Positions 1-64,000 of a DNA stretch of 64,000 nt are shown piece by piece (position 1 is the stretch's first letter; each line of letters opens with the position of its first letter). The translations under genes were made by a program, and so were the position numbers. This DNA is from Marinicauda algicola (GTDB taxonomy: Bacteria; Pseudomonadota; Alphaproteobacteria; Caulobacterales; Maricaulaceae): positions 2,915,501 through 2,979,500 of the forward strand of contig NZ_CP071057.1 in NCBI RefSeq assembly GCF_017161425.1. The letters run 5' to 3'. The notes beneath the pieces were generated by a model. The model was not told where the DNA came from, did not search any database, and was given only the letters and a program-made list of their open reading frames with translations.

Positions 1-1
1 C

Positions 2-1561
2 GCCGCCGACGGCGCGGACGCGGCGATGCGGATCCAGGCCTGGCTGATCGGGGGCGGTTTCCTGCTCGGCCTGTTCGCCATCGTCGGTATCTACGGCGAG
101 GGCGGGGTCGAGACCGAGCCCACCGAGTACAACGAGAACGTCGTCAAGTACGGCGCCATCGCCTCGGTGTTCTGGGGGGTGGTCGGCATCCTCGTCGGCG
201 TCGTCATCGCCGCCCAGCTCGCCTTTCCCGCGCTGCTGTCCTGGGAGGCCTTTCCCGAACTCAATTTCGGCCGCCTGCGCCCGCTGCACACCTCCGGGGT
301 GATCTTCGCCTTCGGCGGCAACGTGCTGATCGCGACGAGCTTCTACGTCGTCCAGCGCACCTGCCGCACGCGCATCGCCGGCGACGCGTGGGCCTGGTTC
401 GTGTTCTGGGGCTACAACTTCTTCATCGTCGTGGCCGCGACCGGCTACCTGCTGGGTATCACCCAGTCGAAGGAGTATGCCGAGCCGGAATGGTACGCGG
501 ACCTCTGGCTGACCGTCGTCTGGGTCGCCTATCTGCTGGTCTTCCTGGCCACGCTCGCCAAGCGCAAGGAACCCCACATCTACGTGGCCAACTGGTTCTA
601 CCTCGCCTTCATCGTGACCATCGCGATGCTGCACGTGGTCAACAATCTGGCCCTGCCGGCGAGCTTCCTGGGCTCGCGCTCCTATTCCGCCTTCGCGGGC
701 GTTCAGGACGCGCTGACCCAGTGGTGGTACGGCCACAACGCGGTGGGCTTCTTCCTGACCGCGGGCTTCCTGGCGATCATGTACTACTTCATCCCCAAGC
801 GGGTGGAGCGCCCGGTCTATTCCTACCGGCTGTCGATCATCCACTTCTGGTCGCTGATCTTCATCTATATCTGGGCCGGCCCCCACCACCTGCACTACAC
901 CGCGCTGCCCGAGTGGGCGCAGACGCTGGGCATGACCTTCTCGGTGATGCTGTGGATGCCGAGCTGGGGCGGCATGATCAACGGCCTGATGACGCTCTCG
1001 GGCGCGTGGGACCGGCTTCGCACCGATCCGGTCGTGCGCATGCTCGTCGTCTCGGTCGCCTTCTACGGCATGTCCACCTTCGAGGGCCCGGTGATGAGCG
1101 TGCGGGCGGTCAACTCGCTCTCGCACTACACCGACTGGACGATCGGCCACGTGCATTCCGGTGCGCTCGGCTGGGTCGGCTTCATCAGCTTCGGCGCGCT
1201 CTACTGCCTGATCCCGTGGCTGTGGAAGCGCAAGGGCATGTACTCGCGCGCCCTGATCGAGTGGCACTTCTGGGTCGCGACGCTGGGCATCCTTCTCTAC
1301 ATCACCTCGATGTGGGTGTCGGGCATCATGCAGGGCCTGATGTGGCGCGCCTACAATGCGCTCGGCTTCCTGGAATACTCCTTCGTGGAGACCGTGGAGG
1401 CGATGCAGCCCTACTACGTCATCCGCATGCTCGGCGGCGTGCTCTACCTCGTCGGGGCGCTGCTCATGGCCTGGAACGTCTACAAGACGATCCGCGGCGA
1501 CGTGAGAGAGACCGAGGACGCCGCCCAGACCCAGTCCCACAAGATCCAGCCGGCCGAGTAG
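2..1561 (+). CDS. ccoN: cbb3-type cytochrome c oxidase subunit I (5'-partial)
   Basis: Catalytic subunit of the high-affinity cbb3 oxidase, an inner-membrane protein carrying heme b and the heme b3-CuB centre that reduces oxygen and pumps protons. About a dozen hydrophobic helices are visible. Candidate metal-ligand histidines lie in [19 protein letters not shown] and [10 protein letters not shown], all typical of CcoN. The frame is open to the window edge before the first ATG at 26, and that ATG falls inside what looks like the first membrane segment, so the true start probably lies outside the window. It heads a colinear run with ccoO, ccoQ and ccoP; ccoO follows after 13 bases. Confidence 0.95.
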
Positions 1562-1574
1562 GAGGGAGATTTCC

Positions 1575-2336
1575 ATGGCGAAGAAACGCGAAAATCCCGT
1601 CTGGGGCTGGCACAAGAAGGTCCTGGAGAAGAACTCCATCGTGCTGACCGTCGGCATTCTCGGCGTGGTCGCGGTGGGCGGCGTGGTGGAGATCGCCCCG
1701 CTCTTCTACCTCGACACCACGATCGAGGAGGTCGAGGGCGTGCGCCCCTACTCCCCGCTCGCGCTGATGGGCCGCGACATCTACATCCGCGAGGGCTGCT
1801 ATACCTGCCACTCGCAGATGATCCGCCCGCTGCGCGACGAGGTGGAGCGCTACGGCCACTACTCGCTGGCCGCCGAGAGCATGTACGACCGGCCCTTCCA
1901 GTGGGGCTCGAAGCGCACCGGTCCCGATCTCGCCCGCGTCGGCGGCAAGTATTCCGACGAATGGCACCGCGACCACATGCGCGACCCGCGCTCGGTCGTG
2001 CCGGAGTCGATCATGCCGCCCTACGCGATGCTGGAGCGCACCCCGCTCGAGGTGGAGGTGGTGGAGAGCCGGCTCAGGGCCAATGCGCGCCTGGGCGTGC
2101 CCTATACCGAGGAGATGATCGCCAACGCCGAGAGCGACATCTACACCCAGCTCGACCCCTATGCCGCCGACTACGACGCCTTCCTGGAACGCTATCCCGG
2201 CGCACCGGTTCGCGATTTCGACGGTAATCCGGACATGGTCTCCGAACTCGACGCCCTGATCGCCTATCTGCAGATCCTGGGCACGATGGTGGACTTCTCC
2301 ACCTACGAGGCCACGGCCGACGAGAATCTGAGGTAG
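1575..2336 (+). CDS. ccoO: cbb3-type cytochrome c oxidase subunit II (monoheme)
   Basis: Membrane-anchored monoheme cytochrome c that passes electrons to CcoN. The 253-residue protein has one N-terminal membrane anchor (about residues 25-45). A single heme motif C75-Y-T-C78-H79 follows, with the family context [12 protein letters not shown] and a downstream [16 protein letters not shown] stretch. The ATG is preceded by GGAGGGAG at a good distance. Length and layout are normal for CcoO. It sits between ccoN and ccoQ. Confidence 0.97.
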
Positions 2337-2340
2337 CGGC

Positions 2341-2544
2341 ATGTACGAGGCGCTCGCGAGCTTTGCGCAGACCTGGGGGCTCCTGTTCTTCTTCGCCCTC
2401 TTCATCGCGGTGCTGGTCTACGCCCTGTGGCCGAAGCACCAGCAGAAGTTCGAGGAAGCCGCCCGGGTGCCGCTGAGGGACGACGACAAGCCGGCCGCCG
2501 CCGAGGAAGGCGAGGCCGACCACGAGGACAAGACCAATGGCTGA
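2341..2544 (+). CDS. ccoQ: cbb3-type cytochrome c oxidase subunit CcoQ
   Basis: Small 67-residue protein with one membrane helix (about residues 10-30) followed by the WPKHQQKFEEAA stretch common in CcoQ/FixQ and an acidic tail. In the family it stabilises the assembled oxidase and is not catalytic. It starts four bases after the ccoO stop, and its end overlaps the ccoP start by eight bases, so translational coupling is likely. Confidence 0.92.
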   Translation: MYEALASFAQTWGLLFFFALFIAVLVYALWPKHQQKFEEAARVPLRDDDKPAAAEEGEADHEDKTNG

Positions 2545-3499
2545 GCACGAGAAAAAGGATGTCGACGCCCACACCGGGGTCGAGACCACGGGCCACGAAT
2601 GGGACGGCATCAAGGAGCTGAACAACCCGCTGCCGCGCTGGTGGGTCTGGGTGTTCTACGCGACGGTCGCCTGGTCGGTCGTCTACATGATCTTCATGCC
2701 GGCGATCCCGGGCCTTCCCGGCATCGGCGGGGAATACACGCCGGGTCTTCGCGACCACTCCGAGCGCGCCAACGTGCGCGAGGCGCTCGCCGACCTGCAG
2801 GACTCGCGCGGGCCGATGTTCGAGCGTCTGGAGCAGGCCGCCGCCGAGGGCGGCATCACGGCGATCGAGGCCGATCCCGACCTCCTGGGCTTCGCCATGG
2901 CCGCCGGGGAGTCCGCCTTCGGGGACAATTGCGCGACCTGCCACGGTGCGGGCGGGCAGGGAGCCATCGGCTACCCCAACCTCAATGACGATATCTGGCT
3001 GTGGGGCGGCACGTTCGACGAGATCCGCCACACCCTGCAGGTCGGCATCCGCACCGACCACCCCGAGACGCGCTATTCCCAGATGCCCGCCTATGGCCGC
3101 GAGAACCTGCTCACCAACGAGGAGATCGAGGCGGTGACCGATCACGTCATGGCGCTGGGCGGGCTGATCGAACCGACCGAGGCGGGGCGCACCACCGGGG
3201 CGGAAGTGTTCGAGCTGCAGTGCTCGGCCTGTCACGGCGTGGACGGGCGCGGCGATCAGAGCATCGGTGCGCCGAACCTGACCGACCGCTACTGGCTCTA
3301 TGGCAGCGCGCGCGAGCAGGTCCGCAACTCGGTCTGGCGCGGGCCGTTCGGCGTGATGCCCAACTGGGGCGAACGTCTGGACGATGCCACGATCACTGCG
3401 CTGGCCGCCTATGTCTATCTGCTCGGCGGCGGCCAGCCCGACGAATTTGCTGAAGCGGCGCTCATGGACCGCGGCACGGGCGGGGCGGCCGGAGAATAA
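2537..3499 (+). CDS. ccoP: cbb3-type cytochrome c oxidase subunit III (diheme)
   Basis: Diheme cytochrome c subunit, the entry point for electrons from soluble cytochrome c. The 320-residue protein has a FixP-type N-terminus (LNNPLPRWWVWVFY) with one membrane segment at about residues 35-55. Two heme motifs follow, C132-A-T-C135-H136 and C229-S-A-C232-H233, each with a downstream methionine region. It overlaps ccoQ by eight bases and completes the ccoNOQP set. Confidence 0.97.
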   Translation: MAEHEKKDVDAHTGVETTGHEWDGIKELNNPLPRWWVWVFYATVAWSVVYMIFMPAIPGLPGIGGEYTPGLRDHSERANVREALADLQDSRGPMFERLEQAAAEGGITAIEADPDLLGFAMAAGESAFGDNCATCHGAGGQGAIGYPNLNDDIWLWGGTFDEIRHTLQVGIRTDHPETRYSQMPAYGRENLLTNEEIEAVTDHVMALGGLIEPTEAGRTTGAEVFELQCSACHGVDGRGDQSIGAPNLTDRYWLYGSAREQVRNSVWRGPFGVMPNWGERLDDATITALAAYVYLLGGGQPDEFAEAALMDRGTGGAAGE

Positions 3500-3550
3500 C
3501 CGGCCCCCTTTCCTCCCCGAAGCGATCCGGTGAGCCCGCCGGAGACTGAA

Positions 3551-5032
3551 ATGAACCTGATCGACAGACGGCCGAAGGCCGCACCGGGCGTCACCGAGAT
3601 CGATGCCACGCCCGTCAACGACGCCGAGGTCCGTGAACTCTACAAGAAGCGCGAGCCGATCTACCCCAAGCTCGTGAAGGGGCCGTTCCGCCGCTTCAAG
3701 TGGATCTTCATGGCGGTGGCGCTGGGCCTCTACTACGTCCTGCCCTTCGTGCGCTGGGACCGCGGGCCGAACGCGCCCGACCAGGCCGTGCTGGTCGATT
3801 TCGCCAATGCGCGCTTCTACTTCTTCTTCATCGAGATCTGGCCTCAGGAAGTCTATTACATCACCGGCCTGCTGATCCTCGCCGCGCTGGGCCTGTTCCT
3901 CGTCACCGCCCTGTTCGGCCGCGTGTGGTGCGGCTATGCCTGCCCGCAGACGGTGTGGACCGATCTCTTCATCGCCGTGGAGCGGTTCTTCGAGGGCGAC
4001 CGCAACAAGCGCATCATGCTCGACCGCGCGCCGTGGAGCTTCGACAAGGCGCGCAAGAAGATCGCCAAGCACGCCGTCTGGCTCGTCATCGCGGCGGCCA
4101 CGGGCGGGGCGTGGATCCTCTATTTCCACGACGCCTTCGATCTCCTGTCCGACTTCTTCACAGGCCAGGCGCCGCTGACCGCCTACCTGTTCTTCGCCAT
4201 GCTGACCTTCACCACCTACACCCTGGCCGGCACGATGAGGGAGCAGGTGTGCACCTATATGTGCCCCTGGCCGCGCATCCAGGCGGCGATGACCGACCGC
4301 GAGGCGCTCAACGTCACCTACCGGGTCGACCGCGGCGAGCCGCGCGGCCCCCACAAGAAGGGTGAAAGCTGGGAGGGGCGCGGCGACTGCATCGACTGCA
4401 AGGCCTGCGTCGCGGCCTGCCCGATGGGCATCGACATCAGGAACGGCCCGCAGCTGGAATGCATCGGCTGCGCGCTGTGCATCGATGCCTGCAACGATAT
4501 CATGGACAAGGTCGGCAGACCGCGCGGGCTCATCGCCTACGACACCGACGACAATATCGACCGCCGCCTGAAGGGCGAGGCGCCGCGCTACCGCTTCGTG
4601 CGCGTCAGGACGCTCTACTACGCGATCTCCTTCGCGATCGTCGCCGGCGTCATGCTGTTCGGCCTGATGACCCGCTCCACGCTGGAGCTCAACGTCACCC
4701 GCGACCGCAATCCGAACTTCGTCGTGCTCTCGGACGGCTCGGTGAGGAACGGCTACACTCTGAAGGTCCTCAACAAGGCCGGCGAGCCGCGCGAGTTCGC
4801 GCTGAGGCTGGAGGGCGACCCGGCCTTCGAGGTCCGCGTGCTCGGCACGCCGCAAGCCTCCATGATGCTTCCGGTGGACGCCGACGAGACGCGCGATTTC
4901 CGGCTCTTCCTCACCCTGCCGCCCGAGGCGATCGACCGCGCCAGCGAAGACATCACATTCGTGGTAGAACATCCCGGGACCGGCGAGACGGCACGCGCGC
5001 CGGCCGTGTTCCGCACGCCGCTGGAAAGGTGA
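3551..5032 (+). CDS. ccoG: cbb3 oxidase assembly ferredoxin-like protein CcoG
   Basis: Polytopic membrane protein with two [4Fe-4S] ferredoxin motifs (CIDCKACVAACPMG and CIGCALCIDACND). It also has the cysteine pairs WCGYACP and CTYMCPW and a C-terminal immunoglobulin-like FixG domain. The family is implicated in copper handling during cbb3 assembly. An in-frame GTG lies 21 bases upstream at 3530, but the ATG at 3551 has GGAG at the right distance and gives the usual N-terminus, so I prefer it (493 residues). The gene lies between ccoP and a FixH-like gene. Confidence 0.95.
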   Translation: MNLIDRRPKAAPGVTEIDATPVNDAEVRELYKKREPIYPKLVKGPFRRFKWIFMAVALGLYYVLPFVRWDRGPNAPDQAVLVDFANARFYFFFIEIWPQEVYYITGLLILAALGLFLVTALFGRVWCGYACPQTVWTDLFIAVERFFEGDRNKRIMLDRAPWSFDKARKKIAKHAVWLVIAAATGGAWILYFHDAFDLLSDFFTGQAPLTAYLFFAMLTFTTYTLAGTMREQVCTYMCPWPRIQAAMTDREALNVTYRVDRGEPRGPHKKGESWEGRGDCIDCKACVAACPMGIDIRNGPQLECIGCALCIDACNDIMDKVGRPRGLIAYDTDDNIDRRLKGEAPRYRFVRVRTLYYAISFAIVAGVMLFGLMTRSTLELNVTRDRNPNFVVLSDGSVRNGYTLKVLNKAGEPREFALRLEGDPAFEVRVLGTPQASMMLPVDADETRDFRLFLTLPPEAIDRASEDITFVVEHPGTGETARAPAVFRTPLER

Positions 5033-5037
5033 AGGCC

Positions 5038-5532
5038 ATGACGAGCGACAATTATATCGACCAGCGCGAGCCCCGCTTCGTGGTACGCGGGCGGCACGTG
5101 CTGTTCGCCCTGGTCGGCTTCTTCGCGGTCGTCATCGCGGTCAATGCGGTCTTCATCGCCTTCGCGGTGAAGACCTTCTCCGGCGAGGAGGTCGAGCGCT
5201 CCTACGTCCAGGGGCTGGAATACAACCGGGTGATCGAGGCGCGCCGCGCCCAGGCCGAACTCGGCTGGCAGGCCGCGGTCAACATGACCGGCGGCCAGGT
5301 CCTGGTCGAGATCGCCCGGCCCGACGGCTCGCCGGTCGGCGGGCTGTTCCTGGAAGGCGCGCTGCGCCACCCGGCCGACACCGGTCTCGACCGCCCGCTG
5401 GCCTTCCGCGAGCGCGAGACCGGGCTCTATGTCGCCGAGGTCTCGGATCTGCCCGAAGGCCAGTGGATTCTCAGCGCGCACGTCGACGGGGAGCGTCCCT
5501 TCGAGATGGAGCACAGGCTTTGGCACCGCTAG
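5038..5532 (+). CDS. ccoH: FixH-family cbb3 maturation protein
   Basis: A 164-residue protein with a single N-terminal membrane helix (about residues 20-45) and a periplasmic domain typical of FixH/CcoH, including GLEYNRVIEARRAQAELGW. CcoH is needed for stability and assembly of cbb3 oxidase. It starts five bases after the ccoG stop, and the end overlaps the likely start of the copper ATPase gene by 13 bases. Family assignment rests on position, topology and the N-terminal sequence pattern. Confidence 0.9.
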   Translation: MTSDNYIDQREPRFVVRGRHVLFALVGFFAVVIAVNAVFIAFAVKTFSGEEVERSYVQGLEYNRVIEARRAQAELGWQAAVNMTGGQVLVEIARPDGSPVGGLFLEGALRHPADTGLDRPLAFRERETGLYVAEVSDLPEGQWILSAHVDGERPFEMEHRLWHR

Positions 5533-7700
5533 ACGCTGCCAATCTGCGCGGCAACGATCCGTCCGCCTTCGTGCGCAGCGAGGGCGACGCGAAGGCGCTC
5601 GACCTCGCGGTCGAGGGCGCGCGCTGTGCCGGGTGCATCTCGAAGATCGAGGGCGGCCTGAACGAGATGGAGAGCGTGAAGCACGCCCGTCTCAACCTCT
5701 CCACCGGCCGGCTCGCCGTGACCTTCACCGGCCCGGACAGCGAAGCGCGCAGGATCGTCGAGAAGGTGCGCTCGCTCGGCTATGCCGCCACGCCCTTCCA
5801 GCCGGAGACCGGCGAGGATCCGGGCAAGTCGGAAGAGAAGCGCCTGCTGCGCGCCATGGCGGTGGCGGGCTTCGCGACCGCCAACGTGATGCTGCTCTCG
5901 GTCTCGGTCTGGGCCGGCGAGGGCGAGATGGATTTCGGCACGCGCCAGCTGCTGCACTGGATCTCGGCGATGATCGCGCTTCCCGCCGCGATCTATTCGG
6001 GCCGGCCCTTCTTCGAGAGCGCGTTGCGGGCCCTGAAGGCGAAGAGCCTGAACATGGACGTGCCGATCTCGCTGGCGATCTGCCTGGCGATGGGCCTGTC
6101 CTTCTACGAGCTGCTGATCGGCCATGGCGATGCGTATTTCGATGCCGCCGTCATGCTGCTCTTCTTCCTGCTGATCGGGCGCTATCTCGACAGCCGGCTG
6201 AGGGCGAAGGCCGGCCAGGCCGCGCGCCAGCTCGCCGCCCTGCAGGCGAGCGTCGCCCACCGCATCGGCGCCGACGGCACGGTCAAGGCCGTGCCCGCGC
6301 GCGAGATCGCGCCCGGCGACCGGCTCCTCGTCGCGGCCGGCGACCGCATGCCGGTCGATGCGGTGATCCTGGAGGGCTGCGGGCAGGCCGACGCCTCGCT
6401 CGTCACCGGCGAGACCCGGCCGGTCGAGCTCTCTCCCGGCGACGCGGTCTATTCCGGCATGGTCAATCTCACCGGCACGCTGACCGTGAAGGCCACCGCC
6501 GCGCGCGAGGACTCCCTGCTCGCCGAGATCGCGCGCCTGGTCGAGGCCGGCGAACAGAACCGGTCGAGCTATGTGCGCCTCGCCGACCGCGCGGCCCGGC
6601 TCTACGCGCCGGTCGTGCACACGCTCGCCGCGCTCACGCTGATCGGCTGGATCGTCATCGGCAACGACCCGCGTGCGGGGATCCTGAACGCCATCGCGGT
6701 GCTGATCATCACCTGCCCGTGCGCGCTCGCGCTCGCGGTGCCGGCGGTTCAGATCGTCGCCTGCGGACGGCTCTACCGCGAGGGCGTGCTGGTGAAATCC
6801 GGCGACGCGCTCGAACGCCTCGCCACGGCGAGGCGCGCCATCTTCGACAAGACCGGCACGCTGACGCTGGGCAAGCCCAAACTGCTCAACCCGCACGCCC
6901 TGCGACCCGAGACGATCGAGCTCGCGGCCAAGCTCGCGCGCTCCTCGCGCCACCCGGTCTCGCGCGCCGTCGCCGACGCGGCCGGCATGGGCGATACCGC
7001 GAAGGACGTTCGCGAGGTTCCCGGCGGCGGACTGGAAGGTGTGGTCGACGGCAGACGCGTGCGCTTCGGCTCGGCCGGCTGGATCGGGGCCGACAGCGAG
7101 ACGTCCGGGCCCCAGGCCCATGCCATGGAGGCCTGGCTGCAGGTCGAGGACCAGGCCCCGGTCCGCTTCGTCTTCTCCGATGCCGTGAGGAGCGATGCCA
7201 GGGACATGATCGCCGCGGTCGAGGCGAGGGGGCTGGAGACCGAGCTGCTGTCCGGGGACCGCTCCGGCCCGGTCGAGGCGGTCGCGCGCGAGCTCGGCAT
7301 CGGGCAGGCGCAGGCCGAGCTGAAGCCGCAGGAGAAGATCGCCCGCATCGAGGCGCTCGCCGGGGACAATCCGCTCATGGTCGGGGACGGCATCAACGAC
7401 GCGCCCGCGCTCGCGGCCGCCCATGTCTCGATCTCTATGGGCTCGGCGGCGGAGATCTCGCGCTCGGCGGCCGATCTCGTCATCCAGGGCGACCGGCTCT
7501 CGGCCATCCCGACCGCCATCGACGTGGCGCGGGCCAGCCGCCGGCGCGTGTTCGAGAATTTCGCCCTCGCCGCGATCTACAACTGCATCGCCGTGCCGCT
7601 GGCCGTGTTCGGCTTCGTCACCCCGCTGGTGGCCGCCATCGCCATGTCGGGCAGCTCGATCCTGGTCACCGGCAACGCCATGAGGCTCTTGCGCAAATGA
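5520..7700 (+). CDS. ccoI: copper-translocating P1B-type ATPase for cbb3 oxidase
   Basis: CPx-type ATPase supplying copper for cbb3 assembly. Visible in order: an N-terminal heavy-metal domain with C36-A-G-C39; membrane helices; an actuator region with VTGE; the membrane metal site C399-P-C401; the phosphorylation motif D443-KTGTLT; an HP motif (SSRHPVSRA); and MVGDGINDAPALA. No in-frame ATG fits. TTG at 5520 has ATGGAG eight bases upstream and starts just before the metal-binding domain. GTG at 5463 would add 19 residues lying wholly within ccoH. The start is therefore uncertain. Confidence 0.93.
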   Translation: MAPLDAANLRGNDPSAFVRSEGDAKALDLAVEGARCAGCISKIEGGLNEMESVKHARLNLSTGRLAVTFTGPDSEARRIVEKVRSLGYAATPFQPETGEDPGKSEEKRLLRAMAVAGFATANVMLLSVSVWAGEGEMDFGTRQLLHWISAMIALPAAIYSGRPFFESALRALKAKSLNMDVPISLAICLAMGLSFYELLIGHGDAYFDAAVMLLFFLLIGRYLDSRLRAKAGQAARQLAALQASVAHRIGADGTVKAVPAREIAPGDRLLVAAGDRMPVDAVILEGCGQADASLVTGETRPVELSPGDAVYSGMVNLTGTLTVKATAAREDSLLAEIARLVEAGEQNRSSYVRLADRAARLYAPVVHTLAALTLIGWIVIGNDPRAGILNAIAVLIITCPCALALAVPAVQIVACGRLYREGVLVKSGDALERLATARRAIFDKTGTLTLGKPKLLNPHALRPETIELAAKLARSSRHPVSRAVADAAGMGDTAKDVREVPGGGLEGVVDGRRVRFGSAGWIGADSETSGPQAHAMEAWLQVEDQAPVRFVFSDAVRSDARDMIAAVEARGLETELLSGDRSGPVEAVARELGIGQAQAELKPQEKIARIEALAGDNPLMVGDGINDAPALAAAHVSISMGSAAEISRSAADLVIQGDRLSAIPTAIDVARASRRRVFENFALAAIYNCIAVPLAVFGFVTPLVAAIAMSGSSILVTGNAMRLLRK

Positions 7701-7870
7701 ACGCCCTCATCTGGCTCATCCCGATCGCGCTCGGGCTCGGCTTCGCCGGCCTCGCCGCCTTCCTGTGGAGCGTGCGCTCGGGCCAGTACGAGGACATCGA
7801 AGGCGCCGCCCAGCGCATCCTCATCGACGACGACAAGCCCATCGTCGACGAGGAGGAGGGGGAGAGCTGA
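7697..7870 (+). CDS. ccoS: cbb3 oxidase assembly protein CcoS
   Basis: A 57-residue protein with one N-terminal membrane helix, then the characteristic WSVRSGQYEDIEGAAQRIL stretch of CcoS and an acidic tail. CcoS is required for insertion of redox cofactors into cbb3 oxidase. Its ATG overlaps the ccoI stop in an ATGA, and it ends the ccoNOQP-GHIS run. Confidence 0.94.
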   Translation: MNALIWLIPIALGLGFAGLAAFLWSVRSGQYEDIEGAAQRILIDDDKPIVDEEEGES

Positions 7871-8005
7871 CATCTCCGCCTTCCCGAAAGGGGGCCGAAA
7901 AGGCTTCAAATCCTGAACAATTCCACAGGATAGGAGGCTTTCGCCGGGACGCGGGAAAGCGCAGACCTGCCGGGAAACCGCCGGACGGAGAGGGGAGCGG
8001 GAAGC

Positions 8006-8779
8006 CTACCCCCGCACCGCGCTCGCGCTCGGCTCCGGCTTCGGATCGAAATCCCTGTAGGCGCGCCAGCTGGCATGGGCGAGCCAGGGGAAGGCGAGGG
8101 CGAGGCCGACGAAGAACAGGGCGCTGCCGACCGCCACGAAGAAGGCGATGAGCCAGGCCCAGGTGAGCATGGTGAAGGGCTGCTGGAGGACCGCCTTCAC
8201 GCTGGCCACCACGGCGGTGACGGCATCCACGTCCTGGTCGGTCAGCATCGGGAAGGCGAGGGCGGACACCGCGAAGGTGACGAAGGCGAGCACCGCGCCG
8301 ATGGCCGTGCCGACGACGAGCAGGGTCAGGCCCGCCGGATCGGTGAACAGGAACTGGGTGAATTCGCCCGCCGGCATGGAATTGCCGACCGTGAAGGCCG
8401 CATAGAGGAACTGCGCCAGCCGCGCCCAGGTCAGGAAGAAGACCAGGAGGAGCACGCTCAGGAGCGCGAGCTGGCCGATCCGGCCTGCCGGCAGCGACCA
8501 GAAATCGAGCAGGCCCGGCGTCTTGCCTTCCTCGCGCACCTGGTTGATGCGGTAGATGCCGACCGCGAAGGCCGGCGCGACGAGGGCGAAGCCGCCGGCC
8601 AGCACCGGCGTCATCGCCGCCTGCCCGATGGACCAGAGCCCGACCGTGATCAGCACCCCGGCGAGCGTGAACGCCGCGCCATAGCCGATCGAGATGACCG
8701 GCGCGCTCATCATGTCGGCGAACCCGGCCTTCAGCCAGGCCCAGGGTGCGTCCTTGCGCGTGCGCTCGAGCGTGACCAT
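8006..8779 (-). CDS. DUF2189 family integral membrane protein
   Basis: A 257-residue protein with about six hydrophobic segments and the DUF2189 hallmarks ISIGYGAAFTLAGVL near the N-terminus and GGFALVAPAFAVGIY in the first third. Its function is not established. The ATG at 8779 has a strong upstream GGAGGAG; the reading frame continues further upstream but without family sequence. Proteins of this family are often found near cbb3 or heme genes, and here it lies convergent to ccoS and just downstream of hemN on the same strand. Confidence 0.85.
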   Translation of the reverse strand: MVTLERTRKDAPWAWLKAGFADMMSAPVISIGYGAAFTLAGVLITVGLWSIGQAAMTPVLAGGFALVAPAFAVGIYRINQVREEGKTPGLLDFWSLPAGRIGQLALLSVLLLVFFLTWARLAQFLYAAFTVGNSMPAGEFTQFLFTDPAGLTLLVVGTAIGAVLAFVTFAVSALAFPMLTDQDVDAVTAVVASVKAVLQQPFTMLTWAWLIAFFVAVGSALFFVGLALAFPWLAHASWRAYRDFDPKPEPSASAVRG

Positions 8780-8843
8780 CGTCTCCTCCCTCGTGTCTTT
8801 TCCCCAGAGTGTGTAGGGGAACGGGAGACGCGTCAATTCGCCG

Positions 8844-10208
8844 CTAGACCGATACCGAGTGCTTCGCAGTGCCGCTCGCGAAATGCCGGTCGAAGGCCGC
8901 CGCGGCGAGGCGTGCCAGGGGACGGTAGGCCGGGTCGACGCGCACGAGACCGCCTTCGCGCCGCACCACGCCCGCTGCCTCGAGTTCCGCGAGATCGGCC
9001 TGCGGCACCGCGCGGCCATGAGCCTTGGCGATGGCGGGGAGATCGGCCTCGAGCCGGGTCATCAGCGCCTCGATGATCGCGCCGCGGAAGGCGTCCTCGG
9101 ACGTGATCTCCACACCGCGGGCCACGGGGAGTTCGCCGCTCGCCAGGGCCGCCATCCACTCGCGCACGCTCACCTTGTTCTGCATGTAGCCGAACGGCGT
9201 ACGCGAGATCGAGGACGCCCCGATGCCGATCAGGGTCTGCGCCGTGTCGGTGGTGTAGCCCTGGAAATTGCGCTTCAGCGTGCCGGCGCGGTCCGCGGCC
9301 GCCATCGCGTCGCCGGGCCTGGCGTAATGGTCGATGCCGATGCGTTCGTAACCCGCCGCGCGGAATACCTCGTCCATGCGGTCGGCCTGGGCGAGGCGCT
9401 CGGCCGGCCCGGGCAGGCTGGCATCGGGAATGAGCTTCTGGTGCGCCTTCATGTGCGGCACGTGGGCGTAGCCGAAGACCGCCAGGCGCGAGGGCTCCAG
9501 CGAGACCACGCCGAGCGCGGTGTCCTCGCTCGCCGCGACGCTCTGGTGGGGCAGGCCGTAGAGCACGTCGGCATTGATCTCGGTGATCCCGTTCTCGCGC
9601 AGCCGGTCGAAGGCGAGCGCGGTCACGTCCAGCGACTGGACCCGGTTGATCGCCTTCTGGACCTTCAGGTCGAAGGTCTGGATGCCGGTACTCGCGCGGG
9701 TGAAGCCGTGCCGGGACAGCGCGCGGGCGAGATCGACATCGAAATGCCTGGGGTCGATCTCGATGGACAGCTCGGCGTCCTGGCGGATCTCGAAGCGCGC
9801 GCGCAGCCGCTCCATGATCCGGTCGAGATCGTCCGCCGACAGGATGGTCGGCGTCCCCCCGCCGAAGGCGAGGTGGGAGACGCTCATGCGCGCCGGCAGG
9901 CGGTCGGCGATGCGGTCGATCTCCACGAGCAGCGGCTCGACATAGGCCGCGATGGGGGAGCGCTTCTGCGTCGCCGTGGTGTTGCAGCCGCAATACCAGC
10001 ACAGCGTATGGCAGTAGGGGATGTGCAGGTAGAGCGAGACCGGCCGGTCTTCGGGCAGGCCGGCGAGCCAGCCCGAGACGGTCTCTCCGGTCACACCGGC
10101 ATGGAAGTGCGGCGCGGTCGGGTAGCTCGTGTAGCGCGGGCTGTGGCGGGCCGCGAACTTCAGCAGCGTGTCGCGCCGGGCGGCGGGGGAGGCAGCAGTC
10201 TGGGTCAT
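8844..10208 (-). CDS. hemN: oxygen-independent coproporphyrinogen III oxidase (radical SAM)
   Basis: Anaerobic/microaerobic heme synthesis enzyme converting coproporphyrinogen III to protoporphyrinogen IX. The 454-residue protein carries the radical-SAM cluster motif C66-x3-C70-x2-C73 followed by C75, in the HemN context HIPYCHTLCWYCGCN. It also has the GGGTPT motif and a C-terminal HemN domain. The chosen ATG gives the usual N-terminus (residues RHSPRYTSYPTAPHF follow). It complements the low-oxygen oxidase cluster nearby. I looked for an FNR-type box upstream and saw none. Confidence 0.95.
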   Translation of the reverse strand: MTQTAASPAARRDTLLKFAARHSPRYTSYPTAPHFHAGVTGETVSGWLAGLPEDRPVSLYLHIPYCHTLCWYCGCNTTATQKRSPIAAYVEPLLVEIDRIADRLPARMSVSHLAFGGGTPTILSADDLDRIMERLRARFEIRQDAELSIEIDPRHFDVDLARALSRHGFTRASTGIQTFDLKVQKAINRVQSLDVTALAFDRLRENGITEINADVLYGLPHQSVAASEDTALGVVSLEPSRLAVFGYAHVPHMKAHQKLIPDASLPGPAERLAQADRMDEVFRAAGYERIGIDHYARPGDAMAAADRAGTLKRNFQGYTTDTAQTLIGIGASSISRTPFGYMQNKVSVREWMAALASGELPVARGVEITSEDAFRGAIIEALMTRLEADLPAIAKAHGRAVPQADLAELEAAGVVRREGGLVRVDPAYRPLARLAAAAFDRHFASGTAKHSVSV

Positions 10209-10317
10209 GTCCCGCGAGTAGCCCCTACGCTGCGGGCTGCGAAGGTGACAGCTTGCCGCGTGCGGCGGTAGGGCGCAGGCTTGTGCGCGCGCGCCGGCGC
10301 ATCGCATAACCTTGGCC

Positions 10318-10893
10318 ATGACCGAGAAGCTCTTCCTCTCCGCCGACGATCTGCTGGCCGACGCCTTCACGCTCGCCGTGTCGATCCTGAAGACCGGCTG
10401 GACGCCGACCCATCTCGTCGGGGTGTGGCGCGGCGGCACGCCCGCGGCGATCGCGGTGGAGGAGGCGCTGCGCTATCACGGGGTCGAGACCGAGCACATG
10501 GCGGTGAAGACCTCGGCCTACGCGGCCATCGATACGATGAAGCGCGAGATCGCGGTGGAGGGGCTGTCCTATCTGGCGCCGCGCCTGTCGCCGGACTCCC
10601 GCCTGCTCATCGTCGACGACGTGTTCGACCGCGGCCACAGCCTGGAGACCCTCGTCGCCCGCTTGCGCGAGCAGTGCGGGCAGGCCATGCCCCGCGACGT
10701 GAAGACCGCCTGCGTCTGGTACAAGCCGTCCCGGCGCGAGACCGCGCTCGCCCCGGACTGGTATGTGCACGAGACGGAGAAGTGGCTCGTCTTTCCCCAC
10801 GAGCTGCTCGGGCTGACGCCTGCCGAGATCGCGCAGCACAAGCGCGTGCCGGGCGATTTCCTGCAATTGCGCCTCGCCTCCGGCGGAAAATGA
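10318..10893 (+). CDS. purine/xanthine-type phosphoribosyltransferase
   Basis: A 191-residue type I phosphoribosyltransferase. The PRPP-binding signature is the LLIVDDVFDRGHSLE stretch near residue 100; GVWRGGTP near residue 38 is the usual upstream loop. The sequence resembles hypoxanthine/xanthine-guanine phosphoribosyltransferase-like proteins that act in purine salvage, but the base specificity cannot be read from sequence. The ATG at 10318 is preferred over a TTG six bases earlier. It is divergent from hemN across 109 bases. Confidence 0.85.
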   Translation: MTEKLFLSADDLLADAFTLAVSILKTGWTPTHLVGVWRGGTPAAIAVEEALRYHGVETEHMAVKTSAYAAIDTMKREIAVEGLSYLAPRLSPDSRLLIVDDVFDRGHSLETLVARLREQCGQAMPRDVKTACVWYKPSRRETALAPDWYVHETEKWLVFPHELLGLTPAEIAQHKRVPGDFLQLRLASGGK

Positions 10894-10985
10894 CCCCGAA
10901 AAATCCTTGATTGACTGGCTGCGCTCGCGCGCGGCGCGTGCCATCATGACGGCTCCGAACGTCTCGCAGGGACAGGAGACCGGCC

Positions 10986-13900
10986 ATGATTCGCTTTGCC
11001 CGCCTCGGCGCATTCGCCCTCGCCGCCAGCCTCGCGCTTTCCGCCTGCGGGGATCGCGGCGAGAGAGAGCCGGACCGGCAGGCCGGCGAGGACCTGCTGC
11101 AGTCCCGCTCGGCCGACGCCCCGCGCGCCGGCGCCGAAGCGGTCCAGGACTTCGAATACCTGCGCTATTCCGCCGAGGTGACGGGTCGCCAGCCGCGCCT
11201 GTGCCTGGCCTTCTCCGCCCCCCTCGATCCCGAGATAGACTACTCGGCCTATGTCAGCGTCGACGAGCCGGTCGCGCTCGCCGTGGAGGGCTCGCGCCTG
11301 TGCATCGGCGGGCTCTCCTTCGGCCAGACCCGCACGGTGACGCTGCGCGAGGGCCTGCCGAGCGCGGACGGGCGCGAGCTGGAGGCGGAGGTTTCTCAGA
11401 CGCTCTCCTTCGCCGACCGGCCGGCGCATGTGGGCTTTTCCGGCGACGGGGTGATCCTGCCGCGCATCGAGGCCGACGGCCTGCCGATCGAGACGGTCAA
11501 TGTCGAGACCGTCCGGGTGCGCCTGAGCCGCGTCAACGACCGCGCGCTCGCCTTCCGCTCGATCACGAGCGGGTATTCGGCCGGCGCCGGGGAATGGGAG
11601 TGGCTGCCCGAGGAGGAGCGCCCCGGCGAGGTGGGCGAGCTGATCTTCGAGGGCCGCATGGACACGCCCGGCCCGGCCAACGCGCCGGTGGTGACCGTCT
11701 TCCCGCTCGCCGACACGATCGGCACGCTGGAGCCGGGCGCCTATTTCGTCGAGGTCGACGATGTCGCCGGCCTCGACGACGGCGATTACGAGGAGCCGGC
11801 GCGCGCGCGGCGCTGGCTGATCGTCACCGACCTGGCCCTGACCGCCTATCGCGGCGATCACGGTCTCGACGTGACGGTGCGCTCGCTGCAGAGCGCGCAG
11901 GTGCAACGCGCGGTGAGTGTCGAACTGGTCGCCTTCTCCAACGAGATACTGGCCAGGCAGACGACGAATGACAGCGGACGGGTGTCATTTGATCGCCCGA
12001 TCATGAGCGGGGAGGGCGGCAACCGCCCGCGCCTGCTGATGGCCTACGGCCCCGCCGGCGACTTCGCCCTGCTCGACCTCACCCGCGCGCCGGTCGACCT
12101 CTCCGACGAGCCGGTGTCGGGCCGGGCAAGGCCCGGACGCTTCGACGGCTATCTCTATCTCGACCGCGGCATCTACCGGCCCGGCGAGACGGTCCACGCC
12201 TCCGGCCTCGTGCGCGACGGGCAGGCCGATGCGCTGACCGAGCGGGCCGGCAGCCTCACCCTCTACGCCCCCAACGGGCTGGAGCAGGAGAGCGTCCGCT
12301 TCGAGCGCGCCGAGGCCGCCGGCGGGGTGTTCCACGACTTCGCCCTGCCGCAGGCCGCCGCGCGCGGCAGCTGGCGCCTGGAGCTCGCCCTCGACGGGGT
12401 CGGCACGGTGTCGACGGAGTATTTCGCGGTCGAGGATTTCGTGCCCCAGCGGGTCGAGCTCCAGCTGGAGGCCGATACCGAGACGGCCCTGCGCCCGCGG
12501 CAGACCCGCATGATCGACGCCGATGTGCGCTTTCTCTACGGGGCGCCCGGAGCCGGGCTTCCGATCGAGGGCCGGGCCCGCGTTCAGCGCGATCCGAGCC
12601 CGTTCGAGGCCTTCGGGAGCTATGAGTTCGGCCTGCACGACGAGCAATTCGCCGAGGCGCTGTTCGACCTGCCCGCAGCGACGACCGACGGTGCGGGCGA
12701 GGCGAACATCCCCGTCAATCCCGGCAATCGCGGCGCGGACTCCACCCACCCCCTGCGCGTGCGTGCGGTGGTGAGCGTGCAGGAGCCGGGCGGGCGGGCC
12801 GTCAGCGACGATCTCATCTTCCCCTACCGCCCGCGCGAGGCCTATTACGGGCTGAGGCGCGAGACCGACGGCCCCGTCGGCGAAGGCGAGCCGGTGCGCT
12901 TCTCCGCGATCGGCGTGAACTGGCAGGGCGAGGCGATCCGCACCGCGCTGCAATGGCGCCTGGTGCGCATCGAGTGGGACTATGACTGGTACCGCGAGAA
13001 CGGCCAGGACTGGCGCTGGCGCCGTACCCGCCGCGTCGTGCCGATCGAGACCGGCCAGGTCACGCTCGACCGCGAGGCGGGCGGGCAGATCGTCACCCGC
13101 GAACTCGACTGGGGCGAGCACGAGCTGATGCTGGTCTCCGGCGAGACCGAACTCGCCAGCACACGCTTCTGGGCCGGCTGGGGCGGGCGCGATGCCGAAG
13201 GCGTCGAGGCGCCCGACCAGGTCGTGGTTTCCGGCCCCGAAGAGGCGCCCGGCGTCGGCGAGCGCGCCCGCATCTCCATGCGCGCGCCCTATCCGGGCCT
13301 TGCCGAAGTGGTCGTGGCGACCGACGGCGTCATCGAGACGATGACGGTCGACATGCCCGAGGAGGGTGCCGAACTGACCCTGCCGGTGACGCAGGAATGG
13401 GGCGCCGGGGCCTATGTCATGGTCACCGTCTACACCCCGCGCGATCCGGTCACCCAGCCCCGCCCGCGCCGGGCGGTCGGCGTCGCCTATGTGCCGGTCG
13501 ACGTGGAGGGGCGCACCTTCGAGCTCGAGATCGAGGCGCCCGAGGTGGTGGAGCCGAACCGGACGATCGACGTGGTGCTGAACGCCACCGGCGGACCGGT
13601 CAACGAGGGCGCATACGTGACGCTCGCCGCGGTCGACGAGGGCATCCTGCTCCTGACCGGTTTCGAGTCCCCGGACCCGGCAGGCTGGTTCTTCGGCAAG
13701 ACGCGGCTCGGCGTCGACCTCCTGGACGATTACGGCCGCCTGCTCGATCCGAACCAGGGTGCCGCGGCGCCGGTCCGCTCGGGCGGCGACCAGATCGGCG
13801 GGGCCGGGCTCACGGTCGTTCCGACCAGAACCGTCGCCCTGTTCTCGGGCCCGGTCCGGATGGACCGGCAGGGCCGCGCCACGGTCAGCCTCGAGCTTCC

Positions 13901-15851
13901 CGACTTCAACGGCGAGCTGCGCCTGATGGCCGTGGCCTGGTCGCAGACCGGGCTCGGCGCCGCGGCACGCCCGATGACGGTGCGCGACGATGTCGCCGCC
14001 GAGCTGATCCTGCCGCGCTTCCTTGCCCCCGGCGACGAGGCGCAGGCGACCGCGACGCTCGACAATGTCGCCGGTGCGGCCGGCAGCTACGAGGTGTCGC
14101 TCAGCGCCTCCGGCCCGGTGAGTATCCGCGAGCCCTCGCTCTCGCTCGATCTCGACGAGGGCGAACGGGCGGACGAGCGCGTCGGGCTCGCTGGCGACGA
14201 GGAAGGCATCGCCGAGATCGAGATGGCGGTCGCCGGGCCTCAGGGCTTCTCCGCGGCCAGCACCTATCCGATCCAGGTGCGCTCGCCCTATCTGCCGGTG
14301 AGCCGCATCGAGACCGACGTGATGGAGCCGGGCGAAAGCTACACGCCCTCGCCGGACTTCCTGGCCGGCTACGTGCCCGGCTCGGCCGAGCTTCAGGTCA
14401 GCTTCTCGATGACGCCGATCAACGTCTCCGCGCTCTACGAGTCGCTGTCGCGCTATCCCTATGGCTGCACCGAGCAGATCGTCAGCCGGACCATGCCGCT
14501 CCTCTATGCGGGCCAGATGGCGGGGCTGACCGGGGAGGCCGTGCCGCAGGACCCCGCGATCGAGGTGCAGGACACGGTTCAGACGCTGCTCGCCCGCCAG
14601 AACGCGGAGGGCGCCTTCGGCCTGTGGCGGCTCGGCGATCGCAGCGCCAATGCCTGGCTCGGCGCCTATGCCACGGACTTCCTGTGGCGCGCCGGACAGC
14701 AGGGCTACCCGGTCCCGGACGCCGCGCTGCAACGCGCGCTCGATGCGCTGCAGCCGGTCATGCAGGGCACGCTCTGGCGCGCCGACGGCTACGAGTACGA
14801 CTACGTGAACCAGCCCTGGAGCCGGGACACGCAGGAGCGTCTCACCCACCGCGCCTCGGCCTATGCCGCCTATGTGCTGGCCCGGGCCGGCGAGGCGGAC
14901 CGCTCGCGCCTGCGCTATCTCCACGACGAGCTTCTGATGGAGATCGAGAGCCCGCTCGCCCGCGCCCATATCGGCGGCGCGCTGGCGGCCATCGGCGACA
15001 CGGCCCGTGCGCTCAGCGCCTTCGAGGCGGCCGTCGAGGCGCTCGGTTACGAGAACCGCGGCGACTGGTACCAGAGCCCGCGCCGGGACATGGCCGGCGT
15101 GCTCGCGCTCGCCGCCGAGGCCGGGTTCGACGACATCGCGACCGGGCTGGCCGACCGGGTGTCCCGCAACCTGCCCGAGCCTGCCCGCCTGACGACGCAG
15201 GAGAAGGCCTTCCTGATCCTCGCCGCCCGCGGGCTTGCCGGCGGGTACGAGGCGGTGCCGGTGAACTATAGCGGGCAGGCCGACGACCCGAGCGTCGTCG
15301 CCTTCATGTCCGGCGAGGTCGCCGATGCCGGCACCTTCACCAATACCGGCGAGCGCCCGATCTGGCGCACCAGCCTGGCGACCGGCGCGCCGGCGCAGGC
15401 GCCCGAGCCGGCCTCGAGCGGGCTCACCGCAAGGAAGCGCTATGCCGACCGCAACGGCAACGCGGTCGACCTCTCGCGGGTCGCGCAGGGCGACCGGATC
15501 GTGGTGGCGATCGAGCTGCAGTCGCGTGGGCAGGACAGCCATCCGATTGTGGTGGCGGACCTGCTGCCTGCCGGCTTCGAGATCGAGGCGATCCTCACCC
15601 CGGCCGATGCCGGAAAGAGCGGGCCCTATGCCTGGCTCGGCGAGCTCGCCACGACGAAGATCGACGAGGCGCGAGACGACCGCTTCGTGGCAGCGCTCGA
15701 CATCACCGACGACGAGGTCCACCGGCTCGCCTACATCGTGCGCGCGGTGACGCCCGGCGAGTTCGCCTATCCCGGCGTCGTCGCCGAGGACATGTACGAT
15801 CCGGCCGTCTTCGCCCGCTCCGCGCCGGGCCGGGTGACGGTCCGGCCGTGA
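10986..15851 (+). CDS. bacterial alpha-2-macroglobulin lipoprotein
   Basis: A very large (1621-residue) periplasmic protease trap of the YfhM type. It has a lipoprotein signal with lipobox LSAC (Cys21), many macroglobulin beta domains, a bait-region-like central part and the thioester motif C1161-T-E-Q in YPYGCTEQIVS. The C-terminal third shows the alpha/alpha-toroid region. In the family, cleavage of the bait activates the thioester and traps the protease, protecting the envelope. AGGAG precedes the ATG. The stop overlaps the start of the PBP1C gene, the classic partner. Length is normal for the family. Confidence 0.94.
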   Translation: MIRFARLGAFALAASLALSACGDRGEREPDRQAGEDLLQSRSADAPRAGAEAVQDFEYLRYSAEVTGRQPRLCLAFSAPLDPEIDYSAYVSVDEPVALAVEGSRLCIGGLSFGQTRTVTLREGLPSADGRELEAEVSQTLSFADRPAHVGFSGDGVILPRIEADGLPIETVNVETVRVRLSRVNDRALAFRSITSGYSAGAGEWEWLPEEERPGEVGELIFEGRMDTPGPANAPVVTVFPLADTIGTLEPGAYFVEVDDVAGLDDGDYEEPARARRWLIVTDLALTAYRGDHGLDVTVRSLQSAQVQRAVSVELVAFSNEILARQTTNDSGRVSFDRPIMSGEGGNRPRLLMAYGPAGDFALLDLTRAPVDLSDEPVSGRARPGRFDGYLYLDRGIYRPGETVHASGLVRDGQADALTERAGSLTLYAPNGLEQESVRFERAEAAGGVFHDFALPQAAARGSWRLELALDGVGTVSTEYFAVEDFVPQRVELQLEADTETALRPRQTRMIDADVRFLYGAPGAGLPIEGRARVQRDPSPFEAFGSYEFGLHDEQFAEALFDLPAATTDGAGEANIPVNPGNRGADSTHPLRVRAVVSVQEPGGRAVSDDLIFPYRPREAYYGLRRETDGPVGEGEPVRFSAIGVNWQGEAIRTALQWRLVRIEWDYDWYRENGQDWRWRRTRRVVPIETGQVTLDREAGGQIVTRELDWGEHELMLVSGETELASTRFWAGWGGRDAEGVEAPDQVVVSGPEEAPGVGERARISMRAPYPGLAEVVVATDGVIETMTVDMPEEGAELTLPVTQEWGAGAYVMVTVYTPRDPVTQPRPRRAVGVAYVPVDVEGRTFELEIEAPEVVEPNRTIDVVLNATGGPVNEGAYVTLAAVDEGILLLTGFESPDPAGWFFGKTRLGVDLLDDYGRLLDPNQGAAAPVRSGGDQIGGAGLTVVPTRTVALFSGPVRMDRQGRATVSLELPDFNGELRLMAVAWSQTGLGAAARPMTVRDDVAAELILPRFLAPGDEAQATATLDNVAGAAGSYEVSLSASGPVSIREPSLSLDLDEGERADERVGLAGDEEGIAEIEMAVAGPQGFSAASTYPIQVRSPYLPVSRIETDVMEPGESYTPSPDFLAGYVPGSAELQVSFSMTPINVSALYESLSRYPYGCTEQIVSRTMPLLYAGQMAGLTGEAVPQDPAIEVQDTVQTLLARQNAEGAFGLWRLGDRSANAWLGAYATDFLWRAGQQGYPVPDAALQRALDALQPVMQGTLWRADGYEYDYVNQPWSRDTQERLTHRASAYAAYVLARAGEADRSRLRYLHDELLMEIESPLARAHIGGALAAIGDTARALSAFEAAVEALGYENRGDWYQSPRRDMAGVLALAAEAGFDDIATGLADRVSRNLPEPARLTTQEKAFLILAARGLAGGYEAVPVNYSGQADDPSVVAFMSGEVADAGTFTNTGERPIWRTSLATGAPAQAPEPASSGLTARKRYADRNGNAVDLSRVAQGDRIVVAIELQSRGQDSHPIVVADLLPAGFEIEAILTPADAGKSGPYAWLGELATTKIDEARDDRFVAALDITDDEVHRLAYIVRAVTPGEFAYPGVVAEDMYDPAVFARSAPGRVTVRP

Positions 15852-17986
15852 TAGCCGGGGCGCTGAGACGCGGCGCCGCGACCTGCAAGCGGATCGCCGG
15901 ACGGGGAGCCGCGCTCCGCCGCGCGCTCGTGGCCCGGCGCTGGCCGCGGCGCGGCGCGGTCGCGCTCGGCGCCGTCGCGGGGACGCTCGGCCTCCTGCTG
16001 GCGCTCGACGCGCTCTTTCCGCCGCCGATCGAGCGGGGACGGGTGGTATCCACCGTCGTCGCCGACCGCGAGGGCCGCGCGCTGAGGGCGTTTCCGGTCG
16101 AGGACGGGCGCTGGCGGCTCGCCGCCGACCTGACCCGTCTCGATCCGGATTTCGTCGAGGCGCTCATCGCGGTCGAGGACGCGCGATTCCGGTCCCATCC
16201 CGGGGTCGATCCCCTAGCCGTGGTCCGTGCCGGGCTGTCTGCGGTTTCGGCCGGACGCATCGTCTCGGGCGCTTCCACCATCACCATGCAGACCGCGCGC
16301 CTCCTGGAGCCGCGTCCGCGCACTCTGGGCTCGAAGGTGATCGAGATGGTCCGCGCGGTGCAGCTGGAGCGCCGGCTCTCCAAGGACGAGATCCTCGAGC
16401 TCTATCTCACGCTCACGCCCTATGGCGGGAATCTGCAGGGCGTGCGTGCGGCGAGCTGGGCCTGGTTCGACCGCGAGCCGGACGAGCTGACGCCCGACCA
16501 GATCGCGTTGCTGATCGCCCTGCCCCAGGCCCCCGAGGCGCGCCGGCCCGATCTGGAGCCGGACAATGCGGTCGCTGCGCGCCGGGCGATCCTCATGCGC
16601 CTCGCCGCAGCCGGGCTGATCTCGGAAAGCCGTGCCGAAGAAGCCGCGGGCGAACCCGCGCCGGCCCGCCACGCTTTCCCTGCCGAGGCCTGGCACGCGA
16701 GCGCGGCGGCGCGCGCCGCCGAGCCCGGCGCGGCCGAGGTCCGCTCCACGCTCGACAGCCGCCTGCAGAGGGAACTCGAACGCCTCGCCCTGGGCGCGGC
16801 CGAACGTGCGGGCGACGGGGTGCAGGTCTCCGTCCTTGCCGTCGAGATCGAGGGGCGCGCCGTGCGCGCCAGCGTCGGCTCGGCCAGCAGGAACCGGGCC
16901 GGCGGCTGGATCGATCTCACGACCCGGGCCCGCTCGCCGGGCTCGACGCTGAAGCCGCTGATCTACGCCATGGCCTTCGATGACGGGGTCGCCGCGGCGA
17001 CGACGCGCATCGAGGACCTGCCGCGGCGCTTCGCCGGCTACCGACCGGAAAACTTCGACAGGACCTTCCGCGGCGAGGTGACGATCGCAGAGGCCCTGCA
17101 GCACTCGCTCAACGTTCCGGCCGTTCACGTGCTCGACGCGGTGGGCGCCAATCGCTTCGCGGCCGCCCTGGCCTTTGCGGGCGGCGAGCCGGTGCTGCCG
17201 GAAAGCCACGACAGCGATGTCGGGCTCGCCCTCGCACTCGGCGGGCTCGGCCTGTCGGTGCGAGAACTCGCCTTGCTCTATGCCGCGCTCGGCGATGGCG
17301 GCGAGGCGCTGCCGCTGGCCTGGACCGAGGCCGAGGCCGCGCGCGTGCGCGCGATGAGCGGTCCCCATCTCGTCAGCGCGGAAAGCGCGGACGAGATTCT
17401 CGACATTCTCGAACGCGCGCCGGCTCCGCCCGGACGCATGCCGGCGAGCCTCACCGCGAACGCGCCGCGCATCGCCTTCAAGACGGGGACTTCCTACGGA
17501 TTTCGCGACGCGTGGGCGGCGGGCGTGGCCGGCGGCTATGCGATCGTGGTCTGGACCGGCAGGCCCGACGGCGCGCCACGCCCCGGCGTCACGGGGCGCG
17601 AGGCGGCCCTGCCGCTCCTGTTCGACGCCTTCGACGCGGCCGCGCGCCTCGATCCGGATTTCGCCACGCCCCACAGCGTGCCGCGCGCCCTCGAGCGCGC
17701 GCCCGCGACGCTCGCGGCCTTCAACAGGGAGGACGCACCTCCGCAAATCCTGTTTCCGCCGGAGAACGCGGAGATCTGGATGGACTCCGAAGAACGCGGC
17801 TTCGTGCTGGCCGCCCGCGGCGAAGGCGAGCTGGCCTGGTATGCCGACGGCCGCCCGGTCGCACGCGATCCCGGCGGGGCGCCGGTCTGGAGCCCGCACG
17901 GACCCGGCTTCTTCGAGCTGACCGTCGTCGATGCGGCCGGCCGGGCGGCGCGAACGCGCGTGCGCGTGCGAACCCCGTCCGGCTAG
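15848..17986 (+). CDS. pbpC: penicillin-binding protein 1C (glycosyltransferase/transpeptidase)
   Basis: Bifunctional peptidoglycan synthase-type protein of 712 residues. It has an N-terminal membrane anchor; a GT51 domain with EDARFRSHPGVD and GASTITMQTARLL; a transpeptidase domain with STLK (SxxK), SLN and KTGTS; and a C-terminal BiPBP_C domain. The start is GTG at 15848, overlapping the preceding TGA by four bases, so it is coupled to the macroglobulin gene. PBP1C is thought to repair wall damage where the macroglobulin traps an invading protease. The stop shares a CTAG with the convergent acylase gene. Confidence 0.93.
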   Translation: MIAGALRRGAATCKRIAGRGAALRRALVARRWPRRGAVALGAVAGTLGLLLALDALFPPPIERGRVVSTVVADREGRALRAFPVEDGRWRLAADLTRLDPDFVEALIAVEDARFRSHPGVDPLAVVRAGLSAVSAGRIVSGASTITMQTARLLEPRPRTLGSKVIEMVRAVQLERRLSKDEILELYLTLTPYGGNLQGVRAASWAWFDREPDELTPDQIALLIALPQAPEARRPDLEPDNAVAARRAILMRLAAAGLISESRAEEAAGEPAPARHAFPAEAWHASAAARAAEPGAAEVRSTLDSRLQRELERLALGAAERAGDGVQVSVLAVEIEGRAVRASVGSASRNRAGGWIDLTTRARSPGSTLKPLIYAMAFDDGVAAATTRIEDLPRRFAGYRPENFDRTFRGEVTIAEALQHSLNVPAVHVLDAVGANRFAAALAFAGGEPVLPESHDSDVGLALALGGLGLSVRELALLYAALGDGGEALPLAWTEAEAARVRAMSGPHLVSAESADEILDILERAPAPPGRMPASLTANAPRIAFKTGTSYGFRDAWAAGVAGGYAIVVWTGRPDGAPRPGVTGREAALPLLFDAFDAAARLDPDFATPHSVPRALERAPATLAAFNREDAPPQILFPPENAEIWMDSEERGFVLAARGEGELAWYADGRPVARDPGGAPVWSPHGPGFFELTVVDAAGRAARTRVRVRTPSG

Positions 17987-20307
17987 CCGCCTTCGAGCAC
18001 CAGGACCCGGGAATTCTCCGGCGCGGCGTCCGGCGTCCAGTCGGTGCGGATCTCGTAGCTGTCGCCCTGCGCCCAGCGCGGGGCGAGATCGCGATAACGC
18101 TTCGACCAGGGATGACCGGACTGTCCCGGCGCATGCATGAAGCGCGAGGCGTCGAGGTCGGAGAGGTCGTAGACCGCCCTCAGCGAGGGGCCGTGATAGA
18201 CCGTGTAATCGCCCGAACGGTAGCTGAAATGGCCGACATTGAGCGTCGAGCCGTCGCCGCCGACCGGGGTCTCCACCGTGAACCAGTCCCCGATCACCGG
18301 AACGCCGGTGAAGGGGTGGTCGAACAGGGCGCGGTGGCTGTCGGCCCAGCGCCAGGCGTCGATATCGTCGCCATGGGTGAGTTCCAGCTCGGCCATGGCG
18401 CTGTCGAGGGCGAGTCCGGCGATCACGGCGCAGCTCTCGACCTCGCCGGTGCGGATGTCGTCGCACCAGGCCGACGCGTCCCCGGTGAGCACGCGCTCGA
18501 TGAAGAGCCGGCGCGGGTAGAAGAAGCGCTCGAACTCGGGGCCGAGCTCGTCGGAATAGACTGCGGCGGTGAGCGCCTTGATCCAGGCCGAGAAGATCAG
18601 GCCCTCAGGCCCGTCGCCCGACAGCGTGCCGTCCCAGCGCTCGATGCGCGCGAGGGCCTCGAGGCCGAGCTGGGTTTCCGGATCGGCGCCGATCAGGGCG
18701 GTGTGGATGCGCCGGGCGAACGCGGAGGTCACGTCCATCTGCATGGCATTGAAGCTGGCGGCATCGTGGGCGGGATTGGCGTCGAGCAATTCCTCGATGC
18801 GCGGCGCGCGGTAGATGCCGTAACTGCCCGGCAGCGGGTAGGGATAGGCCTCGCCGGCGACGAGATTGTTGCCCGAGGCGATCGCGCCGCCCTGCGGATT
18901 TCGCACGCGGGGCAGGTCCTCGAACGGGATGAAACCGGTCCAGTTCCCATCCCGGTCGCGGATCGGAAGGAGGCCGGCGGTGGAATAGCCGATCGTGCCG
19001 TCGACGCCGGCGTAGTGCATGTTCTGCATCGGCGCGGTCCAGCCGCGCGTGGCCTCCACGAAGCTGTCCCAGCCGGTCGAGTGCATGATGCGGTAGGTGG
19101 CGTCGGCAACGTCGTTGCCCGGATCGGTGACCGTCCAGCGCAGGACGACGGCCTTGTTCTCCGTGTCGAAGGCCTCCAGCGAGAACCAGGCCGGGTCGAG
19201 GATCGGGCCCTCCGCGGTCTCCCAGACCGTCAGCTCGACATCCTCGCCGCCCTTCACGCGGATCGTCTCGGTGCGCTCGGTGATGTTGAGCCCCGCCGGG
19301 TCGCGCTCGACCCAGTCGATCACGTCGAAGCCGGTATTGGTGAAGCCCCAGGCCCCGTGCGCATTGCGTCCCAGGATGATGAACGGCGTGCCGGGCGTGG
19401 AGGCGCCGACCACGGGAGTGGCCTCCAGCTCCAGCCGGACCATGTACCAGATCGAGGGCGCGGCGAGCGCGAGATGGGGATCGTTGGCCAGCAGCGGCGC
19501 GCCCGAGGCCGTGCGCGAGCCGTCGACGACCCAGGCATTGGAGCCCGGCAGGTTGTCCGGCTGGGATAGGGCCTCGGATTCGTCCCCGGGCGGGGGCAGA
19601 ACCTCCTCGGTGATCTCGGAGAAGCGCGGCGCGAGATCCTCGTCCTTCAACGTGGTCGGGCCCCAGTCGGGATATTGCGCGCGGAACTGCTCGAACTGCT
19701 GCGGGGTGAGAAGATCGGCGAGCGAGGCGCGCTCCACGTCGTCCCCGGCCCCGGCGGCGAGCGAGTCGGCGAGATAGAGGGTGAGCCCGGCCGAATCCAC
19801 CATCCGCCAGGGCTCCGGCTCGGTTCGCAGGATGGCGTATTCCGGTGCCGGCCGGCCCCGCGCGAGGCGCGCGTTGACGCCTGCGACATAGGCCTCGGTC
19901 GCCGCGCGCGCTTGCGGCGAGAGATTGGCGAGAACCGCCTCGGCGGCCTGGGGGAAGCCCTTGATGCGCGACTGGGCGTCGCTCCTGATCGCGCGTTCTC
20001 CGAACAGCTCGGCGAGCCGGCCGTGCACGAAGCGGCGGGCGAGATCCATCTGGAAGAAGCGCTCGTCGGCATGGGTGTAGCCGAGCGCGAAATAGACGTC
20101 GGCGTCGCGCTCGCCGAAGATATGCGCCGTGCCGTTCTCGTCGCGCACGATGGTAGCGCGGCCGTCATAGCCCTCGATCCCGACGCGGCCCTCGGTCTGC
20201 GGGCGGCTGGACTGGAAGCGCCAGCCGAGCCAGCCGGCCGCTCCGAGCCCGGTAAGCAGCGCGACCACCACAAGCGCGATCACCCCGCGCACGATCCATT
20301 TCACCAT
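17983..20307 (-). CDS. penicillin acylase family (Ntn-hydrolase) protein
   Basis: A 774-residue N-terminal-nucleophile hydrolase precursor. An N-terminal signal anchor (about residues 5-28) is followed by the alpha-chain region (GRATIVRDENGTAHIFG, ALGYTHADERFFQMDL). The maturation site is G-S256-N in LPGSNAWVVDGS, where Ser256 would become the free catalytic N-terminus of the beta chain. Family members cleave amide bonds in beta-lactams or acyl-homoserine lactones, or have unknown substrates; the substrate cannot be told here. It is convergent with pbpC, with stop codons overlapping in CTAG. Confidence 0.92.
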   Translation of the reverse strand: MVKWIVRGVIALVVVALLTGLGAAGWLGWRFQSSRPQTEGRVGIEGYDGRATIVRDENGTAHIFGERDADVYFALGYTHADERFFQMDLARRFVHGRLAELFGERAIRSDAQSRIKGFPQAAEAVLANLSPQARAATEAYVAGVNARLARGRPAPEYAILRTEPEPWRMVDSAGLTLYLADSLAAGAGDDVERASLADLLTPQQFEQFRAQYPDWGPTTLKDEDLAPRFSEITEEVLPPPGDESEALSQPDNLPGSNAWVVDGSRTASGAPLLANDPHLALAAPSIWYMVRLELEATPVVGASTPGTPFIILGRNAHGAWGFTNTGFDVIDWVERDPAGLNITERTETIRVKGGEDVELTVWETAEGPILDPAWFSLEAFDTENKAVVLRWTVTDPGNDVADATYRIMHSTGWDSFVEATRGWTAPMQNMHYAGVDGTIGYSTAGLLPIRDRDGNWTGFIPFEDLPRVRNPQGGAIASGNNLVAGEAYPYPLPGSYGIYRAPRIEELLDANPAHDAASFNAMQMDVTSAFARRIHTALIGADPETQLGLEALARIERWDGTLSGDGPEGLIFSAWIKALTAAVYSDELGPEFERFFYPRRLFIERVLTGDASAWCDDIRTGEVESCAVIAGLALDSAMAELELTHGDDIDAWRWADSHRALFDHPFTGVPVIGDWFTVETPVGGDGSTLNVGHFSYRSGDYTVYHGPSLRAVYDLSDLDASRFMHAPGQSGHPWSKRYRDLAPRWAQGDSYEIRTDWTPDAAPENSRVLVLEGG

Positions 20308-20485
20308 GAGCGTCTCTCCCCCTCAAAGATCGACGAGGCCGGAGACTAGCAGGAGGACGGCCAGCGGCGCCAGCGTGCCGCGACACCGGGAGCGAGAATC
20401 TGCCATTCCCTTCAGGGTCTTGTTTTCACACAATCTTTACGCGCGCACGCTAGCCGTGACACGAAGCGGCGAGAGACCCTATCCC

Positions 20486-21241
20486 ATGACCTGCTCCGTT
20501 CCGACGGCGTGCACCTGCGCGAGGCCCTTTCCGGCCGAGCTGAAATTCGCCTTCCAGCCCATCATCGACGCGCGCGCGCAGACGGTCTTCGCGCAGGAAG
20601 CGCTCGTGCGCGGCGCGGACGGGGAGGGCGCGGGCGCGATCCTCGCCCTGGTCGACAAGGCAAACCTGCACGCGTTCGACCGCAAGTGCCGCATCGGCGC
20701 GGTCAAGGCGGCGGCTCGTCTCATGGGGCCGCAGGACGGGCTGCTGTCGGTCAACACCCTGCCGAATTCTGTCTACGATCCGGAAACCTGTCTTCGCACG
20801 ACGATCGCGGCGGCCGAGGCGGCGGGCTTTCCCGTCGAGCGCATCATGTTCGAGATGACCGAGCACGAGGCCATCATCGACCTCGACCATTTCGTGACGA
20901 TCGTGAAGAGCTACAAGGACATGGGCTTCACCACCGCGATCGACGACTTCGGCGCCGGCTCGTCGGGGCTGACCCTGTTCGCCAGGGTCCTGCCCGACGT
21001 GATCAAGATCGACCGCGCCCTCGTCGACGGGATCGCGGACAACGAGGTACAGCGCGCCATCGTCGGCAATCTCGCCGAACTGTGCGCGAAACTCTCGGTC
21101 AAGGTGATCGCCGAGGGCATCGAGCGCCGGCAGGATTTCGAAGCCCTGGGCGAACTCGGCATCGCGCTGTTCCAGGGCTACTACTTCGCCAGGCCGGTGC
21201 TGGAGAGCGTGGTGAGGCCCGCCCTGCCGGCAGCGGCCTAG
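20486..21241 (+). CDS. stand-alone EAL-domain cyclic-di-GMP phosphodiesterase
   Basis: A 251-residue protein that is almost entirely an EAL domain. Catalytic elements are present: E38AL, the NTLP asparagine, EMTEHE, DDFGAGSSGL, KID and AEGIE, so it is probably active in hydrolysing c-di-GMP. There is no GGDEF, PAS or membrane region. The only extra feature is a short N-terminus with three cysteines (residues 3, 9 and 11: CSVPTACTC), possibly a metal or redox contact. The ATG at 20486 was chosen because the EAL domain begins shortly after. The stop shares CTAG with the convergent dehydrogenase. Confidence 0.9.
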   Translation: MTCSVPTACTCARPFPAELKFAFQPIIDARAQTVFAQEALVRGADGEGAGAILALVDKANLHAFDRKCRIGAVKAAARLMGPQDGLLSVNTLPNSVYDPETCLRTTIAAAEAAGFPVERIMFEMTEHEAIIDLDHFVTIVKSYKDMGFTTAIDDFGAGSSGLTLFARVLPDVIKIDRALVDGIADNEVQRAIVGNLAELCAKLSVKVIAEGIERRQDFEALGELGIALFQGYYFARPVLESVVRPALPAAA

Positions 21242-22659
21242 CCCGACTGCAGCTTCTTGAAGAACTCGAACATCTTGCCGTAGGGCGGGCGGATCAGGCG
21301 GCTGGGATGCCAGACCGGGGCCTCGAAGACCGCGCGCTCGTGGGTGAAGGTCAGGAAGCCGTCCTCGCCGTGATAGGCGCCCTGGCCGGAGGCCCCGACC
21401 CCGCCGAAGGGCAGGTCGGGCACCGACAGGTGCAGCATCGGCACGTTGACCGCAGCCCCGCCGGAGATCGTGCGCGACAGGAAGCGGCGCGCGGTATCCT
21501 TGCTCCTGGCGTAGACATAGAGGGCGAGCGGGCGGTCGCGCTCGTTGACGAAGCGGGCCGCGTCGCTCATCCCGTCATGGCCGAGCACGGGCAGGACGGG
21601 GCCGAAAATCTCCTCCTTCATCAATGCGATGTCGGTGGGCGGGTTGATCACGATGGTTGGCGGATAGGCACGCACGCCCTGCTGGGGGCTGGTCGCGAAT
21701 TCGGCCTGGAGGACTTCCGCCCCGGCCGAGCGGGCCTCCTCGACGAGTTTCTCGATGCGCTGATAGTGCCTGTCGGAGATGATGGCCGTGTAGTCGGCGT
21801 TCTCGCCGGCCTCCGGCCACATCGCCCTGACCTCGTCGATCATCGCCTCGGCGAAGTCGTGCTCGCTGCCCTTCGGGGTCAGGACATAGTCCGGCGCGAC
21901 GCAGGTCTGGCCGGCATTGAAGAACTTGCCCCAGGCGATGGTCTTGGCCGCCTGGCGGATGTCGAAATCATTGGCGATGACGGTCGGGCTCTTGCCGCCG
22001 AGTTCCAGCGTGACGGGGGTGAGGTTCTCCGCCGCGGCCCTGGCGACCAGCCGGCCGACCTGGGTCGAGCCGGTATAGAAGATGTGGTCGAGGGGAAGCG
22101 AGCAGAAGGCCTGCGCCACCTCGGGTCCGCCGGTGATCACCGCGACATGGTCCTCGCTGAACAGCTCGCCGAGGGTCTCCTTCAGGAGCTCGGCGGTGCG
22201 CGGGGTGAACTCGCTCGGCTTGATCATCGCCCGGCAGCCGGCCGCGAGCGCGGCGGTCAGCGGCGCGAGGGCGAGCTGCATGGGATAGTTCCACGGCGCG
22301 ACAATGCCCACCACGCCCTTGGGCTCGCGCCGGACATAGGCATTGCCCGGCTTCAGCGTCATCGGCACGTCCTTGCGCCTCACGCTCATCCAGCGCGCCA
22401 CGTTCTTGCGGGCATGCTTGGCGTCGGCGATCATGAAGCCGATCTCGGCGATCTCGGTTTCCGCGCCCGAGCGCCGGCCATAGTCGGCATTGATCGCCTC
22501 GACGAAATCCGCGGCGCGGCGCTTGACCATGTCCTCGATCTTCTTCAGGTCGCTCTTGCGCTCCTCCAGCGAGCGGTGACGCTCGGCCTCGAAGGCGCGT
22601 TTCTGGCGCGCATGGATGTCCTTCATGCGCTCGATCTGGCGGGTGTCGACATCGCTCAT
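21238..22659 (-). CDS. coniferyl-aldehyde-dehydrogenase-like NAD(P)-dependent ALDH
   Basis: A 473-residue aldehyde dehydrogenase oxidising an aldehyde to an acid. It shows the general-base glutamate in TLELGGKSP, the catalytic C253 in GQTC, and the class 3/CALDH-type C-terminus (PYGKMFEFFKK) seen in coniferyl aldehyde and long-chain fatty aldehyde dehydrogenases. There is no signal peptide, so it is cytoplasmic. It is last in a minus-strand operon with a GMC alcohol dehydrogenase (20 bases upstream) and a serine hydrolase, so it probably acts on the aldehyde made by the GMC enzyme. Confidence 0.92.
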   Translation of the reverse strand: MSDVDTRQIERMKDIHARQKRAFEAERHRSLEERKSDLKKIEDMVKRRAADFVEAINADYGRRSGAETEIAEIGFMIADAKHARKNVARWMSVRRKDVPMTLKPGNAYVRREPKGVVGIVAPWNYPMQLALAPLTAALAAGCRAMIKPSEFTPRTAELLKETLGELFSEDHVAVITGGPEVAQAFCSLPLDHIFYTGSTQVGRLVARAAAENLTPVTLELGGKSPTVIANDFDIRQAAKTIAWGKFFNAGQTCVAPDYVLTPKGSEHDFAEAMIDEVRAMWPEAGENADYTAIISDRHYQRIEKLVEEARSAGAEVLQAEFATSPQQGVRAYPPTIVINPPTDIALMKEEIFGPVLPVLGHDGMSDAARFVNERDRPLALYVYARSKDTARRFLSRTISGGAAVNVPMLHLSVPDLPFGGVGASGQGAYHGEDGFLTFTHERAVFEAPVWHPSRLIRPPYGKMFEFFKKLQSG

Positions 22660-22679
22660 GGCGTCTTCTCCGTTCGTTG

Positions 22680-24287
22680 TCACCGTGCTGCGGCGATCAT
22701 GTCCGCCGCGCGCGTGGCGATCATGATGGTGGGCGCATTGGTATTGCCGCCGACCAGGCGCGGCATGACCGAGGCATCGACGACGCGCAGCCCCGCCACC
22801 CCGTAGACCCGGCACTCGGGATCGACGACCGCCATCTCGCCGCGCCCCATCGCGCAGGTGGAGGTGGGATGGTAGAGCGTCTCGGCGAGATCGCGCACCT
22901 CCTCGGCGAGCTGGGAGCGCCCGGCATCGGCGCTGGAGGGGAGTTCGAGTTCGGCGCGCTCCTCCTCGAAGGCGTCCGAAAGCAGCAGGTCGCGCGCGAT
23001 CTTCAGGCAGTCGATCATGACCTCCATGTCGTGGCCGTCATCCTCGAGATAGGCCGGATCGATGCCGACATGCTCGGCCGGATCGGCACTCTTCAGGAAC
23101 AGCCGGCCGCGACTCTTCGGATAGAGATTGCAGGCGTGAAGCGAGATGCCGTGCCCGGTCATCGTGCCCTCGCGCCCGTGCGGGCTGGACAGGCCCGGAA
23201 TGAAGACGAGCTGGATGTCGGGCAGATCCTTCGCCCGGCTCGACTTCACGAAGCCGGAACCCTGCACCGGGTTGACGGTGAAGTCGCCGGAGCCGGTGAA
23301 GGCCCACTGCAGGACATCGCGGGCATTGGCGGGGAGCTTGCGCCAGGAATAGCCGAGCGACTTCGCGCTCTTCGTTCGCGCACGCGCCATCACGTCGAGA
23401 TGGTCCTGCAGGTTCGCCCCGACGCCCGGCAGGTCCTTTTCCACCGCAATTCCGTGCTCGCGCAGGTGATCTGCCGGGCCGATCCCGGACAGCATCAGGA
23501 GCTGGGGCGAGTTGAGCGCCCCGCCGGCGAGGATCACCTCGCGTTTCGCAATGACGGTCTTGCGCTCGCCCTTGTGATCGATCTCCACGCCCGTCGCGCG
23601 GCCCTCCTCGACAACGACGCGCCGCGCGAGCACGCCGGTCATCACGTTGAGGTTCTCGCGCTTCAGGGCGGGTTTGAGGAACGCGTCGGCGGCCGAGCAG
23701 CGCTTGCCGTCCTTCTGGGTGACCTGATAGGTGCCGAAGCCTTCCTGCCTCTCCCCGTTATGGTCCGGGTTCTCCGGGATCTGGGCGCGCCGGCAGGCCT
23801 CGTGATAGAGTTCGGTCATGGGGTTGACCGGACGGATGGTCTTCACGTTCAGCGGCCCGCCCCTGCCGTGCCAGGGCTCGCCGTGATCCTCGTTGTGCTC
23901 CACGCGCTTGAAGGCGCGAAGGGCGCTGTCCCGGTTCCAGCCCGTGGCGCCGTACCCGGACTCCCACTCGTCGTAATTCTCCCACGCCCCGCGCATGTAG
24001 TGCATCGCGTTGATCGAGGACGAGCCGCCGAGCGTCTTGCCTCGCGGCCAGTAGAGGCGCCGGTCCCTCAGTTCCTTCTGCGGCTCGGTCCAGTAGTCCC
24101 AGTTGATCTTGGGATCGGTGATGGCGAACTGCAGCAGCATCGGCGTCTTGATGTTCGCCCTGTTGTCCTTGCCGCCCGCTTCCAGCACGCAGACCGTGAC
24201 GTCCCGGTCCTCGCTCAGGCGCCCGGCGAGCGTCGAACCCGCAGAGCCCGCGCCGACGATGACATAGTCGAACTCCAGCGCGCTCAT
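22680..24287 (-). CDS. GMC-family FAD alcohol dehydrogenase
   Basis: A 535-residue glucose-methanol-choline oxidoreductase of the choline dehydrogenase/AlkJ type. It has the FAD Rossmann motif VGAGSAGSTLAGRL at the N-terminus, GGSSSINAMHYMRG, the GMC signature GGALNSPQLLMLSGIGP, and the C-terminal active-site region HPTSTCAMG ending in GGNTNAPTIMIA. It oxidises a primary alcohol to an aldehyde; the substrate is unknown, and AlkJ-like enzymes accept medium-chain alcohols. Its ATG overlaps the stop of the upstream hydrolase (ATGA), and the aldehyde dehydrogenase follows, forming a two-step oxidation module. Confidence 0.93.
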   Translation of the reverse strand: MSALEFDYVIVGAGSAGSTLAGRLSEDRDVTVCVLEAGGKDNRANIKTPMLLQFAITDPKINWDYWTEPQKELRDRRLYWPRGKTLGGSSSINAMHYMRGAWENYDEWESGYGATGWNRDSALRAFKRVEHNEDHGEPWHGRGGPLNVKTIRPVNPMTELYHEACRRAQIPENPDHNGERQEGFGTYQVTQKDGKRCSAADAFLKPALKRENLNVMTGVLARRVVVEEGRATGVEIDHKGERKTVIAKREVILAGGALNSPQLLMLSGIGPADHLREHGIAVEKDLPGVGANLQDHLDVMARARTKSAKSLGYSWRKLPANARDVLQWAFTGSGDFTVNPVQGSGFVKSSRAKDLPDIQLVFIPGLSSPHGREGTMTGHGISLHACNLYPKSRGRLFLKSADPAEHVGIDPAYLEDDGHDMEVMIDCLKIARDLLLSDAFEEERAELELPSSADAGRSQLAEEVRDLAETLYHPTSTCAMGRGEMAVVDPECRVYGVAGLRVVDASVMPRLVGGNTNAPTIMIATRAADMIAAAR

Positions 24288-25552
24288 CGCGAGGGCTCCT
24301 CGGGTTGCGCGGCCGGTTCGGGCTCGGCGGTCTCCGCGGTGTCAGGCGCCGCGACGGCGTCGGCGATGGCGCGGAACAGCGTCCAGGCCTCCTGCTCGCG
24401 CGCCCCCCATTCGGGATCGCCGGCATTCATCGCGACGACCACGTTCCGCTCGGTGTCCATCCAGACATACTGGCCGTAGACCCCGGCCATGAAGAACTCG
24501 CCCTGCGGGTCCGGCGGCAGCCAGAAATGCAGCCCGTAGCCGCGCGGGGCGTAGCGGGCGTCGGGCCCCGGCTCCCCGAACGGGGCCTGCGGGCGCGACG
24601 CGGTCTCCACCCAGCCCTCGGGCAGCATGCGCTCGCCGGCCCAGAGCCCGTCCTGGAGATAGAACTGGCCGAAGCGGGCGTAGTCGCGCGTGGTCGCCTG
24701 CAGGCAGCAATAGCCGATCTCGATTGCCCGGTCCGCATCGACATTGACGAGCCAGCTGGCGTCCGAGGTCATGCCGAGCGGGCCCCAGATCCTGTCCTCG
24801 ACGATGCTGGCAAGCGTGTCGCCGTACACACTGCGCACTACGGCGGAGAGCACGTGGGTGTTCGGGCTGACATAGTGCAGGTCCTGTCCCGGGGGACGGT
24901 TGCGGCGGATCTCGGCGGCCATCTCGTCGACATCGCGCCCGAGGATGAAGGCGTTGAAGAAGAAGGGCCGGATGTCGCTATCCGGGCTGTCGGCATAGTC
25001 CTCGTTGAAATCGACGCCCGCCGACATCATCAGCAGCTGGCGCAGCGTCGTGTCACCATATGCCGAGCCGGCATAGGCCGGCGCGTACTTGCCGGCCGGG
25101 TCGTCGAGGCTGTCGATCAGGCCCTCGTGGAGACCCATGGCAATGAGCGTCGCCACGAAGCTCTTGGCGACCGACCAGGAGGTGAAGCGCGTCGAGGCGT
25201 CTGCCCCGTGAGCATAGCGCTCGCCCACGATCACGCCGTCGCTGAGCACGACGAGCCCGGTGGCACCCGCATCGGCCATGAAGTCGGACAGCGTGCGGGT
25301 CGCGCCATTCCATTGGTAGGTGATGTCGAGCGGCTCGATCGCTTCGGGCAGGGGCTGCGGGTTGGTCGCCTCGATCGGGCGCGAGGGCAGGATCTCGTCC
25401 ATGCGCTGGAAGGTCACGGGATAGTCCGCCGGGTCGTCGAGCGCCGTGATGCGCGCCGGCGAATAAGGCGACCAGGGCCGGTAATACCAGCCCGAAGCGG
25501 CCAGGATCACGACGAGAATGACGGCAACGATCGCACCGATGATGCGTCCCAT
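24284..25552 (-). CDS. membrane-anchored class C beta-lactamase-type serine hydrolase
   Basis: A 422-residue serine hydrolase of the beta-lactamase/6-aminohexanoate-dimer-hydrolase (NylB) fold. It has an N-terminal signal anchor (residues 5-25), the SxxK nucleophile motif in SWSVAKSF, a YxN-like region YVSPNTHV, and an acidic and proline-rich tail. Family members hydrolyse esters or amides in the periplasm. It is the first gene of the operon with the GMC and aldehyde dehydrogenases, so it may release the alcohol they oxidise (inference). A palindromic operator lies 58 bases upstream. Confidence 0.88.
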   Translation of the reverse strand: MGRIIGAIVAVILVVILAASGWYYRPWSPYSPARITALDDPADYPVTFQRMDEILPSRPIEATNPQPLPEAIEPLDITYQWNGATRTLSDFMADAGATGLVVLSDGVIVGERYAHGADASTRFTSWSVAKSFVATLIAMGLHEGLIDSLDDPAGKYAPAYAGSAYGDTTLRQLLMMSAGVDFNEDYADSPDSDIRPFFFNAFILGRDVDEMAAEIRRNRPPGQDLHYVSPNTHVLSAVVRSVYGDTLASIVEDRIWGPLGMTSDASWLVNVDADRAIEIGYCCLQATTRDYARFGQFYLQDGLWAGERMLPEGWVETASRPQAPFGEPGPDARYAPRGYGLHFWLPPDPQGEFFMAGVYGQYVWMDTERNVVVAMNAGDPEWGAREQEAWTLFRAIADAVAAPDTAETAEPEPAAQPEEPSR

Positions 25553-25609
25553 GGGCAGGCCTCCCCTGTACCGGTCCGCGTCTTCGCCCGGCGGACTCTC
25601 AAGGGTCAG

Positions 25610-25622
25610 TGAACACCGTTCT
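25610..25622. promoter_or_regulatory. 13-bp palindromic operator, copy A
   Basis: TGAAC-ACC-GTTCT, an inverted repeat with a three-base centre. It is 57-70 bases upstream of the serine hydrolase start on the minus strand. The same motif recurs at 27335, 30340 and 31842. Its length and symmetry suit a TetR-type repressor; no such regulator gene is in the window. Confidence 0.6.
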
Positions 25623-25656
25623 TAAAAGGAAGGCCAGACGGTTTTGCGGGCGCGAG

Positions 25657-26799
25657 CTATTCCGGCACGACGCGCAGAACCATGCCGTTTGCCGCGTCGG
25701 TCAGCAGGTAGATCGCCCCGTCCGGGCCTTCGGCGACGTCGCGGATGCGCGCGCCCAGCTCGGTGAAGAGGATCTCCTCCTGCGCGACCTCGCCGCCGTC
25801 GAGTTCCAGCCGGTGCACCTCCTTGTCCGACAGCGCGCCGACGAAGAGATCGCCCTGCCAGTCCGGGAACAGGGCGCCGCGATAGACGATGAGGCCGGAC
25901 GGCGCGATGGACGGTGTCCAGCCCGTCACCGGCGCGGTGAAGCCCTCATGGCTCTCGAAGGGGGAGATGCGTGCGCCGGAGTAATCGATCCCGGCGGTGG
26001 CGATCGGCCAGCCGTAATTGGCGCCTGGCTCGATCAGGTTGAACTCGTCGCCGCCTTGCGGGCCGTGCTCGTGCTGCCAGACCCGCCCGGTTTCGGCGTC
26101 ATGGGCCATGCCCTGCGCGTTGCGGTGGCCGTAGCTGAAGATTTCCGGAAGCGCGCCCTCGGTGTCCACGAAGGGATTGTCCGCCGGTGCCGAGCCGTCG
26201 CGGTTCAGCCTGACCGTCGTTCCCAGGTGATTGGTCAGCACCTGGGCCTGCTCGCGGTATTCGAAGCCTTCCCCGATCGTCAGCAGGAACGTCCCGTCGG
26301 GCAGGAAGACGATGCGCCCGCCGAAATGGGCGTTGGTGTCCTTGAACGGTTCGGCGAGGAAGATCTGCTCGCCGGCCTCCAGGCGCTCGCCGTCGAAGCG
26401 CGCGCGCCAGACCGCCGTCGCGTTCGCGTCCGCGTCTCCGGCTGCATAGGCGAGATAGATCTCGCCGGTCTCGCCATAATCGGGCGCCAGCACGATGTCG
26501 AACAGGCCGGCCTGGCTCTCGTTGTAGACTTCGGGAACGCCGGGGACGGGATCGGAGACCCGGCCTTCGGGCGTCACGACACGAAGCCGGCCGGGCCGTT
26601 CGGTGACGAGCATGTCGCCCGAGGGCAGGAAGGCGATCGACCACGGGTGCTCGAGGCCCTCGGCGACCGTCTCGATGCGATAGGCGAGGCTCGGCTCGGA
26701 GGGCGCAGCCGGGGCGGCGTCCCCGGCCTCGCCTCCACACGCACCCAGGCTCAAGGCTCCCGCGGCGGCAGCCGGAATCGCGACCGTCCATCTCTTCAT
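25657..26799 (-). CDS. PQQ-type aldose/sorbosone dehydrogenase-like lipoprotein
   Basis: A 380-residue six-bladed beta-propeller of the soluble aldose sugar dehydrogenase (YliI/Asd, GSDH) family. A lipoprotein signal with lipobox LGAC is at residues 15-20. Family stretches include LEHPWSIAFLPSGDMLVTERPGRL, GLFDIVLAPDY (an N-terminal calcium/PQQ region), EIFSYGHRNAQG and HEHGPQGGDE. It would oxidise an aldose or other alcohol with PQQ in the periplasm; no PQQ genes are in the window. The ATG at 26799 gives the signal peptide. It is divergent from a small membrane protein. Confidence 0.9.
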   Translation of the reverse strand: MKRWTVAIPAAAAGALSLGACGGEAGDAAPAAPSEPSLAYRIETVAEGLEHPWSIAFLPSGDMLVTERPGRLRVVTPEGRVSDPVPGVPEVYNESQAGLFDIVLAPDYGETGEIYLAYAAGDADANATAVWRARFDGERLEAGEQIFLAEPFKDTNAHFGGRIVFLPDGTFLLTIGEGFEYREQAQVLTNHLGTTVRLNRDGSAPADNPFVDTEGALPEIFSYGHRNAQGMAHDAETGRVWQHEHGPQGGDEFNLIEPGANYGWPIATAGIDYSGARISPFESHEGFTAPVTGWTPSIAPSGLIVYRGALFPDWQGDLFVGALSDKEVHRLELDGGEVAQEEILFTELGARIRDVAEGPDGAIYLLTDAANGMVLRVVPE

Positions 26800-26878
26800 T
26801 CTCGCCTCCCCCGTTTCCCGGTTTTGCGCCGACGCGCTTTGAGCCATGATAGAGGCAAATCGGGGGAGGAGAAACGTC

Positions 26879-27319
26879 ATGGCCTGGATACGCGTCCCGC
26901 TGGCCTGGCTTGCGGCGGTCGTCGGCATGGCTGCGACCGGCGTCGTCGTGCAGACCCAGTTCGTGCTGGGCGCGCTGGCCGATGTCGGCGCAGATATCAC
27001 CCTGGCCGACCGGATGGAGATGACGGTCGACGATCTCGCCGGGTTCGGCCCGACCTATGCAGTGTTCATCGCGATCGGCTTTGCCATTGCCTTCTTCGCC
27101 GGCTGGCTGGTGATCCGCTACGCCCGCCTGCCGCGCCCGCTGGTCCACGCGGTCGCCGGTGCGGCGTGCATGGGCCTCATGCTGGTGCTGATGGAGCAGG
27201 TCTTCTTCGGCGTGCCGGTGATCGCCGGAGCCCGCTCGGCGGCGGGCTTCTCCGCTCAGGCGGCGCTCGGTGCACTCTGGGGTTTCATCTACGCGGGACT
27301 TTCCGGCACGCGGCGCTGA
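26879..27319 (+). CDS. hypothetical four-helix membrane protein
   Basis: A 146-residue protein with about four hydrophobic segments and little loop sequence. I do not recognise the family. The ATG at 26879 follows GGGGGAGGAG at normal distance and is preferred over an upstream ATG at 26846. It is divergently oriented from the PQQ-type dehydrogenase, with 79 bases between them, and may share its promoter region. The next downstream element is the operator and promoter region of the TonB receptor. Confidence 0.75.
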   Translation: MAWIRVPLAWLAAVVGMAATGVVVQTQFVLGALADVGADITLADRMEMTVDDLAGFGPTYAVFIAIGFAIAFFAGWLVIRYARLPRPLVHAVAGAACMGLMLVLMEQVFFGVPVIAGARSAAGFSAQAALGALWGFIYAGLSGTRR

Positions 27320-27334
27320 AACATGCTTATTTCG

Positions 27335-27347
27335 CGGACGATGTTCG
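27335..27347. promoter_or_regulatory. 13-bp palindromic operator, copy B
   Basis: CGGAC-GAT-GTTCG, one mismatch from a perfect inverted repeat. Its reverse complement shares ten consecutive bases (CGAACATCGT) with copy D at 31842. It lies 145 bases upstream of the TonB receptor ATG. Confidence 0.5.
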
Positions 27348-27366
27348 AAAATATGTGTCCTTCTTG

Positions 27367-27389
27367 TCACGCTTAACGTGATGCTCACG
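27367..27389. promoter_or_regulatory. nested CGTGA/TCACG inverted repeats
   Basis: TCACG-CTTAA-CGTGA (27367-27381) is a perfect 15-base palindrome. Its right arm also pairs with a second TCACG (27385-27389) across TGC. A further CGTGA-N5-TCACA lies at about 27448-27462. All are between the membrane protein gene and the TonB receptor start, so a second operator type is likely here. Confidence 0.4.
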
Positions 27390-27492
27390 AAGATCACATG
27401 ACAAATCGAAAAATAGCGGCATACACTTCAGCCAAGCGCAGTGCGACCGTGATGAAGTCACACGCGCAAGACACCCAGGGGGAGGAGACCCG

Positions 27493-30249
27493 ATGAATCG
27501 TATCACCAAAGCCGGCCTGCTCGGCGCGAGTGCGCTGACCGCGGGCCTTATGCACGCCGCGGCCTTCGGCCAGGATGTGACCCCGCCCGTGAACCGCGCC
27601 GTCGACGACGTCATCGTCGTCACCGCGCAGAAGCGCGAGCAGACGCTGCAGGAAACCCCGGTCTCGGTCTCGGTCGCCACCGGCGAGCAGATCGAGGTCG
27701 CCCAGGTCCGCGATGCGGCCGACCTGCAGATCCTGGTCCCGTCGCTGCGGGTGTCGGAATTCGCCGCGTCGACCAACACCCAGTTCACGCTGCGCGGCGT
27801 GGGCACCAGCTCCTTCAACCCGGGCCTCGAGCCGTCGGTGGGTATCTTCGTGGACGGCGTCTACCGCCCGCGGGCCGGTGCCGCCATCAACGACCTGCTC
27901 TCGATGGAGCGCGTCGAGGTGATCCGCGGTCCGCAGTCGACCCTGTTCGGGCGCAACACGCCGGCCGGCGTCGTCAGCTTCATCACCCAGGAGCCTGAGT
28001 TCGAGTTCGGCGGCGACGCCGAGCTGACCTTCGGCAATTACGGGCAGTTCGTCGCCAAGGGCACGGTGACCGGGCCGCTGGTGGCGGACGCGCTCGCCTT
28101 CCGCTTCGATGCGACCCACCACACCAACACCGGCTATCTCGACAACGTCTCGCCGGTCGGGGTGATCGACGAGGTCAACAACCGCGACCGTCAGAACTTC
28201 CGCGGTCAGCTCCTGTGGACGCCGACGAACGACACCGAAGTCCGCATCATCGCCGACTGGGGCAATATCGACGAGAATTGCTGCGCCGCGCCGTTCGGCT
28301 TCTACGACCCGATCGATGCCGCTGCCATCGCGGGACTCGGCGGCACGCTGGTCCCGGCCGATCCGTGGGGCGGCGACATCGCGGTGAACGGGCTGGTGAA
28401 TACCGAGCTGAAGCAGTCCGGTCTCTCGGCCCAGATCGATCACGACTTCGATGGCTTCACCTTCACCTCGATCACCGCGTACCGCACCTATGACGAGGCG
28501 CAGAACATCGACGCGGACTTCTCCGATCTCGACCTGGTCGGCAGCCGCGACATCGACAACGAGTACAACAGCTTCACCCAGGAATTCCGGGTCACCTCGA
28601 CCGGCGACAACTTCGTCGACTGGATGGGTGGTGTGTTCTTCTACGACAACGATCTGACGTTCCGCCAGAATGTCGACTACGGCTCGGACGCAAAGGCCTT
28701 CTTCGATCTCGCCTCGGCCTCGTCCGTGGCGCCGCTCGTGGCCGCCTTCGGCCTGCCGCCGGGGACCGGCGGGGTCAGCTTCCTCGAGTTCCTGGTCGGC
28801 ACCAACAACGCGCTCGGCGTGACCGGCGTGCCTATCGCTCCGGCGGAGGGTTATGTCGCCGAGGACCACGGTGTGGTGCTGGAGCAATTCCAGTACGACA
28901 CCCAGTCCTGGTCCGGCTTCGGTCAGCTCGACTTCAACATCACCGACCGCTTCACCTTCACGGTCGGGGCGCGCTACACCGAAGAAGACAAGGAGATGGC
29001 CACCCAGATCGATGTCGACGACCCGATCTCGGCCATCAGCTTCACCCAGCTCGGCGCCAATGTGCGCCTGCCCAACCCGGCCCTGTGCCCGGGCTTCCCG
29101 AACGGGAATACCTGCCCGTACTTCCTGAACGCGGTCCTGCTGCAGCAGGCGGCTGGGGACCCTGCGCTCGCCGCAGCCCTCACCCAGATCGCGGCCGCAG
29201 CCGGCACGTCGCTCGCCGACCCGACCTTCATCTACAACGGCACGGTTGCCTCGATCATCGCCAACACGCCGCAGCTCAACCTGTTCAACGGGTTCTCGGC
29301 GTTCCAGAACTTCCTGCCGGCCAGCGCCTCGCAGTATCCGACGAGCCGCAGCGACGACAACGTCTCCTACAGCCTGATCGCGAGCTACGACGTCTCCGAC
29401 ACGCTGAACGTCTATGCGAGCTATTCGACGGGCTTCAAGCCGGGCGGGTTCAACCTGTCCTACGAGGCGGTCGAGACGCAGAAATTCGAGTTCGAGGAAG
29501 AGACGGCCTCGTCCTGGGAGATCGGCGCGAAGGGCTCGGTCTTCGACGGCGCGCTGAACTACGCCATCACCTATTTCGATCAGGAGATCGAGGACTTCCA
29601 GGCCGAGAACTTCCTGGGTGCGGGCTTCGCGCTCGACAACGCGGGTTCGATCGAGGTCAGCGGCCTGGAGTTCGACTTCGCCTGGTCCCCGACCGAGCGG
29701 CTCTTCTTCACGCTCGGGGGTACCTACCTGTTCGAGAGCAAGTATGGCGAGTACGAGTTCGCGCCGTGCCCGGACAGCTCGCCGCTCTTCGGACCCGTCT
29801 ACGATCCGACGGACCCGCTGTTCTCGGCCTGTGCCACGCCGCGGCTCAATCCTGAAACCGGCGTGACCAGCAGGTTCAACGACCTGTCGGGCGTGGACCG
29901 TGGGAATTCGGAGCTGATCGCCTCGCTCACCGGCACCTACACTCATCCGATCGGGAACAATCACGAACTCTTCCTGCGCGGTGAGGCCTATCACTCGTCG
30001 GAGTATGCCCTCACGACGAGCCTCGATCCGCGGCCCGTGGCCAACCAGGACGACTTCACGCTGTACAACGCCTCGGTCGGCTTCGGCCCGACCGACGGTG
30101 CCTGGCAGCTGCAGGTCTGGGGCCGCAATCTCGGGGAGGAGGAGTACAAGAAGGGCGGGTTCCCGTCGGTGGGTTACCTCGGCTCCAGCGTCAACATCTA
30201 CCCGGGCGATCCGCGGACCTACGGGCTGACGCTGCGCGCCCGCTTCTAG
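27493..30249 (+). CDS. TonB-dependent receptor (FecA/IroN-type, substrate unknown)
   Basis: An outer-membrane active transporter of 918 residues. It has a signal peptide (about residues 1-27), a TonB-box-like DDVIVVTAQKRE at about 37-48, a plug domain with VLVPSLRV-type and VIRGPQSTLFGRNTPAG motifs, a large beta-barrel and a terminal aromatic residue (LRARF). It belongs to the broad group of receptors common in Caulobacterales, Maricaulales and Sphingomonadales for plant, terpenoid or other organic compounds. Two operator types precede it, and a clear terminator follows. Its place in the operator-linked block suggests it imports the pathway substrate (inference). Confidence 0.93.
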   Translation: MNRITKAGLLGASALTAGLMHAAAFGQDVTPPVNRAVDDVIVVTAQKREQTLQETPVSVSVATGEQIEVAQVRDAADLQILVPSLRVSEFAASTNTQFTLRGVGTSSFNPGLEPSVGIFVDGVYRPRAGAAINDLLSMERVEVIRGPQSTLFGRNTPAGVVSFITQEPEFEFGGDAELTFGNYGQFVAKGTVTGPLVADALAFRFDATHHTNTGYLDNVSPVGVIDEVNNRDRQNFRGQLLWTPTNDTEVRIIADWGNIDENCCAAPFGFYDPIDAAAIAGLGGTLVPADPWGGDIAVNGLVNTELKQSGLSAQIDHDFDGFTFTSITAYRTYDEAQNIDADFSDLDLVGSRDIDNEYNSFTQEFRVTSTGDNFVDWMGGVFFYDNDLTFRQNVDYGSDAKAFFDLASASSVAPLVAAFGLPPGTGGVSFLEFLVGTNNALGVTGVPIAPAEGYVAEDHGVVLEQFQYDTQSWSGFGQLDFNITDRFTFTVGARYTEEDKEMATQIDVDDPISAISFTQLGANVRLPNPALCPGFPNGNTCPYFLNAVLLQQAAGDPALAAALTQIAAAAGTSLADPTFIYNGTVASIIANTPQLNLFNGFSAFQNFLPASASQYPTSRSDDNVSYSLIASYDVSDTLNVYASYSTGFKPGGFNLSYEAVETQKFEFEEETASSWEIGAKGSVFDGALNYAITYFDQEIEDFQAENFLGAGFALDNAGSIEVSGLEFDFAWSPTERLFFTLGGTYLFESKYGEYEFAPCPDSSPLFGPVYDPTDPLFSACATPRLNPETGVTSRFNDLSGVDRGNSELIASLTGTYTHPIGNNHELFLRGEAYHSSEYALTTSLDPRPVANQDDFTLYNASVGFGPTDGAWQLQVWGRNLGEEEYKKGGFPSVGYLGSSVNIYPGDPRTYGLTLRARF

Positions 30250-30273
30250 GTCCGACGTTCGACGACGCAATCG

Positions 30274-30300
30274 AAGGCGCCGGGCATGTCCCGGCGCCTT
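30274..30300 (+). terminator. rho-independent terminator after TonB receptor
   Basis: An 11-base perfect stem AAGGCGCCGGG/CCCGGCGCCTT with a five-base loop, followed by CTTCTTT. It lies 25 bases after the receptor stop. Confidence 0.85.
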
Positions 30301-30339
30301 CTTCTTTGCAGCCGGCATTTGCGCCGCCGCGCAAAATGA

Positions 30340-30352
30340 TGAACAGTGTTCG
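30340..30352. promoter_or_regulatory. 13-bp palindromic operator, copy C
   Basis: TGAAC-AGT-GTTCG, upstream of the 151-residue protein and hydroxylase operon (ATG at 30404). The reverse complement matches copy D at 12 of 15 positions when one flanking base is counted on each side. Confidence 0.6.
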
Positions 30353-30403
30353 CAAACGTCCCCGGGGCGCTTCATCTCGCCTGCGGCTCTGGATGCGAGA
30401 CCC

Positions 30404-30859
30404 ATGAACGACCCAGTCATCCTCGCCCTGGTCCTCGCCATTTCCGCGCTGTCGATCACCGGCCTGGTCCTGCTCAACCGGCGCCTCGGCGGCTGGACGC
30501 CGGCGCGGCTCGACAGCCTGGAGGCCGCGGGCAGGCGCCTCGCCGAGGACGTCGTGGGGTTCGTGGCCGGCGAGGGCGTGCTGGGAAGCGACGGGGCCGC
30601 AGCCCTCGTCGAGGAGGGAAACGGCGACCGTCTCGGCCTGGTGCTCGCGCGCGGCGACCGGTGCGTGACCCGGGCGCTGCGGCCCGGCGAGCTCATCGCC
30701 GTGACCCGGGAGGGCGCGACGCTCACCCTGCATCTGGCCGACTTCACATTTCCGCGCTTCGTGACGACACTGCACGACGCCGACATCGCCGCGCGCTGGG
30801 CCGAAAGGGCCGCGCGCTTCACTTCTGCGAGCCGAGACGGCCATGCCGAACCTGCCTGA
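30404..30859 (+). CDS. hypothetical single-pass membrane protein
   Basis: A 151-residue protein with one N-terminal membrane helix (about residues 5-24) and a soluble domain that I do not recognise, rich in acidic and aliphatic residues and ending ASRDGHAEPA. It overlaps the start of the hydroxylase gene by 17 bases, so the two are translated together. It might be an accessory subunit of the hydroxylase, but nothing in the sequence (no Cys clusters, no ferredoxin motif) supports an electron-transfer role. Confidence 0.7.
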   Translation: MNDPVILALVLAISALSITGLVLLNRRLGGWTPARLDSLEAAGRRLAEDVVGFVAGEGVLGSDGAAALVEEGNGDRLGLVLARGDRCVTRALRPGELIAVTREGATLTLHLADFTFPRFVTTLHDADIAARWAERAARFTSASRDGHAEPA

Positions 30860-31796
30860 CCCGATCCTTCTGGCCATCCCCGTGTTCGTCGCTCTGATCA
30901 TCGCGGAGATGATCTATGCGCGGGTGACGGGCAGGGCGCAGTTCGAGCCCGGCGATACCGCGGCGAGCCTCGTCATGGGTTTCGGCAATGTCGTCTCCGG
31001 CATCGCGCTCGGCTTCGTATCGATCGCCTGGTTCGTGTTCCTCGAGCGGTTTGCCCTGCTCGAGATCGGCTATGCCTGGTGGGCCTTCGTGCTGGCCTTC
31101 GTGCTCGACGATTTCGTGTATTACTGGTCGCACCGGTTTGCGCATACCGTACGCTGGTGGTGGGCCGACCATGTCGTGCATCACTCCTCGCAGCACTACA
31201 ATCTGTCGACCGCGCTGCGCCAGCCCTGGCTCAGCCCGCTCACTCTCAAGTTCATCTTCTTCGGCTCGTGGCTGGTGCTGATCGGCTTTCCGCCGGCCAT
31301 GGTCGCCTTCGTCGGCGCGCTGAACCTGGTCTACCAGTTCTGGATTCACACCGAGGTGGTCGGCAAACTGCCCGCCCCGATCGAGGCGGTGATGAACACG
31401 CCCTCCCATCACCGCGTCCATCACGCGACGAACCCGCGCTATCTCGACCGCAACTATGCCGGGGTGTTCATCGTCTGGGACAGGATGTTCGGCACGTTCG
31501 AACCCGAGCGCGAGGACGAGCCCTGCCGCTACGGCATCGTGAAGAATCTCGGCACCCACAATCCGTGGGTCATCTCGATGCACGAATGGTGGGGCATCAT
31601 CAAGGACGTGCGCTCGGCGAAAACCCTGCGCGAGGCGCTGGGCTACTGGCTCGGCCCGCCCGGCTGGTCGCCGGACGGCAGCCGGGACTCCTCGAAGATC
31701 ATCAAGGCCAGGTGGGCCGCCCTGCAGGCCGGTGCAGGCAACGCCGGCGAGCCGGATCGGCAGCGCGAGCGCACCGAGCGCGTTCCGGCCGAATAG
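30843..31796 (+). CDS. sterol desaturase/fatty-acid-hydroxylase-family di-iron membrane enzyme
   Basis: A 317-residue integral membrane oxygenase. The eight-histidine pattern of the superfamily is visible: H97-RFA-H101, H110-VVHH (to H114) and H189-HRVHH (to H194), set between hydrophobic helices. These enzymes hydroxylate or desaturate sterols, fatty acids, carotenoids or alkyl ethers using oxygen; the substrate here is unknown. The gene overlaps the preceding membrane protein gene, and an operator shared with three other units lies upstream. A diiron soluble protein gene follows under its own copy of the operator. Confidence 0.9.
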   Translation: MPNLPDPILLAIPVFVALIIAEMIYARVTGRAQFEPGDTAASLVMGFGNVVSGIALGFVSIAWFVFLERFALLEIGYAWWAFVLAFVLDDFVYYWSHRFAHTVRWWWADHVVHHSSQHYNLSTALRQPWLSPLTLKFIFFGSWLVLIGFPPAMVAFVGALNLVYQFWIHTEVVGKLPAPIEAVMNTPSHHRVHHATNPRYLDRNYAGVFIVWDRMFGTFEPEREDEPCRYGIVKNLGTHNPWVISMHEWWGIIKDVRSAKTLREALGYWLGPPGWSPDGSRDSSKIIKARWAALQAGAGNAGEPDRQRERTERVPAE

Positions 31797-31830
31797 GCGG
31801 TACTGGACAGCGGGGCTGTCTTTCGACCAT

Positions 31831-31854
31831 TATACAATTCGCGAACATCGTTCA
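31831..31854 (+). promoter_or_regulatory. candidate promoter -10 with palindromic operator, copy D
   Basis: A TATACAAT element (31831-31838), plausible as a -10 box, is followed directly by CGAAC-ATC-GTTCA (31842-31854). A protein bound there would cover the start of transcription, which suits repression. The diiron gene ATG is 92 bases downstream. No convincing -35 box is visible. Confidence 0.5.
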
Positions 31855-31945
31855 CGAGCCGGGTTCACAACGGGCGGAGCGATGGGGGACATCGGTGCGG
31901 CCCGTCGCGCCGGTCCCAGCAAGCGATACTGGAGGAGATTTCGAG

Positions 31946-33031
31946 ATGACGGCCCTGCGCGACCTCTACCCGATGCCGGACATCGACCCCCACTGGCACG
32001 TGCCCCAGGAGTTCGACGCCGTCTTCGACTGGCGCTTCGACGAAGGGCGCACCACGCTCATGCACCTCTATCAGAAGGGCAAGGACATGCAGTGGGATGC
32101 GGTCAACCGCATCGACTGGGAACTCGAACTCGACCCCGAAAACCCGATGCAGATGCCCGACGAGGCGGTGCCGATCTACGGTTCGGACGTCTGGAACAGG
32201 ATGACGGACAAGGAAAAGGCCGAGATGCGCCGGCACGGCCAGGCCTGGAACATCTCCCAGTTCCTGCAGGGCGAGCAGGCCGCGCTCCTGGCCGCCTCCA
32301 AGATCGTCCAGTCCGTGCCCGATCTCGATTCGAAATTCTACGCCGCGACCCAGGTCATGGACGAGGCCCGTCACGTCGAGGCCTACCGCAAGCTGATGAC
32401 CAAGTTCGGCGTCGCCTATCCGATGACCACCCCGCTGGAGGAGCTGGTCAACGACGCGCTGCGCGATTCGCGCTGGGACATGACCTATCTCGCCATGCAG
32501 GTGGTGATCGAGGGACTGGCACTCGCCGCCTTCGGCACGATCCGCGACATCGCCCAGAACCCGCTCGCGCGCATGGTCAACGCCTATGTCATGGAAGACG
32601 AGGCGCGCCATGTCGCCTTCGGCCGGCTCTCGCTTCGCGACTACTATCCCCAGCTCACCCAGAAGGAACGCGACGAGCGCGAGGAATTCCTCGTCGATGC
32701 CTGCTATCTCATGCGCGACCGCATGACCCAGGGCAATGTCGTCTACGAGACGCTCGGCCTGCCGGTCGAGGAGTGCGAGGAATTCACCCAGCAGTCGGAG
32801 ATCGTGAAGCTCTACCGCACCCTCTTGTTCCAGCGCATCGTGCCCATCGTGAAGGATATCGGCCTCTGGGGTCCGAGAATCCGCAAGGCCTACGAGGACA
32901 TGGGCGTGATGCAGTTCGCCGAACTCGATCCCGAAACCCTGCAGAAGCAGGACGAGGGCATCGCGCGGGAGATCGACGCCAACAAGACGCGCCGCGACTA
33001 TATCGCCGCGGTCGCCGCGCACGCGGAATAG
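31946..33031 (+). CDS. ferritin-like diiron carboxylate protein (putative oxygenase)
   Basis: A 361-residue soluble helical protein with a complete R2/ferritin-like diiron ligand set: E110, E140-A-R-H143, E189 and E219-A-R-H222. The spacing (E, about 30 residues to ExxH, about 45 to E, about 30 to ExxH) matches diiron oxygenases and oxidases of the ribonucleotide-reductase R2/AurF-like group. It is not a canonical R2 or desaturase, and the reaction is unknown. GGAGGAG precedes the ATG. It stands alone between its own operator-bearing promoter and a terminator, next to a membrane di-iron hydroxylase. Confidence 0.88.
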   Translation: MTALRDLYPMPDIDPHWHVPQEFDAVFDWRFDEGRTTLMHLYQKGKDMQWDAVNRIDWELELDPENPMQMPDEAVPIYGSDVWNRMTDKEKAEMRRHGQAWNISQFLQGEQAALLAASKIVQSVPDLDSKFYAATQVMDEARHVEAYRKLMTKFGVAYPMTTPLEELVNDALRDSRWDMTYLAMQVVIEGLALAAFGTIRDIAQNPLARMVNAYVMEDEARHVAFGRLSLRDYYPQLTQKERDEREEFLVDACYLMRDRMTQGNVVYETLGLPVEECEEFTQQSEIVKLYRTLLFQRIVPIVKDIGLWGPRIRKAYEDMGVMQFAELDPETLQKQDEGIAREIDANKTRRDYIAAVAAHAE

Positions 33032-33054
33032 ATTTCGCGGAATGCCGGCCTCAT

Positions 33055-33080
33055 CGCCCCGGCGCTGTCGCGCCGGGGCG
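33055..33080 (+). terminator. rho-independent terminator after diiron gene
   Basis: A perfect 11-base stem CGCCCCGGCGC/GCGCCGGGGCG with a four-base loop, followed by TTTCTTGTT. Confidence 0.88.
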
Positions 33081-33134
33081 TTTCTTGTTAATAATCCGGT
33101 CGGGCGCCGCGAGTGGTGCGTGCGAGGGGCGGGG

Positions 33135-34640
33135 ATGGCCATCGGTCTTGAAAGCCTGATCCGGGCGATGCGTCAGGGCGCGGTCCTTTTGTGCGGGCTC
33201 TTCCTGCTTGCCGCACCGGCTCGTGCGCAGGAGCCTGTCTGGAGCGACCGCGCGATCGACAGCCTGGTCTATGCCCTGTCGGAGGCCTGGACCCACGGGC
33301 TCGACCCGCGCGACTACGGCGACCCCGCGCGCCTGTCCGCGCTTGACGCGGGCACCGAGCGCGATCGCATCGCCTCCGACATCTTCCGCGCCTATGCACG
33401 CGATCTCGCCTTCGGCCGGGTCGATCCGCGCCGGCTCGATCCGGACTGGACCGCTGCGGTGGTCGACCAGGACATCGAGGCCTGGCTCGCCCGCGCTCTC
33501 GAGAGCGAGGCGGCCCACGAGGCGCTCGAAGCTCTCGCCCCCGGCCATCCCGACTACCAGGCCCTGCGCCAGGAACTGATCTATCGCCTGACCCTGCCGG
33601 AGAGCCCGATCCCGGTGCCGGACGGTCCGCCGCTCGCCCGCGGCGATCGCGGGCCGCGCGTGGACGCCCTGCGCGCCCGCCTGCACCAGCTGGGCCTTCT
33701 CGAGGTTCCGGGGCGGCGCGGGGCGGCGTTCGACGCGCGGCTCGAAACCGCCCTGATGCGCTTCCAGGCCCGCATGCGGCTCGCCGCCGACGGCCGGCTC
33801 GGTCCTGCGACGCTCGCCGAACTCAATACGCCGGCCGAATGGCGCATCGACCAGCTCAGGGCCAATCTCGAACGCTGGCGCTGGCTGACCCACGATCTCG
33901 GCGAGCGCCATGTCCGCGTGAACATCGCCGACTACCGGCTGGAGAGCTGGAGCGGAGGCGCCCCGGTGCGCGAGCACGAGATCCAGATCGGGGCGGGGTA
34001 CAGCCGCACGCCGGTCTTCTCCGACACCATGCGCTACATCGAGATCAATCCGGTCTGGTATGCCGGGGCGGGGCTCGGCTCCTCGCTGATGAACCAGATG
34101 CGCTACCGCCCCGCCGCGGCCCTGTCCGACGGCTACCGGCTGGTCAGCCTGGATACCGGCGGCGTGGTCAGCCCCTACGACGCCGATTGGGCCCGGGGCC
34201 GCTACCGGCTCATCCAGCTCCCCGGCCCGAGCAATGCGATGGGGGAGGTGAAGTTCATGTTCCCCAACCGGCATAATGTCTACATCCACGACACCCCGCA
34301 CCGCGACGCGTTCGCCGACGCCCAGCGCGACAACTCGGCCGGGTGCGTCCGGGTGAAGGATCCCGCCGACCTTGCCTGGTGGGTGCTGGAGAACGAGCCC
34401 GGCTGGACGCGGCTGCGCCTGCAGGAGGTGATGGCGACCGACGAGACCACGCGGGTCTGGCTCGACCGCCCGATCCCCGTGCATATCCTCTACTTCACCG
34501 CTGTCGCCGACCGGTTCGGCGGGGTGCGCTTCGTGCACGACGTCTATGGTCGCGACAGGGCGCTCGTCGCGGCGCTGGACGGGCGCTATCCCGAGCCCGC
34601 GCCGGCCGCCACGGGCCTGTCCTCGGCCGCGCTCGACTAG
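33135..34640 (+). CDS. YcbB-type L,D-transpeptidase
   Basis: A 501-residue periplasmic peptidoglycan cross-linking enzyme. It has a signal peptide (about residues 10-31, ending APARA), an N-terminal scaffold domain, a peptidoglycan-binding domain (LARGDRGPRVDALRARL and a long PG_binding_1 pattern) and a YkuD catalytic domain. The latter carries YIHDTPH and the nucleophile C404 in NSAGCVRV. The length and domain order are those of the YcbB/LdtD group that makes 3-3 cross-links. The ATG was chosen for the signal peptide and upstream GAGGGGCGGGG. The stop shares CTAG with the convergent small gene. Confidence 0.92.
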   Translation: MAIGLESLIRAMRQGAVLLCGLFLLAAPARAQEPVWSDRAIDSLVYALSEAWTHGLDPRDYGDPARLSALDAGTERDRIASDIFRAYARDLAFGRVDPRRLDPDWTAAVVDQDIEAWLARALESEAAHEALEALAPGHPDYQALRQELIYRLTLPESPIPVPDGPPLARGDRGPRVDALRARLHQLGLLEVPGRRGAAFDARLETALMRFQARMRLAADGRLGPATLAELNTPAEWRIDQLRANLERWRWLTHDLGERHVRVNIADYRLESWSGGAPVREHEIQIGAGYSRTPVFSDTMRYIEINPVWYAGAGLGSSLMNQMRYRPAAALSDGYRLVSLDTGGVVSPYDADWARGRYRLIQLPGPSNAMGEVKFMFPNRHNVYIHDTPHRDAFADAQRDNSAGCVRVKDPADLAWWVLENEPGWTRLRLQEVMATDETTRVWLDRPIPVHILYFTAVADRFGGVRFVHDVYGRDRALVAALDGRYPEPAPAATGLSSAALD

Positions 34641-34984
34641 TCGAGCGGCCTCTCGAGGCTGTTCTTGTCGGCAAGGACGCGCACGCCCTCCAGCCATTCC
34701 GGCACCGGGTCGACCGCGCCGTTTGCCTTGATCTCGGGGGTGTTCCGGGTGTCCACGCTGCCGGGCGGACTGGCAAAGAAATGAAACTCCTGGATCCCGT
34801 CGGCGGGCGGATTCACGTGGTTGCGGGCCACAAGGCGCGGCCTCGACCAGCGGTCCGAATTCGTCCGTCCGCGTGCCGAGATGACGAGGCGGTTGGGGCT
34901 GTCGTCCTGGATTTCGAGCGTCTCGATCTCGAGGACCTCGTCGACGTATTTCTCGTCCTTCAGCTGATCGCCGCGTTGCTGCAT
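34637..34984 (-). CDS. hypothetical 115-residue protein
   Basis: A soluble, charged protein starting MQQRGDQLK, with an acidic EVLEIETLEI stretch and a region rich in Arg and Asn. I do not recognise a family. AAGGAGG at the right distance upstream of the ATG supports it as a real gene. It is divergent from the arginine operon (180 bases between starts), and its stop codon overlaps that of the L,D-transpeptidase gene. Confidence 0.72.
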   Translation of the reverse strand: MQQRGDQLKDEKYVDEVLEIETLEIQDDSPNRLVISARGRTNSDRWSRPRLVARNHVNPPADGIQEFHFFASPPGSVDTRNTPEIKANGAVDPVPEWLEGVRVLADKNSLERPLD

Positions 34985-35164
34985 CGGGGCCTCCTTGGCG
35001 TGGGCTGTACCGGGCGGCGCGCACTCGCGCGCTGCGTGGGCAACGTTTGACGCGCCCGGGATGTTGCGGGGAGATACGCAGCCGGGCCGACGCTGCCATT
35101 TGCCATCGCGGCGGGGCGGCCTTAAACGCGATAGCGGTAACGTCCAGCCGGAAGAGCCTTGCCC

Positions 35165-36172
35165 ATGCGCCATTTTCTGTCCACCGAGGACTGGTCCCGC
35201 AGCGAGCTTCAGAGCCTGATCGACCGCGCACGCGAGTTTCGCGATTCGCCCAGGGGCGATGCGCTGAAGGGCAAGTCCATCGCGCTGCTCTTCTTCAATC
35301 CGAGCCTTCGCACGCGCACCAGCTTCGATCTCGGCGCCCACCAGCTCGGCGGCCACGCGATCGTGCTCGATGCGCGCGGCAGTGTCTGGCCGGTCGAGTT
35401 CGAGGAAGGGGCGGTCATGGACCAGGGCCCTGAGGAGCACGTGAAGGAGGCCGCGCGCGTGCTCTCCTCCTATGTCGACCTCATCGCCATCCGGGCCTTT
35501 CCCAAGTTCGAGGACTGGCAGGCCGAGCGCGAGGACCCGCTGATCACCGCCTATGCGAAATACGCGACCGTGCCGGTGATCAACATGGAGACCATCGTCC
35601 ATCCCTGCCAGGAACTCGCCCTGATGATGGCGCTGCAGGACCGGCTGGGCGACGTGCGCGGCAAGGACTTCCTGCTGACCTGGGTGCCGCACCCGAAGCC
35701 GCTCAACACCGCCGTGGCGAACTCGGCCATCCTGATCGCCTCGAAATTCGGGATGAACGTGCGCATGCTCGTTCCGGACGAGGTCTACACGCTCGACCCG
35801 CGCTACATGGGCGCGGCTGAGCGCTTCTGCGCGGACGCCGGCTGCCGTTTCTCGCTGACCACAAACGTGGAAGAGGCGTATTCCGGCGCCCATGCCGTCT
35901 ATGCCAAGAGCTGGGGTGCGCTGCCCTTCTACGGCCAGTGGGAGGCCGAGGCCCCCTACCGGGCAAAGGGGGCAGGCTTCATGGTGGACGAGGCGAAGAT
36001 GGCGCTGACCGACGACGGCGTCGTCAGCCACTGCCTGCCGATGCGGCGCAACGTGAAGATCGCCGACGCGGTTGTGGATTCGCAGGCCTTCCTGGGGATA
36101 TCGGAGGCGGAGAACCGACTCCACGTCCAGAAGGCGATCATGGAAACCCTCGCACGCGGAACCACGAACTAG
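35165..36172 (+). CDS. argF': N-acetylornithine carbamoyltransferase
   Basis: A 335-residue transcarbamylase of arginine synthesis. The carbamoyl phosphate loop is SLRTRTSF. The stretch HPCQELALMMALQ and the C-terminal CLPMRRNVK replace the HPCQ-LAD and HCLP-HRG patterns of ornithine carbamoyltransferase and match N-acetylornithine carbamoyltransferase (Xanthomonas type). The glutamate-containing EEHVKEAARVL loop suits acetyl- rather than succinylornithine. The product would be N-acetylcitrulline. It heads the operon with the fused argB and argC. The ATG at 35165 is preferred to a TTG six bases earlier. Confidence 0.9.
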   Translation: MRHFLSTEDWSRSELQSLIDRAREFRDSPRGDALKGKSIALLFFNPSLRTRTSFDLGAHQLGGHAIVLDARGSVWPVEFEEGAVMDQGPEEHVKEAARVLSSYVDLIAIRAFPKFEDWQAEREDPLITAYAKYATVPVINMETIVHPCQELALMMALQDRLGDVRGKDFLLTWVPHPKPLNTAVANSAILIASKFGMNVRMLVPDEVYTLDPRYMGAAERFCADAGCRFSLTTNVEEAYSGAHAVYAKSWGALPFYGQWEAEAPYRAKGAGFMVDEAKMALTDDGVVSHCLPMRRNVKIADAVVDSQAFLGISEAENRLHVQKAIMETLARGTTN

Positions 36173-36173
36173 C

Positions 36174-37532
36174 ATGGCCAACGATTCCACTGCCAACGAG
36201 CGGGGCCGCACCGGCGCGCCGGTGCGCTCGGCCATCGTGCAGCTGCTTTCCCACATGCGCGACGGCAAGGAGATCCGCGAGTATCTCAACCGTTTCTCCC
36301 AAGTCGACCAGGAGCGTTTCGCGGTCGTCAAGGTCGGAGGCGCGGTGATCGAGGAACAGCTCGAGCCGCTCTCGGCCGCGCTGGCCTTCCTGCAGACCGT
36401 CGGTCTCGCCCCGATCGTCGTGCACGGCGGCGGGCCCCAGCTCGATGCCGCGCTCGGTGAGGCCGGCATCGAGACGGTGAGGAAGAAGGGTCTCAGGGTC
36501 ACGCCGCCCGAGGCGATCCCTGTGATCCGGGAGACGCTGACCGATCTCAATGTGCGCCTTGTCCAGGCGATCCGCGACCAGGGCGGGCGTGCCGCCTCGA
36601 TCCCCTCCGGCGTGTTCGAGGCCGAGCTGATCGACGAGGCCGAGCTCGGCCGGGTCGGCGAGCCGAGCCGTATCCGCCTCGATCTCGTCCACGCCGCGGC
36701 CAAGGCCGGCCAGGCGCCCATTCTCGCCTGCCTCGGCGACACGAGCGACGGCACGATGGTCAACATCAATGCCGATGCCGCCGTGCGCGCGCTGGTGCAC
36801 GAGCTGCAGCCCTACAAGGTGATCTTCCTGACCGGCACCGGTGCCCTTCTGGACGAGACCGGCGCGCCGATCTCGGCGATCAACCTGACCACCGACTACG
36901 ACGCGCTGATGGCGTCCGACTGGGTGTCCGGCGGCATGCGGTTGAAGATGGAGGAGATCAAGCGCCTGCTCGACGACCTGCCGCTGTCCAGCTCGGTCTC
37001 GATCACGCGGCCCGACGCGCTGACCAAGGAGCTGTTCACCCATGCCGGGGCGGGCACGCTGGTGCGCCGCGGGGAGAACATCCTGGAGATCACCGAGCGC
37101 GGGCGTCTGGACGAGGATCGGGCTCGTGCCCTCATCGCGCAGGCCTTCGGGCGTCCGCCGGTGAAGGACTATTTCGATCGCCTCGACTTCGACCGCGCCT
37201 TCGTCTCCGAAAGCTATCGCGCAGCCGCCATCACCAGCCGGCTCGGCGACACTGTCTACCTCGACAAGTTCGCCGTGCTCGACGCGGCGCGCGGGGAGGG
37301 GCTGGGCGGAGCGGTTTGGAAACGCCTCGTCGCCTATGCACCGCGCCTCTACTGGCGTTCGCGCATCGATAACCCGGTCAACGAGTTCTATTACGCGGTC
37401 TGCCAGGGCGCGGTGAAGTCGGGGCGCTGGGTCGTGTTCTGGCGCGGCGAGGACGACCTGTCGCGCATTCCCGAGATGGTGACGACCATCGCCGCCCTGC
37501 CGCCCACGCTGGAGGAAAGGGTCGCCTCATGA
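36174..37532 (+). CDS. argB: bifunctional N-acetylglutamate kinase/synthase
   Basis: A 452-residue fusion. Residues about 30-295 form an amino-acid kinase domain (VKVGGAVIE, IVVHGGGPQLD, MVNINADAAVRAL, SGGMRLKMEEI). Residues about 300-450 form a GNAT acetyltransferase domain (YLDKFAVLDAARGEGLG, WRSRIDNPVNEFYY). Such NAGS/K proteins were characterised from Maricaulis and Xanthomonas, where one chain acetylates glutamate and then phosphorylates it. The gene begins one base after the argF' stop and overlaps argC in ATGA, so the three enzymes are coupled. It is likely to be arginine-inhibited, as known for the family. Confidence 0.93.
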   Translation: MANDSTANERGRTGAPVRSAIVQLLSHMRDGKEIREYLNRFSQVDQERFAVVKVGGAVIEEQLEPLSAALAFLQTVGLAPIVVHGGGPQLDAALGEAGIETVRKKGLRVTPPEAIPVIRETLTDLNVRLVQAIRDQGGRAASIPSGVFEAELIDEAELGRVGEPSRIRLDLVHAAAKAGQAPILACLGDTSDGTMVNINADAAVRALVHELQPYKVIFLTGTGALLDETGAPISAINLTTDYDALMASDWVSGGMRLKMEEIKRLLDDLPLSSSVSITRPDALTKELFTHAGAGTLVRRGENILEITERGRLDEDRARALIAQAFGRPPVKDYFDRLDFDRAFVSESYRAAAITSRLGDTVYLDKFAVLDAARGEGLGGAVWKRLVAYAPRLYWRSRIDNPVNEFYYAVCQGAVKSGRWVVFWRGEDDLSRIPEMVTTIAALPPTLEERVAS

Positions 37533-38473
37533 AGACGGTCGGTCTCGTCGGCGCACGCGGGCATACCGGGCGCGAGCTGATCGCGTTGCTCTCCAGGCGC
37601 TCCGGCCTCGGCCTGGTCTTCGCCTCCTCGCGCGCGATGGCCGGGGAGACGGTCACGAGCCTTGCTCCCGAAGCGCCGCGCGAGCTGCGCTTCGAGGCGC
37701 TGGGGCCGCAGGAGGTGGCGGGCAAGGGGGCCGACGCGGTGATCCTGGCTCTGCCCAATGGCGAGGCCGCGCCCTATGTCGAGGCGATCGAAAGGACGGC
37801 GCCGCAGACCGTCATCGTCGATCTGTCGGCCGATTTCCGCTTCGACGGGACCTGGGTCTACGGCTTGCCGGAAATCTACGGCCGCGAGCGGCTGGCGGGC
37901 GCGACGCGCATCGCCAATCCGGGCTGCTACGCCACGGCCGGCCAGCTCGCCGTCGCCCCGCTGAGGGACCGGCTCCGCGGCCCCGTCCACCTGTTCGGCG
38001 TGTCGGGCTATTCGGGCGCCGGCACGACGCCGACCCGGAGGAACGATACGAAACTCCTGGAAGACAATCTCATGCCCTACGCGCTCGCGGGGCACCTGCA
38101 CGAGCGCGAGATGGCCCGGCACCTGGAGATCGATGTGCGCTTCAGCCCGCATGTCGCGCAATTCTTCCGCGGCCTGCTGGTGACGGCGCAGCTTGAGTTC
38201 TGCGAGGCGCTGACACTCGAGGCGTTCGAGGCGGCGTACCGCGAGGCCTACGAGGGCGAGCCGCTGATCGGCTTCGTGCAGGGCCGCCCGGCCGAGATCG
38301 CCGACGGGGCGAACGCCAACGGCGCGGCGATCGGCGGCTGGACGCTGAGCGAAGACGGCAGGCGCGGCGCGGTCGTGTGCGCGCTCGACAATCTCCTGAA
38401 GGGGGCGGCGGTGCAGGCGATCCAGAACCTCGCCCTGGCGCTCGGGCTGGAGGAGTTCGAGGCGCTGGCGTGA
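37529..38473 (+). CDS. argC: N-acetyl-gamma-glutamyl-phosphate reductase
   Basis: A 314-residue NADPH-dependent reductase converting N-acetylglutamyl phosphate to the semialdehyde. It has the N-terminal nucleotide motif VGARGHTGRELI, the active-site cysteine in ANPGCYATAGQLA, SGYSGAGTTPTRR, and HVAQFFRG with the catalytic histidine. Its ATGA overlap with argB places it third in the arginine operon. The length is normal for the short type of ArgC. Confidence 0.95.
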   Translation: MKTVGLVGARGHTGRELIALLSRRSGLGLVFASSRAMAGETVTSLAPEAPRELRFEALGPQEVAGKGADAVILALPNGEAAPYVEAIERTAPQTVIVDLSADFRFDGTWVYGLPEIYGRERLAGATRIANPGCYATAGQLAVAPLRDRLRGPVHLFGVSGYSGAGTTPTRRNDTKLLEDNLMPYALAGHLHEREMARHLEIDVRFSPHVAQFFRGLLVTAQLEFCEALTLEAFEAAYREAYEGEPLIGFVQGRPAEIADGANANGAAIGGWTLSEDGRRGAVVCALDNLLKGAAVQAIQNLALALGLEEFEALA

Positions 38474-38548
38474 GGCCGCTCACCCTCCTGTGACTTGGCA
38501 ACGCTCTGAGGTGTGCCACGTTAGGGGGCAAACCCGACGGAGGCCGTC

Positions 38549-39190
38549 ATGCGTATCCTCGCCCTTCTCGCCGTGCCGCTCACCCTGATCGCCGCCGCCT
38601 GCGCGCAGGAGCCGCAGACCGAGGCCGGGCCGCCCGAACCGGATATCCCCGAAGGTGCCGAACAGGCCATCTTCGCCTCGGGCTGCTTCTGGTGCACCGA
38701 GGCCGATTTCGAAAAGCTCGACGGGGTGATCGAGGCGGTGTCCGGCTATACCGGCGGCGAGACGTCCAACCCGAGCTACGAGGACGTTACCTATGGAGAG
38801 ACCGGCCATGTGGAGGCCGTTCGTGTCGTCTACGATCCCGCTCAAATCTCCTATTCGAGGCTACTCGACCATTACTGGCGCAATGTCGACCCGTTCGACG
38901 CCACCGGCCAGTTCTGCGACCGCGGCGACAGCTACCGCCCGTTCATCTTCCCGGTGAACGCCGGGCAGATGGAGGCCGCCCGGGCGAGCCTCGAGCAGGT
39001 CCGGGCCCGCTTCGACCGGGAGATCGCGGTGGAGATCGAACAGGCCGGCGACTTCTGGCCCGCCGAGGCCTATCACCAGGACTACGCCGACAAGAACCCG
39101 ATCCGCTATCAGCGCTACCGCTTCGGCTGCGGGCGCGACCAGCGCCTGCGCGAGATCTGGGGCGAGGAGGCCGGCGGGATCTCCGGCTAG
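38549..39190 (+). CDS. msrA: lipoprotein peptide-methionine (S)-S-oxide reductase
   Basis: A 213-residue MsrA repairing oxidised methionine. The catalytic C46 is in GCFWC, with the family stretches GVIEAVSGYTGG and GDSYRPFIFP and C-terminal cysteine RFGCG. A lipoprotein signal (LIAAAC, Cys18) places it in the periplasm, so it would repair exported proteins. GGAGG lies upstream of the ATG. It is a separate unit after the arginine operon. The stop is overlapped by that of the convergent glycosyltransferase gene in CTAG. Confidence 0.93.
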   Translation: MRILALLAVPLTLIAAACAQEPQTEAGPPEPDIPEGAEQAIFASGCFWCTEADFEKLDGVIEAVSGYTGGETSNPSYEDVTYGETGHVEAVRVVYDPAQISYSRLLDHYWRNVDPFDATGQFCDRGDSYRPFIFPVNAGQMEAARASLEQVRARFDREIAVEIEQAGDFWPAEAYHQDYADKNPIRYQRYRFGCGRDQRLREIWGEEAGGISG

Positions 39191-40740
39191 CCCTCCTCGC
39201 GCTCGGAGCGGATGGTTTCCTCGTACGCGGCGCTGCGTTCCTCGCGGTCGTAGCCCTGGGCGAGGAAGAGTTCGTAATGGCGCTCGCGATTGCCGCCGAG
39301 ATCGACGGTGATCTCGCCGAAGCGCTCGAAGCGCTCGAAATCGCGTCGGATCACGGGAATTTCCTCGGGCCGCTCGGAGACCACGAGGATCTCGCCCTCG
39401 ATGCCCTCGGGCAGGGGCCAGCCCTGCTCGGCATGGCTGATCGGGCCGGCATGGCGCAGCCACATGTAGAGCGGCGCGTCGATGCCCTGCGCATAGCGCT
39501 GCATCTGGTGGAAGTCGTTGCGGTTGTCGAAGGCGAGTGCGTCCGCGCCGGAGCGCTCGAAGGCATCGGTCAGGCGCTCGGCGGTGACGTCCCAGCCGCG
39601 CACGCGCTTGAAGGCGTTGGCGATGCCCAGCGTCTCCGAAAGCGGGACCGAAGCGGCCGCAGCCATCATGAGAAGACCCGCCGCGCTGTGAAACGCGACC
39701 GACCCCCAGAGCACCCAGCGGCGCCATTTCGGACCGTTCAGAAGGAATGCGACCGTCAGGATGAGCCCGGCCGCATAGGCCGAGGCCGCCCAGTTGGCGT
39801 GCGCCCGGCTGATGAAGGCCTGGATCGAGACCACGGCGAGCGCCGGGGCGGAGTAGAGCGCGAGCACGACGCGCCGGCGCATCGCACTCTCGAAGGCTTC
39901 CTGGCGCAGCCCCTCGACCGCCGCGACGATCAGGACCGGGAAGAAGGCCGGGCCGAACACGCCGAACTGGTCGAGCAGGAATTCCAGGAGCTCGCCCGGA
40001 TTGAACAGGCTGCCGCCCCAGTTGGCATTGGCGGCGGTGTGCGAGACCGTCGCGAAGTCGTGCGCGGCGTTCCAGGCGAGGTTCGGCAGCACGATCACGA
40101 CCGCGATCAGTCCTGCAGCGAGGCCCTTCAGGCCGACCAGGGCGCGCCGCACCGGCTGGTCGGCGAGGATGGCGAGTCCGGTCCCGACCAGGAAATAGAT
40201 CATCGCGTATTTCGACAGGAAGCCGAGCCCGCAGGCGGCGCCGAGCACGATCGCGCTTGTCCATTCGGGCCGCTCGCGCAGGCGGACGAGGCAATAGAGC
40301 CCGGCGCTCCAGAACACCATCAGCACCGCGTCGGTGGTGATGACCGTGGCCGACAGCCAGACGGCGGGCAGGGTCGCCCAGCCGATCGCGGTCCACATCC
40401 CGGCGCGCGCCCCGAACAGGCGCGCGGCGGTCAGGCCGAGCAGGGTCGCGGTGATCGTGTGCAGGAAGGGCGCGGCCAGGCGAACGGCCCAGTCGGCATT
40501 GCCGAAGAGCGCGGTCGTCGCCGCGATCACCCAGGCGATCATCGGCGGCTTGGAGAAATAGCCCCAGTCCAGATTGCGCGACCAGATCCAGTATTGCGTC
40601 TCGTCGGCATAGAGCTGGTTCGGGTCCAGCGCGATCGCGAGGATGCGCAGGACCAGCAGCCCCGCCAGCACCAGGCCGGCGGCCAGGATTTCCGGCGGCC
40701 GGGACGCCGAGCCGGGGGCGAGGGGAATGTTCGCGCTCAT
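39187..40740 (-). CDS. GT39-family membrane glycosyltransferase (ArnT/PMT-like)
   Basis: A 517-residue polytopic membrane protein. The first periplasmic loop carries the acidic pair in YADETQYW, the catalytic signature of the dolichyl-phosphate-mannose/ArnT superfamily. About ten to twelve helices are visible, followed by a soluble C-terminal domain (about 390-517). It would transfer a sugar from a polyprenyl phosphate donor to lipid, glycan or protein in the periplasm; the acceptor is unknown. The ATG at 40740 was chosen because the first helix follows shortly after. Confidence 0.87.
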   Translation of the reverse strand: MSANIPLAPGSASRPPEILAAGLVLAGLLVLRILAIALDPNQLYADETQYWIWSRNLDWGYFSKPPMIAWVIAATTALFGNADWAVRLAAPFLHTITATLLGLTAARLFGARAGMWTAIGWATLPAVWLSATVITTDAVLMVFWSAGLYCLVRLRERPEWTSAIVLGAACGLGFLSKYAMIYFLVGTGLAILADQPVRRALVGLKGLAAGLIAVVIVLPNLAWNAAHDFATVSHTAANANWGGSLFNPGELLEFLLDQFGVFGPAFFPVLIVAAVEGLRQEAFESAMRRRVVLALYSAPALAVVSIQAFISRAHANWAASAYAAGLILTVAFLLNGPKWRRWVLWGSVAFHSAAGLLMMAAAASVPLSETLGIANAFKRVRGWDVTAERLTDAFERSGADALAFDNRNDFHQMQRYAQGIDAPLYMWLRHAGPISHAEQGWPLPEGIEGEILVVSERPEEIPVIRRDFERFERFGEITVDLGGNRERHYELFLAQGYDREERSAAYEETIRSEREEG

Positions 40741-41150
40741 GGCGGGCTGTTTCGACGATAGGGCGGGCGCTGTCAAAGCCTCTCTCGTCCGCACTACCAG
40801 GGGTTTTCATTCCTCCCCGGCGGCGGGCAAGAACCGTTGCAGCCGCGCCACGCTCATTAACGAAAATTCAGAACCGAAGACCGCGCCGCACACCCCCCGG
40901 CCGGCCCTTCGCGAGGGGCGTGCCCGGCCTTCCTGCAGGCCCCGATCATGTCCAGGGCCGGTATCTTGCGCCCCTCCGGTTCCGGAAGCCCGAATCGCCC
41001 GTCCGCATCCGGATGGACAGACGATCCGCACCGTCACATAAGCTTCACATTCATGTCACCGAACCGTGAAGGGCGGGCCGTAAGCGACGCGACGGTATTC
41101 GGGCGCACTGCCTGTTCCACTCACCCGGTCGATTAGGGGGACCAACACCC
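40741..41150. other. 410-base intergenic region
   Basis: There is no convincing gene in this stretch between the GT39 gene and the second TonB receptor. Short open frames here lack ribosome sites. The right-hand part (41031-41070) carries four Pho-box units; the left part would hold the GT39 promoter on the minus strand. Confidence 0.6.
41031..41070 (+). promoter_or_regulatory. Pho-box array upstream of second TonB receptor
   Basis: Four 7-base units at exact 11-base spacing: CCGTCAC (41031), GCTTCAC (41042), ATGTCAC (41053) and CCGTGAA (41064). Direct heptamers separated by four bases are the PhoB-binding geometry. The receptor ATG is 81 bases downstream. Confidence 0.75.
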
Positions 41151-44100
41151 ATGGCATTCTTCAAGAAGCTCGCCTACGGCGCCTCTGCCGCAGCGCTCCT
41201 CGCGATGGCGTCAACCGCCGCCGTCCACGCCCAGTCCACGTCCGCCAGCCTGCGCGGCTCGGTCGTCGACGCCGAAGGCAACCCGATCGCGGGCGCCTCG
41301 GTCACGATCATCCACACCGAATCCGGCACGGCCTCGCGCACGGTGACCAACGAGACCGGCGCGTTCGCGCAGTCCGGCCTGCGCGTCGGCGGCCCCTTCA
41401 CCATCACGGTCAGCGCCGCCGGCTTCGAGGGCGAAGCCATTGACGGCCTGCGCTTCGTGCCGGGTGCCAACGCCCCGCTGACGATCGCCCTGAACCCGCA
41501 GATCACCGACGTCGTCGTCGTGACCGGCCAGGCGATCAACCGCTTGGACCTCAACAACGGCGTCGGCTCGGTGTTCTCCGCCTCCGACATCTCCAACCAG
41601 CCGGCGGCCAACCGCGACGTCATCGCGACCCTGGTTCGCGACCCGCTCGCCTTCTCCGGCGGCGAAGGCAACCTGTTCGTGGCGGGCACCAACCCGCGCT
41701 TCAACGGCCTCGCCATCGACGGCGCGCTGCAGCAGGACGATTTCGGCCTCGGCTCGAACACCTACGCGACCGAGCGTTCGCCGATCTCGATCGACACGAT
41801 CGAATCCGCCTCGCTCGTGGCCACCGACTACTCGGTCGAGGTTTCCGGCTTCACCGGCGGCCTGGTGAACATCACCACCAAGTCGGGCACCAACGAGTTC
41901 GACGGCTCGGCCTATTACTACTACCAGGACGAGGGCTTCTACGGCGACGAGACCGAGGACACCACGATCACCGTGGCCCCGTTCGAGGAAAAGGAATACG
42001 GCTTCACGCTCGGCGGCCCGATCGTGCGCGACCGCCTGTTCTTCTTCGTCGCCTATGACGAGTTCGAGTCCGGGTCCGGCCGCGCCTTCGCGCAGGACGA
42101 CATCGACGACGACATCGATCCGGCCTTCTACAGCGCCTTCAACGATTTCGTGCAGTCCGAGCTCGGCTTCGACATGCAGGGCCGTCCGGACACCGTCTCC
42201 ACGCCGGTGACCTCCGAGCGCCTGCTCGGCAAGATCGACTGGAACATCAACGAAGACCACCGCGCGTCCTTCACCTACCAGTCGACCGAAGAGACCGGCA
42301 CCTCGGTGGGCCGCCAGGATTTCGTGTCGGCCTGGTACGACATCCCGGTCGAGCTGACCGCCTATTCCGGCCAGCTGTACTCGGACTGGACGGACAATTT
42401 CTCCACCCAGTTCCGCGCGAGCTTCAAGGAGTTCACCCGCGGCCAGATCTGCCGCGCCGGTTCCGACCAGCCGCACCTGGAATTCCGCCTGAATGAGGCC
42501 GATCTTGCCGGCAGCCCGTTCGACGGCATGATCACCGGTTCGAGCCAGGAATTCTTCGTCGGCGGCTGCGACCGCTTCCGTCACGCCAACGAGTTCGCCG
42601 ACGAACGCCTGCAGCTGTTCGGCAAGGGTGACTACCAGGTCGGCGATCACCTGATCACATTCGGCGGCGAGTACGAGAACTACGAGCTGTACAACCTCTT
42701 CGTCCAGAGCTCGAACGGCCGCTTCATCTACAACACGCTCGACGACGTCCGGAACAACACCCCGGTCATCAACTACAACAACGCCACGAGCAACGACGCC
42801 AACGACGCCTCGGCGGCGTTCGCGCTCGAGAAGTACACCGCCTTCGTCCAGGACACCTGGCAGATCCACCCGGACCTGTCGGTCGATCTCGGCCTGCGCT
42901 ACGAGTACTTCGTGCAGGACGACACCCCTCCCACGGATGCGGACATCGACACCCTGTACGGCGCCGGCACCACGGGCGAGAACCTGGACGGGCGTGACCT
43001 GATCATGCCGCGGATCTCCGCGCGCTGGACCCCGACCGACAACACCACCGTCACCGGCGGCTTCGGCCTGTTTGCCGGCGGCGAGCCGAAGGTCTGGATC
43101 TCCAACGCCTTCCAGGGCAAGACCGGCAGCGCCTCCCAGAGCGGCGTCGCCCTGCCGAACCTCGACGTCCCGCAGAACCTGCTCGACGCGGTTGCCGCGC
43201 AGGACGGCACGGTGATCGACGTCATCGCCAACGACTTCGAGATCCCGGCCGACTGGAAAGCCTCCATCCGCGTGGATCACGAGTTCGATGCCAACTGGTT
43301 CGGCCTGAACCTGGGTGAGGGCTACGTGGCTTCCGCCCAGTACCTGCTGACCGTGCCGCAGAACAACTTCATCTGGACGAACCTCGCCCAGACGGAGCTG
43401 GCCGCGGCCCTGCCGACCGGCGTCGCGCCGGACGGCCGGACGATCTACGCCGACCTGCAGGCCCTCGGCATCTCCAACCTGACCGAGCTCGGCAACACGG
43501 ACGGCAGCGAGAGCCACGTGTTCACCGTTAGCCTGCAGAAGGACTTCGACTTCGGCGCCGGCTTCTTCGTGTCCTACGCCTACCAGGACATCGAGTGGCT
43601 GTCCGAGGGCGGTTCCTCGCGCGGCATCTCCAACTGGCGCGGCATCACGGCGGTCGACCGCAACAACCCCGAAGCGCGTACCTCCTTCTGGGAAGTGGAA
43701 GACTCCTTCAAGATCTCGCTCTACTACGAGCGTGACTTCATCGCCGACCTGACCACGCGCTTCGACGTGTTCGGCGCCATCCGTTCGGGCGTGCCCTACA
43801 CGCTGACCTTCGATGTCGGCTCCAGCAACGCCCTGTTCGGCCGCGCCGGCGACTTCGAGAGCCCGTTCGACAACAACCCGCTCTACATCCCGACGCAGGG
43901 CGGCGATCCGAACGTGGTGTTCGCTTCCGGCTTCGACCAGACCGGCTTCTTCGACTTCGTCGACCAGGTCGGTGCTCCGCAGGGCCAGATCCACGACGTC
44001 AACTCGGCGACCTCGACCTGGAACCAGCAGTGGGACTTCCGCGTCCAGCAGGAACTGCCGGGCATCCCGGGCGTCGGCCGCTTCGTGGGCGACAACAACT

Positions 44101-44405
44101 TCCAGCTCGTCCTCGACATCATCAACTTCCCGAACCTGCTCAATTCCGATTGGGGCACCCAGTTCGGTGCGGCCAGCTTCGGCCAGCTCGGGATCGTGGA
44201 AGCCGACCTGGTCTCGGCGGCCGATGTGGCGGCGAACGGCGTGGACGCTGCGACGGCCCTGACCGGGGACGCTCCGCGTACGACCTGCGTCAGCCAGGGC
44301 TCGTGCGTCTACCGCTACAACGAGTTCGACCCGCAGCCGGCGTCGGACAAGAACGAGTTCGACTCGCTCTACCAGATCCGCGTCGGCATCCGTTACGAGT
44401 TCTGA
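41151..44405 (+). CDS. TonB-dependent receptor with N-terminal carboxypeptidase-regulatory-like domain
   Basis: A 1084-residue outer-membrane receptor of the OmpA-related/Oar group. It has a signal peptide (about residues 1-27), an immunoglobulin-like carboxypeptidase-regulatory domain (SASLRGSVVDAEGNPIAGASV), a plug domain, then a long barrel ending RVGIRYEF. The substrate is not evident from sequence. Pho-box units upstream and the downstream phoD gene, also with a Pho box, suggest uptake of a phosphorylated organic compound under phosphate starvation. A strong terminator follows. Confidence 0.92.
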   Translation: MAFFKKLAYGASAAALLAMASTAAVHAQSTSASLRGSVVDAEGNPIAGASVTIIHTESGTASRTVTNETGAFAQSGLRVGGPFTITVSAAGFEGEAIDGLRFVPGANAPLTIALNPQITDVVVVTGQAINRLDLNNGVGSVFSASDISNQPAANRDVIATLVRDPLAFSGGEGNLFVAGTNPRFNGLAIDGALQQDDFGLGSNTYATERSPISIDTIESASLVATDYSVEVSGFTGGLVNITTKSGTNEFDGSAYYYYQDEGFYGDETEDTTITVAPFEEKEYGFTLGGPIVRDRLFFFVAYDEFESGSGRAFAQDDIDDDIDPAFYSAFNDFVQSELGFDMQGRPDTVSTPVTSERLLGKIDWNINEDHRASFTYQSTEETGTSVGRQDFVSAWYDIPVELTAYSGQLYSDWTDNFSTQFRASFKEFTRGQICRAGSDQPHLEFRLNEADLAGSPFDGMITGSSQEFFVGGCDRFRHANEFADERLQLFGKGDYQVGDHLITFGGEYENYELYNLFVQSSNGRFIYNTLDDVRNNTPVINYNNATSNDANDASAAFALEKYTAFVQDTWQIHPDLSVDLGLRYEYFVQDDTPPTDADIDTLYGAGTTGENLDGRDLIMPRISARWTPTDNTTVTGGFGLFAGGEPKVWISNAFQGKTGSASQSGVALPNLDVPQNLLDAVAAQDGTVIDVIANDFEIPADWKASIRVDHEFDANWFGLNLGEGYVASAQYLLTVPQNNFIWTNLAQTELAAALPTGVAPDGRTIYADLQALGISNLTELGNTDGSESHVFTVSLQKDFDFGAGFFVSYAYQDIEWLSEGGSSRGISNWRGITAVDRNNPEARTSFWEVEDSFKISLYYERDFIADLTTRFDVFGAIRSGVPYTLTFDVGSSNALFGRAGDFESPFDNNPLYIPTQGGDPNVVFASGFDQTGFFDFVDQVGAPQGQIHDVNSATSTWNQQWDFRVQQELPGIPGVGRFVGDNNFQLVLDIINFPNLLNSDWGTQFGAASFGQLGIVEADLVSAADVAANGVDAATALTGDAPRTTCVSQGSCVYRYNEFDPQPASDKNEFDSLYQIRVGIRYEF

Positions 44406-44436
44406 TCTCGTAGCCGGAAGACCCGGACCAAAGCCG

Positions 44437-44464
44437 GAGGGCGGCCCCGCAAGGGGCCGCCCTC
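44437..44464 (+). terminator. rho-independent terminator after second TonB receptor
   Basis: A 12-base perfect stem GAGGGCGGCCCC/GGGGCCGCCCTC with loop GCAA, followed by TTGCTTTT. Confidence 0.88.
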
Positions 44465-44500
44465 TTGCTTTTCGTGGAGGGTGGCCACGCGCGGCGGGCT

Positions 44501-44518
44501 TCGTCGTGAAACCGTCAA
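44501..44518 (+). promoter_or_regulatory. Pho box upstream of phoD
   Basis: TCGTCGT-GAAA-CCGTCAA, two heptamers four bases apart, 52 bases before the phoD ATG. Confidence 0.65.
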
Positions 44519-44569
44519 GCAGGACGGGTATCGAAGAGGGCGAGCCGGCGAAACCTGCGGAGTGCGACG

Positions 44570-46168
44570 ATGAGCAAGCTGATCCTGCCCGACATGAACC
44601 GGCGCCTCCTGCTGCGCGGCGCGGCCGGCGGCGCGGTGGCCGCCCTGGCGGCGGCCTGCCGCCTGCCCGAGACGGGCGCCTCGTCCGCCCGCGGCTTCCG
44701 CAACGACCCGTTCAGCCTCGGCGTCGCGTCCGGCGATCCCACCCCGGACGGCATGGTGCTGTGGACGCGCCTCGCGCCCAACCCGCTCGATCCCGATGGC
44801 GGCATGGCGAGCGAGCCGGTCGAGGTCGCCTGGGAAATCGCCGAGGACGAGGGCTTCCTCAACATCGTGCGATCCGGCGTCGAGCGCGCCCTGCCCGGCC
44901 AGGGCCATTCGGTCCATGCCGAGATCCACGGCCTGCCGGCGGGCCGGACGTATTTCTACCGCTTCCATGCCGGGGACGCGACGAGCCCGACGGGGCGCAC
45001 CGCGACCACGCCGGCCTTCCTCTCGGGCGTGGACCGGATGCGCATCGCCTGGGTCAGCTGCTCGCACTACGAGCAGGGGTTCTTCCACGCCTATCGCGAT
45101 CTCGTCGAGGAGAACGCCGATGTCGTCATCCACACCGGGGACTATATCTACGAATCCAGCTGGGGCCCGCAGGTGCGCCGCCATGCGGTGCCCGAGCCCT
45201 ATACGCTGGCCGACTACAGGATGACGCACGCGCTCTACCGCCTCGATCCCGATCTGCAGGCCGCCGCCGCGCACGCGCCCTGGCTGGTCACCTGGGACGA
45301 TCACGAGGTCGACAACGACTATGCCGGCGATGTCGCCGAGGAACCCCATGTCGGGCTCGCCGATTTCCGCGAGCGGCGCCTGGCCGCCTACCAGGCCTAC
45401 TGGGAGAACATGCCTCTGCGCCGGCGCTCGATGCTGGAGCGCGCGAGCGGGCGGATGCGCGTCTGGGGCGAGACCGTGTTCGGCAATCTGGCCGCGGTCT
45501 ACATGACCGACGGGCGCCAGTTCCGCACGCCGATGGCCTGTCCGACCGAGGAGGACCGCGGCGGCAACATCATCGCACGCGACTGCCCCGAGCGCCTCGA
45601 CCCGGAACGCACCTATCTCGGCGCGGGTCAGGAGCGGTGGCTGAACTCCAGCTTCGGCCGTTCCGGAGCGCGCTGGAACCTCCTGGTCCAGCCGACCCTG
45701 TTCAGCCCGTTCTACAGCGCCGATCCGGAAACCGGTGCGCTGACCGCCTGGTCGGACGGCTGGGACGGCTATCCGGCCGCGCGCCAGCGCCTGATCGACA
45801 CGTTCGCGGGCCGGCCGGAGAGCAACCCGATCCTCCTGGGCGGCGATACCCACTGCTACTGGGTCACCGACGTGAAGCAGGACTATGCCGATCCGAACTC
45901 GCCCACCGTGGCGAGCGAGTTCGTGACGACGGCGGTGACCTCGCACCACACCAATCACGACGCCTTCGCGGCGAACGTGCCGGACTTCCCGCACATCCGG
46001 CATTTCGATGCGCGCGAGCGCGGCTACGGCCTCGTCGAGCTGACGGGGCAGCGCGCCGAGGTGACGCTGCGCACGGTCGGCGAGGTCAAACGCCGCGACG
46101 GCCGCGAGAAGCGCGACCAGGCGAGATTCGTGGTCGAGGCCGGGCGGGCGGGCCCGCAACGGGCCTGA
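44570..46168 (+). CDS. phoD: PhoD-family alkaline phosphatase/phosphodiesterase
   Basis: A 532-residue exported enzyme releasing phosphate from esters. It has a twin-arginine signal (MNRRLLLRGAAGG from residue 9), the N-terminal PhoD domain (LGVASGDPTPDGMVLWTRL) and the metallophosphatase core. That core carries WVSCSHYEQGFFHAYR, IHTGDYIYES, TWDDHEVDNDYAG and LLGGDTHCYW, the ligands for iron and calcium. A Pho box lies upstream, and the terminator of the receptor gene separates the two, so it is its own unit. It fits a phosphate-starvation role. Confidence 0.95.
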   Translation: MSKLILPDMNRRLLLRGAAGGAVAALAAACRLPETGASSARGFRNDPFSLGVASGDPTPDGMVLWTRLAPNPLDPDGGMASEPVEVAWEIAEDEGFLNIVRSGVERALPGQGHSVHAEIHGLPAGRTYFYRFHAGDATSPTGRTATTPAFLSGVDRMRIAWVSCSHYEQGFFHAYRDLVEENADVVIHTGDYIYESSWGPQVRRHAVPEPYTLADYRMTHALYRLDPDLQAAAAHAPWLVTWDDHEVDNDYAGDVAEEPHVGLADFRERRLAAYQAYWENMPLRRRSMLERASGRMRVWGETVFGNLAAVYMTDGRQFRTPMACPTEEDRGGNIIARDCPERLDPERTYLGAGQERWLNSSFGRSGARWNLLVQPTLFSPFYSADPETGALTAWSDGWDGYPAARQRLIDTFAGRPESNPILLGGDTHCYWVTDVKQDYADPNSPTVASEFVTTAVTSHHTNHDAFAANVPDFPHIRHFDARERGYGLVELTGQRAEVTLRTVGEVKRRDGREKRDQARFVVEAGRAGPQRA

Positions 46169-46248
46169 GGCCGGCCGCGTTGGCAGGTGGAAGAGCGCCC
46201 GCCTTGCCATCTCGCGGGGCGGGCGAAGCCGTGCTAATCGCTTGATTC

Positions 46249-47271
46249 ATGATCGAACGCCACATTCCCCACGAAACCGCCCCCCAGGCCGCCATCCATA
46301 CCTGCTGGCCGGCCGCGACCGAGCTCTGGCAGGACGACCTGCCCGGCTGCGAGGCCGAGTTCGCCGCCTTCCTGAAGAAGCTCGCCCGTCCCGGGCCGGA
46401 CGGGCGCGGCGTGCCCATCGTCATCTATGCCGCCACCGCGCGCGCCGAGGCGAGCGCGCGCCGGGCCCTGCCGCACGCTCGCATCGTGCGCTCGGCCTAT
46501 GGCGATGTCTGGGCGCGCGATACCGGACCGGTCTTCGCGCTGGAGGGCGGACAGCTGAAGGCGATCCGCTTCAGGTTCAACGGCTGGGGCGGCAAGTACG
46601 ACTTTCCCGCCGACCAGACGATCGGCCAGCACATCGCGCGCGAGGCCGGGGCGGCGACCGTCCCGGTCGATCTCGTCGGCGAGGGCGGGGCGCTGGAATT
46701 CGACGGGCAGGGCACGGTGATCACCACGCGCCAGTGCCTGCTCAATGCCAACCGCAATCCGGGCAGGTCGGAACAGGCGGTGGAGGACATCCTGAAGGAG
46801 GCGCTGGGCGTCAAGAGGGTGATCTGGCTCGACGAGGGGCTCGTGGGCGATCACACCGACGGCCATGTCGACAACATCGCGCGCTTCGTCCGGCCCGGCG
46901 TCGTCGCCTGCCAGAGCCCGTCCGGGCAGGACGATCCCAACGCGAAGGTGCTGACCGCGATCGCCCGGCAGCTGGAGAAGGCGCGCGACGGCGAGGGCCG
47001 CAAGCTCAGCGTGGTGCGAATTCCCTCCCCCGGACGTGTGGAGATCGATGGCGAACCGGCCGCGGCCTCCCATATGAACTGGGTGATCGGCCGGCGCACG
47101 GTGGTGATGCCGGCCTACAACGAACACGCACGCGCCGCCGCCTCGGCGCTGTCGAAGGCCTTCGCCGGGTATTCGGTCGAGACCAGCCCGGCGAATGCGA
47201 TCCTGACCGGAGGCGGGGCCTTCCACTGCGTGACCTGCAACCAGCCGGCCCTGCCCCCGAACGGGGCGTGA
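46249..47271 (+). CDS. aguA: agmatine deiminase
   Basis: A 340-residue guanidino-modifying enzyme converting agmatine to N-carbamoylputrescine and ammonia. It has DVWARDTGPVF, the catalytic histidine region GDHTDGHVDNIARF, and the nucleophile C327 in GGGAFHCVTCNQP. Length and motifs are typical. It belongs with the N-carbamoylputrescine amidase gene 1.3 kb downstream, giving the two-step agmatine-to-putrescine route. No arginine decarboxylase is in the window. Confidence 0.95.
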   Translation: MIERHIPHETAPQAAIHTCWPAATELWQDDLPGCEAEFAAFLKKLARPGPDGRGVPIVIYAATARAEASARRALPHARIVRSAYGDVWARDTGPVFALEGGQLKAIRFRFNGWGGKYDFPADQTIGQHIAREAGAATVPVDLVGEGGALEFDGQGTVITTRQCLLNANRNPGRSEQAVEDILKEALGVKRVIWLDEGLVGDHTDGHVDNIARFVRPGVVACQSPSGQDDPNAKVLTAIARQLEKARDGEGRKLSVVRIPSPGRVEIDGEPAAASHMNWVIGRRTVVMPAYNEHARAAASALSKAFAGYSVETSPANAILTGGGAFHCVTCNQPALPPNGA

Positions 47272-47303
47272 GCCGGTCCCTACATCGTGGATGACCGCCC
47301 GTG

Positions 47304-48530
47304 ATGCTGACGGCCCTCCTGACATCGCTGCTCCTGAGCCAGCTGGACGTCGACGGCACGCGCGGTCCGTGGGCGCCGGAAACCGAGCGGCCGGTGGACC
47401 TGCCGGCTCCGGCCGTGGAGAGCGAGGTCATCGCCGAGGCGCTCGCCGCACCGAGCGAGCCGGAGTGGCTCGACGCCTTCCGCGCGCGCCTCGACCAGGC
47501 CGCGCGCGAGGACAAGGTGGTCGGGCTCGCCGCCGCGGTGATCGAGAACGGCCGCACCGTGCTGGTCTACACCCACGGCGAGACCGCGGCGGGATCGGGC
47601 GAGCCGGTGACGCGCGAGACCGTGTTCCGCGCCGCCTCGCTGACGAAGAGCTTCACCGGCACGCTGCTCGCGGTGCTCGAGCACGAGGGGCTGGTCGATC
47701 TCGACGCCACCGTCCCCTCCGACGTCATCACCCTGAAGAGCGGCGGGCGGCCGACCTGGCTGCAGCTGGTCTCCCACCAGACCGGCCTGCCGCCGAACGC
47801 CTACGACAACCTGATCGAGGCCGGACGCGATCCGGTCCACGCGCGCGCGCGCCTGGCCGAGGTCGATCCGATCTGCGCGCTCGGGGAATGCTACACGTAC
47901 CAGAACATCGCCTTCGGCGCCTCCCAGGTGCTGATCGAGCAGGCGACCGGCATGAGCTACGAGCAGGCCGTGCGCCGATGGCTGTTCGAGCCTTACGGCC
48001 TCGACACGGCGAGCCTGGGGGCGGACGCGCTCAGGGCCGCCGACAGCTGGGCGCGGCCCCACCGCGGCTGGCGGCGCGCCTTCGACCGGCCGGGCAGCCC
48101 CGACACCCATTATGACGGCCTGCCCGCGGCGGCCGGGATCAACCTGACGCTCGACGACCTCATCGCCTGGGCGAGGGCCCATCTCGCCGAGCATGGCGGC
48201 GTGCCCCGCGAGGCGCGCGAGCGGGCCTGGACGCCCTACATCAACTCGCTGCGCGAGACGGTGGGCCTGCGCGAGGTGCGCGCGCGCGTCGACGAGACGG
48301 CCTACGGTATCGGCTGGCGCATCTACAAATGGGGCGACCGCACGCTGATCATGCATTCCGGCTACCTGTCGGGATACGGCGCGCAGATCGTCATGGAACC
48401 GGCGACGGGCTTTGCCTTTGTCGCCCTGTGGAACGCGGATGCGCGCGCGCCCTGGCGGCTCTGGCCGACGGTGATGGACCTGCGCACCGGTGCCGGCCCG
48501 GGCGACTGGCTCGACCGGCTGAAAGGATGA
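47304..48530 (+). CDS. class C beta-lactamase-family serine hydrolase
   Basis: A 408-residue serine hydrolase with SxxK in ASLTKSF, a YxN-type motif in YTYQN, and HSGYLSGY as the KTG-equivalent box. A short hydrophobic N-terminus (LLTSLLLSQ) may be a weak export signal. Family members include esterases, D-aminopeptidases and carboxypeptidases, and resistance function should not be assumed. ATG at 47304 is directly preceded by an in-frame GTG at 47301. It lies between aguA and the carbamoylputrescine amidase gene, an unusual position that may simply reflect operon insertion. Confidence 0.85.
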   Translation: MLTALLTSLLLSQLDVDGTRGPWAPETERPVDLPAPAVESEVIAEALAAPSEPEWLDAFRARLDQAAREDKVVGLAAAVIENGRTVLVYTHGETAAGSGEPVTRETVFRAASLTKSFTGTLLAVLEHEGLVDLDATVPSDVITLKSGGRPTWLQLVSHQTGLPPNAYDNLIEAGRDPVHARARLAEVDPICALGECYTYQNIAFGASQVLIEQATGMSYEQAVRRWLFEPYGLDTASLGADALRAADSWARPHRGWRRAFDRPGSPDTHYDGLPAAAGINLTLDDLIAWARAHLAEHGGVPREARERAWTPYINSLRETVGLREVRARVDETAYGIGWRIYKWGDRTLIMHSGYLSGYGAQIVMEPATGFAFVALWNADARAPWRLWPTVMDLRTGAGPGDWLDRLKG

Positions 48531-48543
48531 GAGGACACTTCAC

Positions 48544-49377
48544 ATGACCCGCACGATCTCCATGGGCGTCATCCAGGCGGCCTTCTCCGACGACATCGAG
48601 GAAAACATCGAGACCGTCTCCAACCTCGTGCGCGAGGCGGCGGGCAAGGGGGCGCAGGTCATCCTGCCGCCGGAACTGTTCCAGACGCGCTATTTCTGCA
48701 AGCGCCAGGAGGAGGAGTGGTTCGCCCACGCCTATCCCGCGCTGGAGCACCCGTGCGTGAAGGCCCTGCAGCCGCTCGCCGGGGAGCTCGACGTCGCCAT
48801 CCCCGTCTCGATCTTCGAGCGCGAGGGCCCGCACTACTACAACTCGATCGTGATGATCGACGCGGGCGGGGCCATCATGGGCACCTACCGCAAGGCCCAC
48901 ATCCCCGACGGGCCGGGCTATCAGGAGAAATACTACTTCAGGCCCGGCGATACCGGCTTCAAGGTCTGGGACACGAAGTTCGGCAAGGTGGGCGTCGGCA
49001 TCTGCTGGGACCAGTGGTTCCCCGAGTGCGCCCGCGCCATGGCGGTGATGGGCGCGGAGATCCTGCTCTACCCGACCGCGATCGGGTCCGAACCCCATGA
49101 CAGCGCGCTCGACACCGCCCAGCGCTGGCGCCGGGCGATGCAGGGCCATGCCGTCTCCAACGTCATCCCGATCGGGGCGGCCAACCGCGTCGGCGACGAG
49201 GAGGGCCAGGTCTTCTACGGCACGAGCTTCATCTGCGACCATGCCGGGGAGGTGAAGGCGGAACTGAACCGCGACGAGACCGGCGTGCTGGTCGCCGAGT
49301 TCGATCTCGATTTCCTCGACCGCCACAGGGCGGCCTGGGGGTTCTTCCGGGACCGGCGGGTGGAGTTGTACCGGTAG
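48544..49377 (+). CDS. aguB: N-carbamoylputrescine amidase
   Basis: A 277-residue nitrilase-superfamily enzyme hydrolysing N-carbamoylputrescine to putrescine, carbon dioxide and ammonia. The catalytic triad E44 (PPELF), K117 (YRKAHIPD) and C154 (GICWDQWF) is intact. The context GYQEKYYFRPGDTGF is typical of AguB. It starts 13 bases after the serine hydrolase stop, so it is probably in the same transcript as aguA. Confidence 0.95.
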   Translation: MTRTISMGVIQAAFSDDIEENIETVSNLVREAAGKGAQVILPPELFQTRYFCKRQEEEWFAHAYPALEHPCVKALQPLAGELDVAIPVSIFEREGPHYYNSIVMIDAGGAIMGTYRKAHIPDGPGYQEKYYFRPGDTGFKVWDTKFGKVGVGICWDQWFPECARAMAVMGAEILLYPTAIGSEPHDSALDTAQRWRRAMQGHAVSNVIPIGAANRVGDEEGQVFYGTSFICDHAGEVKAELNRDETGVLVAEFDLDFLDRHRAAWGFFRDRRVELYR

Positions 49378-49572
49378 GGAATGGCGGCGATGCTTCCAGG
49401 CTCGCCCGGGACGTGAGGTCCTGGGCGCGCACCGCAGCATGAGGGCTGGGCTGCACAAGCGCCGCGGCCAAGCGCCGCCAACGCCCGCGAAGGACGCATC
49501 CCCGTTTTGGAACGCGGCGCGCGGCCCCTATGTTGGACGCCCGATCGCTTCATATTATTGGCAAGGATCCCG

Positions 49573-51117
49573 ATGACCCAACGCAACCGCTCCGCCAAGC
49601 TGACCGTGCGCACGGCGCGCGTGGAGGACGTGCCGGCGATCCTTGCGCTGCAGGACCGGGCCTATCCGGACCTGCCGCCCGACCTGCCCGGCCAGATCCG
49701 CGGCCAGATCCAGGCCTTTCCCGAGGGCCAGTTCGTCGTCGAGTACGAGGGCGAGGTGGTGGGCTGGTGCGCGACCTTCATCATCGACGAAGAGACCGCG
49801 ATGCGCCCGCACACCTGGGCGGAGATCACCGGCAACGGCTATGCCGCGCGCCATGACGAGGACGGCGACTGGCTCTACGGCATGGAGGTCGCGGTCGATC
49901 CCAGCCGGCGCCGCCTGCGCATCGGCCAGCGGCTCTACGATGCCCGCAAGAGCCTGTGCCAGGAATGGGGCCTCAAGGGCGTCGTGTTCGGCGGGCGCAT
50001 TCCCGGGTTCAAGCGCAAGAAGAAGACCTATCCCACGCCGGAGGAATACCTCGCCGCGGTGCAGGCGCGCGAGGTGAAGGACCCGGTCGCGAACTTCCAG
50101 CTGAGGATGGGCTTCGAGCCGGTGGGTATCCTGAAGAACTACTATCCCGACGACACCGAGAGCCTCGGCAATGCCGCGCTGATGGTCTGGCGCAATCCGA
50201 AATACGTGGAGGCTTCCGACCACGGCCGCCGGCCCGACCCCCAGACCGTGCGCGTCGCCGCGGTGCAGTTCCAGGCCAGGGCGGTGGACTCCGTCAAGGA
50301 GTTCGAGCGCAATGTGGAGTACTTCGTCGACGTGTGCTCCGACTACAAGGCCGATTTCTGCGTCTTCCCGGAGATGTTCACCGTCGCGCTCCTGTCGCTG
50401 GAGAAGAAGAAGCTCACCCCGCAGGATTCCATCGCCGCGCTGACGCGTCACACGCCGCGCTTCCTGGAATTCATGAGCACGCTGGCGGTGCGCTACAACA
50501 TCAACATCGTCGGCGGCTCGCACCCGACCAAGACCGATGACGGGGAGATCCAGAACGTCGCCTACATCTTCCTGCGCGACGGCTCGATCCATTCCCAGGA
50601 GAAGATCCACCCCACCCCGAACGAGAAATACTGGTGGAACATCAAGGGCGGCGATTTCGTCCACGCCATCCCCACCGATTGCGGCCCGGTGGGCGTGCTG
50701 ATCTGCTATGACAGCGAGTTTCCCGAACTCGCCCGGCGCCTCGCCGACGAGGGCGCGCGCATCATCTTCTGCCCCTACGCCACCGACGACCGCACGAGCC
50801 ATCTGCGCGTGCGCTACTGCGCCCATGCGCGCGCGATCGAGAACCAGGTCTTCGTGGTGACGGCGGGCAATGTCGGAAACCTGCCGGACGTGGAGAACAT
50901 GGACGTGAACTATGCCGAGAGCGCGGTGATCACGCCCTGCGACTTCCCGTTCGCCCGCGACGGGCTCGCCGCGGTCGCCAGCGAATGCGTGGAGACGATC
51001 GCGGTCGCCGACCTGCGCCTGGACGAGCTCACCGAGGCGCGCAAGGCCGGCACGGTCAGGAACCTGCGCGACCGGCGCTTCGACCTCTACCGCATCGTGT
51101 GGAACGACCGGACGTAG
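49573..51117 (+). CDS. GNAT acetyltransferase-nitrilase fusion protein
   Basis: A 514-residue fusion. Residues about 8-215 form a GNAT acyltransferase domain (LYGMEVAVDPSRRRLRIGQRLYD, the acetyl-CoA loop region). Residues about 230-505 form a carbon-nitrogen hydrolase domain with the triad E267 (FPEMF), K344 (QEKIHPTPNE) and C378 (LICYDSEFPEL). Such fusions are widespread, but their substrate is not established to my knowledge. Placement after aguB suggests an acylated amine or polyamine (inference). The ATG at 49573 follows AAGGAT; the frame is open further upstream but without family sequence. Confidence 0.88.
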   Translation: MTQRNRSAKLTVRTARVEDVPAILALQDRAYPDLPPDLPGQIRGQIQAFPEGQFVVEYEGEVVGWCATFIIDEETAMRPHTWAEITGNGYAARHDEDGDWLYGMEVAVDPSRRRLRIGQRLYDARKSLCQEWGLKGVVFGGRIPGFKRKKKTYPTPEEYLAAVQAREVKDPVANFQLRMGFEPVGILKNYYPDDTESLGNAALMVWRNPKYVEASDHGRRPDPQTVRVAAVQFQARAVDSVKEFERNVEYFVDVCSDYKADFCVFPEMFTVALLSLEKKKLTPQDSIAALTRHTPRFLEFMSTLAVRYNINIVGGSHPTKTDDGEIQNVAYIFLRDGSIHSQEKIHPTPNEKYWWNIKGGDFVHAIPTDCGPVGVLICYDSEFPELARRLADEGARIIFCPYATDDRTSHLRVRYCAHARAIENQVFVVTAGNVGNLPDVENMDVNYAESAVITPCDFPFARDGLAAVASECVETIAVADLRLDELTEARKAGTVRNLRDRRFDLYRIVWNDRT

Positions 51118-51176
51118 GGGGAGAGGCGGGCTCCCGCTTGCGGGGGAGGAGAGATCCCCCGGTCGGGTCCGTGGCT

Positions 51177-51353
51177 CTATTCGCCCGCGCGGCTGGGCGT
51201 TGCCAGCATGAGTGCGAGCGCGGCGCCCAGGCCCGGCCAGGACAGGGCGATCGCCTGGTCGATGCCGCCCTGGGCAAGGCTCAGCGCCCCGGCCGACAGC
51301 CCCAGCAGGGCAAGGCCGCCCGAGGCGGCGAGGATGAGAAATCGCGTGCGCAT
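51177..51353 (-). CDS. small two-helix membrane protein, uncertain
   Basis: A 58-residue frame starting MRTRFLILAASGG, with two hydrophobic segments and a short polar end. An upstream ATG at 51386 would give 69 residues. Neither has a clear ribosome site, and I recognise no family. It lies in the gap between the GNAT-nitrilase gene and a CsbD-like gene, so it may be real but remains weak. Confidence 0.4.
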   Translation of the reverse strand: MRTRFLILAASGGLALLGLSAGALSLAQGGIDQAIALSWPGLGAALALMLATPSRAGE

Positions 51354-51493
51354 GGGTGCAAGGCTCGCCATCAATCCGGGCAGCATGATGACGCAACATG
51401 TCTAAGATCGGGTGAATCCGCGCCGCAACGCGGCGCACGGGCCCGGCGTCGCCGGGACGTCGTCCGGGGATCCCCCTGTGCCGGAATGCGAAA

Positions 51494-51514
51494 GGGCGGC
51501 CCGGCGGGCCGCCC
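51494..51514. terminator. bidirectional hairpin terminator
   Basis: A nine-base stem GGGCGGCCC/GGGCCGCCC with loop GGC. It has CTTTTC on the plus side and, on the minus strand, TTTC after the stem. It lies 30 bases beyond the stop of the minus-strand CsbD-like gene. Confidence 0.7.
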
Positions 51515-51543
51515 CTTTTCCTGCGAGATGACCGGGCGCCGGC

Positions 51544-51759
51544 CTATTTCTTCGGCTTCTGGTCCTGCTTCTCGATCCAGGCATTGACCTCGCGCTCGGC
51601 CTCGTCGCGCGACTTGCCGTAGCGCTCCTGGATCTTGCCGACCAGCTTGTCCTTGTCGCCCTCGATGATCTTCAGGTCGTCATCGGTGAGCTTGCCCCAC
51701 TGGCGCTTGGCCTCGCCGGTGAGCTGCTTCCACTTCGCCTTGAGTTCGGCGCCGTTCAT
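51544..51759 (-). CDS. CsbD-family stress protein
   Basis: A 71-residue, highly charged helical protein of the CsbD type (starts MNGAELKAKWKQLTGEAK, with a following DDLKIIEGDKDKLVGKIQERYG pattern). Family members are induced by general stress, but their molecular function is unknown. AAGGGAGA precedes the ATG at normal spacing, and a terminator follows the stop. Confidence 0.93.
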   Translation of the reverse strand: MNGAELKAKWKQLTGEAKRQWGKLTDDDLKIIEGDKDKLVGKIQERYGKSRDEAEREVNAWIEKQDQKPKK

Positions 51760-51826
51760 CCCGGATCTCCCTTGTGACGATTAGAGGTTCACGGGCAAGA
51801 ACGCCGGGCGGGCGCGCACCGTTCCG

Positions 51827-52477
51827 CTAGAGCAGGGCCCCCTTGATCCCGTCGAAGATGAACTGGGCGGCCAGCGCGGCGAGGATGACGCCGAGAATGC
51901 GGGTGATCATCGCGGCGAGCGTGTCCCCGATCAGGCGCATCAGCGGACCGACGAGCAGGAAGAGCACCAGGCAGACGGCGAGATTGGCGATCATCCCGGC
52001 CAGCACCAGGCCCTGATTGGGAAGGCTCGAACCGGCCTCGCTCATGAACAGCATGATCGAGGCGATGGCGCCGGGCCCGGCGAGCATCGGGATCGCCATC
52101 GGGAAGACGGAGATGTCCTCGGCGGGCCTGGTGGCCGGCTCGTGCTCCTCCTCCCAGCGTTCGGCGCGTTCCTCGCGCCGCTCGGTGCGCTTCTCGAAGA
52201 TCATGTCGAGGGCGAGCATGAAGAGCAGCACCCCGCCCGCGGCGCGGAAGGCGTCGAGGCTGACATGCAGCGCGCCGAGCAGCCAGTCCCCGCCATAGGC
52301 GAAGCCGAACAGCACGACCGTGGCGATGAGCACCGACTTGACCGCCATGATCCGGCGATGGCGCGGCGTGGAATTCTCCGTCAGTCCGGCGAAGATCGGC
52401 GCGACGCCGATGGGATCGATCACCACGAAGAAGGTGACGAGCGAGGCGGTGAGCAGGGAATAGTCGAGCGCGTCCAT
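51827..52477 (-). CDS. MarC-family membrane protein
   Basis: A 216-residue integral membrane protein with about six helices and the MarC signatures FFVVIDPIGVAPIFAGLT near the N-terminus and MAIPMLAGPGAIASIM in the middle. An acidic/arginine-rich loop (residues about 95-115) separates the two halves. The family was once linked to multiple antibiotic resistance, but its transport role is unsettled. The ATG at 52477 puts the first helix right at the N-terminus. Confidence 0.92.
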   Translation of the reverse strand: MDALDYSLLTASLVTFFVVIDPIGVAPIFAGLTENSTPRHRRIMAVKSVLIATVVLFGFAYGGDWLLGALHVSLDAFRAAGGVLLFMLALDMIFEKRTERREERAERWEEEHEPATRPAEDISVFPMAIPMLAGPGAIASIMLFMSEAGSSLPNQGLVLAGMIANLAVCLVLFLLVGPLMRLIGDTLAAMITRILGVILAALAAQFIFDGIKGALL

Positions 52478-52601
52478 GGGCGGCCCCCCGGTTCTGTGCG
52501 TCCAGACCCGCCCATAACACCGCGCGGCACGCAAGGCGAGGCGCGCCGGTTCAGGGCGGGTATGCGTTCAGGAGGGGGCGCGCGGACCGGACGAACGAAA
52601 A

Positions 52602-52624
52602 CGCCCCGGCTCTTCGCCGGGGCG
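52602..52624 (-). terminator. terminator after deoxyhypusine-synthase-like gene
   Basis: A nine-base stem CGCCCCGGC/GCCGGGGCG with a five-base loop, followed on the minus strand by TTTTCG. It is 28 bases past the stop. Confidence 0.82.
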
Positions 52625-52652
52625 CTCGTGTCTCGCCGGACGGGGAAGGTCC

Positions 52653-53699
52653 TCAGTCCTCGAACATGTCGCCGAAGCGGTGGCGCTTGCGGGTCTTCCA
52701 CTTGCCGCGGTGGAAGACGTCGGAGACGATGATCGGGGCGACCGAGGTCGCCTCGGCATAGACCATCTGCTCGAGCGCGACGTCGACCTTGCCCCAGCTG
52801 GAGGCTTCCTTCAGCGTGGAGGACGAGCAGGCGCCGTCGCGCACGTCGGCGACGGTGATCTGCACCGCATAGGCGTGCATCTCCACCTCGTGGCCGAGGA
52901 TCTCGGCGCACACGACGATGTCCTGGGCGAAGTTCTTCGGCACCCCGCCGCCCACCATGAACAGGCCCGTGCGCCCGGCCTTCAGCTTGATCTCGGTGAT
53001 CTCGCGGAAGTCGGCGACGGAGTCGATGGACAGGTAGGGCTTGCCCTCCTTCATCCGGTCGACCTGGTGGCGCACCAGGCCGAAGCCGGCCGAGCAGTCT
53101 GAGAAGGCCGGCACGAAGATCGGAACGCCGTGCTCGTAGCACTCCTGGATCAGCGAGCCTTCCTTCTTGGCATTGCCTTCGGACAGCCACTTGCCGATCG
53201 CCTTGATGAAGGCGCGCGAGCTCATCGGCTTTGCGGGCAGCGAATCGGCGATGTCGCCGATCGTGTGGTCGCAGGCCTGCAGCTCTTCCTCGTCGATATA
53301 GGTGTCGTAGATGCGGTCGATATAGAGCGAGCGCAGCGTGGTGTCGTCGGGGATCTCGCGGGCCTGGTAGTGCTTGAAGCCGAGGGCCTCGAAGAAGTCC
53401 ATGTCGATGATGGACGCGCCGGTGGCCACGATCGCGTCGATCATGTTGTTGCGCACCATGTCGCGCCAGACATGCATGCAGCCGCCGGCGCTGGTGGAAC
53501 CGGCCAGGGTGAGGATCACGGCACAGTCGGGATCGGCGACGGCCTGGTCTAGGATGCGCGCGGCGCGGGCGGCATCGCGCGAGGTGAAGCTCATCTTCTC
53601 CCAGGCGTCGATGATCACCCGGCCGTCGAAGCTCGCAATGTCGATGTGCTCGACCGGGCTGGAGAGGAGCTCGGCCTTGCGGTTGGTGGAATCGGTCAT
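52653..53699 (-). CDS. deoxyhypusine-synthase-like protein (probable polyamine enzyme)
   Basis: A 348-residue NAD-dependent enzyme of the deoxyhypusine synthase fold. It has SAGFGLVRHQ, MVGGGVPKNFAQD and the active lysine K304 in SSWGKV, which aligns with the enzyme-intermediate lysine of the eukaryotic enzyme. Bacteria have no eIF5A, so modification of that protein is excluded. Transfer of an aminobutyl group to a small amine, such as homospermidine formation, is the likely role, as known for related enzymes. It follows ornithine decarboxylase by seven bases, a putrescine-producing partner, and ends at a terminator. Confidence 0.9.
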   Translation of the reverse strand: MTDSTNRKAELLSSPVEHIDIASFDGRVIIDAWEKMSFTSRDAARAARILDQAVADPDCAVILTLAGSTSAGGCMHVWRDMVRNNMIDAIVATGASIIDMDFFEALGFKHYQAREIPDDTTLRSLYIDRIYDTYIDEEELQACDHTIGDIADSLPAKPMSSRAFIKAIGKWLSEGNAKKEGSLIQECYEHGVPIFVPAFSDCSAGFGLVRHQVDRMKEGKPYLSIDSVADFREITEIKLKAGRTGLFMVGGGVPKNFAQDIVVCAEILGHEVEMHAYAVQITVADVRDGACSSSTLKEASSWGKVDVALEQMVYAEATSVAPIIVSDVFHRGKWKTRKRHRFGDMFED

Positions 53700-53706
53700 G
53701 ATGTCT

Positions 53707-54945
53707 CTAGCGTTTCTTCAGGAGTCGTTGTCTGCGACGGCGCACGCGCGCGAAGGGAACGACAGAACCTTCCCGGCGGGCCGGACGTACCAGTTTCTGG
53801 TCGTAAAGCGAAACCCAGGGGAAATCGTTCACCTTCACCGTGTCGACATCGCCGAAGCCGTTGAAGCGGGTGGCCATCGCCGTGCCGTAGGCGCCCAGCA
53901 TGCCGAACTCGATGACATCGCCTTCGCGGATGTCGGCCGGCAGGGTGTAGGGCCCGGGCATGGAATCGATGGAATCGCAGGTCGGCCCGTACAGCCGGTA
54001 CTCGGCCGTCTGCTCGCTGACCTCCCCGCCGGCGCGGTGCACGCGCATCGGGAAGGGCCAGCGCGCGTGGACCATGTCGAACAGCGTGCCGTAGCTGCCG
54101 TCGTTCATGTAGACCGCGTCGCCCTTGACGAGCTCGACCCGGGTCAGGACCGAGACCGCCTCGGCGATCAGCGCCCGGCCGGGCTCGCACCACAGGTCGG
54201 CGTTCTCGAGCACCATCATGTCCTCGAACGCGCTCTCGATCGCGCTGACATAGTCCTCCAGCGGCGGCGGAACGAGGCCGGGATAGACGGACGGGAAGCC
54301 GCCGCCGACATCGACGATGTCCACGGTCACGCCCGCCCGCGCGATCAGGCGCGAGGCTTCCATCATCGCCGCGCGATAGGCGGCCGGGGCCATGCACTGG
54401 CTGCCGACATGGAAGCTGACGCCGAGCTCGGCGGCATGGGCGCGCGCCTTCTTCATCAGCTCCGGCGCGAGCTGCTCGTTGGCGCCGAACTTGCCGGCGA
54501 GCGGCAGGGTCGCGCCGTCATTGGACACGGCGATGCGCACGACCAGGGTGAGGTCGCGGGCGTGATCGGTCTCGGCCAGGATCTTGTCGAGCTCGGCCTC
54601 GCAGTCGAGCACGAAGATGCGCACGCCGTGGTCGTAGTACGCCGTGCGGATCGCATGGCGCGACTTGACCGGGTGCATGAACGCCATCTTCGCGCCGGGA
54701 CAGCGGCGCGAGATCAGCTCCACTTCGGGCAGCGAGGCCACGTCGAAAAAGCGGATCCCTGCCGCGTACAGGGTGTCGATCACCCAGTCCGCGGGGTTGG
54801 CTTTCACAGCGTAGAGAACGTCGCCGGGAAAATTCTTCTGGAACCAGTTCGCTGCGATCGTCAGTCGATCGGGCCGCGCGCAGGCGACCGGGCCTTCAAC
54901 AGGCCGAGAGCGGACCAGGTCCAGGGGCGTATGGTAGTCGTGCAA
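53707..54945 (-). CDS. ornithine/lysine-type PLP decarboxylase (group IV)
   Basis: A 412-residue alanine-racemase-fold decarboxylase making putrescine from ornithine. It has the PLP lysine K48 in YAVKANP, HVGSQC, DVGGGFPSVYPG, and C323-D in GPTCDSIDSM, the interface pair found in ornithine decarboxylase. No suitable ATG starts the frame. TTG at 54945 gives the usual distance to YAVKANP and follows AGGGGG; an ATG at 55032 would add 29 mostly basic residues that do not look like family sequence. A 12-codon leader frame ends one base upstream. The gene is first in an operon with the deoxyhypusine-synthase-like gene. Confidence 0.88.
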   Translation of the reverse strand: MHDYHTPLDLVRSRPVEGPVACARPDRLTIAANWFQKNFPGDVLYAVKANPADWVIDTLYAAGIRFFDVASLPEVELISRRCPGAKMAFMHPVKSRHAIRTAYYDHGVRIFVLDCEAELDKILAETDHARDLTLVVRIAVSNDGATLPLAGKFGANEQLAPELMKKARAHAAELGVSFHVGSQCMAPAAYRAAMMEASRLIARAGVTVDIVDVGGGFPSVYPGLVPPPLEDYVSAIESAFEDMMVLENADLWCEPGRALIAEAVSVLTRVELVKGDAVYMNDGSYGTLFDMVHARWPFPMRVHRAGGEVSEQTAEYRLYGPTCDSIDSMPGPYTLPADIREGDVIEFGMLGAYGTAMATRFNGFGDVDTVKVNDFPWVSLYDQKLVRPARREGSVVPFARVRRRRQRLLKKR

Positions 54946-54946
54946 T

Positions 54947-54985
54947 TCACGAGACCCCCTGTTGGCAGTTAACCCAATCCGGCAT
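54947..54985 (-). CDS. 12-codon leader peptide upstream of ornithine decarboxylase
   Basis: ATG CCG ... TCG TGA encodes MPDWVNCQQGVS. GGAGG sits five bases before the ATG, the best ribosome site in this region. Its TGA ends one base before the proposed TTG start of the decarboxylase. A coupling or attenuation role is likely. Alternatively, a +1 shift at the stop (TCG-T-GAA) would join it to the decarboxylase frame. Confidence 0.55.
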   Translation of the reverse strand: MPDWVNCQQGVS

Positions 54986-55107
54986 CGTCGCCTCCGCCGG
55001 GATCGCGGCAAATAAGGCTTCCTACCTGCCATGTAAAGCGGAATTCCATCCGATTCGGCTCAAATTACATTGCGCCGCCCCGGCTGTCACTCTAGTCCCG
55101 AGGGGCG

Positions 55108-55125
55108 CGGTCACAAAACCGTCGT
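55108..55125 (+). promoter_or_regulatory. Pho box upstream of phnC
   Basis: CGGTCAC-AAAA-CCGTCGT, heptamers four bases apart, 75 bases before the ABC-ATPase ATG. It also lies in the shared divergent region with the decarboxylase leader. Confidence 0.65.
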
Positions 55126-55200
55126 GCGAACGGTCTTTAAATCAAGGCGATGCGGGACGCGGAAGTTCCAACGTGCGGCGCAGGCAGGCATAAAGGCCCC

Positions 55201-56013
55201 ATGGCAGAGGACATCCAGCCCGCACCGGTTGCCCTGGACATGCGCGCCGTCTCCAAGACCTGGCGCGGGGTGGCGGCGCTCGAATCGGTCTCGCTCGAGG
55301 TGGCCCCCGGCGAGATGGTCGCGCTCATCGGTCCCTCGGGCTCGGGCAAGTCGACGCTGCTTCGCATCGCGGCGGGCCTGATCGAGGCCGATCGCGGCTC
55401 GGGCGCGGTCGCCCTGTTCGGCCGGCGCGTGCAGGAGGACGGGCGGCTGTCGCGCGGCGTGCGCCGGGTGCGCGCCCGCGTCGGCTTCATCTTCCAGCAG
55501 TTCAATCTGGTGGGACGCGTCAGCCTCTATGCCAACGTGCTGTTCGGCGCACTCGGGCAGCTGCCGGGCTGGCGCGGCGCGCTGGGGCTGTTTCCCGCCG
55601 AGGTGAGAAAGCGCGCCATGGAGGCGCTCGAGCGCGTCGGCATCGCCGAGCACGCGGGAAAACGCGCCTCCGCGCTCTCGGGCGGTCAGCAGCAGAGGGG
55701 CGCGATCGCGCGCGCGCTGGTGCAGCGCGCCGAGGCGATCTTCGCCGACGAGCCCATCGCCTCGCTCGATCCGGTCAGCGCGCGCCGGGTGATGCAGCTG
55801 CTCGCCCGGCTCAACCGGGAGGACGCGATCACCGTCGTCGTCACGCTGCACCAGGTGGAGTACGCAATGAAGTACTGCCGGCGCGCCATCGCGCTGAAGG
55901 CCGGGCGCATCGCCTATGACGGCCCGATCGGCGCGCTGACGCGCGAGCGCCTGATCGAGATCTATGGCGAGGAATACCGCGACGTCGTCGACGAGGAGGA
56001 GGTGCGCCCGTGA
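55201..56013 (+). CDS. phnC: phosphonate/phosphate ABC transporter ATP-binding protein
   Basis: A 270-residue ABC ATPase with Walker [10 protein letters not shown], the Q-loop FIFQQFNLV, signature LSGGQQQRG, Walker B AIFADEP and H-loop VTLHQ. The FQQFNLV context and the downstream fused PhnD-PhnE gene indicate the PhnC subfamily (phosphonate, phosphite or phosphate uptake). The ATG at 55201 begins the conserved domain region; the frame is open further upstream without family sequence. A Pho box precedes it, and its stop overlaps the next start. Confidence 0.93.
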
Positions 56014-58013
56014 TGCTTCGCCTCGCCGCCCTCCTCGCGCTGCTGCTCGCCGGCCTCGCCCCCGCCGGGGCGCAGGAGAACGAGCCCCTGGTCTTCTCCG
56101 TGGTCTCCACCGAGCGCAGCGACGTGGTCGCCCGGCTCTGGGAGCCCTTCGTGGCGGACATGGAGGACGGTACCGGCTACGAGATCGAGCTGATCAGCGC
56201 GAGCGACTATGCCGGCGTGATCGAGGCGATGCGCTTCGGCCAGGCCGATTTCGGCTGGTTCTCGAACCTGTCCGGCCTGCAGGCGGTCACGCTCGCCGAC
56301 GCGGAGGTCTTCGCCAAGACCGTCCATGCCAGCGGCGAGCAGGGCTATCGCTCGGTCATCCTGGTGCCTGCGGACAGCGAGATCCGCACGCTGGAGGACC
56401 TGCTCGTGTGCGACCGCTCGCTGAGCTTCGGGCTCGGCGATCCCAATTCGACCTCGGGCACGCTGGTGCCCATGGCCTATGTCTTCGCCCCGCGCGGCAT
56501 CGACCCGCAGACCTGCTTTTCCGAGGTCACCAACGCCAATCACGAACAGAACGCGCTGGCCGTCGCCGGCGGCTTCCTCGACGCGGCCGCGAACAACACG
56601 GTCAATCTCGCCCGGCTTGCCGAGACGCGCCCGCAGGTGCTGGACGATTTCCGCGTGCTGTGGACCTCGCCGCTGATCCCGACCGAGCCGCTGGTCTGGC
56701 GCAAGGACCTTCCCGAACCGGCGAAGAACGCCATCCTCTCCTTCCTGCTGACCTACGGCCATCGCGGCGATGCCGAGCAGCGCACCGAGGAGCAGGCCAT
56801 CCTGCAGTCGCTGCAGCTCTCCGGCTTCCTGCCCGCCACCAACGAGCACCTGCTGCCGACGCGCCGCTTCCAGCTGGTGCGCGATCTGGCGGAGGCCCAG
56901 GCCGATCCCGGCCTCGACGCGGCGAGCCGGGCCCAGCGCCTGGCCGGGATCGAGGCCGATCTCGCCGATCTCGCCGAGGAGGAGCGCCGCGTCGCGGTGC
57001 GCGAGTTCGCCGCCGCGCTCGATCGCGCCCGGGCCCGGATGGAGACCGATCCGGGCGCGGCGCAGGAGGAGATCGAGGCGCTGATCGCCGACTTCCTGCA
57101 GAGCCAGCCCGTCGCCCCGCAGATCCGCCAGCGCGAGATCGCCGGGGACCGGGAGAGCTGGCGGCGCGCTTTCGTCGGCCTTGCCTGCGGGCTCGTCCTT
57201 TTCGCGGTCCTGTTCGTGCGCTCGGCGCCCTCGCGCTACGGGCCGGGCCGGCCGCTGACCGACCGGCTGATCGACGCCGGCGTGTGGTCGGGCCTCTTCG
57301 GTCTCCTGGTCTGGAGCTTCTGGCCGGCGCAGATGTTCAAGCTGCCCCTGCTCGCGGAGAACGCCGACCGGATGGGCGAGTATCTCGCCGGCTTCGCCCG
57401 GCTCGACCTCACCGACTGGGAGCTCTACGCCGAGCAGACGCTGGTGACCGTCCAGATCGCGCTGTGGGGCACGGTGGTCGCCGTGCTGCTCGCCGTGCCC
57501 TTCGGGCTGCTGGCCGCGCGCAACATCGCGCCGGTCTGGATCGTCCAGCCCGTGCGCCGGGTGATGGACCTGTTCCGGGCCATCAACGAGCTCGTCATCG
57601 CCGCGGTGTTCGTGGCGGCCGTGGGGCTCGGCCCCTTCGCCGGTGTGATGGCGCTCGCGGTGCACACCACCGGCGTGCTCGCCAAGCTGTTCTCCGAGGC
57701 GGTCGAGAGCATCGACGAGGGCCCGGTCGAGGGCGTGCGCGCGACCGGGGCGGCGCCGGTCAACGTGGTGGTCTGGGGCGTCATCCCGCAGGTCCTGCCC
57801 CTGTGGGCGAGCTATGCGCTCTACCGCTTCGAGTCCAACACCCGCTCGGCGACGATCCTGGGCCTGATCGGGGCGGGCGGGATCGGCCAGCTGCTGATCG
57901 AGAACATCCGCGCCTTCGAATACGCCAAGACCGCGACCATCCTCCTCATCATCATCGTGGCGGTGGTGCTGGTGGACATGGTGTCGCAGCTTCTGCGCCG
58001 GCGCCTGGTGTGA
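56010..58013 (+). CDS. fused phosphonate-binding protein and permease (PhnD-PhnE)
   Basis: A 667-residue fusion of two transporter subunits that are normally separate. A signal peptide (about 1-21) is followed by a PhnD-type binding domain (about 25-300: [33 protein letters not shown]) and a helical charged linker (about 305-380). The permease starts at about residue 384 and carries the [10 protein letters not shown]...G coupling loop at about 562-580. It starts at GTG 56010 or ATG 56013, overlapping phnC. The binding lobe would be tethered to the membrane on the periplasmic side. The substrate may be phosphate, phosphite or phosphonate. Confidence 0.9.
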
Positions 58014-58016
58014 GCT

Positions 58017-58067
58017 TCGTCACGAAACCGAGTCCGAAGCATTACCGTTCTGCAAAAGAAGTGTCAC
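58017..58067 (+). promoter_or_regulatory. distal Pho-box-like units before the porin
   Basis: TCGTCAC (58017) with a weaker CCGAGTC (58028), and GTGTCAC (58061), which is in the same 11-base register. The units between are degenerate, so the function is uncertain. Confidence 0.4.
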
Positions 58068-58124
58068 AGTGTGACAGCGGGCAAAGCACCTGATTTCAAT
58101 ACCTTGGCTTGATTTTCCGGCGGC

Positions 58125-58153
58125 GTGTCATAAATCGGCAAAGAAACTGTCGC
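58125..58153 (+). promoter_or_regulatory. middle Pho-box array before the porin
   Basis: GTGTCAT (58125), CGGCAAA (58136) and CTGTCGC (58147) at 11-base spacing. This is the array best placed to drive transcription of the porin: a CCTAGA-like -10 lies about 20 bases downstream, and the ATG is at 58226. Confidence 0.55.
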
Positions 58154-58190
58154 GTTGAGTTCGTGAATTCGTCCTAGAGGGCGGCGCGAA

Positions 58191-58219
58191 ACGTCATTCC
58201 GCTGTCACGAAACGGTGTC
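58191..58219 (+). promoter_or_regulatory. proximal Pho-box array abutting the porin start
   Basis: ACGTCAT (58191), CTGTCAC (58202) and CGGTGTC (58213), 11-base period. The last unit ends six bases before the ATG, too close for a normal promoter; it may block or adjust expression instead. Confidence 0.5.
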
Positions 58220-58225
58220 TCCCCC

Positions 58226-59386
58226 ATGCTTTCCCGACTTCTTTCCGGTGCCGGCCTGCTCGCGCTCGCCTCGGCCGCTTCCGTCGCGCCGGCCCATGCC
58301 GACATCACCCTCGTGGAAGGCAGCGAGACCTCGCCCTCGCTGAACCTCTTCGGGCGGCTGCAATACGATTTCGCGCACTACGACTCCGATACGCGCGGCT
58401 CGGACGAGGGCGTGGAGATGCGCCGCTTCCGGCTCGGCCTCGACGGCGAGGCCGGCGCGGTGTTCTACAAGCTCGAAGGCGATTTCTCCCAAGGCCAGGC
58501 CCGGCTCGCCGACGCCTTCGTCGGGCTCGAGGCCGGCCCGGTCACGCTGCGCGCAGGCCAGTTCAAGACCCCCAACTCGCTCGAGGAGCTGACCTCGAGC
58601 GGCTCGGTCCTGTTCATGGAGCGCGGCCAGACCAACACGCTGTTCGGCCTCGGCCGGCGCGTCGGCGTCATGGCCGAGCATTCCGGCGAGGGCTACGCGC
58701 TGCAGGGCGGAGTCTTCGGCAACGTGGTCAAGGACGATCTCTCGACGGCGCTCGACGGCAGCGAGACGAGTCTGGCCGCCCGGGCCGTCTGGCAACCGGT
58801 GCGCGGCGAGGCGGGAACGCTGCATCTCGCCGCCCATGTGCGCGCCACCGATTACGAGGACGGCAAGCGCTTCTCCACGAAGCCGGCCTCGCGCGAGTTC
58901 GGCCCGATCGCGCGTCTCGACTACCGTGCCGGCTCCGCGCTCGGCGAAGCCGACGACTCCCGGCTTGCCGGCATCGAGGCGCTGTGGCTGTCGGGCCGCT
59001 TCCTCGCGCAGGGCGAGATCATGCGGCTCGATATCGACGGTCCGGCCGGCGATCCCTCGATCACGTCGGGATACGGCGTGCTCGGCTTCATGCTGACCGA
59101 CGATGCGCGCGGCTACAAGGCGAGCAGGGGCGCGCTCGGCGGAGTGGAGCCGAACCGCCCGGTCACCGAGGGCGGGATCGGAGCCTGGCAGGCGAGCCTG
59201 CGCGCCGAGTTCACCGATTTCGACACCGCTCCGGCCGGCGAGCTGTCCACCTATGCCGCGGGCCTAAGCTGGTGGCCGACCGAGGCGACCCGCGTGATGT
59301 TCGAGGCCGGAAGCAGCACGCTTGACGGGGCACTCGGCGATACCGATCTGGACTTCGTGCAGGCTCGTCTGCAGCTCGATTGGTAG
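58226..59386 (+). CDS. OprO/OprP-type phosphate-selective porin
   Basis: A 386-residue outer-membrane beta-barrel protein with a signal peptide (about 1-24, ending APAHA) and the porin O/P pattern. This includes LNLFGRLQYDFAHYD, EMRRFRLGLDGE, LRAGQFKTPNSLEEL and a C-terminal aromatic residue (LQLDW). Members form anion channels specific for phosphate or polyphosphate. It sits between PhnDE and pstS, both phosphate uptake genes, with Pho-box units on either side. No ribosome site is visible; the bases before the ATG read CTCCCCC. Confidence 0.9.
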   Translation: MLSRLLSGAGLLALASAASVAPAHADITLVEGSETSPSLNLFGRLQYDFAHYDSDTRGSDEGVEMRRFRLGLDGEAGAVFYKLEGDFSQGQARLADAFVGLEAGPVTLRAGQFKTPNSLEELTSSGSVLFMERGQTNTLFGLGRRVGVMAEHSGEGYALQGGVFGNVVKDDLSTALDGSETSLAARAVWQPVRGEAGTLHLAAHVRATDYEDGKRFSTKPASREFGPIARLDYRAGSALGEADDSRLAGIEALWLSGRFLAQGEIMRLDIDGPAGDPSITSGYGVLGFMLTDDARGYKASRGALGGVEPNRPVTEGGIGAWQASLRAEFTDFDTAPAGELSTYAAGLSWWPTEATRVMFEAGSSTLDGALGDTDLDFVQARLQLDW

Positions 59387-59437
59387 GTGTCGCAAGGACG
59401 TCATGCGCCGGTCGTCTCTCTGTCACGCCATCGTCGT
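59387..59437 (+). promoter_or_regulatory. five-unit Pho-box array upstream of pstS
   Basis: Heptamers GTGTCGC, ACGTCAT, CGGTCGT, CTGTCAC and TCGTCGT begin at 59387, 59398, 59409, 59420 and 59431, every 11 bases. The first follows the porin stop directly. The ATG of pstS is 64 bases downstream of the last. Confidence 0.8.
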
Positions 59438-59500
59438 AAAACTTCGATACGGCTCACCTCATCACCCGGGTCTGTCATCCCAGGACAATTGGAACTCAGA

Positions 59501-60643
59501 ATGAAAAAGCTTCTCTCCCTGACCGCGGCCGCGGCCGTTCTCGCCGCCGCAGGCGTCGCCGGCGCCAGCGCGATCCAGAGCCGCGAGGTGCTGCGCATCG
59601 TCGGCTCCTCGACCGTCTTCCCGTTCACCACGGCGGTGGCCGAGAATTTCGGTGCCAAGACGCGCTATGCGACGCCGGTCGTGGAGTCCACCGGAACGGG
59701 CGGGGGCATGAACCTGTTCTGCGCCGGTGTCGGCATGAGCCATCCCGACATCACCGGCGCCTCGCGCCGCATGAAGGTGAGCGAGTACCGGCGCTGCCAG
59801 GACAATGGCGTGACCGACATCACCGAGATCATGATCGGCTTCGACGGCATCGTCATCGGCAATGCGATCCAGTCGCCGCAGGCCGAGCTGGACCGCCGGT
59901 CGCTCTATCTGGCGCTCGCCGCGGAGATTCCGGCGCCGGTCGATGCGCAGGGCAACGCGCTCGTGACCGAGTCCGGCGCGCTGCTGCCGGGCGCCAGCTT
60001 CTCCCAGGTCGCCGGCTACAGCTGCGAGACGATCGTGGCGAACCCGCACACGCGCTGGTCCGACATCGACCCGGCCCTGCCGAACGTGACCATCGAGGTC
60101 TACGGCCCGCCGCCGACCTCGGGCACGCGCGACGCGTTCGTCGAGCTCGCCATGCACTACGGCGCCGAGGAGGTCGACTGCCTCCACGAGATGGCCGCGT
60201 CCGACGGGGACCGCTTCGAGGCGATCGCCAGCCGCATCCGCGAGGACGGCCGCTGGATCGACTCCGGGGAGAACGACAACACGATCGTCCAGACCCTCGC
60301 CAACACCCCGACCGCCTTCGGCATCTTCGGCTACTCCTTCCTGGAGCAGAACGCCGACCGGATCCAGGGCGCGACCGTGGGCGGCATCGAGCCGGAATAC
60401 GACGCGATCGCCGAGGGCGAATACCCGATCTCGCGCTCCATGTACGTCTATGTGAAGAACCAGCATGCCGACGTGGTGCCGGGGCTTCGCGAGTACGTGA
60501 CCGAGTTCACCTCCGAAGAGGCCTGGGGTCCGTTCGGCTATCTCGCCGAGCGCGGCCTGATCGCGCTCACCGACACGCACCGCGCCGAAGAGGCCGCCAG
60601 CGCCCGCGCGCTGACGCCGATGGACGGCCCGCCGGTCGAGTAG
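59501..60643 (+). CDS. pstS: periplasmic phosphate-binding protein (PstS family)
   Basis: A 380-residue binding protein with a signal peptide (about 1-22) and phosphate-binding loops VGSSTVFPF, STGTGGGMNLF and SGTRDAFVEL. It is of the PstS/PhoX-like type common in alphaproteobacteria. It delivers phosphate to an ABC permease whose other genes (pstCAB) are not in the window. The start MKKLLSL follows GGAACTCAG and gives the signal peptide. A five-unit Pho array precedes it. It converges with a small minus-strand gene only six bases away. Confidence 0.94.
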   Translation: MKKLLSLTAAAAVLAAAGVAGASAIQSREVLRIVGSSTVFPFTTAVAENFGAKTRYATPVVESTGTGGGMNLFCAGVGMSHPDITGASRRMKVSEYRRCQDNGVTDITEIMIGFDGIVIGNAIQSPQAELDRRSLYLALAAEIPAPVDAQGNALVTESGALLPGASFSQVAGYSCETIVANPHTRWSDIDPALPNVTIEVYGPPPTSGTRDAFVELAMHYGAEEVDCLHEMAASDGDRFEAIASRIREDGRWIDSGENDNTIVQTLANTPTAFGIFGYSFLEQNADRIQGATVGGIEPEYDAIAEGEYPISRSMYVYVKNQHADVVPGLREYVTEFTSEEAWGPFGYLAERGLIALTDTHRAEEAASARALTPMDGPPVE

Positions 60644-60649
60644 GACCGC

Positions 60650-60949
60650 TCACCGCCTGATCGCCGGAAAGCGCAGCGCCAGCCAGACGGCTGCCCAGAC
60701 ATTGCCCAGCACGGGCAGGGGCAGGATGAACAGGAGGGCGAGGCGCTTGTCCGGCTCCAGGAGCCAGATCAGCACCGCCAGGATCGCGAAGCCGAGATAG
60801 AGATCGGCGAGCGTGACCACGCCCCAGGGCCCGGAGACGAGCCAGGCGACGGCCTCGGGAAGGCTCTGGCCGGCGCTTGCCGCCGCCCAGACGATGAGGG
60901 CGGCGAGACTCAGCCCGCCAAGGGCGATGAGGATGCGGACTAGGGCCAT
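60650..60949 (-). CDS. small three-helix membrane protein
   Basis: A 99-residue protein with three hydrophobic segments and the pattern GPWGVVTLADLYLGFAI, then LEPDKR in a loop. It resembles small bacterial members of the DUF1475 group, but I am not certain. Its function is unknown. GGGAG lies upstream of the ATG. It is convergent with pstS and close behind the symporter gene on the same strand (57 bases). Confidence 0.75.
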   Translation of the reverse strand: MALVRILIALGGLSLAALIVWAAASAGQSLPEAVAWLVSGPWGVVTLADLYLGFAILAVLIWLLEPDKRLALLFILPLPVLGNVWAAVWLALRFPAIRR

Positions 60950-61006
60950 GGCGCGCTCCCGGTGCGTTGGACATGCACCGGGATACGCGTTTGCCGCCCT
61001 CCCGGA

Positions 61007-62332
61007 TCAGTCGCGGTCGGCGTCGGCCATTTCCGGCGGGGCGGATTTGGGCTCGTAGGGCACGTCGGCGGGGTGGCGGTAGAGGTCCTCGTCGAGCTCG
61101 CCCTCCCACTTGGCCACGACCGTGGCCACCGTGGCATCTCCGGTGACGTTGAGCGCGGTGCGCGCCATGTCCATGATCCGGTCCACCGGCAGGATGAAGC
61201 CGACGATGATCGCGGTCTGCTCCGGCGTCACGCCGAAGGTCTCAAGAACGATCGCCAGCAGGAAGATCGAGGCCGAGGGGATGCCCGCCGCCCCGATCGA
61301 GACGATCGCCGCCGTGAAGGCGATCATCACGTAGTGGGTGAAGGTCAGGTCGTAGCCGAAGGCCTGCGCCGTGAACAGCGCCAGAATGCCGAGATAGAGC
61401 GCGGTGCCGTCCATGTTGATGGTCGCCCCGAGCGGCAGGACCGAGCCCGCGATGGAGCGCTTCACGCCGAGATTCTCGGTCGCATTGGCGATGGTCACCG
61501 GCAGGGTCGCGCTGGACGACGCCGTGGAATAGGCCACCGCGATCGCGTCGAGCATGCCGCGCACGAAATTCATCACCGGCAGGTTCAGCACGAAGCGGAT
61601 GATGCCGCCATAGACCACGACGGCGTGGGTCAGCAGGCCGAGATAGACCGCCGCGATCAGGATCGCGATGGCGGCCAGCGCCTCCAGCCCCTGGCCGGCC
61701 ACGGTGTGCGCGACCAGAGCGAACACCCCGAACGGCGCGACCTCCATGACGAGATGGGTCACCTTCAGCACCACGTCCGCGGCCTGCGAGAACAGGTCGC
61801 CGACGAGCTTGCCGTCGCGCCCGGCGAGCAGGATGCCGATGCCCAGCAGGATGGCGAAGAAGATGATGGCCAGCACGTCGCCGTCGGCGAGCGAGGCGAC
61901 CGGGTTCTCCGGCACGATCGTGAGCAGGCGCTCCACCAGGGTCGGCGCCTCGGTCGAGACCGGAACGGCATCGGCCGCGCCGAGATCGACGCCCTCGCCG
62001 GGACGGAAGGTGATGCCGTAGATGATGCCGATGACATTGGCGAAGATCGTGGTGACGAAGTAGAGCGCGATCGTCTTCAGGCCGATCGAGCCGAGCTTCT
62101 TGGGATCGCCGAGCGCCACCACGCCGGATACCAGCGTGGTCAGGATCAGCGGCACGATCAGCATGCGGATGAGCCGGATGAAGAGATCGCCGACCGGCTT
62201 GACGTAGGTCTCGAGCCAGGCTGCGGCCTGCTCGCCGCCCATGATCTGCGCGAGCACGGCGCCGAAGATCACGCCCAGGACCAGCGCGCCGAGCACGCGC
62301 TTCCATAGCTGGGTCTTGAACCACCACTTCAT
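61007..62332 (-). CDS. dicarboxylate/glutamate:cation symporter (DAACS family)
   Basis: A 441-residue secondary transporter of the GltP/DctA type. It has about eight helices, the serine-rich re-entrant loop STASSSATLP, the NMDGTAL sodium/proton site, and the second loop GAAGIPSASIFLL. The C-terminal region VGFILPVDRIMDMARTALNVTGD is diagnostic. It imports glutamate or C4-dicarboxylates with protons or sodium; which one is unclear. The C-terminal tail is acidic. Confidence 0.94.
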   Translation of the reverse strand: MKWWFKTQLWKRVLGALVLGVIFGAVLAQIMGGEQAAAWLETYVKPVGDLFIRLIRMLIVPLILTTLVSGVVALGDPKKLGSIGLKTIALYFVTTIFANVIGIIYGITFRPGEGVDLGAADAVPVSTEAPTLVERLLTIVPENPVASLADGDVLAIIFFAILLGIGILLAGRDGKLVGDLFSQAADVVLKVTHLVMEVAPFGVFALVAHTVAGQGLEALAAIAILIAAVYLGLLTHAVVVYGGIIRFVLNLPVMNFVRGMLDAIAVAYSTASSSATLPVTIANATENLGVKRSIAGSVLPLGATINMDGTALYLGILALFTAQAFGYDLTFTHYVMIAFTAAIVSIGAAGIPSASIFLLAIVLETFGVTPEQTAIIVGFILPVDRIMDMARTALNVTGDATVATVVAKWEGELDEDLYRHPADVPYEPKSAPPEMADADRD

Positions 62333-62362
62333 CGACGCCGCTCCCCGCCGCTAAAAACGAAT

Positions 62363-62394
62363 TTGGCCGCGCAGCCTAAGCGCCGCGCGGCCAA
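62363..62394 (-). terminator. terminator after lipoprotein gene
   Basis: A ten-base stem TTGGCCGCGC/GCGCGGCCAA with a 12-base loop; on the minus strand it is followed by ATTCGTTTTT. It serves the lipoprotein gene at 62441-62998. Confidence 0.75.
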
Positions 62395-62415
62395 AATCAA
62401 TCGTGCATGGCTCCA

Positions 62416-62448
62416 GGCCTGCTCCGGGCCTGCTCCGGGCCTATTCCC
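62416..62448. repeat. short 11-bp tandem repeat
   Basis: GGCCTGCTCCG occurs twice in tandem (62416-62437), followed by a diverged third unit (GGCCTATTCCC) that contains the lipoprotein stop codon. Confidence 0.6.
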
Positions 62449-62998
62449 GGTCGGCCTGGACGGCCTCGGCCTCGCGGGCGGCCTCGCACACGGTGGCGCC
62501 CACCGTCTCGTCGGTCTGGACCGAGCAGAAGCGTCCGTCGCGCATGCGGTAGGCGCCGGTTGCGGACCGGTCGTCGCCCGGGCGCATGCCGTGGCGCATG
62601 TGCTCGGCGACGGTGAAGTCGAAGTCCATCCGGAAGTCCTCGGGCAGCTCGGGGGCGTCGAAGCGGAAGACGTCCGAGCGGCCGGAGAGCTTGCAGGCGA
62701 TCACGACGATACCGTCCGGGCCGCGGCTGGAGAAGCTCGCCCCGTTGGGAAGGGCGGCGAGCAGGGCCGCGTCGTCCTGTGCCTCGCAGGCGGCCTGCGC
62801 GGCCTGGTCGAGCGCGCTGAGGCCGGCGTCCCCGTCTTCGCCGGCCGGTGCGTCCGCGCCGTCCGCCGCCGGCCCGGCGGGCTCGGTGCCGGCGGTCGCC
62901 GGGGCATCGGCGTCGGCCGGGGTGGCGTCCTGCGTTTCCCCGCAGGCCGACAGGATCAGGGCAGCCGTCGAGAGCGACAGCAGAGCGAAGTGTTTCAT
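62441..62998 (-). CDS. hypothetical lipoprotein
   Basis: A 185-residue protein with lipobox LSAC (Cys19), then a long low-complexity Ala/Asp/Gly/Pro linker (about 20-60) and a globular C-terminal domain with four cysteines (in QAACEAQ, VIACKLS, RFCSVQ and ATVCEAA) that could form two disulfides. I do not recognise the family. A perfect Pho-type heptamer pair lies 97 bases upstream but in the opposite orientation. It ends at a terminator. Confidence 0.8.
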   Translation of the reverse strand: MKHFALLSLSTAALILSACGETQDATPADADAPATAGTEPAGPAADGADAPAGEDGDAGLSALDQAAQAACEAQDDAALLAALPNGASFSSRGPDGIVVIACKLSGRSDVFRFDAPELPEDFRMDFDFTVAEHMRHGMRPGDDRSATGAYRMRDGRFCSVQTDETVGATVCEAAREAEAVQADRE

Positions 62999-63094
62999 GC
63001 GTCCATCTCCCTCGAGATCACGAGCCGGCCCCGCGCCGGGGGCCGCGCGCCGCTTTTACTGCAGCGCGACGGGACGGCAAAGCGCTCCGGCCCC

Positions 63095-63112
63095 CTGTCG
63101 CTGAACTGTCAC
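63095..63112 (+). promoter_or_regulatory. Pho-type heptamer pair in reverse orientation
   Basis: CTGTCGC-TGAA-CTGTCAC, matching the Pho-box pattern best of all, but reading on the plus strand while the adjacent lipoprotein gene is on the minus strand. It may drive an antisense transcript or be fortuitous. Confidence 0.4.
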
Positions 63113-63125
63113 TTCGGCCCCGGTC

Positions 63126-63863
63126 TCAGGCCCTGAAGAAGGCTTCGACCTCGCCGATCAGCGCCGCCTTCGCCGCCTTCACGATGCGCGCGCCCTTCTC
63201 CGGGCTCGCCTGGGACGGGTCGGAGCCGATGCGCCCGTCGGGGAAGCGCCCCCGATAGTCCGCCGCGTCGCGGATCGGGCCGGTCGGGGCGAGCTTCGGG
63301 CTCATCTCCACGCTCTTCTGCGCATCCGGGCAGGCGTAATAGGTCACCGAGACCTCGGACGGGGTGGCATGGCTGCCCTCGCCCTCGGGGAACATCTCTT
63401 TGACCAGGTCCTGGATGCCGGGCAGGGTGAACCAGTTCTCCAGCTTCAGCTGGTAGGGACAGGCCTCGCCGTCGAAGGACCAGGCCGAATAGCTTTCCGC
63501 GAACGCCGAATTGACCGGCGCGATGTTCCCGCCATGGCCGTTGAGGAAATAGATCCGGGTGAAGCCGTGGCGCACCAGGGAATCGATCCAGTCGTTGACC
63601 GCCGCGATGAGCGTGGAGGGGCGCAGCGTGATCGAGCCGGGAAAGCCCAGGTGATGCTGGGCCGAGCCGACATTGAAGGTCGGGCCCACCAGGAACCCCG
63701 CCTCCTCGCCGGCTTCCCGCGCGATCACCTCCGGGCAGATCGCGTCGGTGCCCAGGAGCCCGTTCGGCCCGTGCTGCTCGGTCGAGCCGATCGGGATCAC
63801 GATGCCCCTGGAGCGTTTCAGATAGGCCTCGACCTCGGGCCAGGAGGATTGGTGCAGCTGCAT
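63126..63863 (-). CDS. creatininase-family amidohydrolase
   Basis: A 245-residue metal-dependent hydrolase with the family motifs VIPIGSTEQHGPNG (metal-ligand glutamate and histidine), the aspartate in GTDAICPEV, and INGHGGN near residue 125 (YFLNGHGGNIAP). Family members open creatinine or formamide rings in cofactor and purine-like metabolism; the substrate is unknown here. The ATG at 63863 gives a standard N-terminus. An upstream GTG at 63905 is possible but would overlap the Pho box. No ribosome site is visible; the bases before the ATG read CTCCCCC. Confidence 0.9.
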   Translation of the reverse strand: MQLHQSSWPEVEAYLKRSRGIVIPIGSTEQHGPNGLLGTDAICPEVIAREAGEEAGFLVGPTFNVGSAQHHLGFPGSITLRPSTLIAAVNDWIDSLVRHGFTRIYFLNGHGGNIAPVNSAFAESYSAWSFDGEACPYQLKLENWFTLPGIQDLVKEMFPEGEGSHATPSEVSVTYYACPDAQKSVEMSPKLAPTGPIRDAADYRGRFPDGRIGSDPSQASPEKGARIVKAAKAALIGEVEAFFRA

Positions 63864-63882
63864 GGGGGAGGTCCTGTCAACG

Positions 63883-63900
63883 CTGACGACGGCGTGACAG
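63883..63900 (-). promoter_or_regulatory. Pho box upstream of creatininase-family gene
   Basis: On the minus strand CTGTCAC-GCCG-TCGTCAG, nearly identical to CTGTCAC-GCCA-TCGTCGT in the pstS array. It ends 19 bases before the ATG. Confidence 0.55.
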
Positions 63901-64000
63901 GACACGATTGTCCGGGCTCAGGCAAGGGCGCTTCGCGGCTCCTGAGCGGAGGCTCAATCTTGAGTCCAGATGACGACGGCTGGTTCACCGTCGCCAGCGC

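What the first reader, a model, noticed from the sequence alone, without database searches (positions are those of the whole stretch)
25610..31854. Four copies of one palindromic operator tie together four transcription units
TGAAC-ACC-GTTCT (25610), CGGAC-GAT-GTTCG (27335), TGAAC-AGT-GTTCG (30340) and CGAAC-ATC-GTTCA (31842) are all intergenic and all upstream of genes. Three contain exact GAAC-N3-GTTC, which should occur less than once by chance in 64 kb at this base composition (my rough estimate). They precede the hydrolase/GMC/ALDH operon, the TonB receptor, the hydroxylase operon and the diiron gene. Copy D directly follows a TATACAAT. This looks like an undescribed TetR-type regulon; the regulator is not in the window.
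Basis: partly seen in the sequence, partly recalled or inferred. Interest (0 to 1): 0.75.

Follow-up and report, generated by a model that had tools for sequence, protein, structure and literature searches.

The report
Pump repressor's operator on lipid genes
Three of the four matching DNA sites look like real switch sequences of a drug-pump repressor encoded elsewhere in this marine bacterium's genome, and the same switch stands before many uptake and oxidation genes as well as the pump.

Summary
Sites A (25610), C (30340) and D (31842) are exact GAAC-N3-GTTC palindromes before genes. B (27335) is degenerate and no better than chance.

The refined operator is AAAAGTGAAC-RNY-GTTCACTTTT. The likely regulator is a TetR-family protein 1.1 Mb away (G000:C1:1827296-1827967, minus strand), directly upstream of an RND efflux operon. 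In 70 of 80 named orthologous loci the operator lies beside tetR (44 between tetR and the pump, 26 upstream of tetR); two control palindromes give 0 of 80. A matrix from those 70 sites ranks C, A and D first to third in the window; the next position scores half as much. The site before the diiron gene is kept in 8 of 10 relatives, and is missing in one that lacks a close TetR orthologue.

In eight Maricaulaceae 47 of 50 perfect operators are intergenic. They precede tolC, a flavin monooxygenase, a nitronate-monooxygenase-like gene, fatty-acid hydroxylase and GMC/aldehyde-dehydrogenase operons, among others. In three genomes of a sister family only 5 of 14 are intergenic, all at tetR-pump or tolC, suggesting that a local pump repressor gained a wide regulon. 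Binding, repression and inducer are inferred.

The parts
25610..25622 (.). operator A (TGAACACCGTTCT), 57 bp before the hydrolase-GMC-ALDH genes on the minus strand
   Evidence: exact core; matrix rank 2 in window; a site stands at the orthologous promoter in G001, G005 and G010
27335..27347 (.). proposed operator B (CGGACGATGTTCG); not supported as a site
   Evidence: matrix rank 22, score -1.5. G014 has a one-mismatch site before its TonB-receptor gene, 76 bp from the start against 145 bp here, and G001 and G010 share one site between TonB and hydrolase genes
30340..30352 (.). operator C (TGAACAGTGTTCG), 51 bp before the 151-aa gene and hydroxylase gene
   Evidence: exact core; matrix rank 1; site at the orthologous promoter in G001, G010 and G014
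31842..31854 (.). operator D (CGAACATCGTTCA), 91 bp before the diiron gene
   Evidence: exact core; matrix rank 3; exact site upstream of the orthologue in 7 of 10 relatives, one-mismatch in an eighth
31831..31838 (+). TATACAAT, -10-like element just before D
   Evidence: sequence
21238..22659 (-). aldehyde dehydrogenase gene
   Evidence: PF00171; gene
22680..24287 (-). GMC oxidoreductase gene
   Evidence: PF00732, PF05199
24284..25552 (-). serine hydrolase of the beta-lactamase fold; first gene behind operator A
   Evidence: PF00144
27493..30249 (+). TonB-dependent receptor gene behind the unsupported site B
   Evidence: PF00593, PF07715
30404..30859 (+). 151-aa protein, first gene behind operator C
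   Evidence: no Pfam or NCBIfam match
30843..31796 (+). fatty acid hydroxylase superfamily gene
   Evidence: PF04116
31946..33031 (+). AurF-like diiron protein behind operator D
   Evidence: PF11583, 79.4 bits against cut-off 29.6

Best explanation
A, C and D are operators of one TetR-family repressor (223 aa; G000:C1:1827296-1827967, minus strand) encoded directly upstream of an RND efflux operon. The dimer binds the palindrome AAAAGTGAAC-RNY-GTTCACTTTT over or just behind the promoter and blocks transcription; an inducer releases it. Its older job is control of the pump and of a TolC partner. In Maricaulaceae the operator has spread to further promoters (about 15 in this genome) for uptake, oxidation of membrane lipids or hydrocarbons, and electron transfer, so that pump and oxidation genes would be induced together. 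Shown by sequence: the operator, its place beside tetR, its conservation at target promoters, its co-occurrence with tetR. Inferred: direct binding, repression, direction of evolution, and a lipophilic inducer (fatty-acid or terpenoid-like; about 0.4 likely).
For: Operator beside tetR in 70 of 80 named loci, controls 0 of 80; in 11 of 12 Maricaulaceae and 4 of 4 genomes of family f2. Matrix from those sites finds C, A, D as the top three window positions. 21 of 21 own-genome sites at score 14.9 or more are intergenic in stretches that are 87% coding. Diiron-gene site kept in 8 of 10 relatives; G004, which has the gene cluster but no close TetR orthologue, has no operator in it. Perfect operators average 5.8 in 12 Maricaulaceae with the TetR and 1.3 in 12 without. 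The pump partner TolC carries the operator in 6 of 8 Maricaulaceae and 2 of 3 f2 genomes.
Against: No binding or expression data. G014 and the record L222 have the TetR but no site beside it. L260 and L271 have a pump-sized gene next but no site. G017 (8 perfect operators) and G035 (3) lack a close orthologue; G017 has another TetR with two copies upstream, so this kind of operator is not unique to one TetR. Several relatives lack sites at the A and C promoters. A and D score well below the pump operator. B fails. The matrix is not fully blind: its training sites were taken within one mismatch of a consensus that I had refined partly on diiron-gene sites, D included.
Confidence: 0.8

Rival explanations
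1. A different regulator, TetR-type or other, reads the distal sites (A, C, D and the other metabolic promoters), while the pump-linked TetR reads only the pump and tolC sites.
For: G017 has many such sites and a different TetR with two copies just upstream; the distal sites score lower than the pump sites in flanks and ends; there are 18 TetR_N matches in the genome.
Against: Perfect operators follow the pump-linked TetR across Maricaulaceae, and the top window positions by its own matrix are C, A, D. In this genome only one scanned TetR gene has an exact operator upstream, and its orthologues do not.
Confidence: 0.12
2. The regulator is the other TetR (G000:C1:3320474-3321073, plus strand), autoregulated through the site 51 bp upstream.
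For: Site TGAACGGTGTTCG 51 bp before its start, matrix score 16.1.
Against: Five of five orthologues examined have no site (best score 8.7; the sixth, in G034, was not examined). No close orthologue in G003, G007, G008, G010 and G036, which carry the operators.
Confidence: 0.04
3. The sites are chance matches to a short palindrome.
For: B behaves like chance; about 0.5 exact cores per 64 kb are expected.
Against: Conservation at orthologous promoters with diverged flanks; 21 of 21 intergenic; 70 of 80 beside tetR against 0 of 80 for controls.
Confidence: 0.02

Closest known systems
MtrR of Neisseria gonorrhoeae (PMC8053128, passages read)
   Same: TetR-family repressor of an RND pump (mtrCDE) that also acts on distant genes
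   Different: MtrR's published consensus is MCRTRCRN4YGYAYGK, unlike TGAAC-RNY-GTTCA; this protein gives 31.7 bits to the MtrR model against a cut-off of 280; the targets differ
TipR of Caulobacter crescentus (PMC10754441, passages read)
   Same: TetR-like repressor of an RND pump in the same bacterial order, with a few extra sites
   Different: TipR is divergent from acrAB-nodT, has 4 chromosomal sites and a different consensus, WTGaGWMtGAWC; here tetR and pump run in the same direction and sites are many. The two proteins were not compared
AcrR-type local pump repressors (PMC6790063, passages read)
   Same: TetR gene next to the pump it is thought to control, as in the f2 genomes
   Different: AcrR is given there as a local regulator; in Maricaulaceae the operator is at many distant promoters
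PsrA, FadP and FadR regulons of fatty-acid genes in Proteobacteria (PMC5343134, passages read)
   Same: regulons predicted by the same kind of comparative genomics; PsrA and FadP have more than 10 targets per genome; lineage-specific expansion is described
   Different: FadP is given as unique to Betaproteobacteria; no motif letters were shown in the passages, so operators were not compared
KstR and KstR2, sterol-catabolism repressors
   Same: TetR repressors of lipid catabolism; KstR2 is among the Foldseek matches of the model
   Different: 23.9 bits to the KstR model against a cut-off of 280; the KstR motif as I recall it has a 2-bp middle

Membership tests
TetR-family regulators | N-terminal TetR_N helix-turn-helix domain | tested here: met
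   PF00440, 58.6 bits against cut-off 24
TetR-family regulators | all-helical fold with a ligand-binding C-terminal domain | tested here: met
   fold only: AlphaFold2 model of the Marinicauda pacifica orthologue (L229), mean pLDDT 91.6, all helical; PDB matches are TetR proteins, best 3on2 at 1.1e-8. TetR_C_33 is below its cut-off, 24.3 against 26.8
TetR-family regulators | binds a palindromic operator near its own or neighbouring gene | tested here: inconclusive
   palindrome beside tetR in 70 of 80 loci; binding not testable here
TetR-family regulators | release from DNA by a small ligand | not testable with these tools
   needs protein and ligands
MtrR | match to the MtrR model over its cut-off | tested here: not met
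   31.7 bits against 280
MtrR | operator MCRTRCRN4YGYAYGK | tested here: not met
   operator found is TGAAC-RNY-GTTCA
TipR | tetR divergent from the pump operon, operator WTGaGWMtGAWC | tested here: not met
   same direction; different palindrome
TipR | sequence orthology to TipR | not tested
   TipR sequence was not fetched
KstR | match to the KstR model over its cut-off | tested here: not met
   23.9 bits against 280
LexA of Alphaproteobacteria | direct repeat GTTC-N7-GTTC (recalled) | tested here: not met
   A, C, D are inverted repeats GAAC-N3-GTTC

The most novel reading that the evidence does not exclude
In Maricaulaceae a pump repressor has become the master switch of an uncharacterised oxidation pathway for a lipophilic compound: a TonB receptor takes it up, the hydroxylase, AurF-like diiron protein and flavin monooxygenase oxidise it, GMC and aldehyde dehydrogenases process it, and the RND-TolC pump removes the excess, all induced by the same molecule. 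In the sister family the same repressor still guards only the pump.
Probability: 0.35. Interest if true: 0.7.

Novelty: new member of a known kind. Interest (0 to 1): 0.55.

Why it matters
It gives a testable regulator and operator for a conserved gene cluster of unknown substrate (AurF-like diiron protein, hydroxylase, TonB receptor) in a family of marine bacteria, and links that cluster to an RND-TolC pump. It is also a good case of a local pump repressor gaining a wide regulon in one family while staying local in a sister family, with the operator standing before tetR in one and between tetR and the pump in the other. Finding the inducer would point to the substrate of both pump and pathway.

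Tried and rejected
Site B as an operator: rejected. The TetR with a site just upstream in this genome (3320410) as regulator: rejected, five of five orthologues examined lack the site. The loci of all 18 TetR_N matches were scanned upstream; two (L048, L049) gave no gene call and were not judged, and L042 and L044 are one gene. MtrR, TipR, KstR and LexA were considered and not filed (membership table). A site before the penicillin-amidase-like gene of the window (17983-20307), whose orthologue has one in G008 and G036: none here, best score -2.3.

Search in print: 'GAACNNNGTTC' (0 papers); TetR + regulon + Maricaulis (5 papers); TetR + RND + Hyphomonas + operator; Marinicauda + TetR (7 found, 6 listed); six pump and lipid terms. 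Nothing in those listings describes this regulon; most of those papers were not opened. One search was useless because 'tetr' matched inside other words. Searches gave the papers cited. Only a library of openly licensed papers was searched. PMC5343134, PMC10754441, PMC8053128 and PMC6790063 were seen as passages, all others as listings.

Limits. Genes were called by my own codon-usage script, not taken from annotation. Two 'intergenic' sites (890635, 1451066) lie several hundred bp from any called gene, so a gene may have been missed; the site at 1814058 lies near the edge of its stretch. The score limit 14.9 was set after seeing the list. In L063 (G007) no gene was called and the site was placed against the protein match. 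Several target names (TolC, Coq4-like, beta-helix, flavin monooxygenase, TonB receptors in other genomes) rest on likeness seen by eye to proteins scanned in one genome.
Full report
WHAT WAS CHECKED. Three are exact GAAC-N3-GTTC; 0.51 are expected per window and 2 of 100 shuffles reach three. With one mismatch the pattern is no more common than chance (17 against 18.9), so B has no statistical support of its own. The window lies in a 3.42-Mb single-contig genome. Relative G001, of the same genus, has a contig of the same length as a Marinicauda pacifica record, and G010 one of the same length as a Maricaulis alexandrii record, so I take the host to be a Marinicauda and its family f1 to be Maricaulaceae.

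GENOME-WIDE. The core occurs 49 times in the genome, the reversed pattern 8 times. By my gene caller 26 of the 46 sites outside the window are intergenic, and so are the 3 inside. Sites at conserved promoters showed a purine-N-pyrimidine middle and T/A outer bases; TGAACRNYGTTCA within one mismatch has 27 sites against 2 for the control.

FOOTPRINTING OF THE WINDOW CLUSTER. The diiron protein was sought in 31 genomes including this one; 15 match. Of the 10 other genomes with a match at 66% identity or more, 7 have an exact YGAACNNNGTTCR upstream (G001, G003, G005, G007, G010, G014, G015), G008 has one mismatch, G004 and G026 have none near the start. The four distant homologues (G019, G021, G023, G029) show none. 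The flanks differ between genomes while the 13-mer stays. Genes of the cluster ALDH-GMC-hydrolase-TonB-151aa-hydroxylase-diiron lie together in 8 of the 9 relatives read (not G007, where only the diiron gene was found), in whole or part. A site stands before the hydrolase in G001, G005 and G010, and before the 151-aa gene in G001, G010 and G014. So the diiron site is nearly universal, while A and C are kept in about a third each.

THE REGULATOR. One TetR (223 aa) sits just upstream of an RND operon (HlyD-type and ACR_tran proteins), with a perfect operator between them. Matches at E 1e-12 or better occur in 23 of 41 genomes: 12 of 25 in the own family (44-100% identity), 4 of 4 in family f2 (44-45%), and weaker ones in 7 others. 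The operator lies just downstream of tetR in 11 of the 12 (8 exact, 3 with one mismatch; not G014) and just upstream of tetR in 4 of 4 of f2. The 8 weaker loci have none, save a one-mismatch match 295 bp past the stop in L138. In 80 named loci from a scan of GTDB genomes (the best 80 of 225 relatives), 44 have the operator within one mismatch downstream and 26 upstream of tetR, 10 neither; 18 and 17 loci have a perfect one; two control palindromes give 0 of 80 each. In 8 of the 10 without it no pump-sized gene follows; in L260 and L271 one does. Loci with the upstream layout are Hyphomonas, Henriciella and similar records, so f2 is probably Hyphomonadaceae. Some of the 80 records are the same genomes as the G handles, so the two counts overlap.

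SCORING WITH A MATRIX. A matrix from the 70 sites ranks C, A, D first to third among window positions (17.4, 15.7, 15.0; next 7.4); in 300 random sequences 0.01 to 0.06 positions reach those scores; B is rank 22. The training sites were taken within one mismatch of a consensus refined partly on diiron-gene sites including D, so the test is not fully blind. In the own-genome stretches read (0.41 Mb, 87% coding, holding every match), all 21 sites at 14.9 or more are intergenic; three of the 21 are copies of one sequence in what looks like an insertion element. From 14.4 down genic sites appear.

REGULON CONTENT. In eight Maricaulaceae (G000, G001, G005, G008, G010, G014, G015, G036) every perfect TGAACRNYGTTCA was looked at: 47 of 50 are intergenic (5/5, 4/5, 8/8, 8/8, 6/6, 3/4, 7/8, 6/6). 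Counting also sites with one mismatch where read, a site precedes a flavin monooxygenase in 7 of the 8, a TolC-type protein (PF02321 in this genome) in 6, a nitronate-monooxygenase-like gene in 5 (in G014 it lies 7 bp inside the called start, one of the three 'genic' cases), a glycosyltransferase in 3, a small secreted protein in 3, electron-transfer flavoprotein in 2, and a Coq4-like gene in 2 and probably a third. A parallel beta-helix protein has it in G008, G010, G036 and also G003, in this genome only weakly (score 8.0). In this genome further sites stand before a bile-acid-symporter-family gene, a short-chain dehydrogenase, TonB-receptor-like genes and a carboxylesterase. In three f2 genomes (G019, G027, G037) only 5 of 14 perfect operators are intergenic, three at tetR and two at a TolC-type gene. 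Two further intergenic CGAACAGTGTTCG sites in G037 have no gene start within 200 bp, and one of the 13 sites of G027 was not read.

CO-OCCURRENCE. Perfect operators average 5.8 in 12 Maricaulaceae with the TetR, 1.3 in 12 without (Mann-Whitney p 2e-4, not corrected for kinship; one incomplete genome, G032, left out), and 0.4 in 12 genomes of other families without a close orthologue. Exceptions are G017 (8) and G035 (3). G017 has a different TetR with two copies just upstream. G004 has the cluster, no close TetR orthologue, and no operator in the cluster.

MECHANISM. In 38 of 44 pump promoters a second half-site follows in the +18 register and in 34 of 44 a TATAT-like element lies 32-48 bp after the operator start; in the tetR promoters 26 of 26 have the second half-site but only 2 of 26 that element. 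At D a TATACAAT precedes the operator directly. Both layouts suit a repressor that blocks RNA polymerase. Repression, release by a ligand and the lipophilic nature of the ligand are inference from the TetR family and the target list; the model's PDB matches are generic TetR proteins and name no ligand for this one.

VERDICT. An ordinary kind of system (a TetR repressor regulon) with a regulator and operator that I did not find described, well supported for A, C and D and unsupported for B. The closest precedent for a pump-linked TetR with a wide regulon is MtrR (PMC8053128, passages).

Noticed in passing
G000:C1:3320410 (L022): A second TetR gene has an operator 51 bp upstream in this genome only; five orthologues examined have none, so it may be a recently gained target.
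   Followed up: yes
G017 contig 195, 14862-14898 (L362): A different TetR has two copies of a TGAAC-N3-GTTCA palindrome just upstream, in a genome without a close orthologue of the pump-linked TetR; a parallel regulon with a similar operator is possible.
   Followed up: partly
G000:C1:712852, 900314, 1914875 (L206, L207, L210): Three copies of one near-operator sequence (TGAACAGCGATCA) lie beside identical integrase-like genes, probably an insertion element carrying an operator-like sequence.
   Followed up: no
G000:C1:1377099 and 1377144 (L026): Two operators 45 bp apart stand before a small secreted protein gene; the like gene has a site in G014 and G015 too. Its function is unknown.
   Followed up: partly
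G000:C1:392484 (L016): A weak site (score 8.4) lies between two genes that look like pentapeptide-repeat proteins (one scanned). A Caulobacter paper (PMC12864828, listing only) ties a secreted protein of that kind to antibiotic susceptibility.
   Followed up: no
window 31946-33031: The AurF-like diiron protein has no close solved relative (best PDB match 7e-4) yet is 66-89% identical in 10 of the other 30 genomes searched: a conserved oxidase-like protein of unknown substrate.
   Followed up: partly
loci L223-L278 and L273-L301: The operator stands between tetR and the pump in Maricaulaceae and Robiginitomaculum records, but upstream of tetR, with tetR and pump nearly touching, in Hyphomonas and Henriciella records: a change of promoter layout.
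   Followed up: partly
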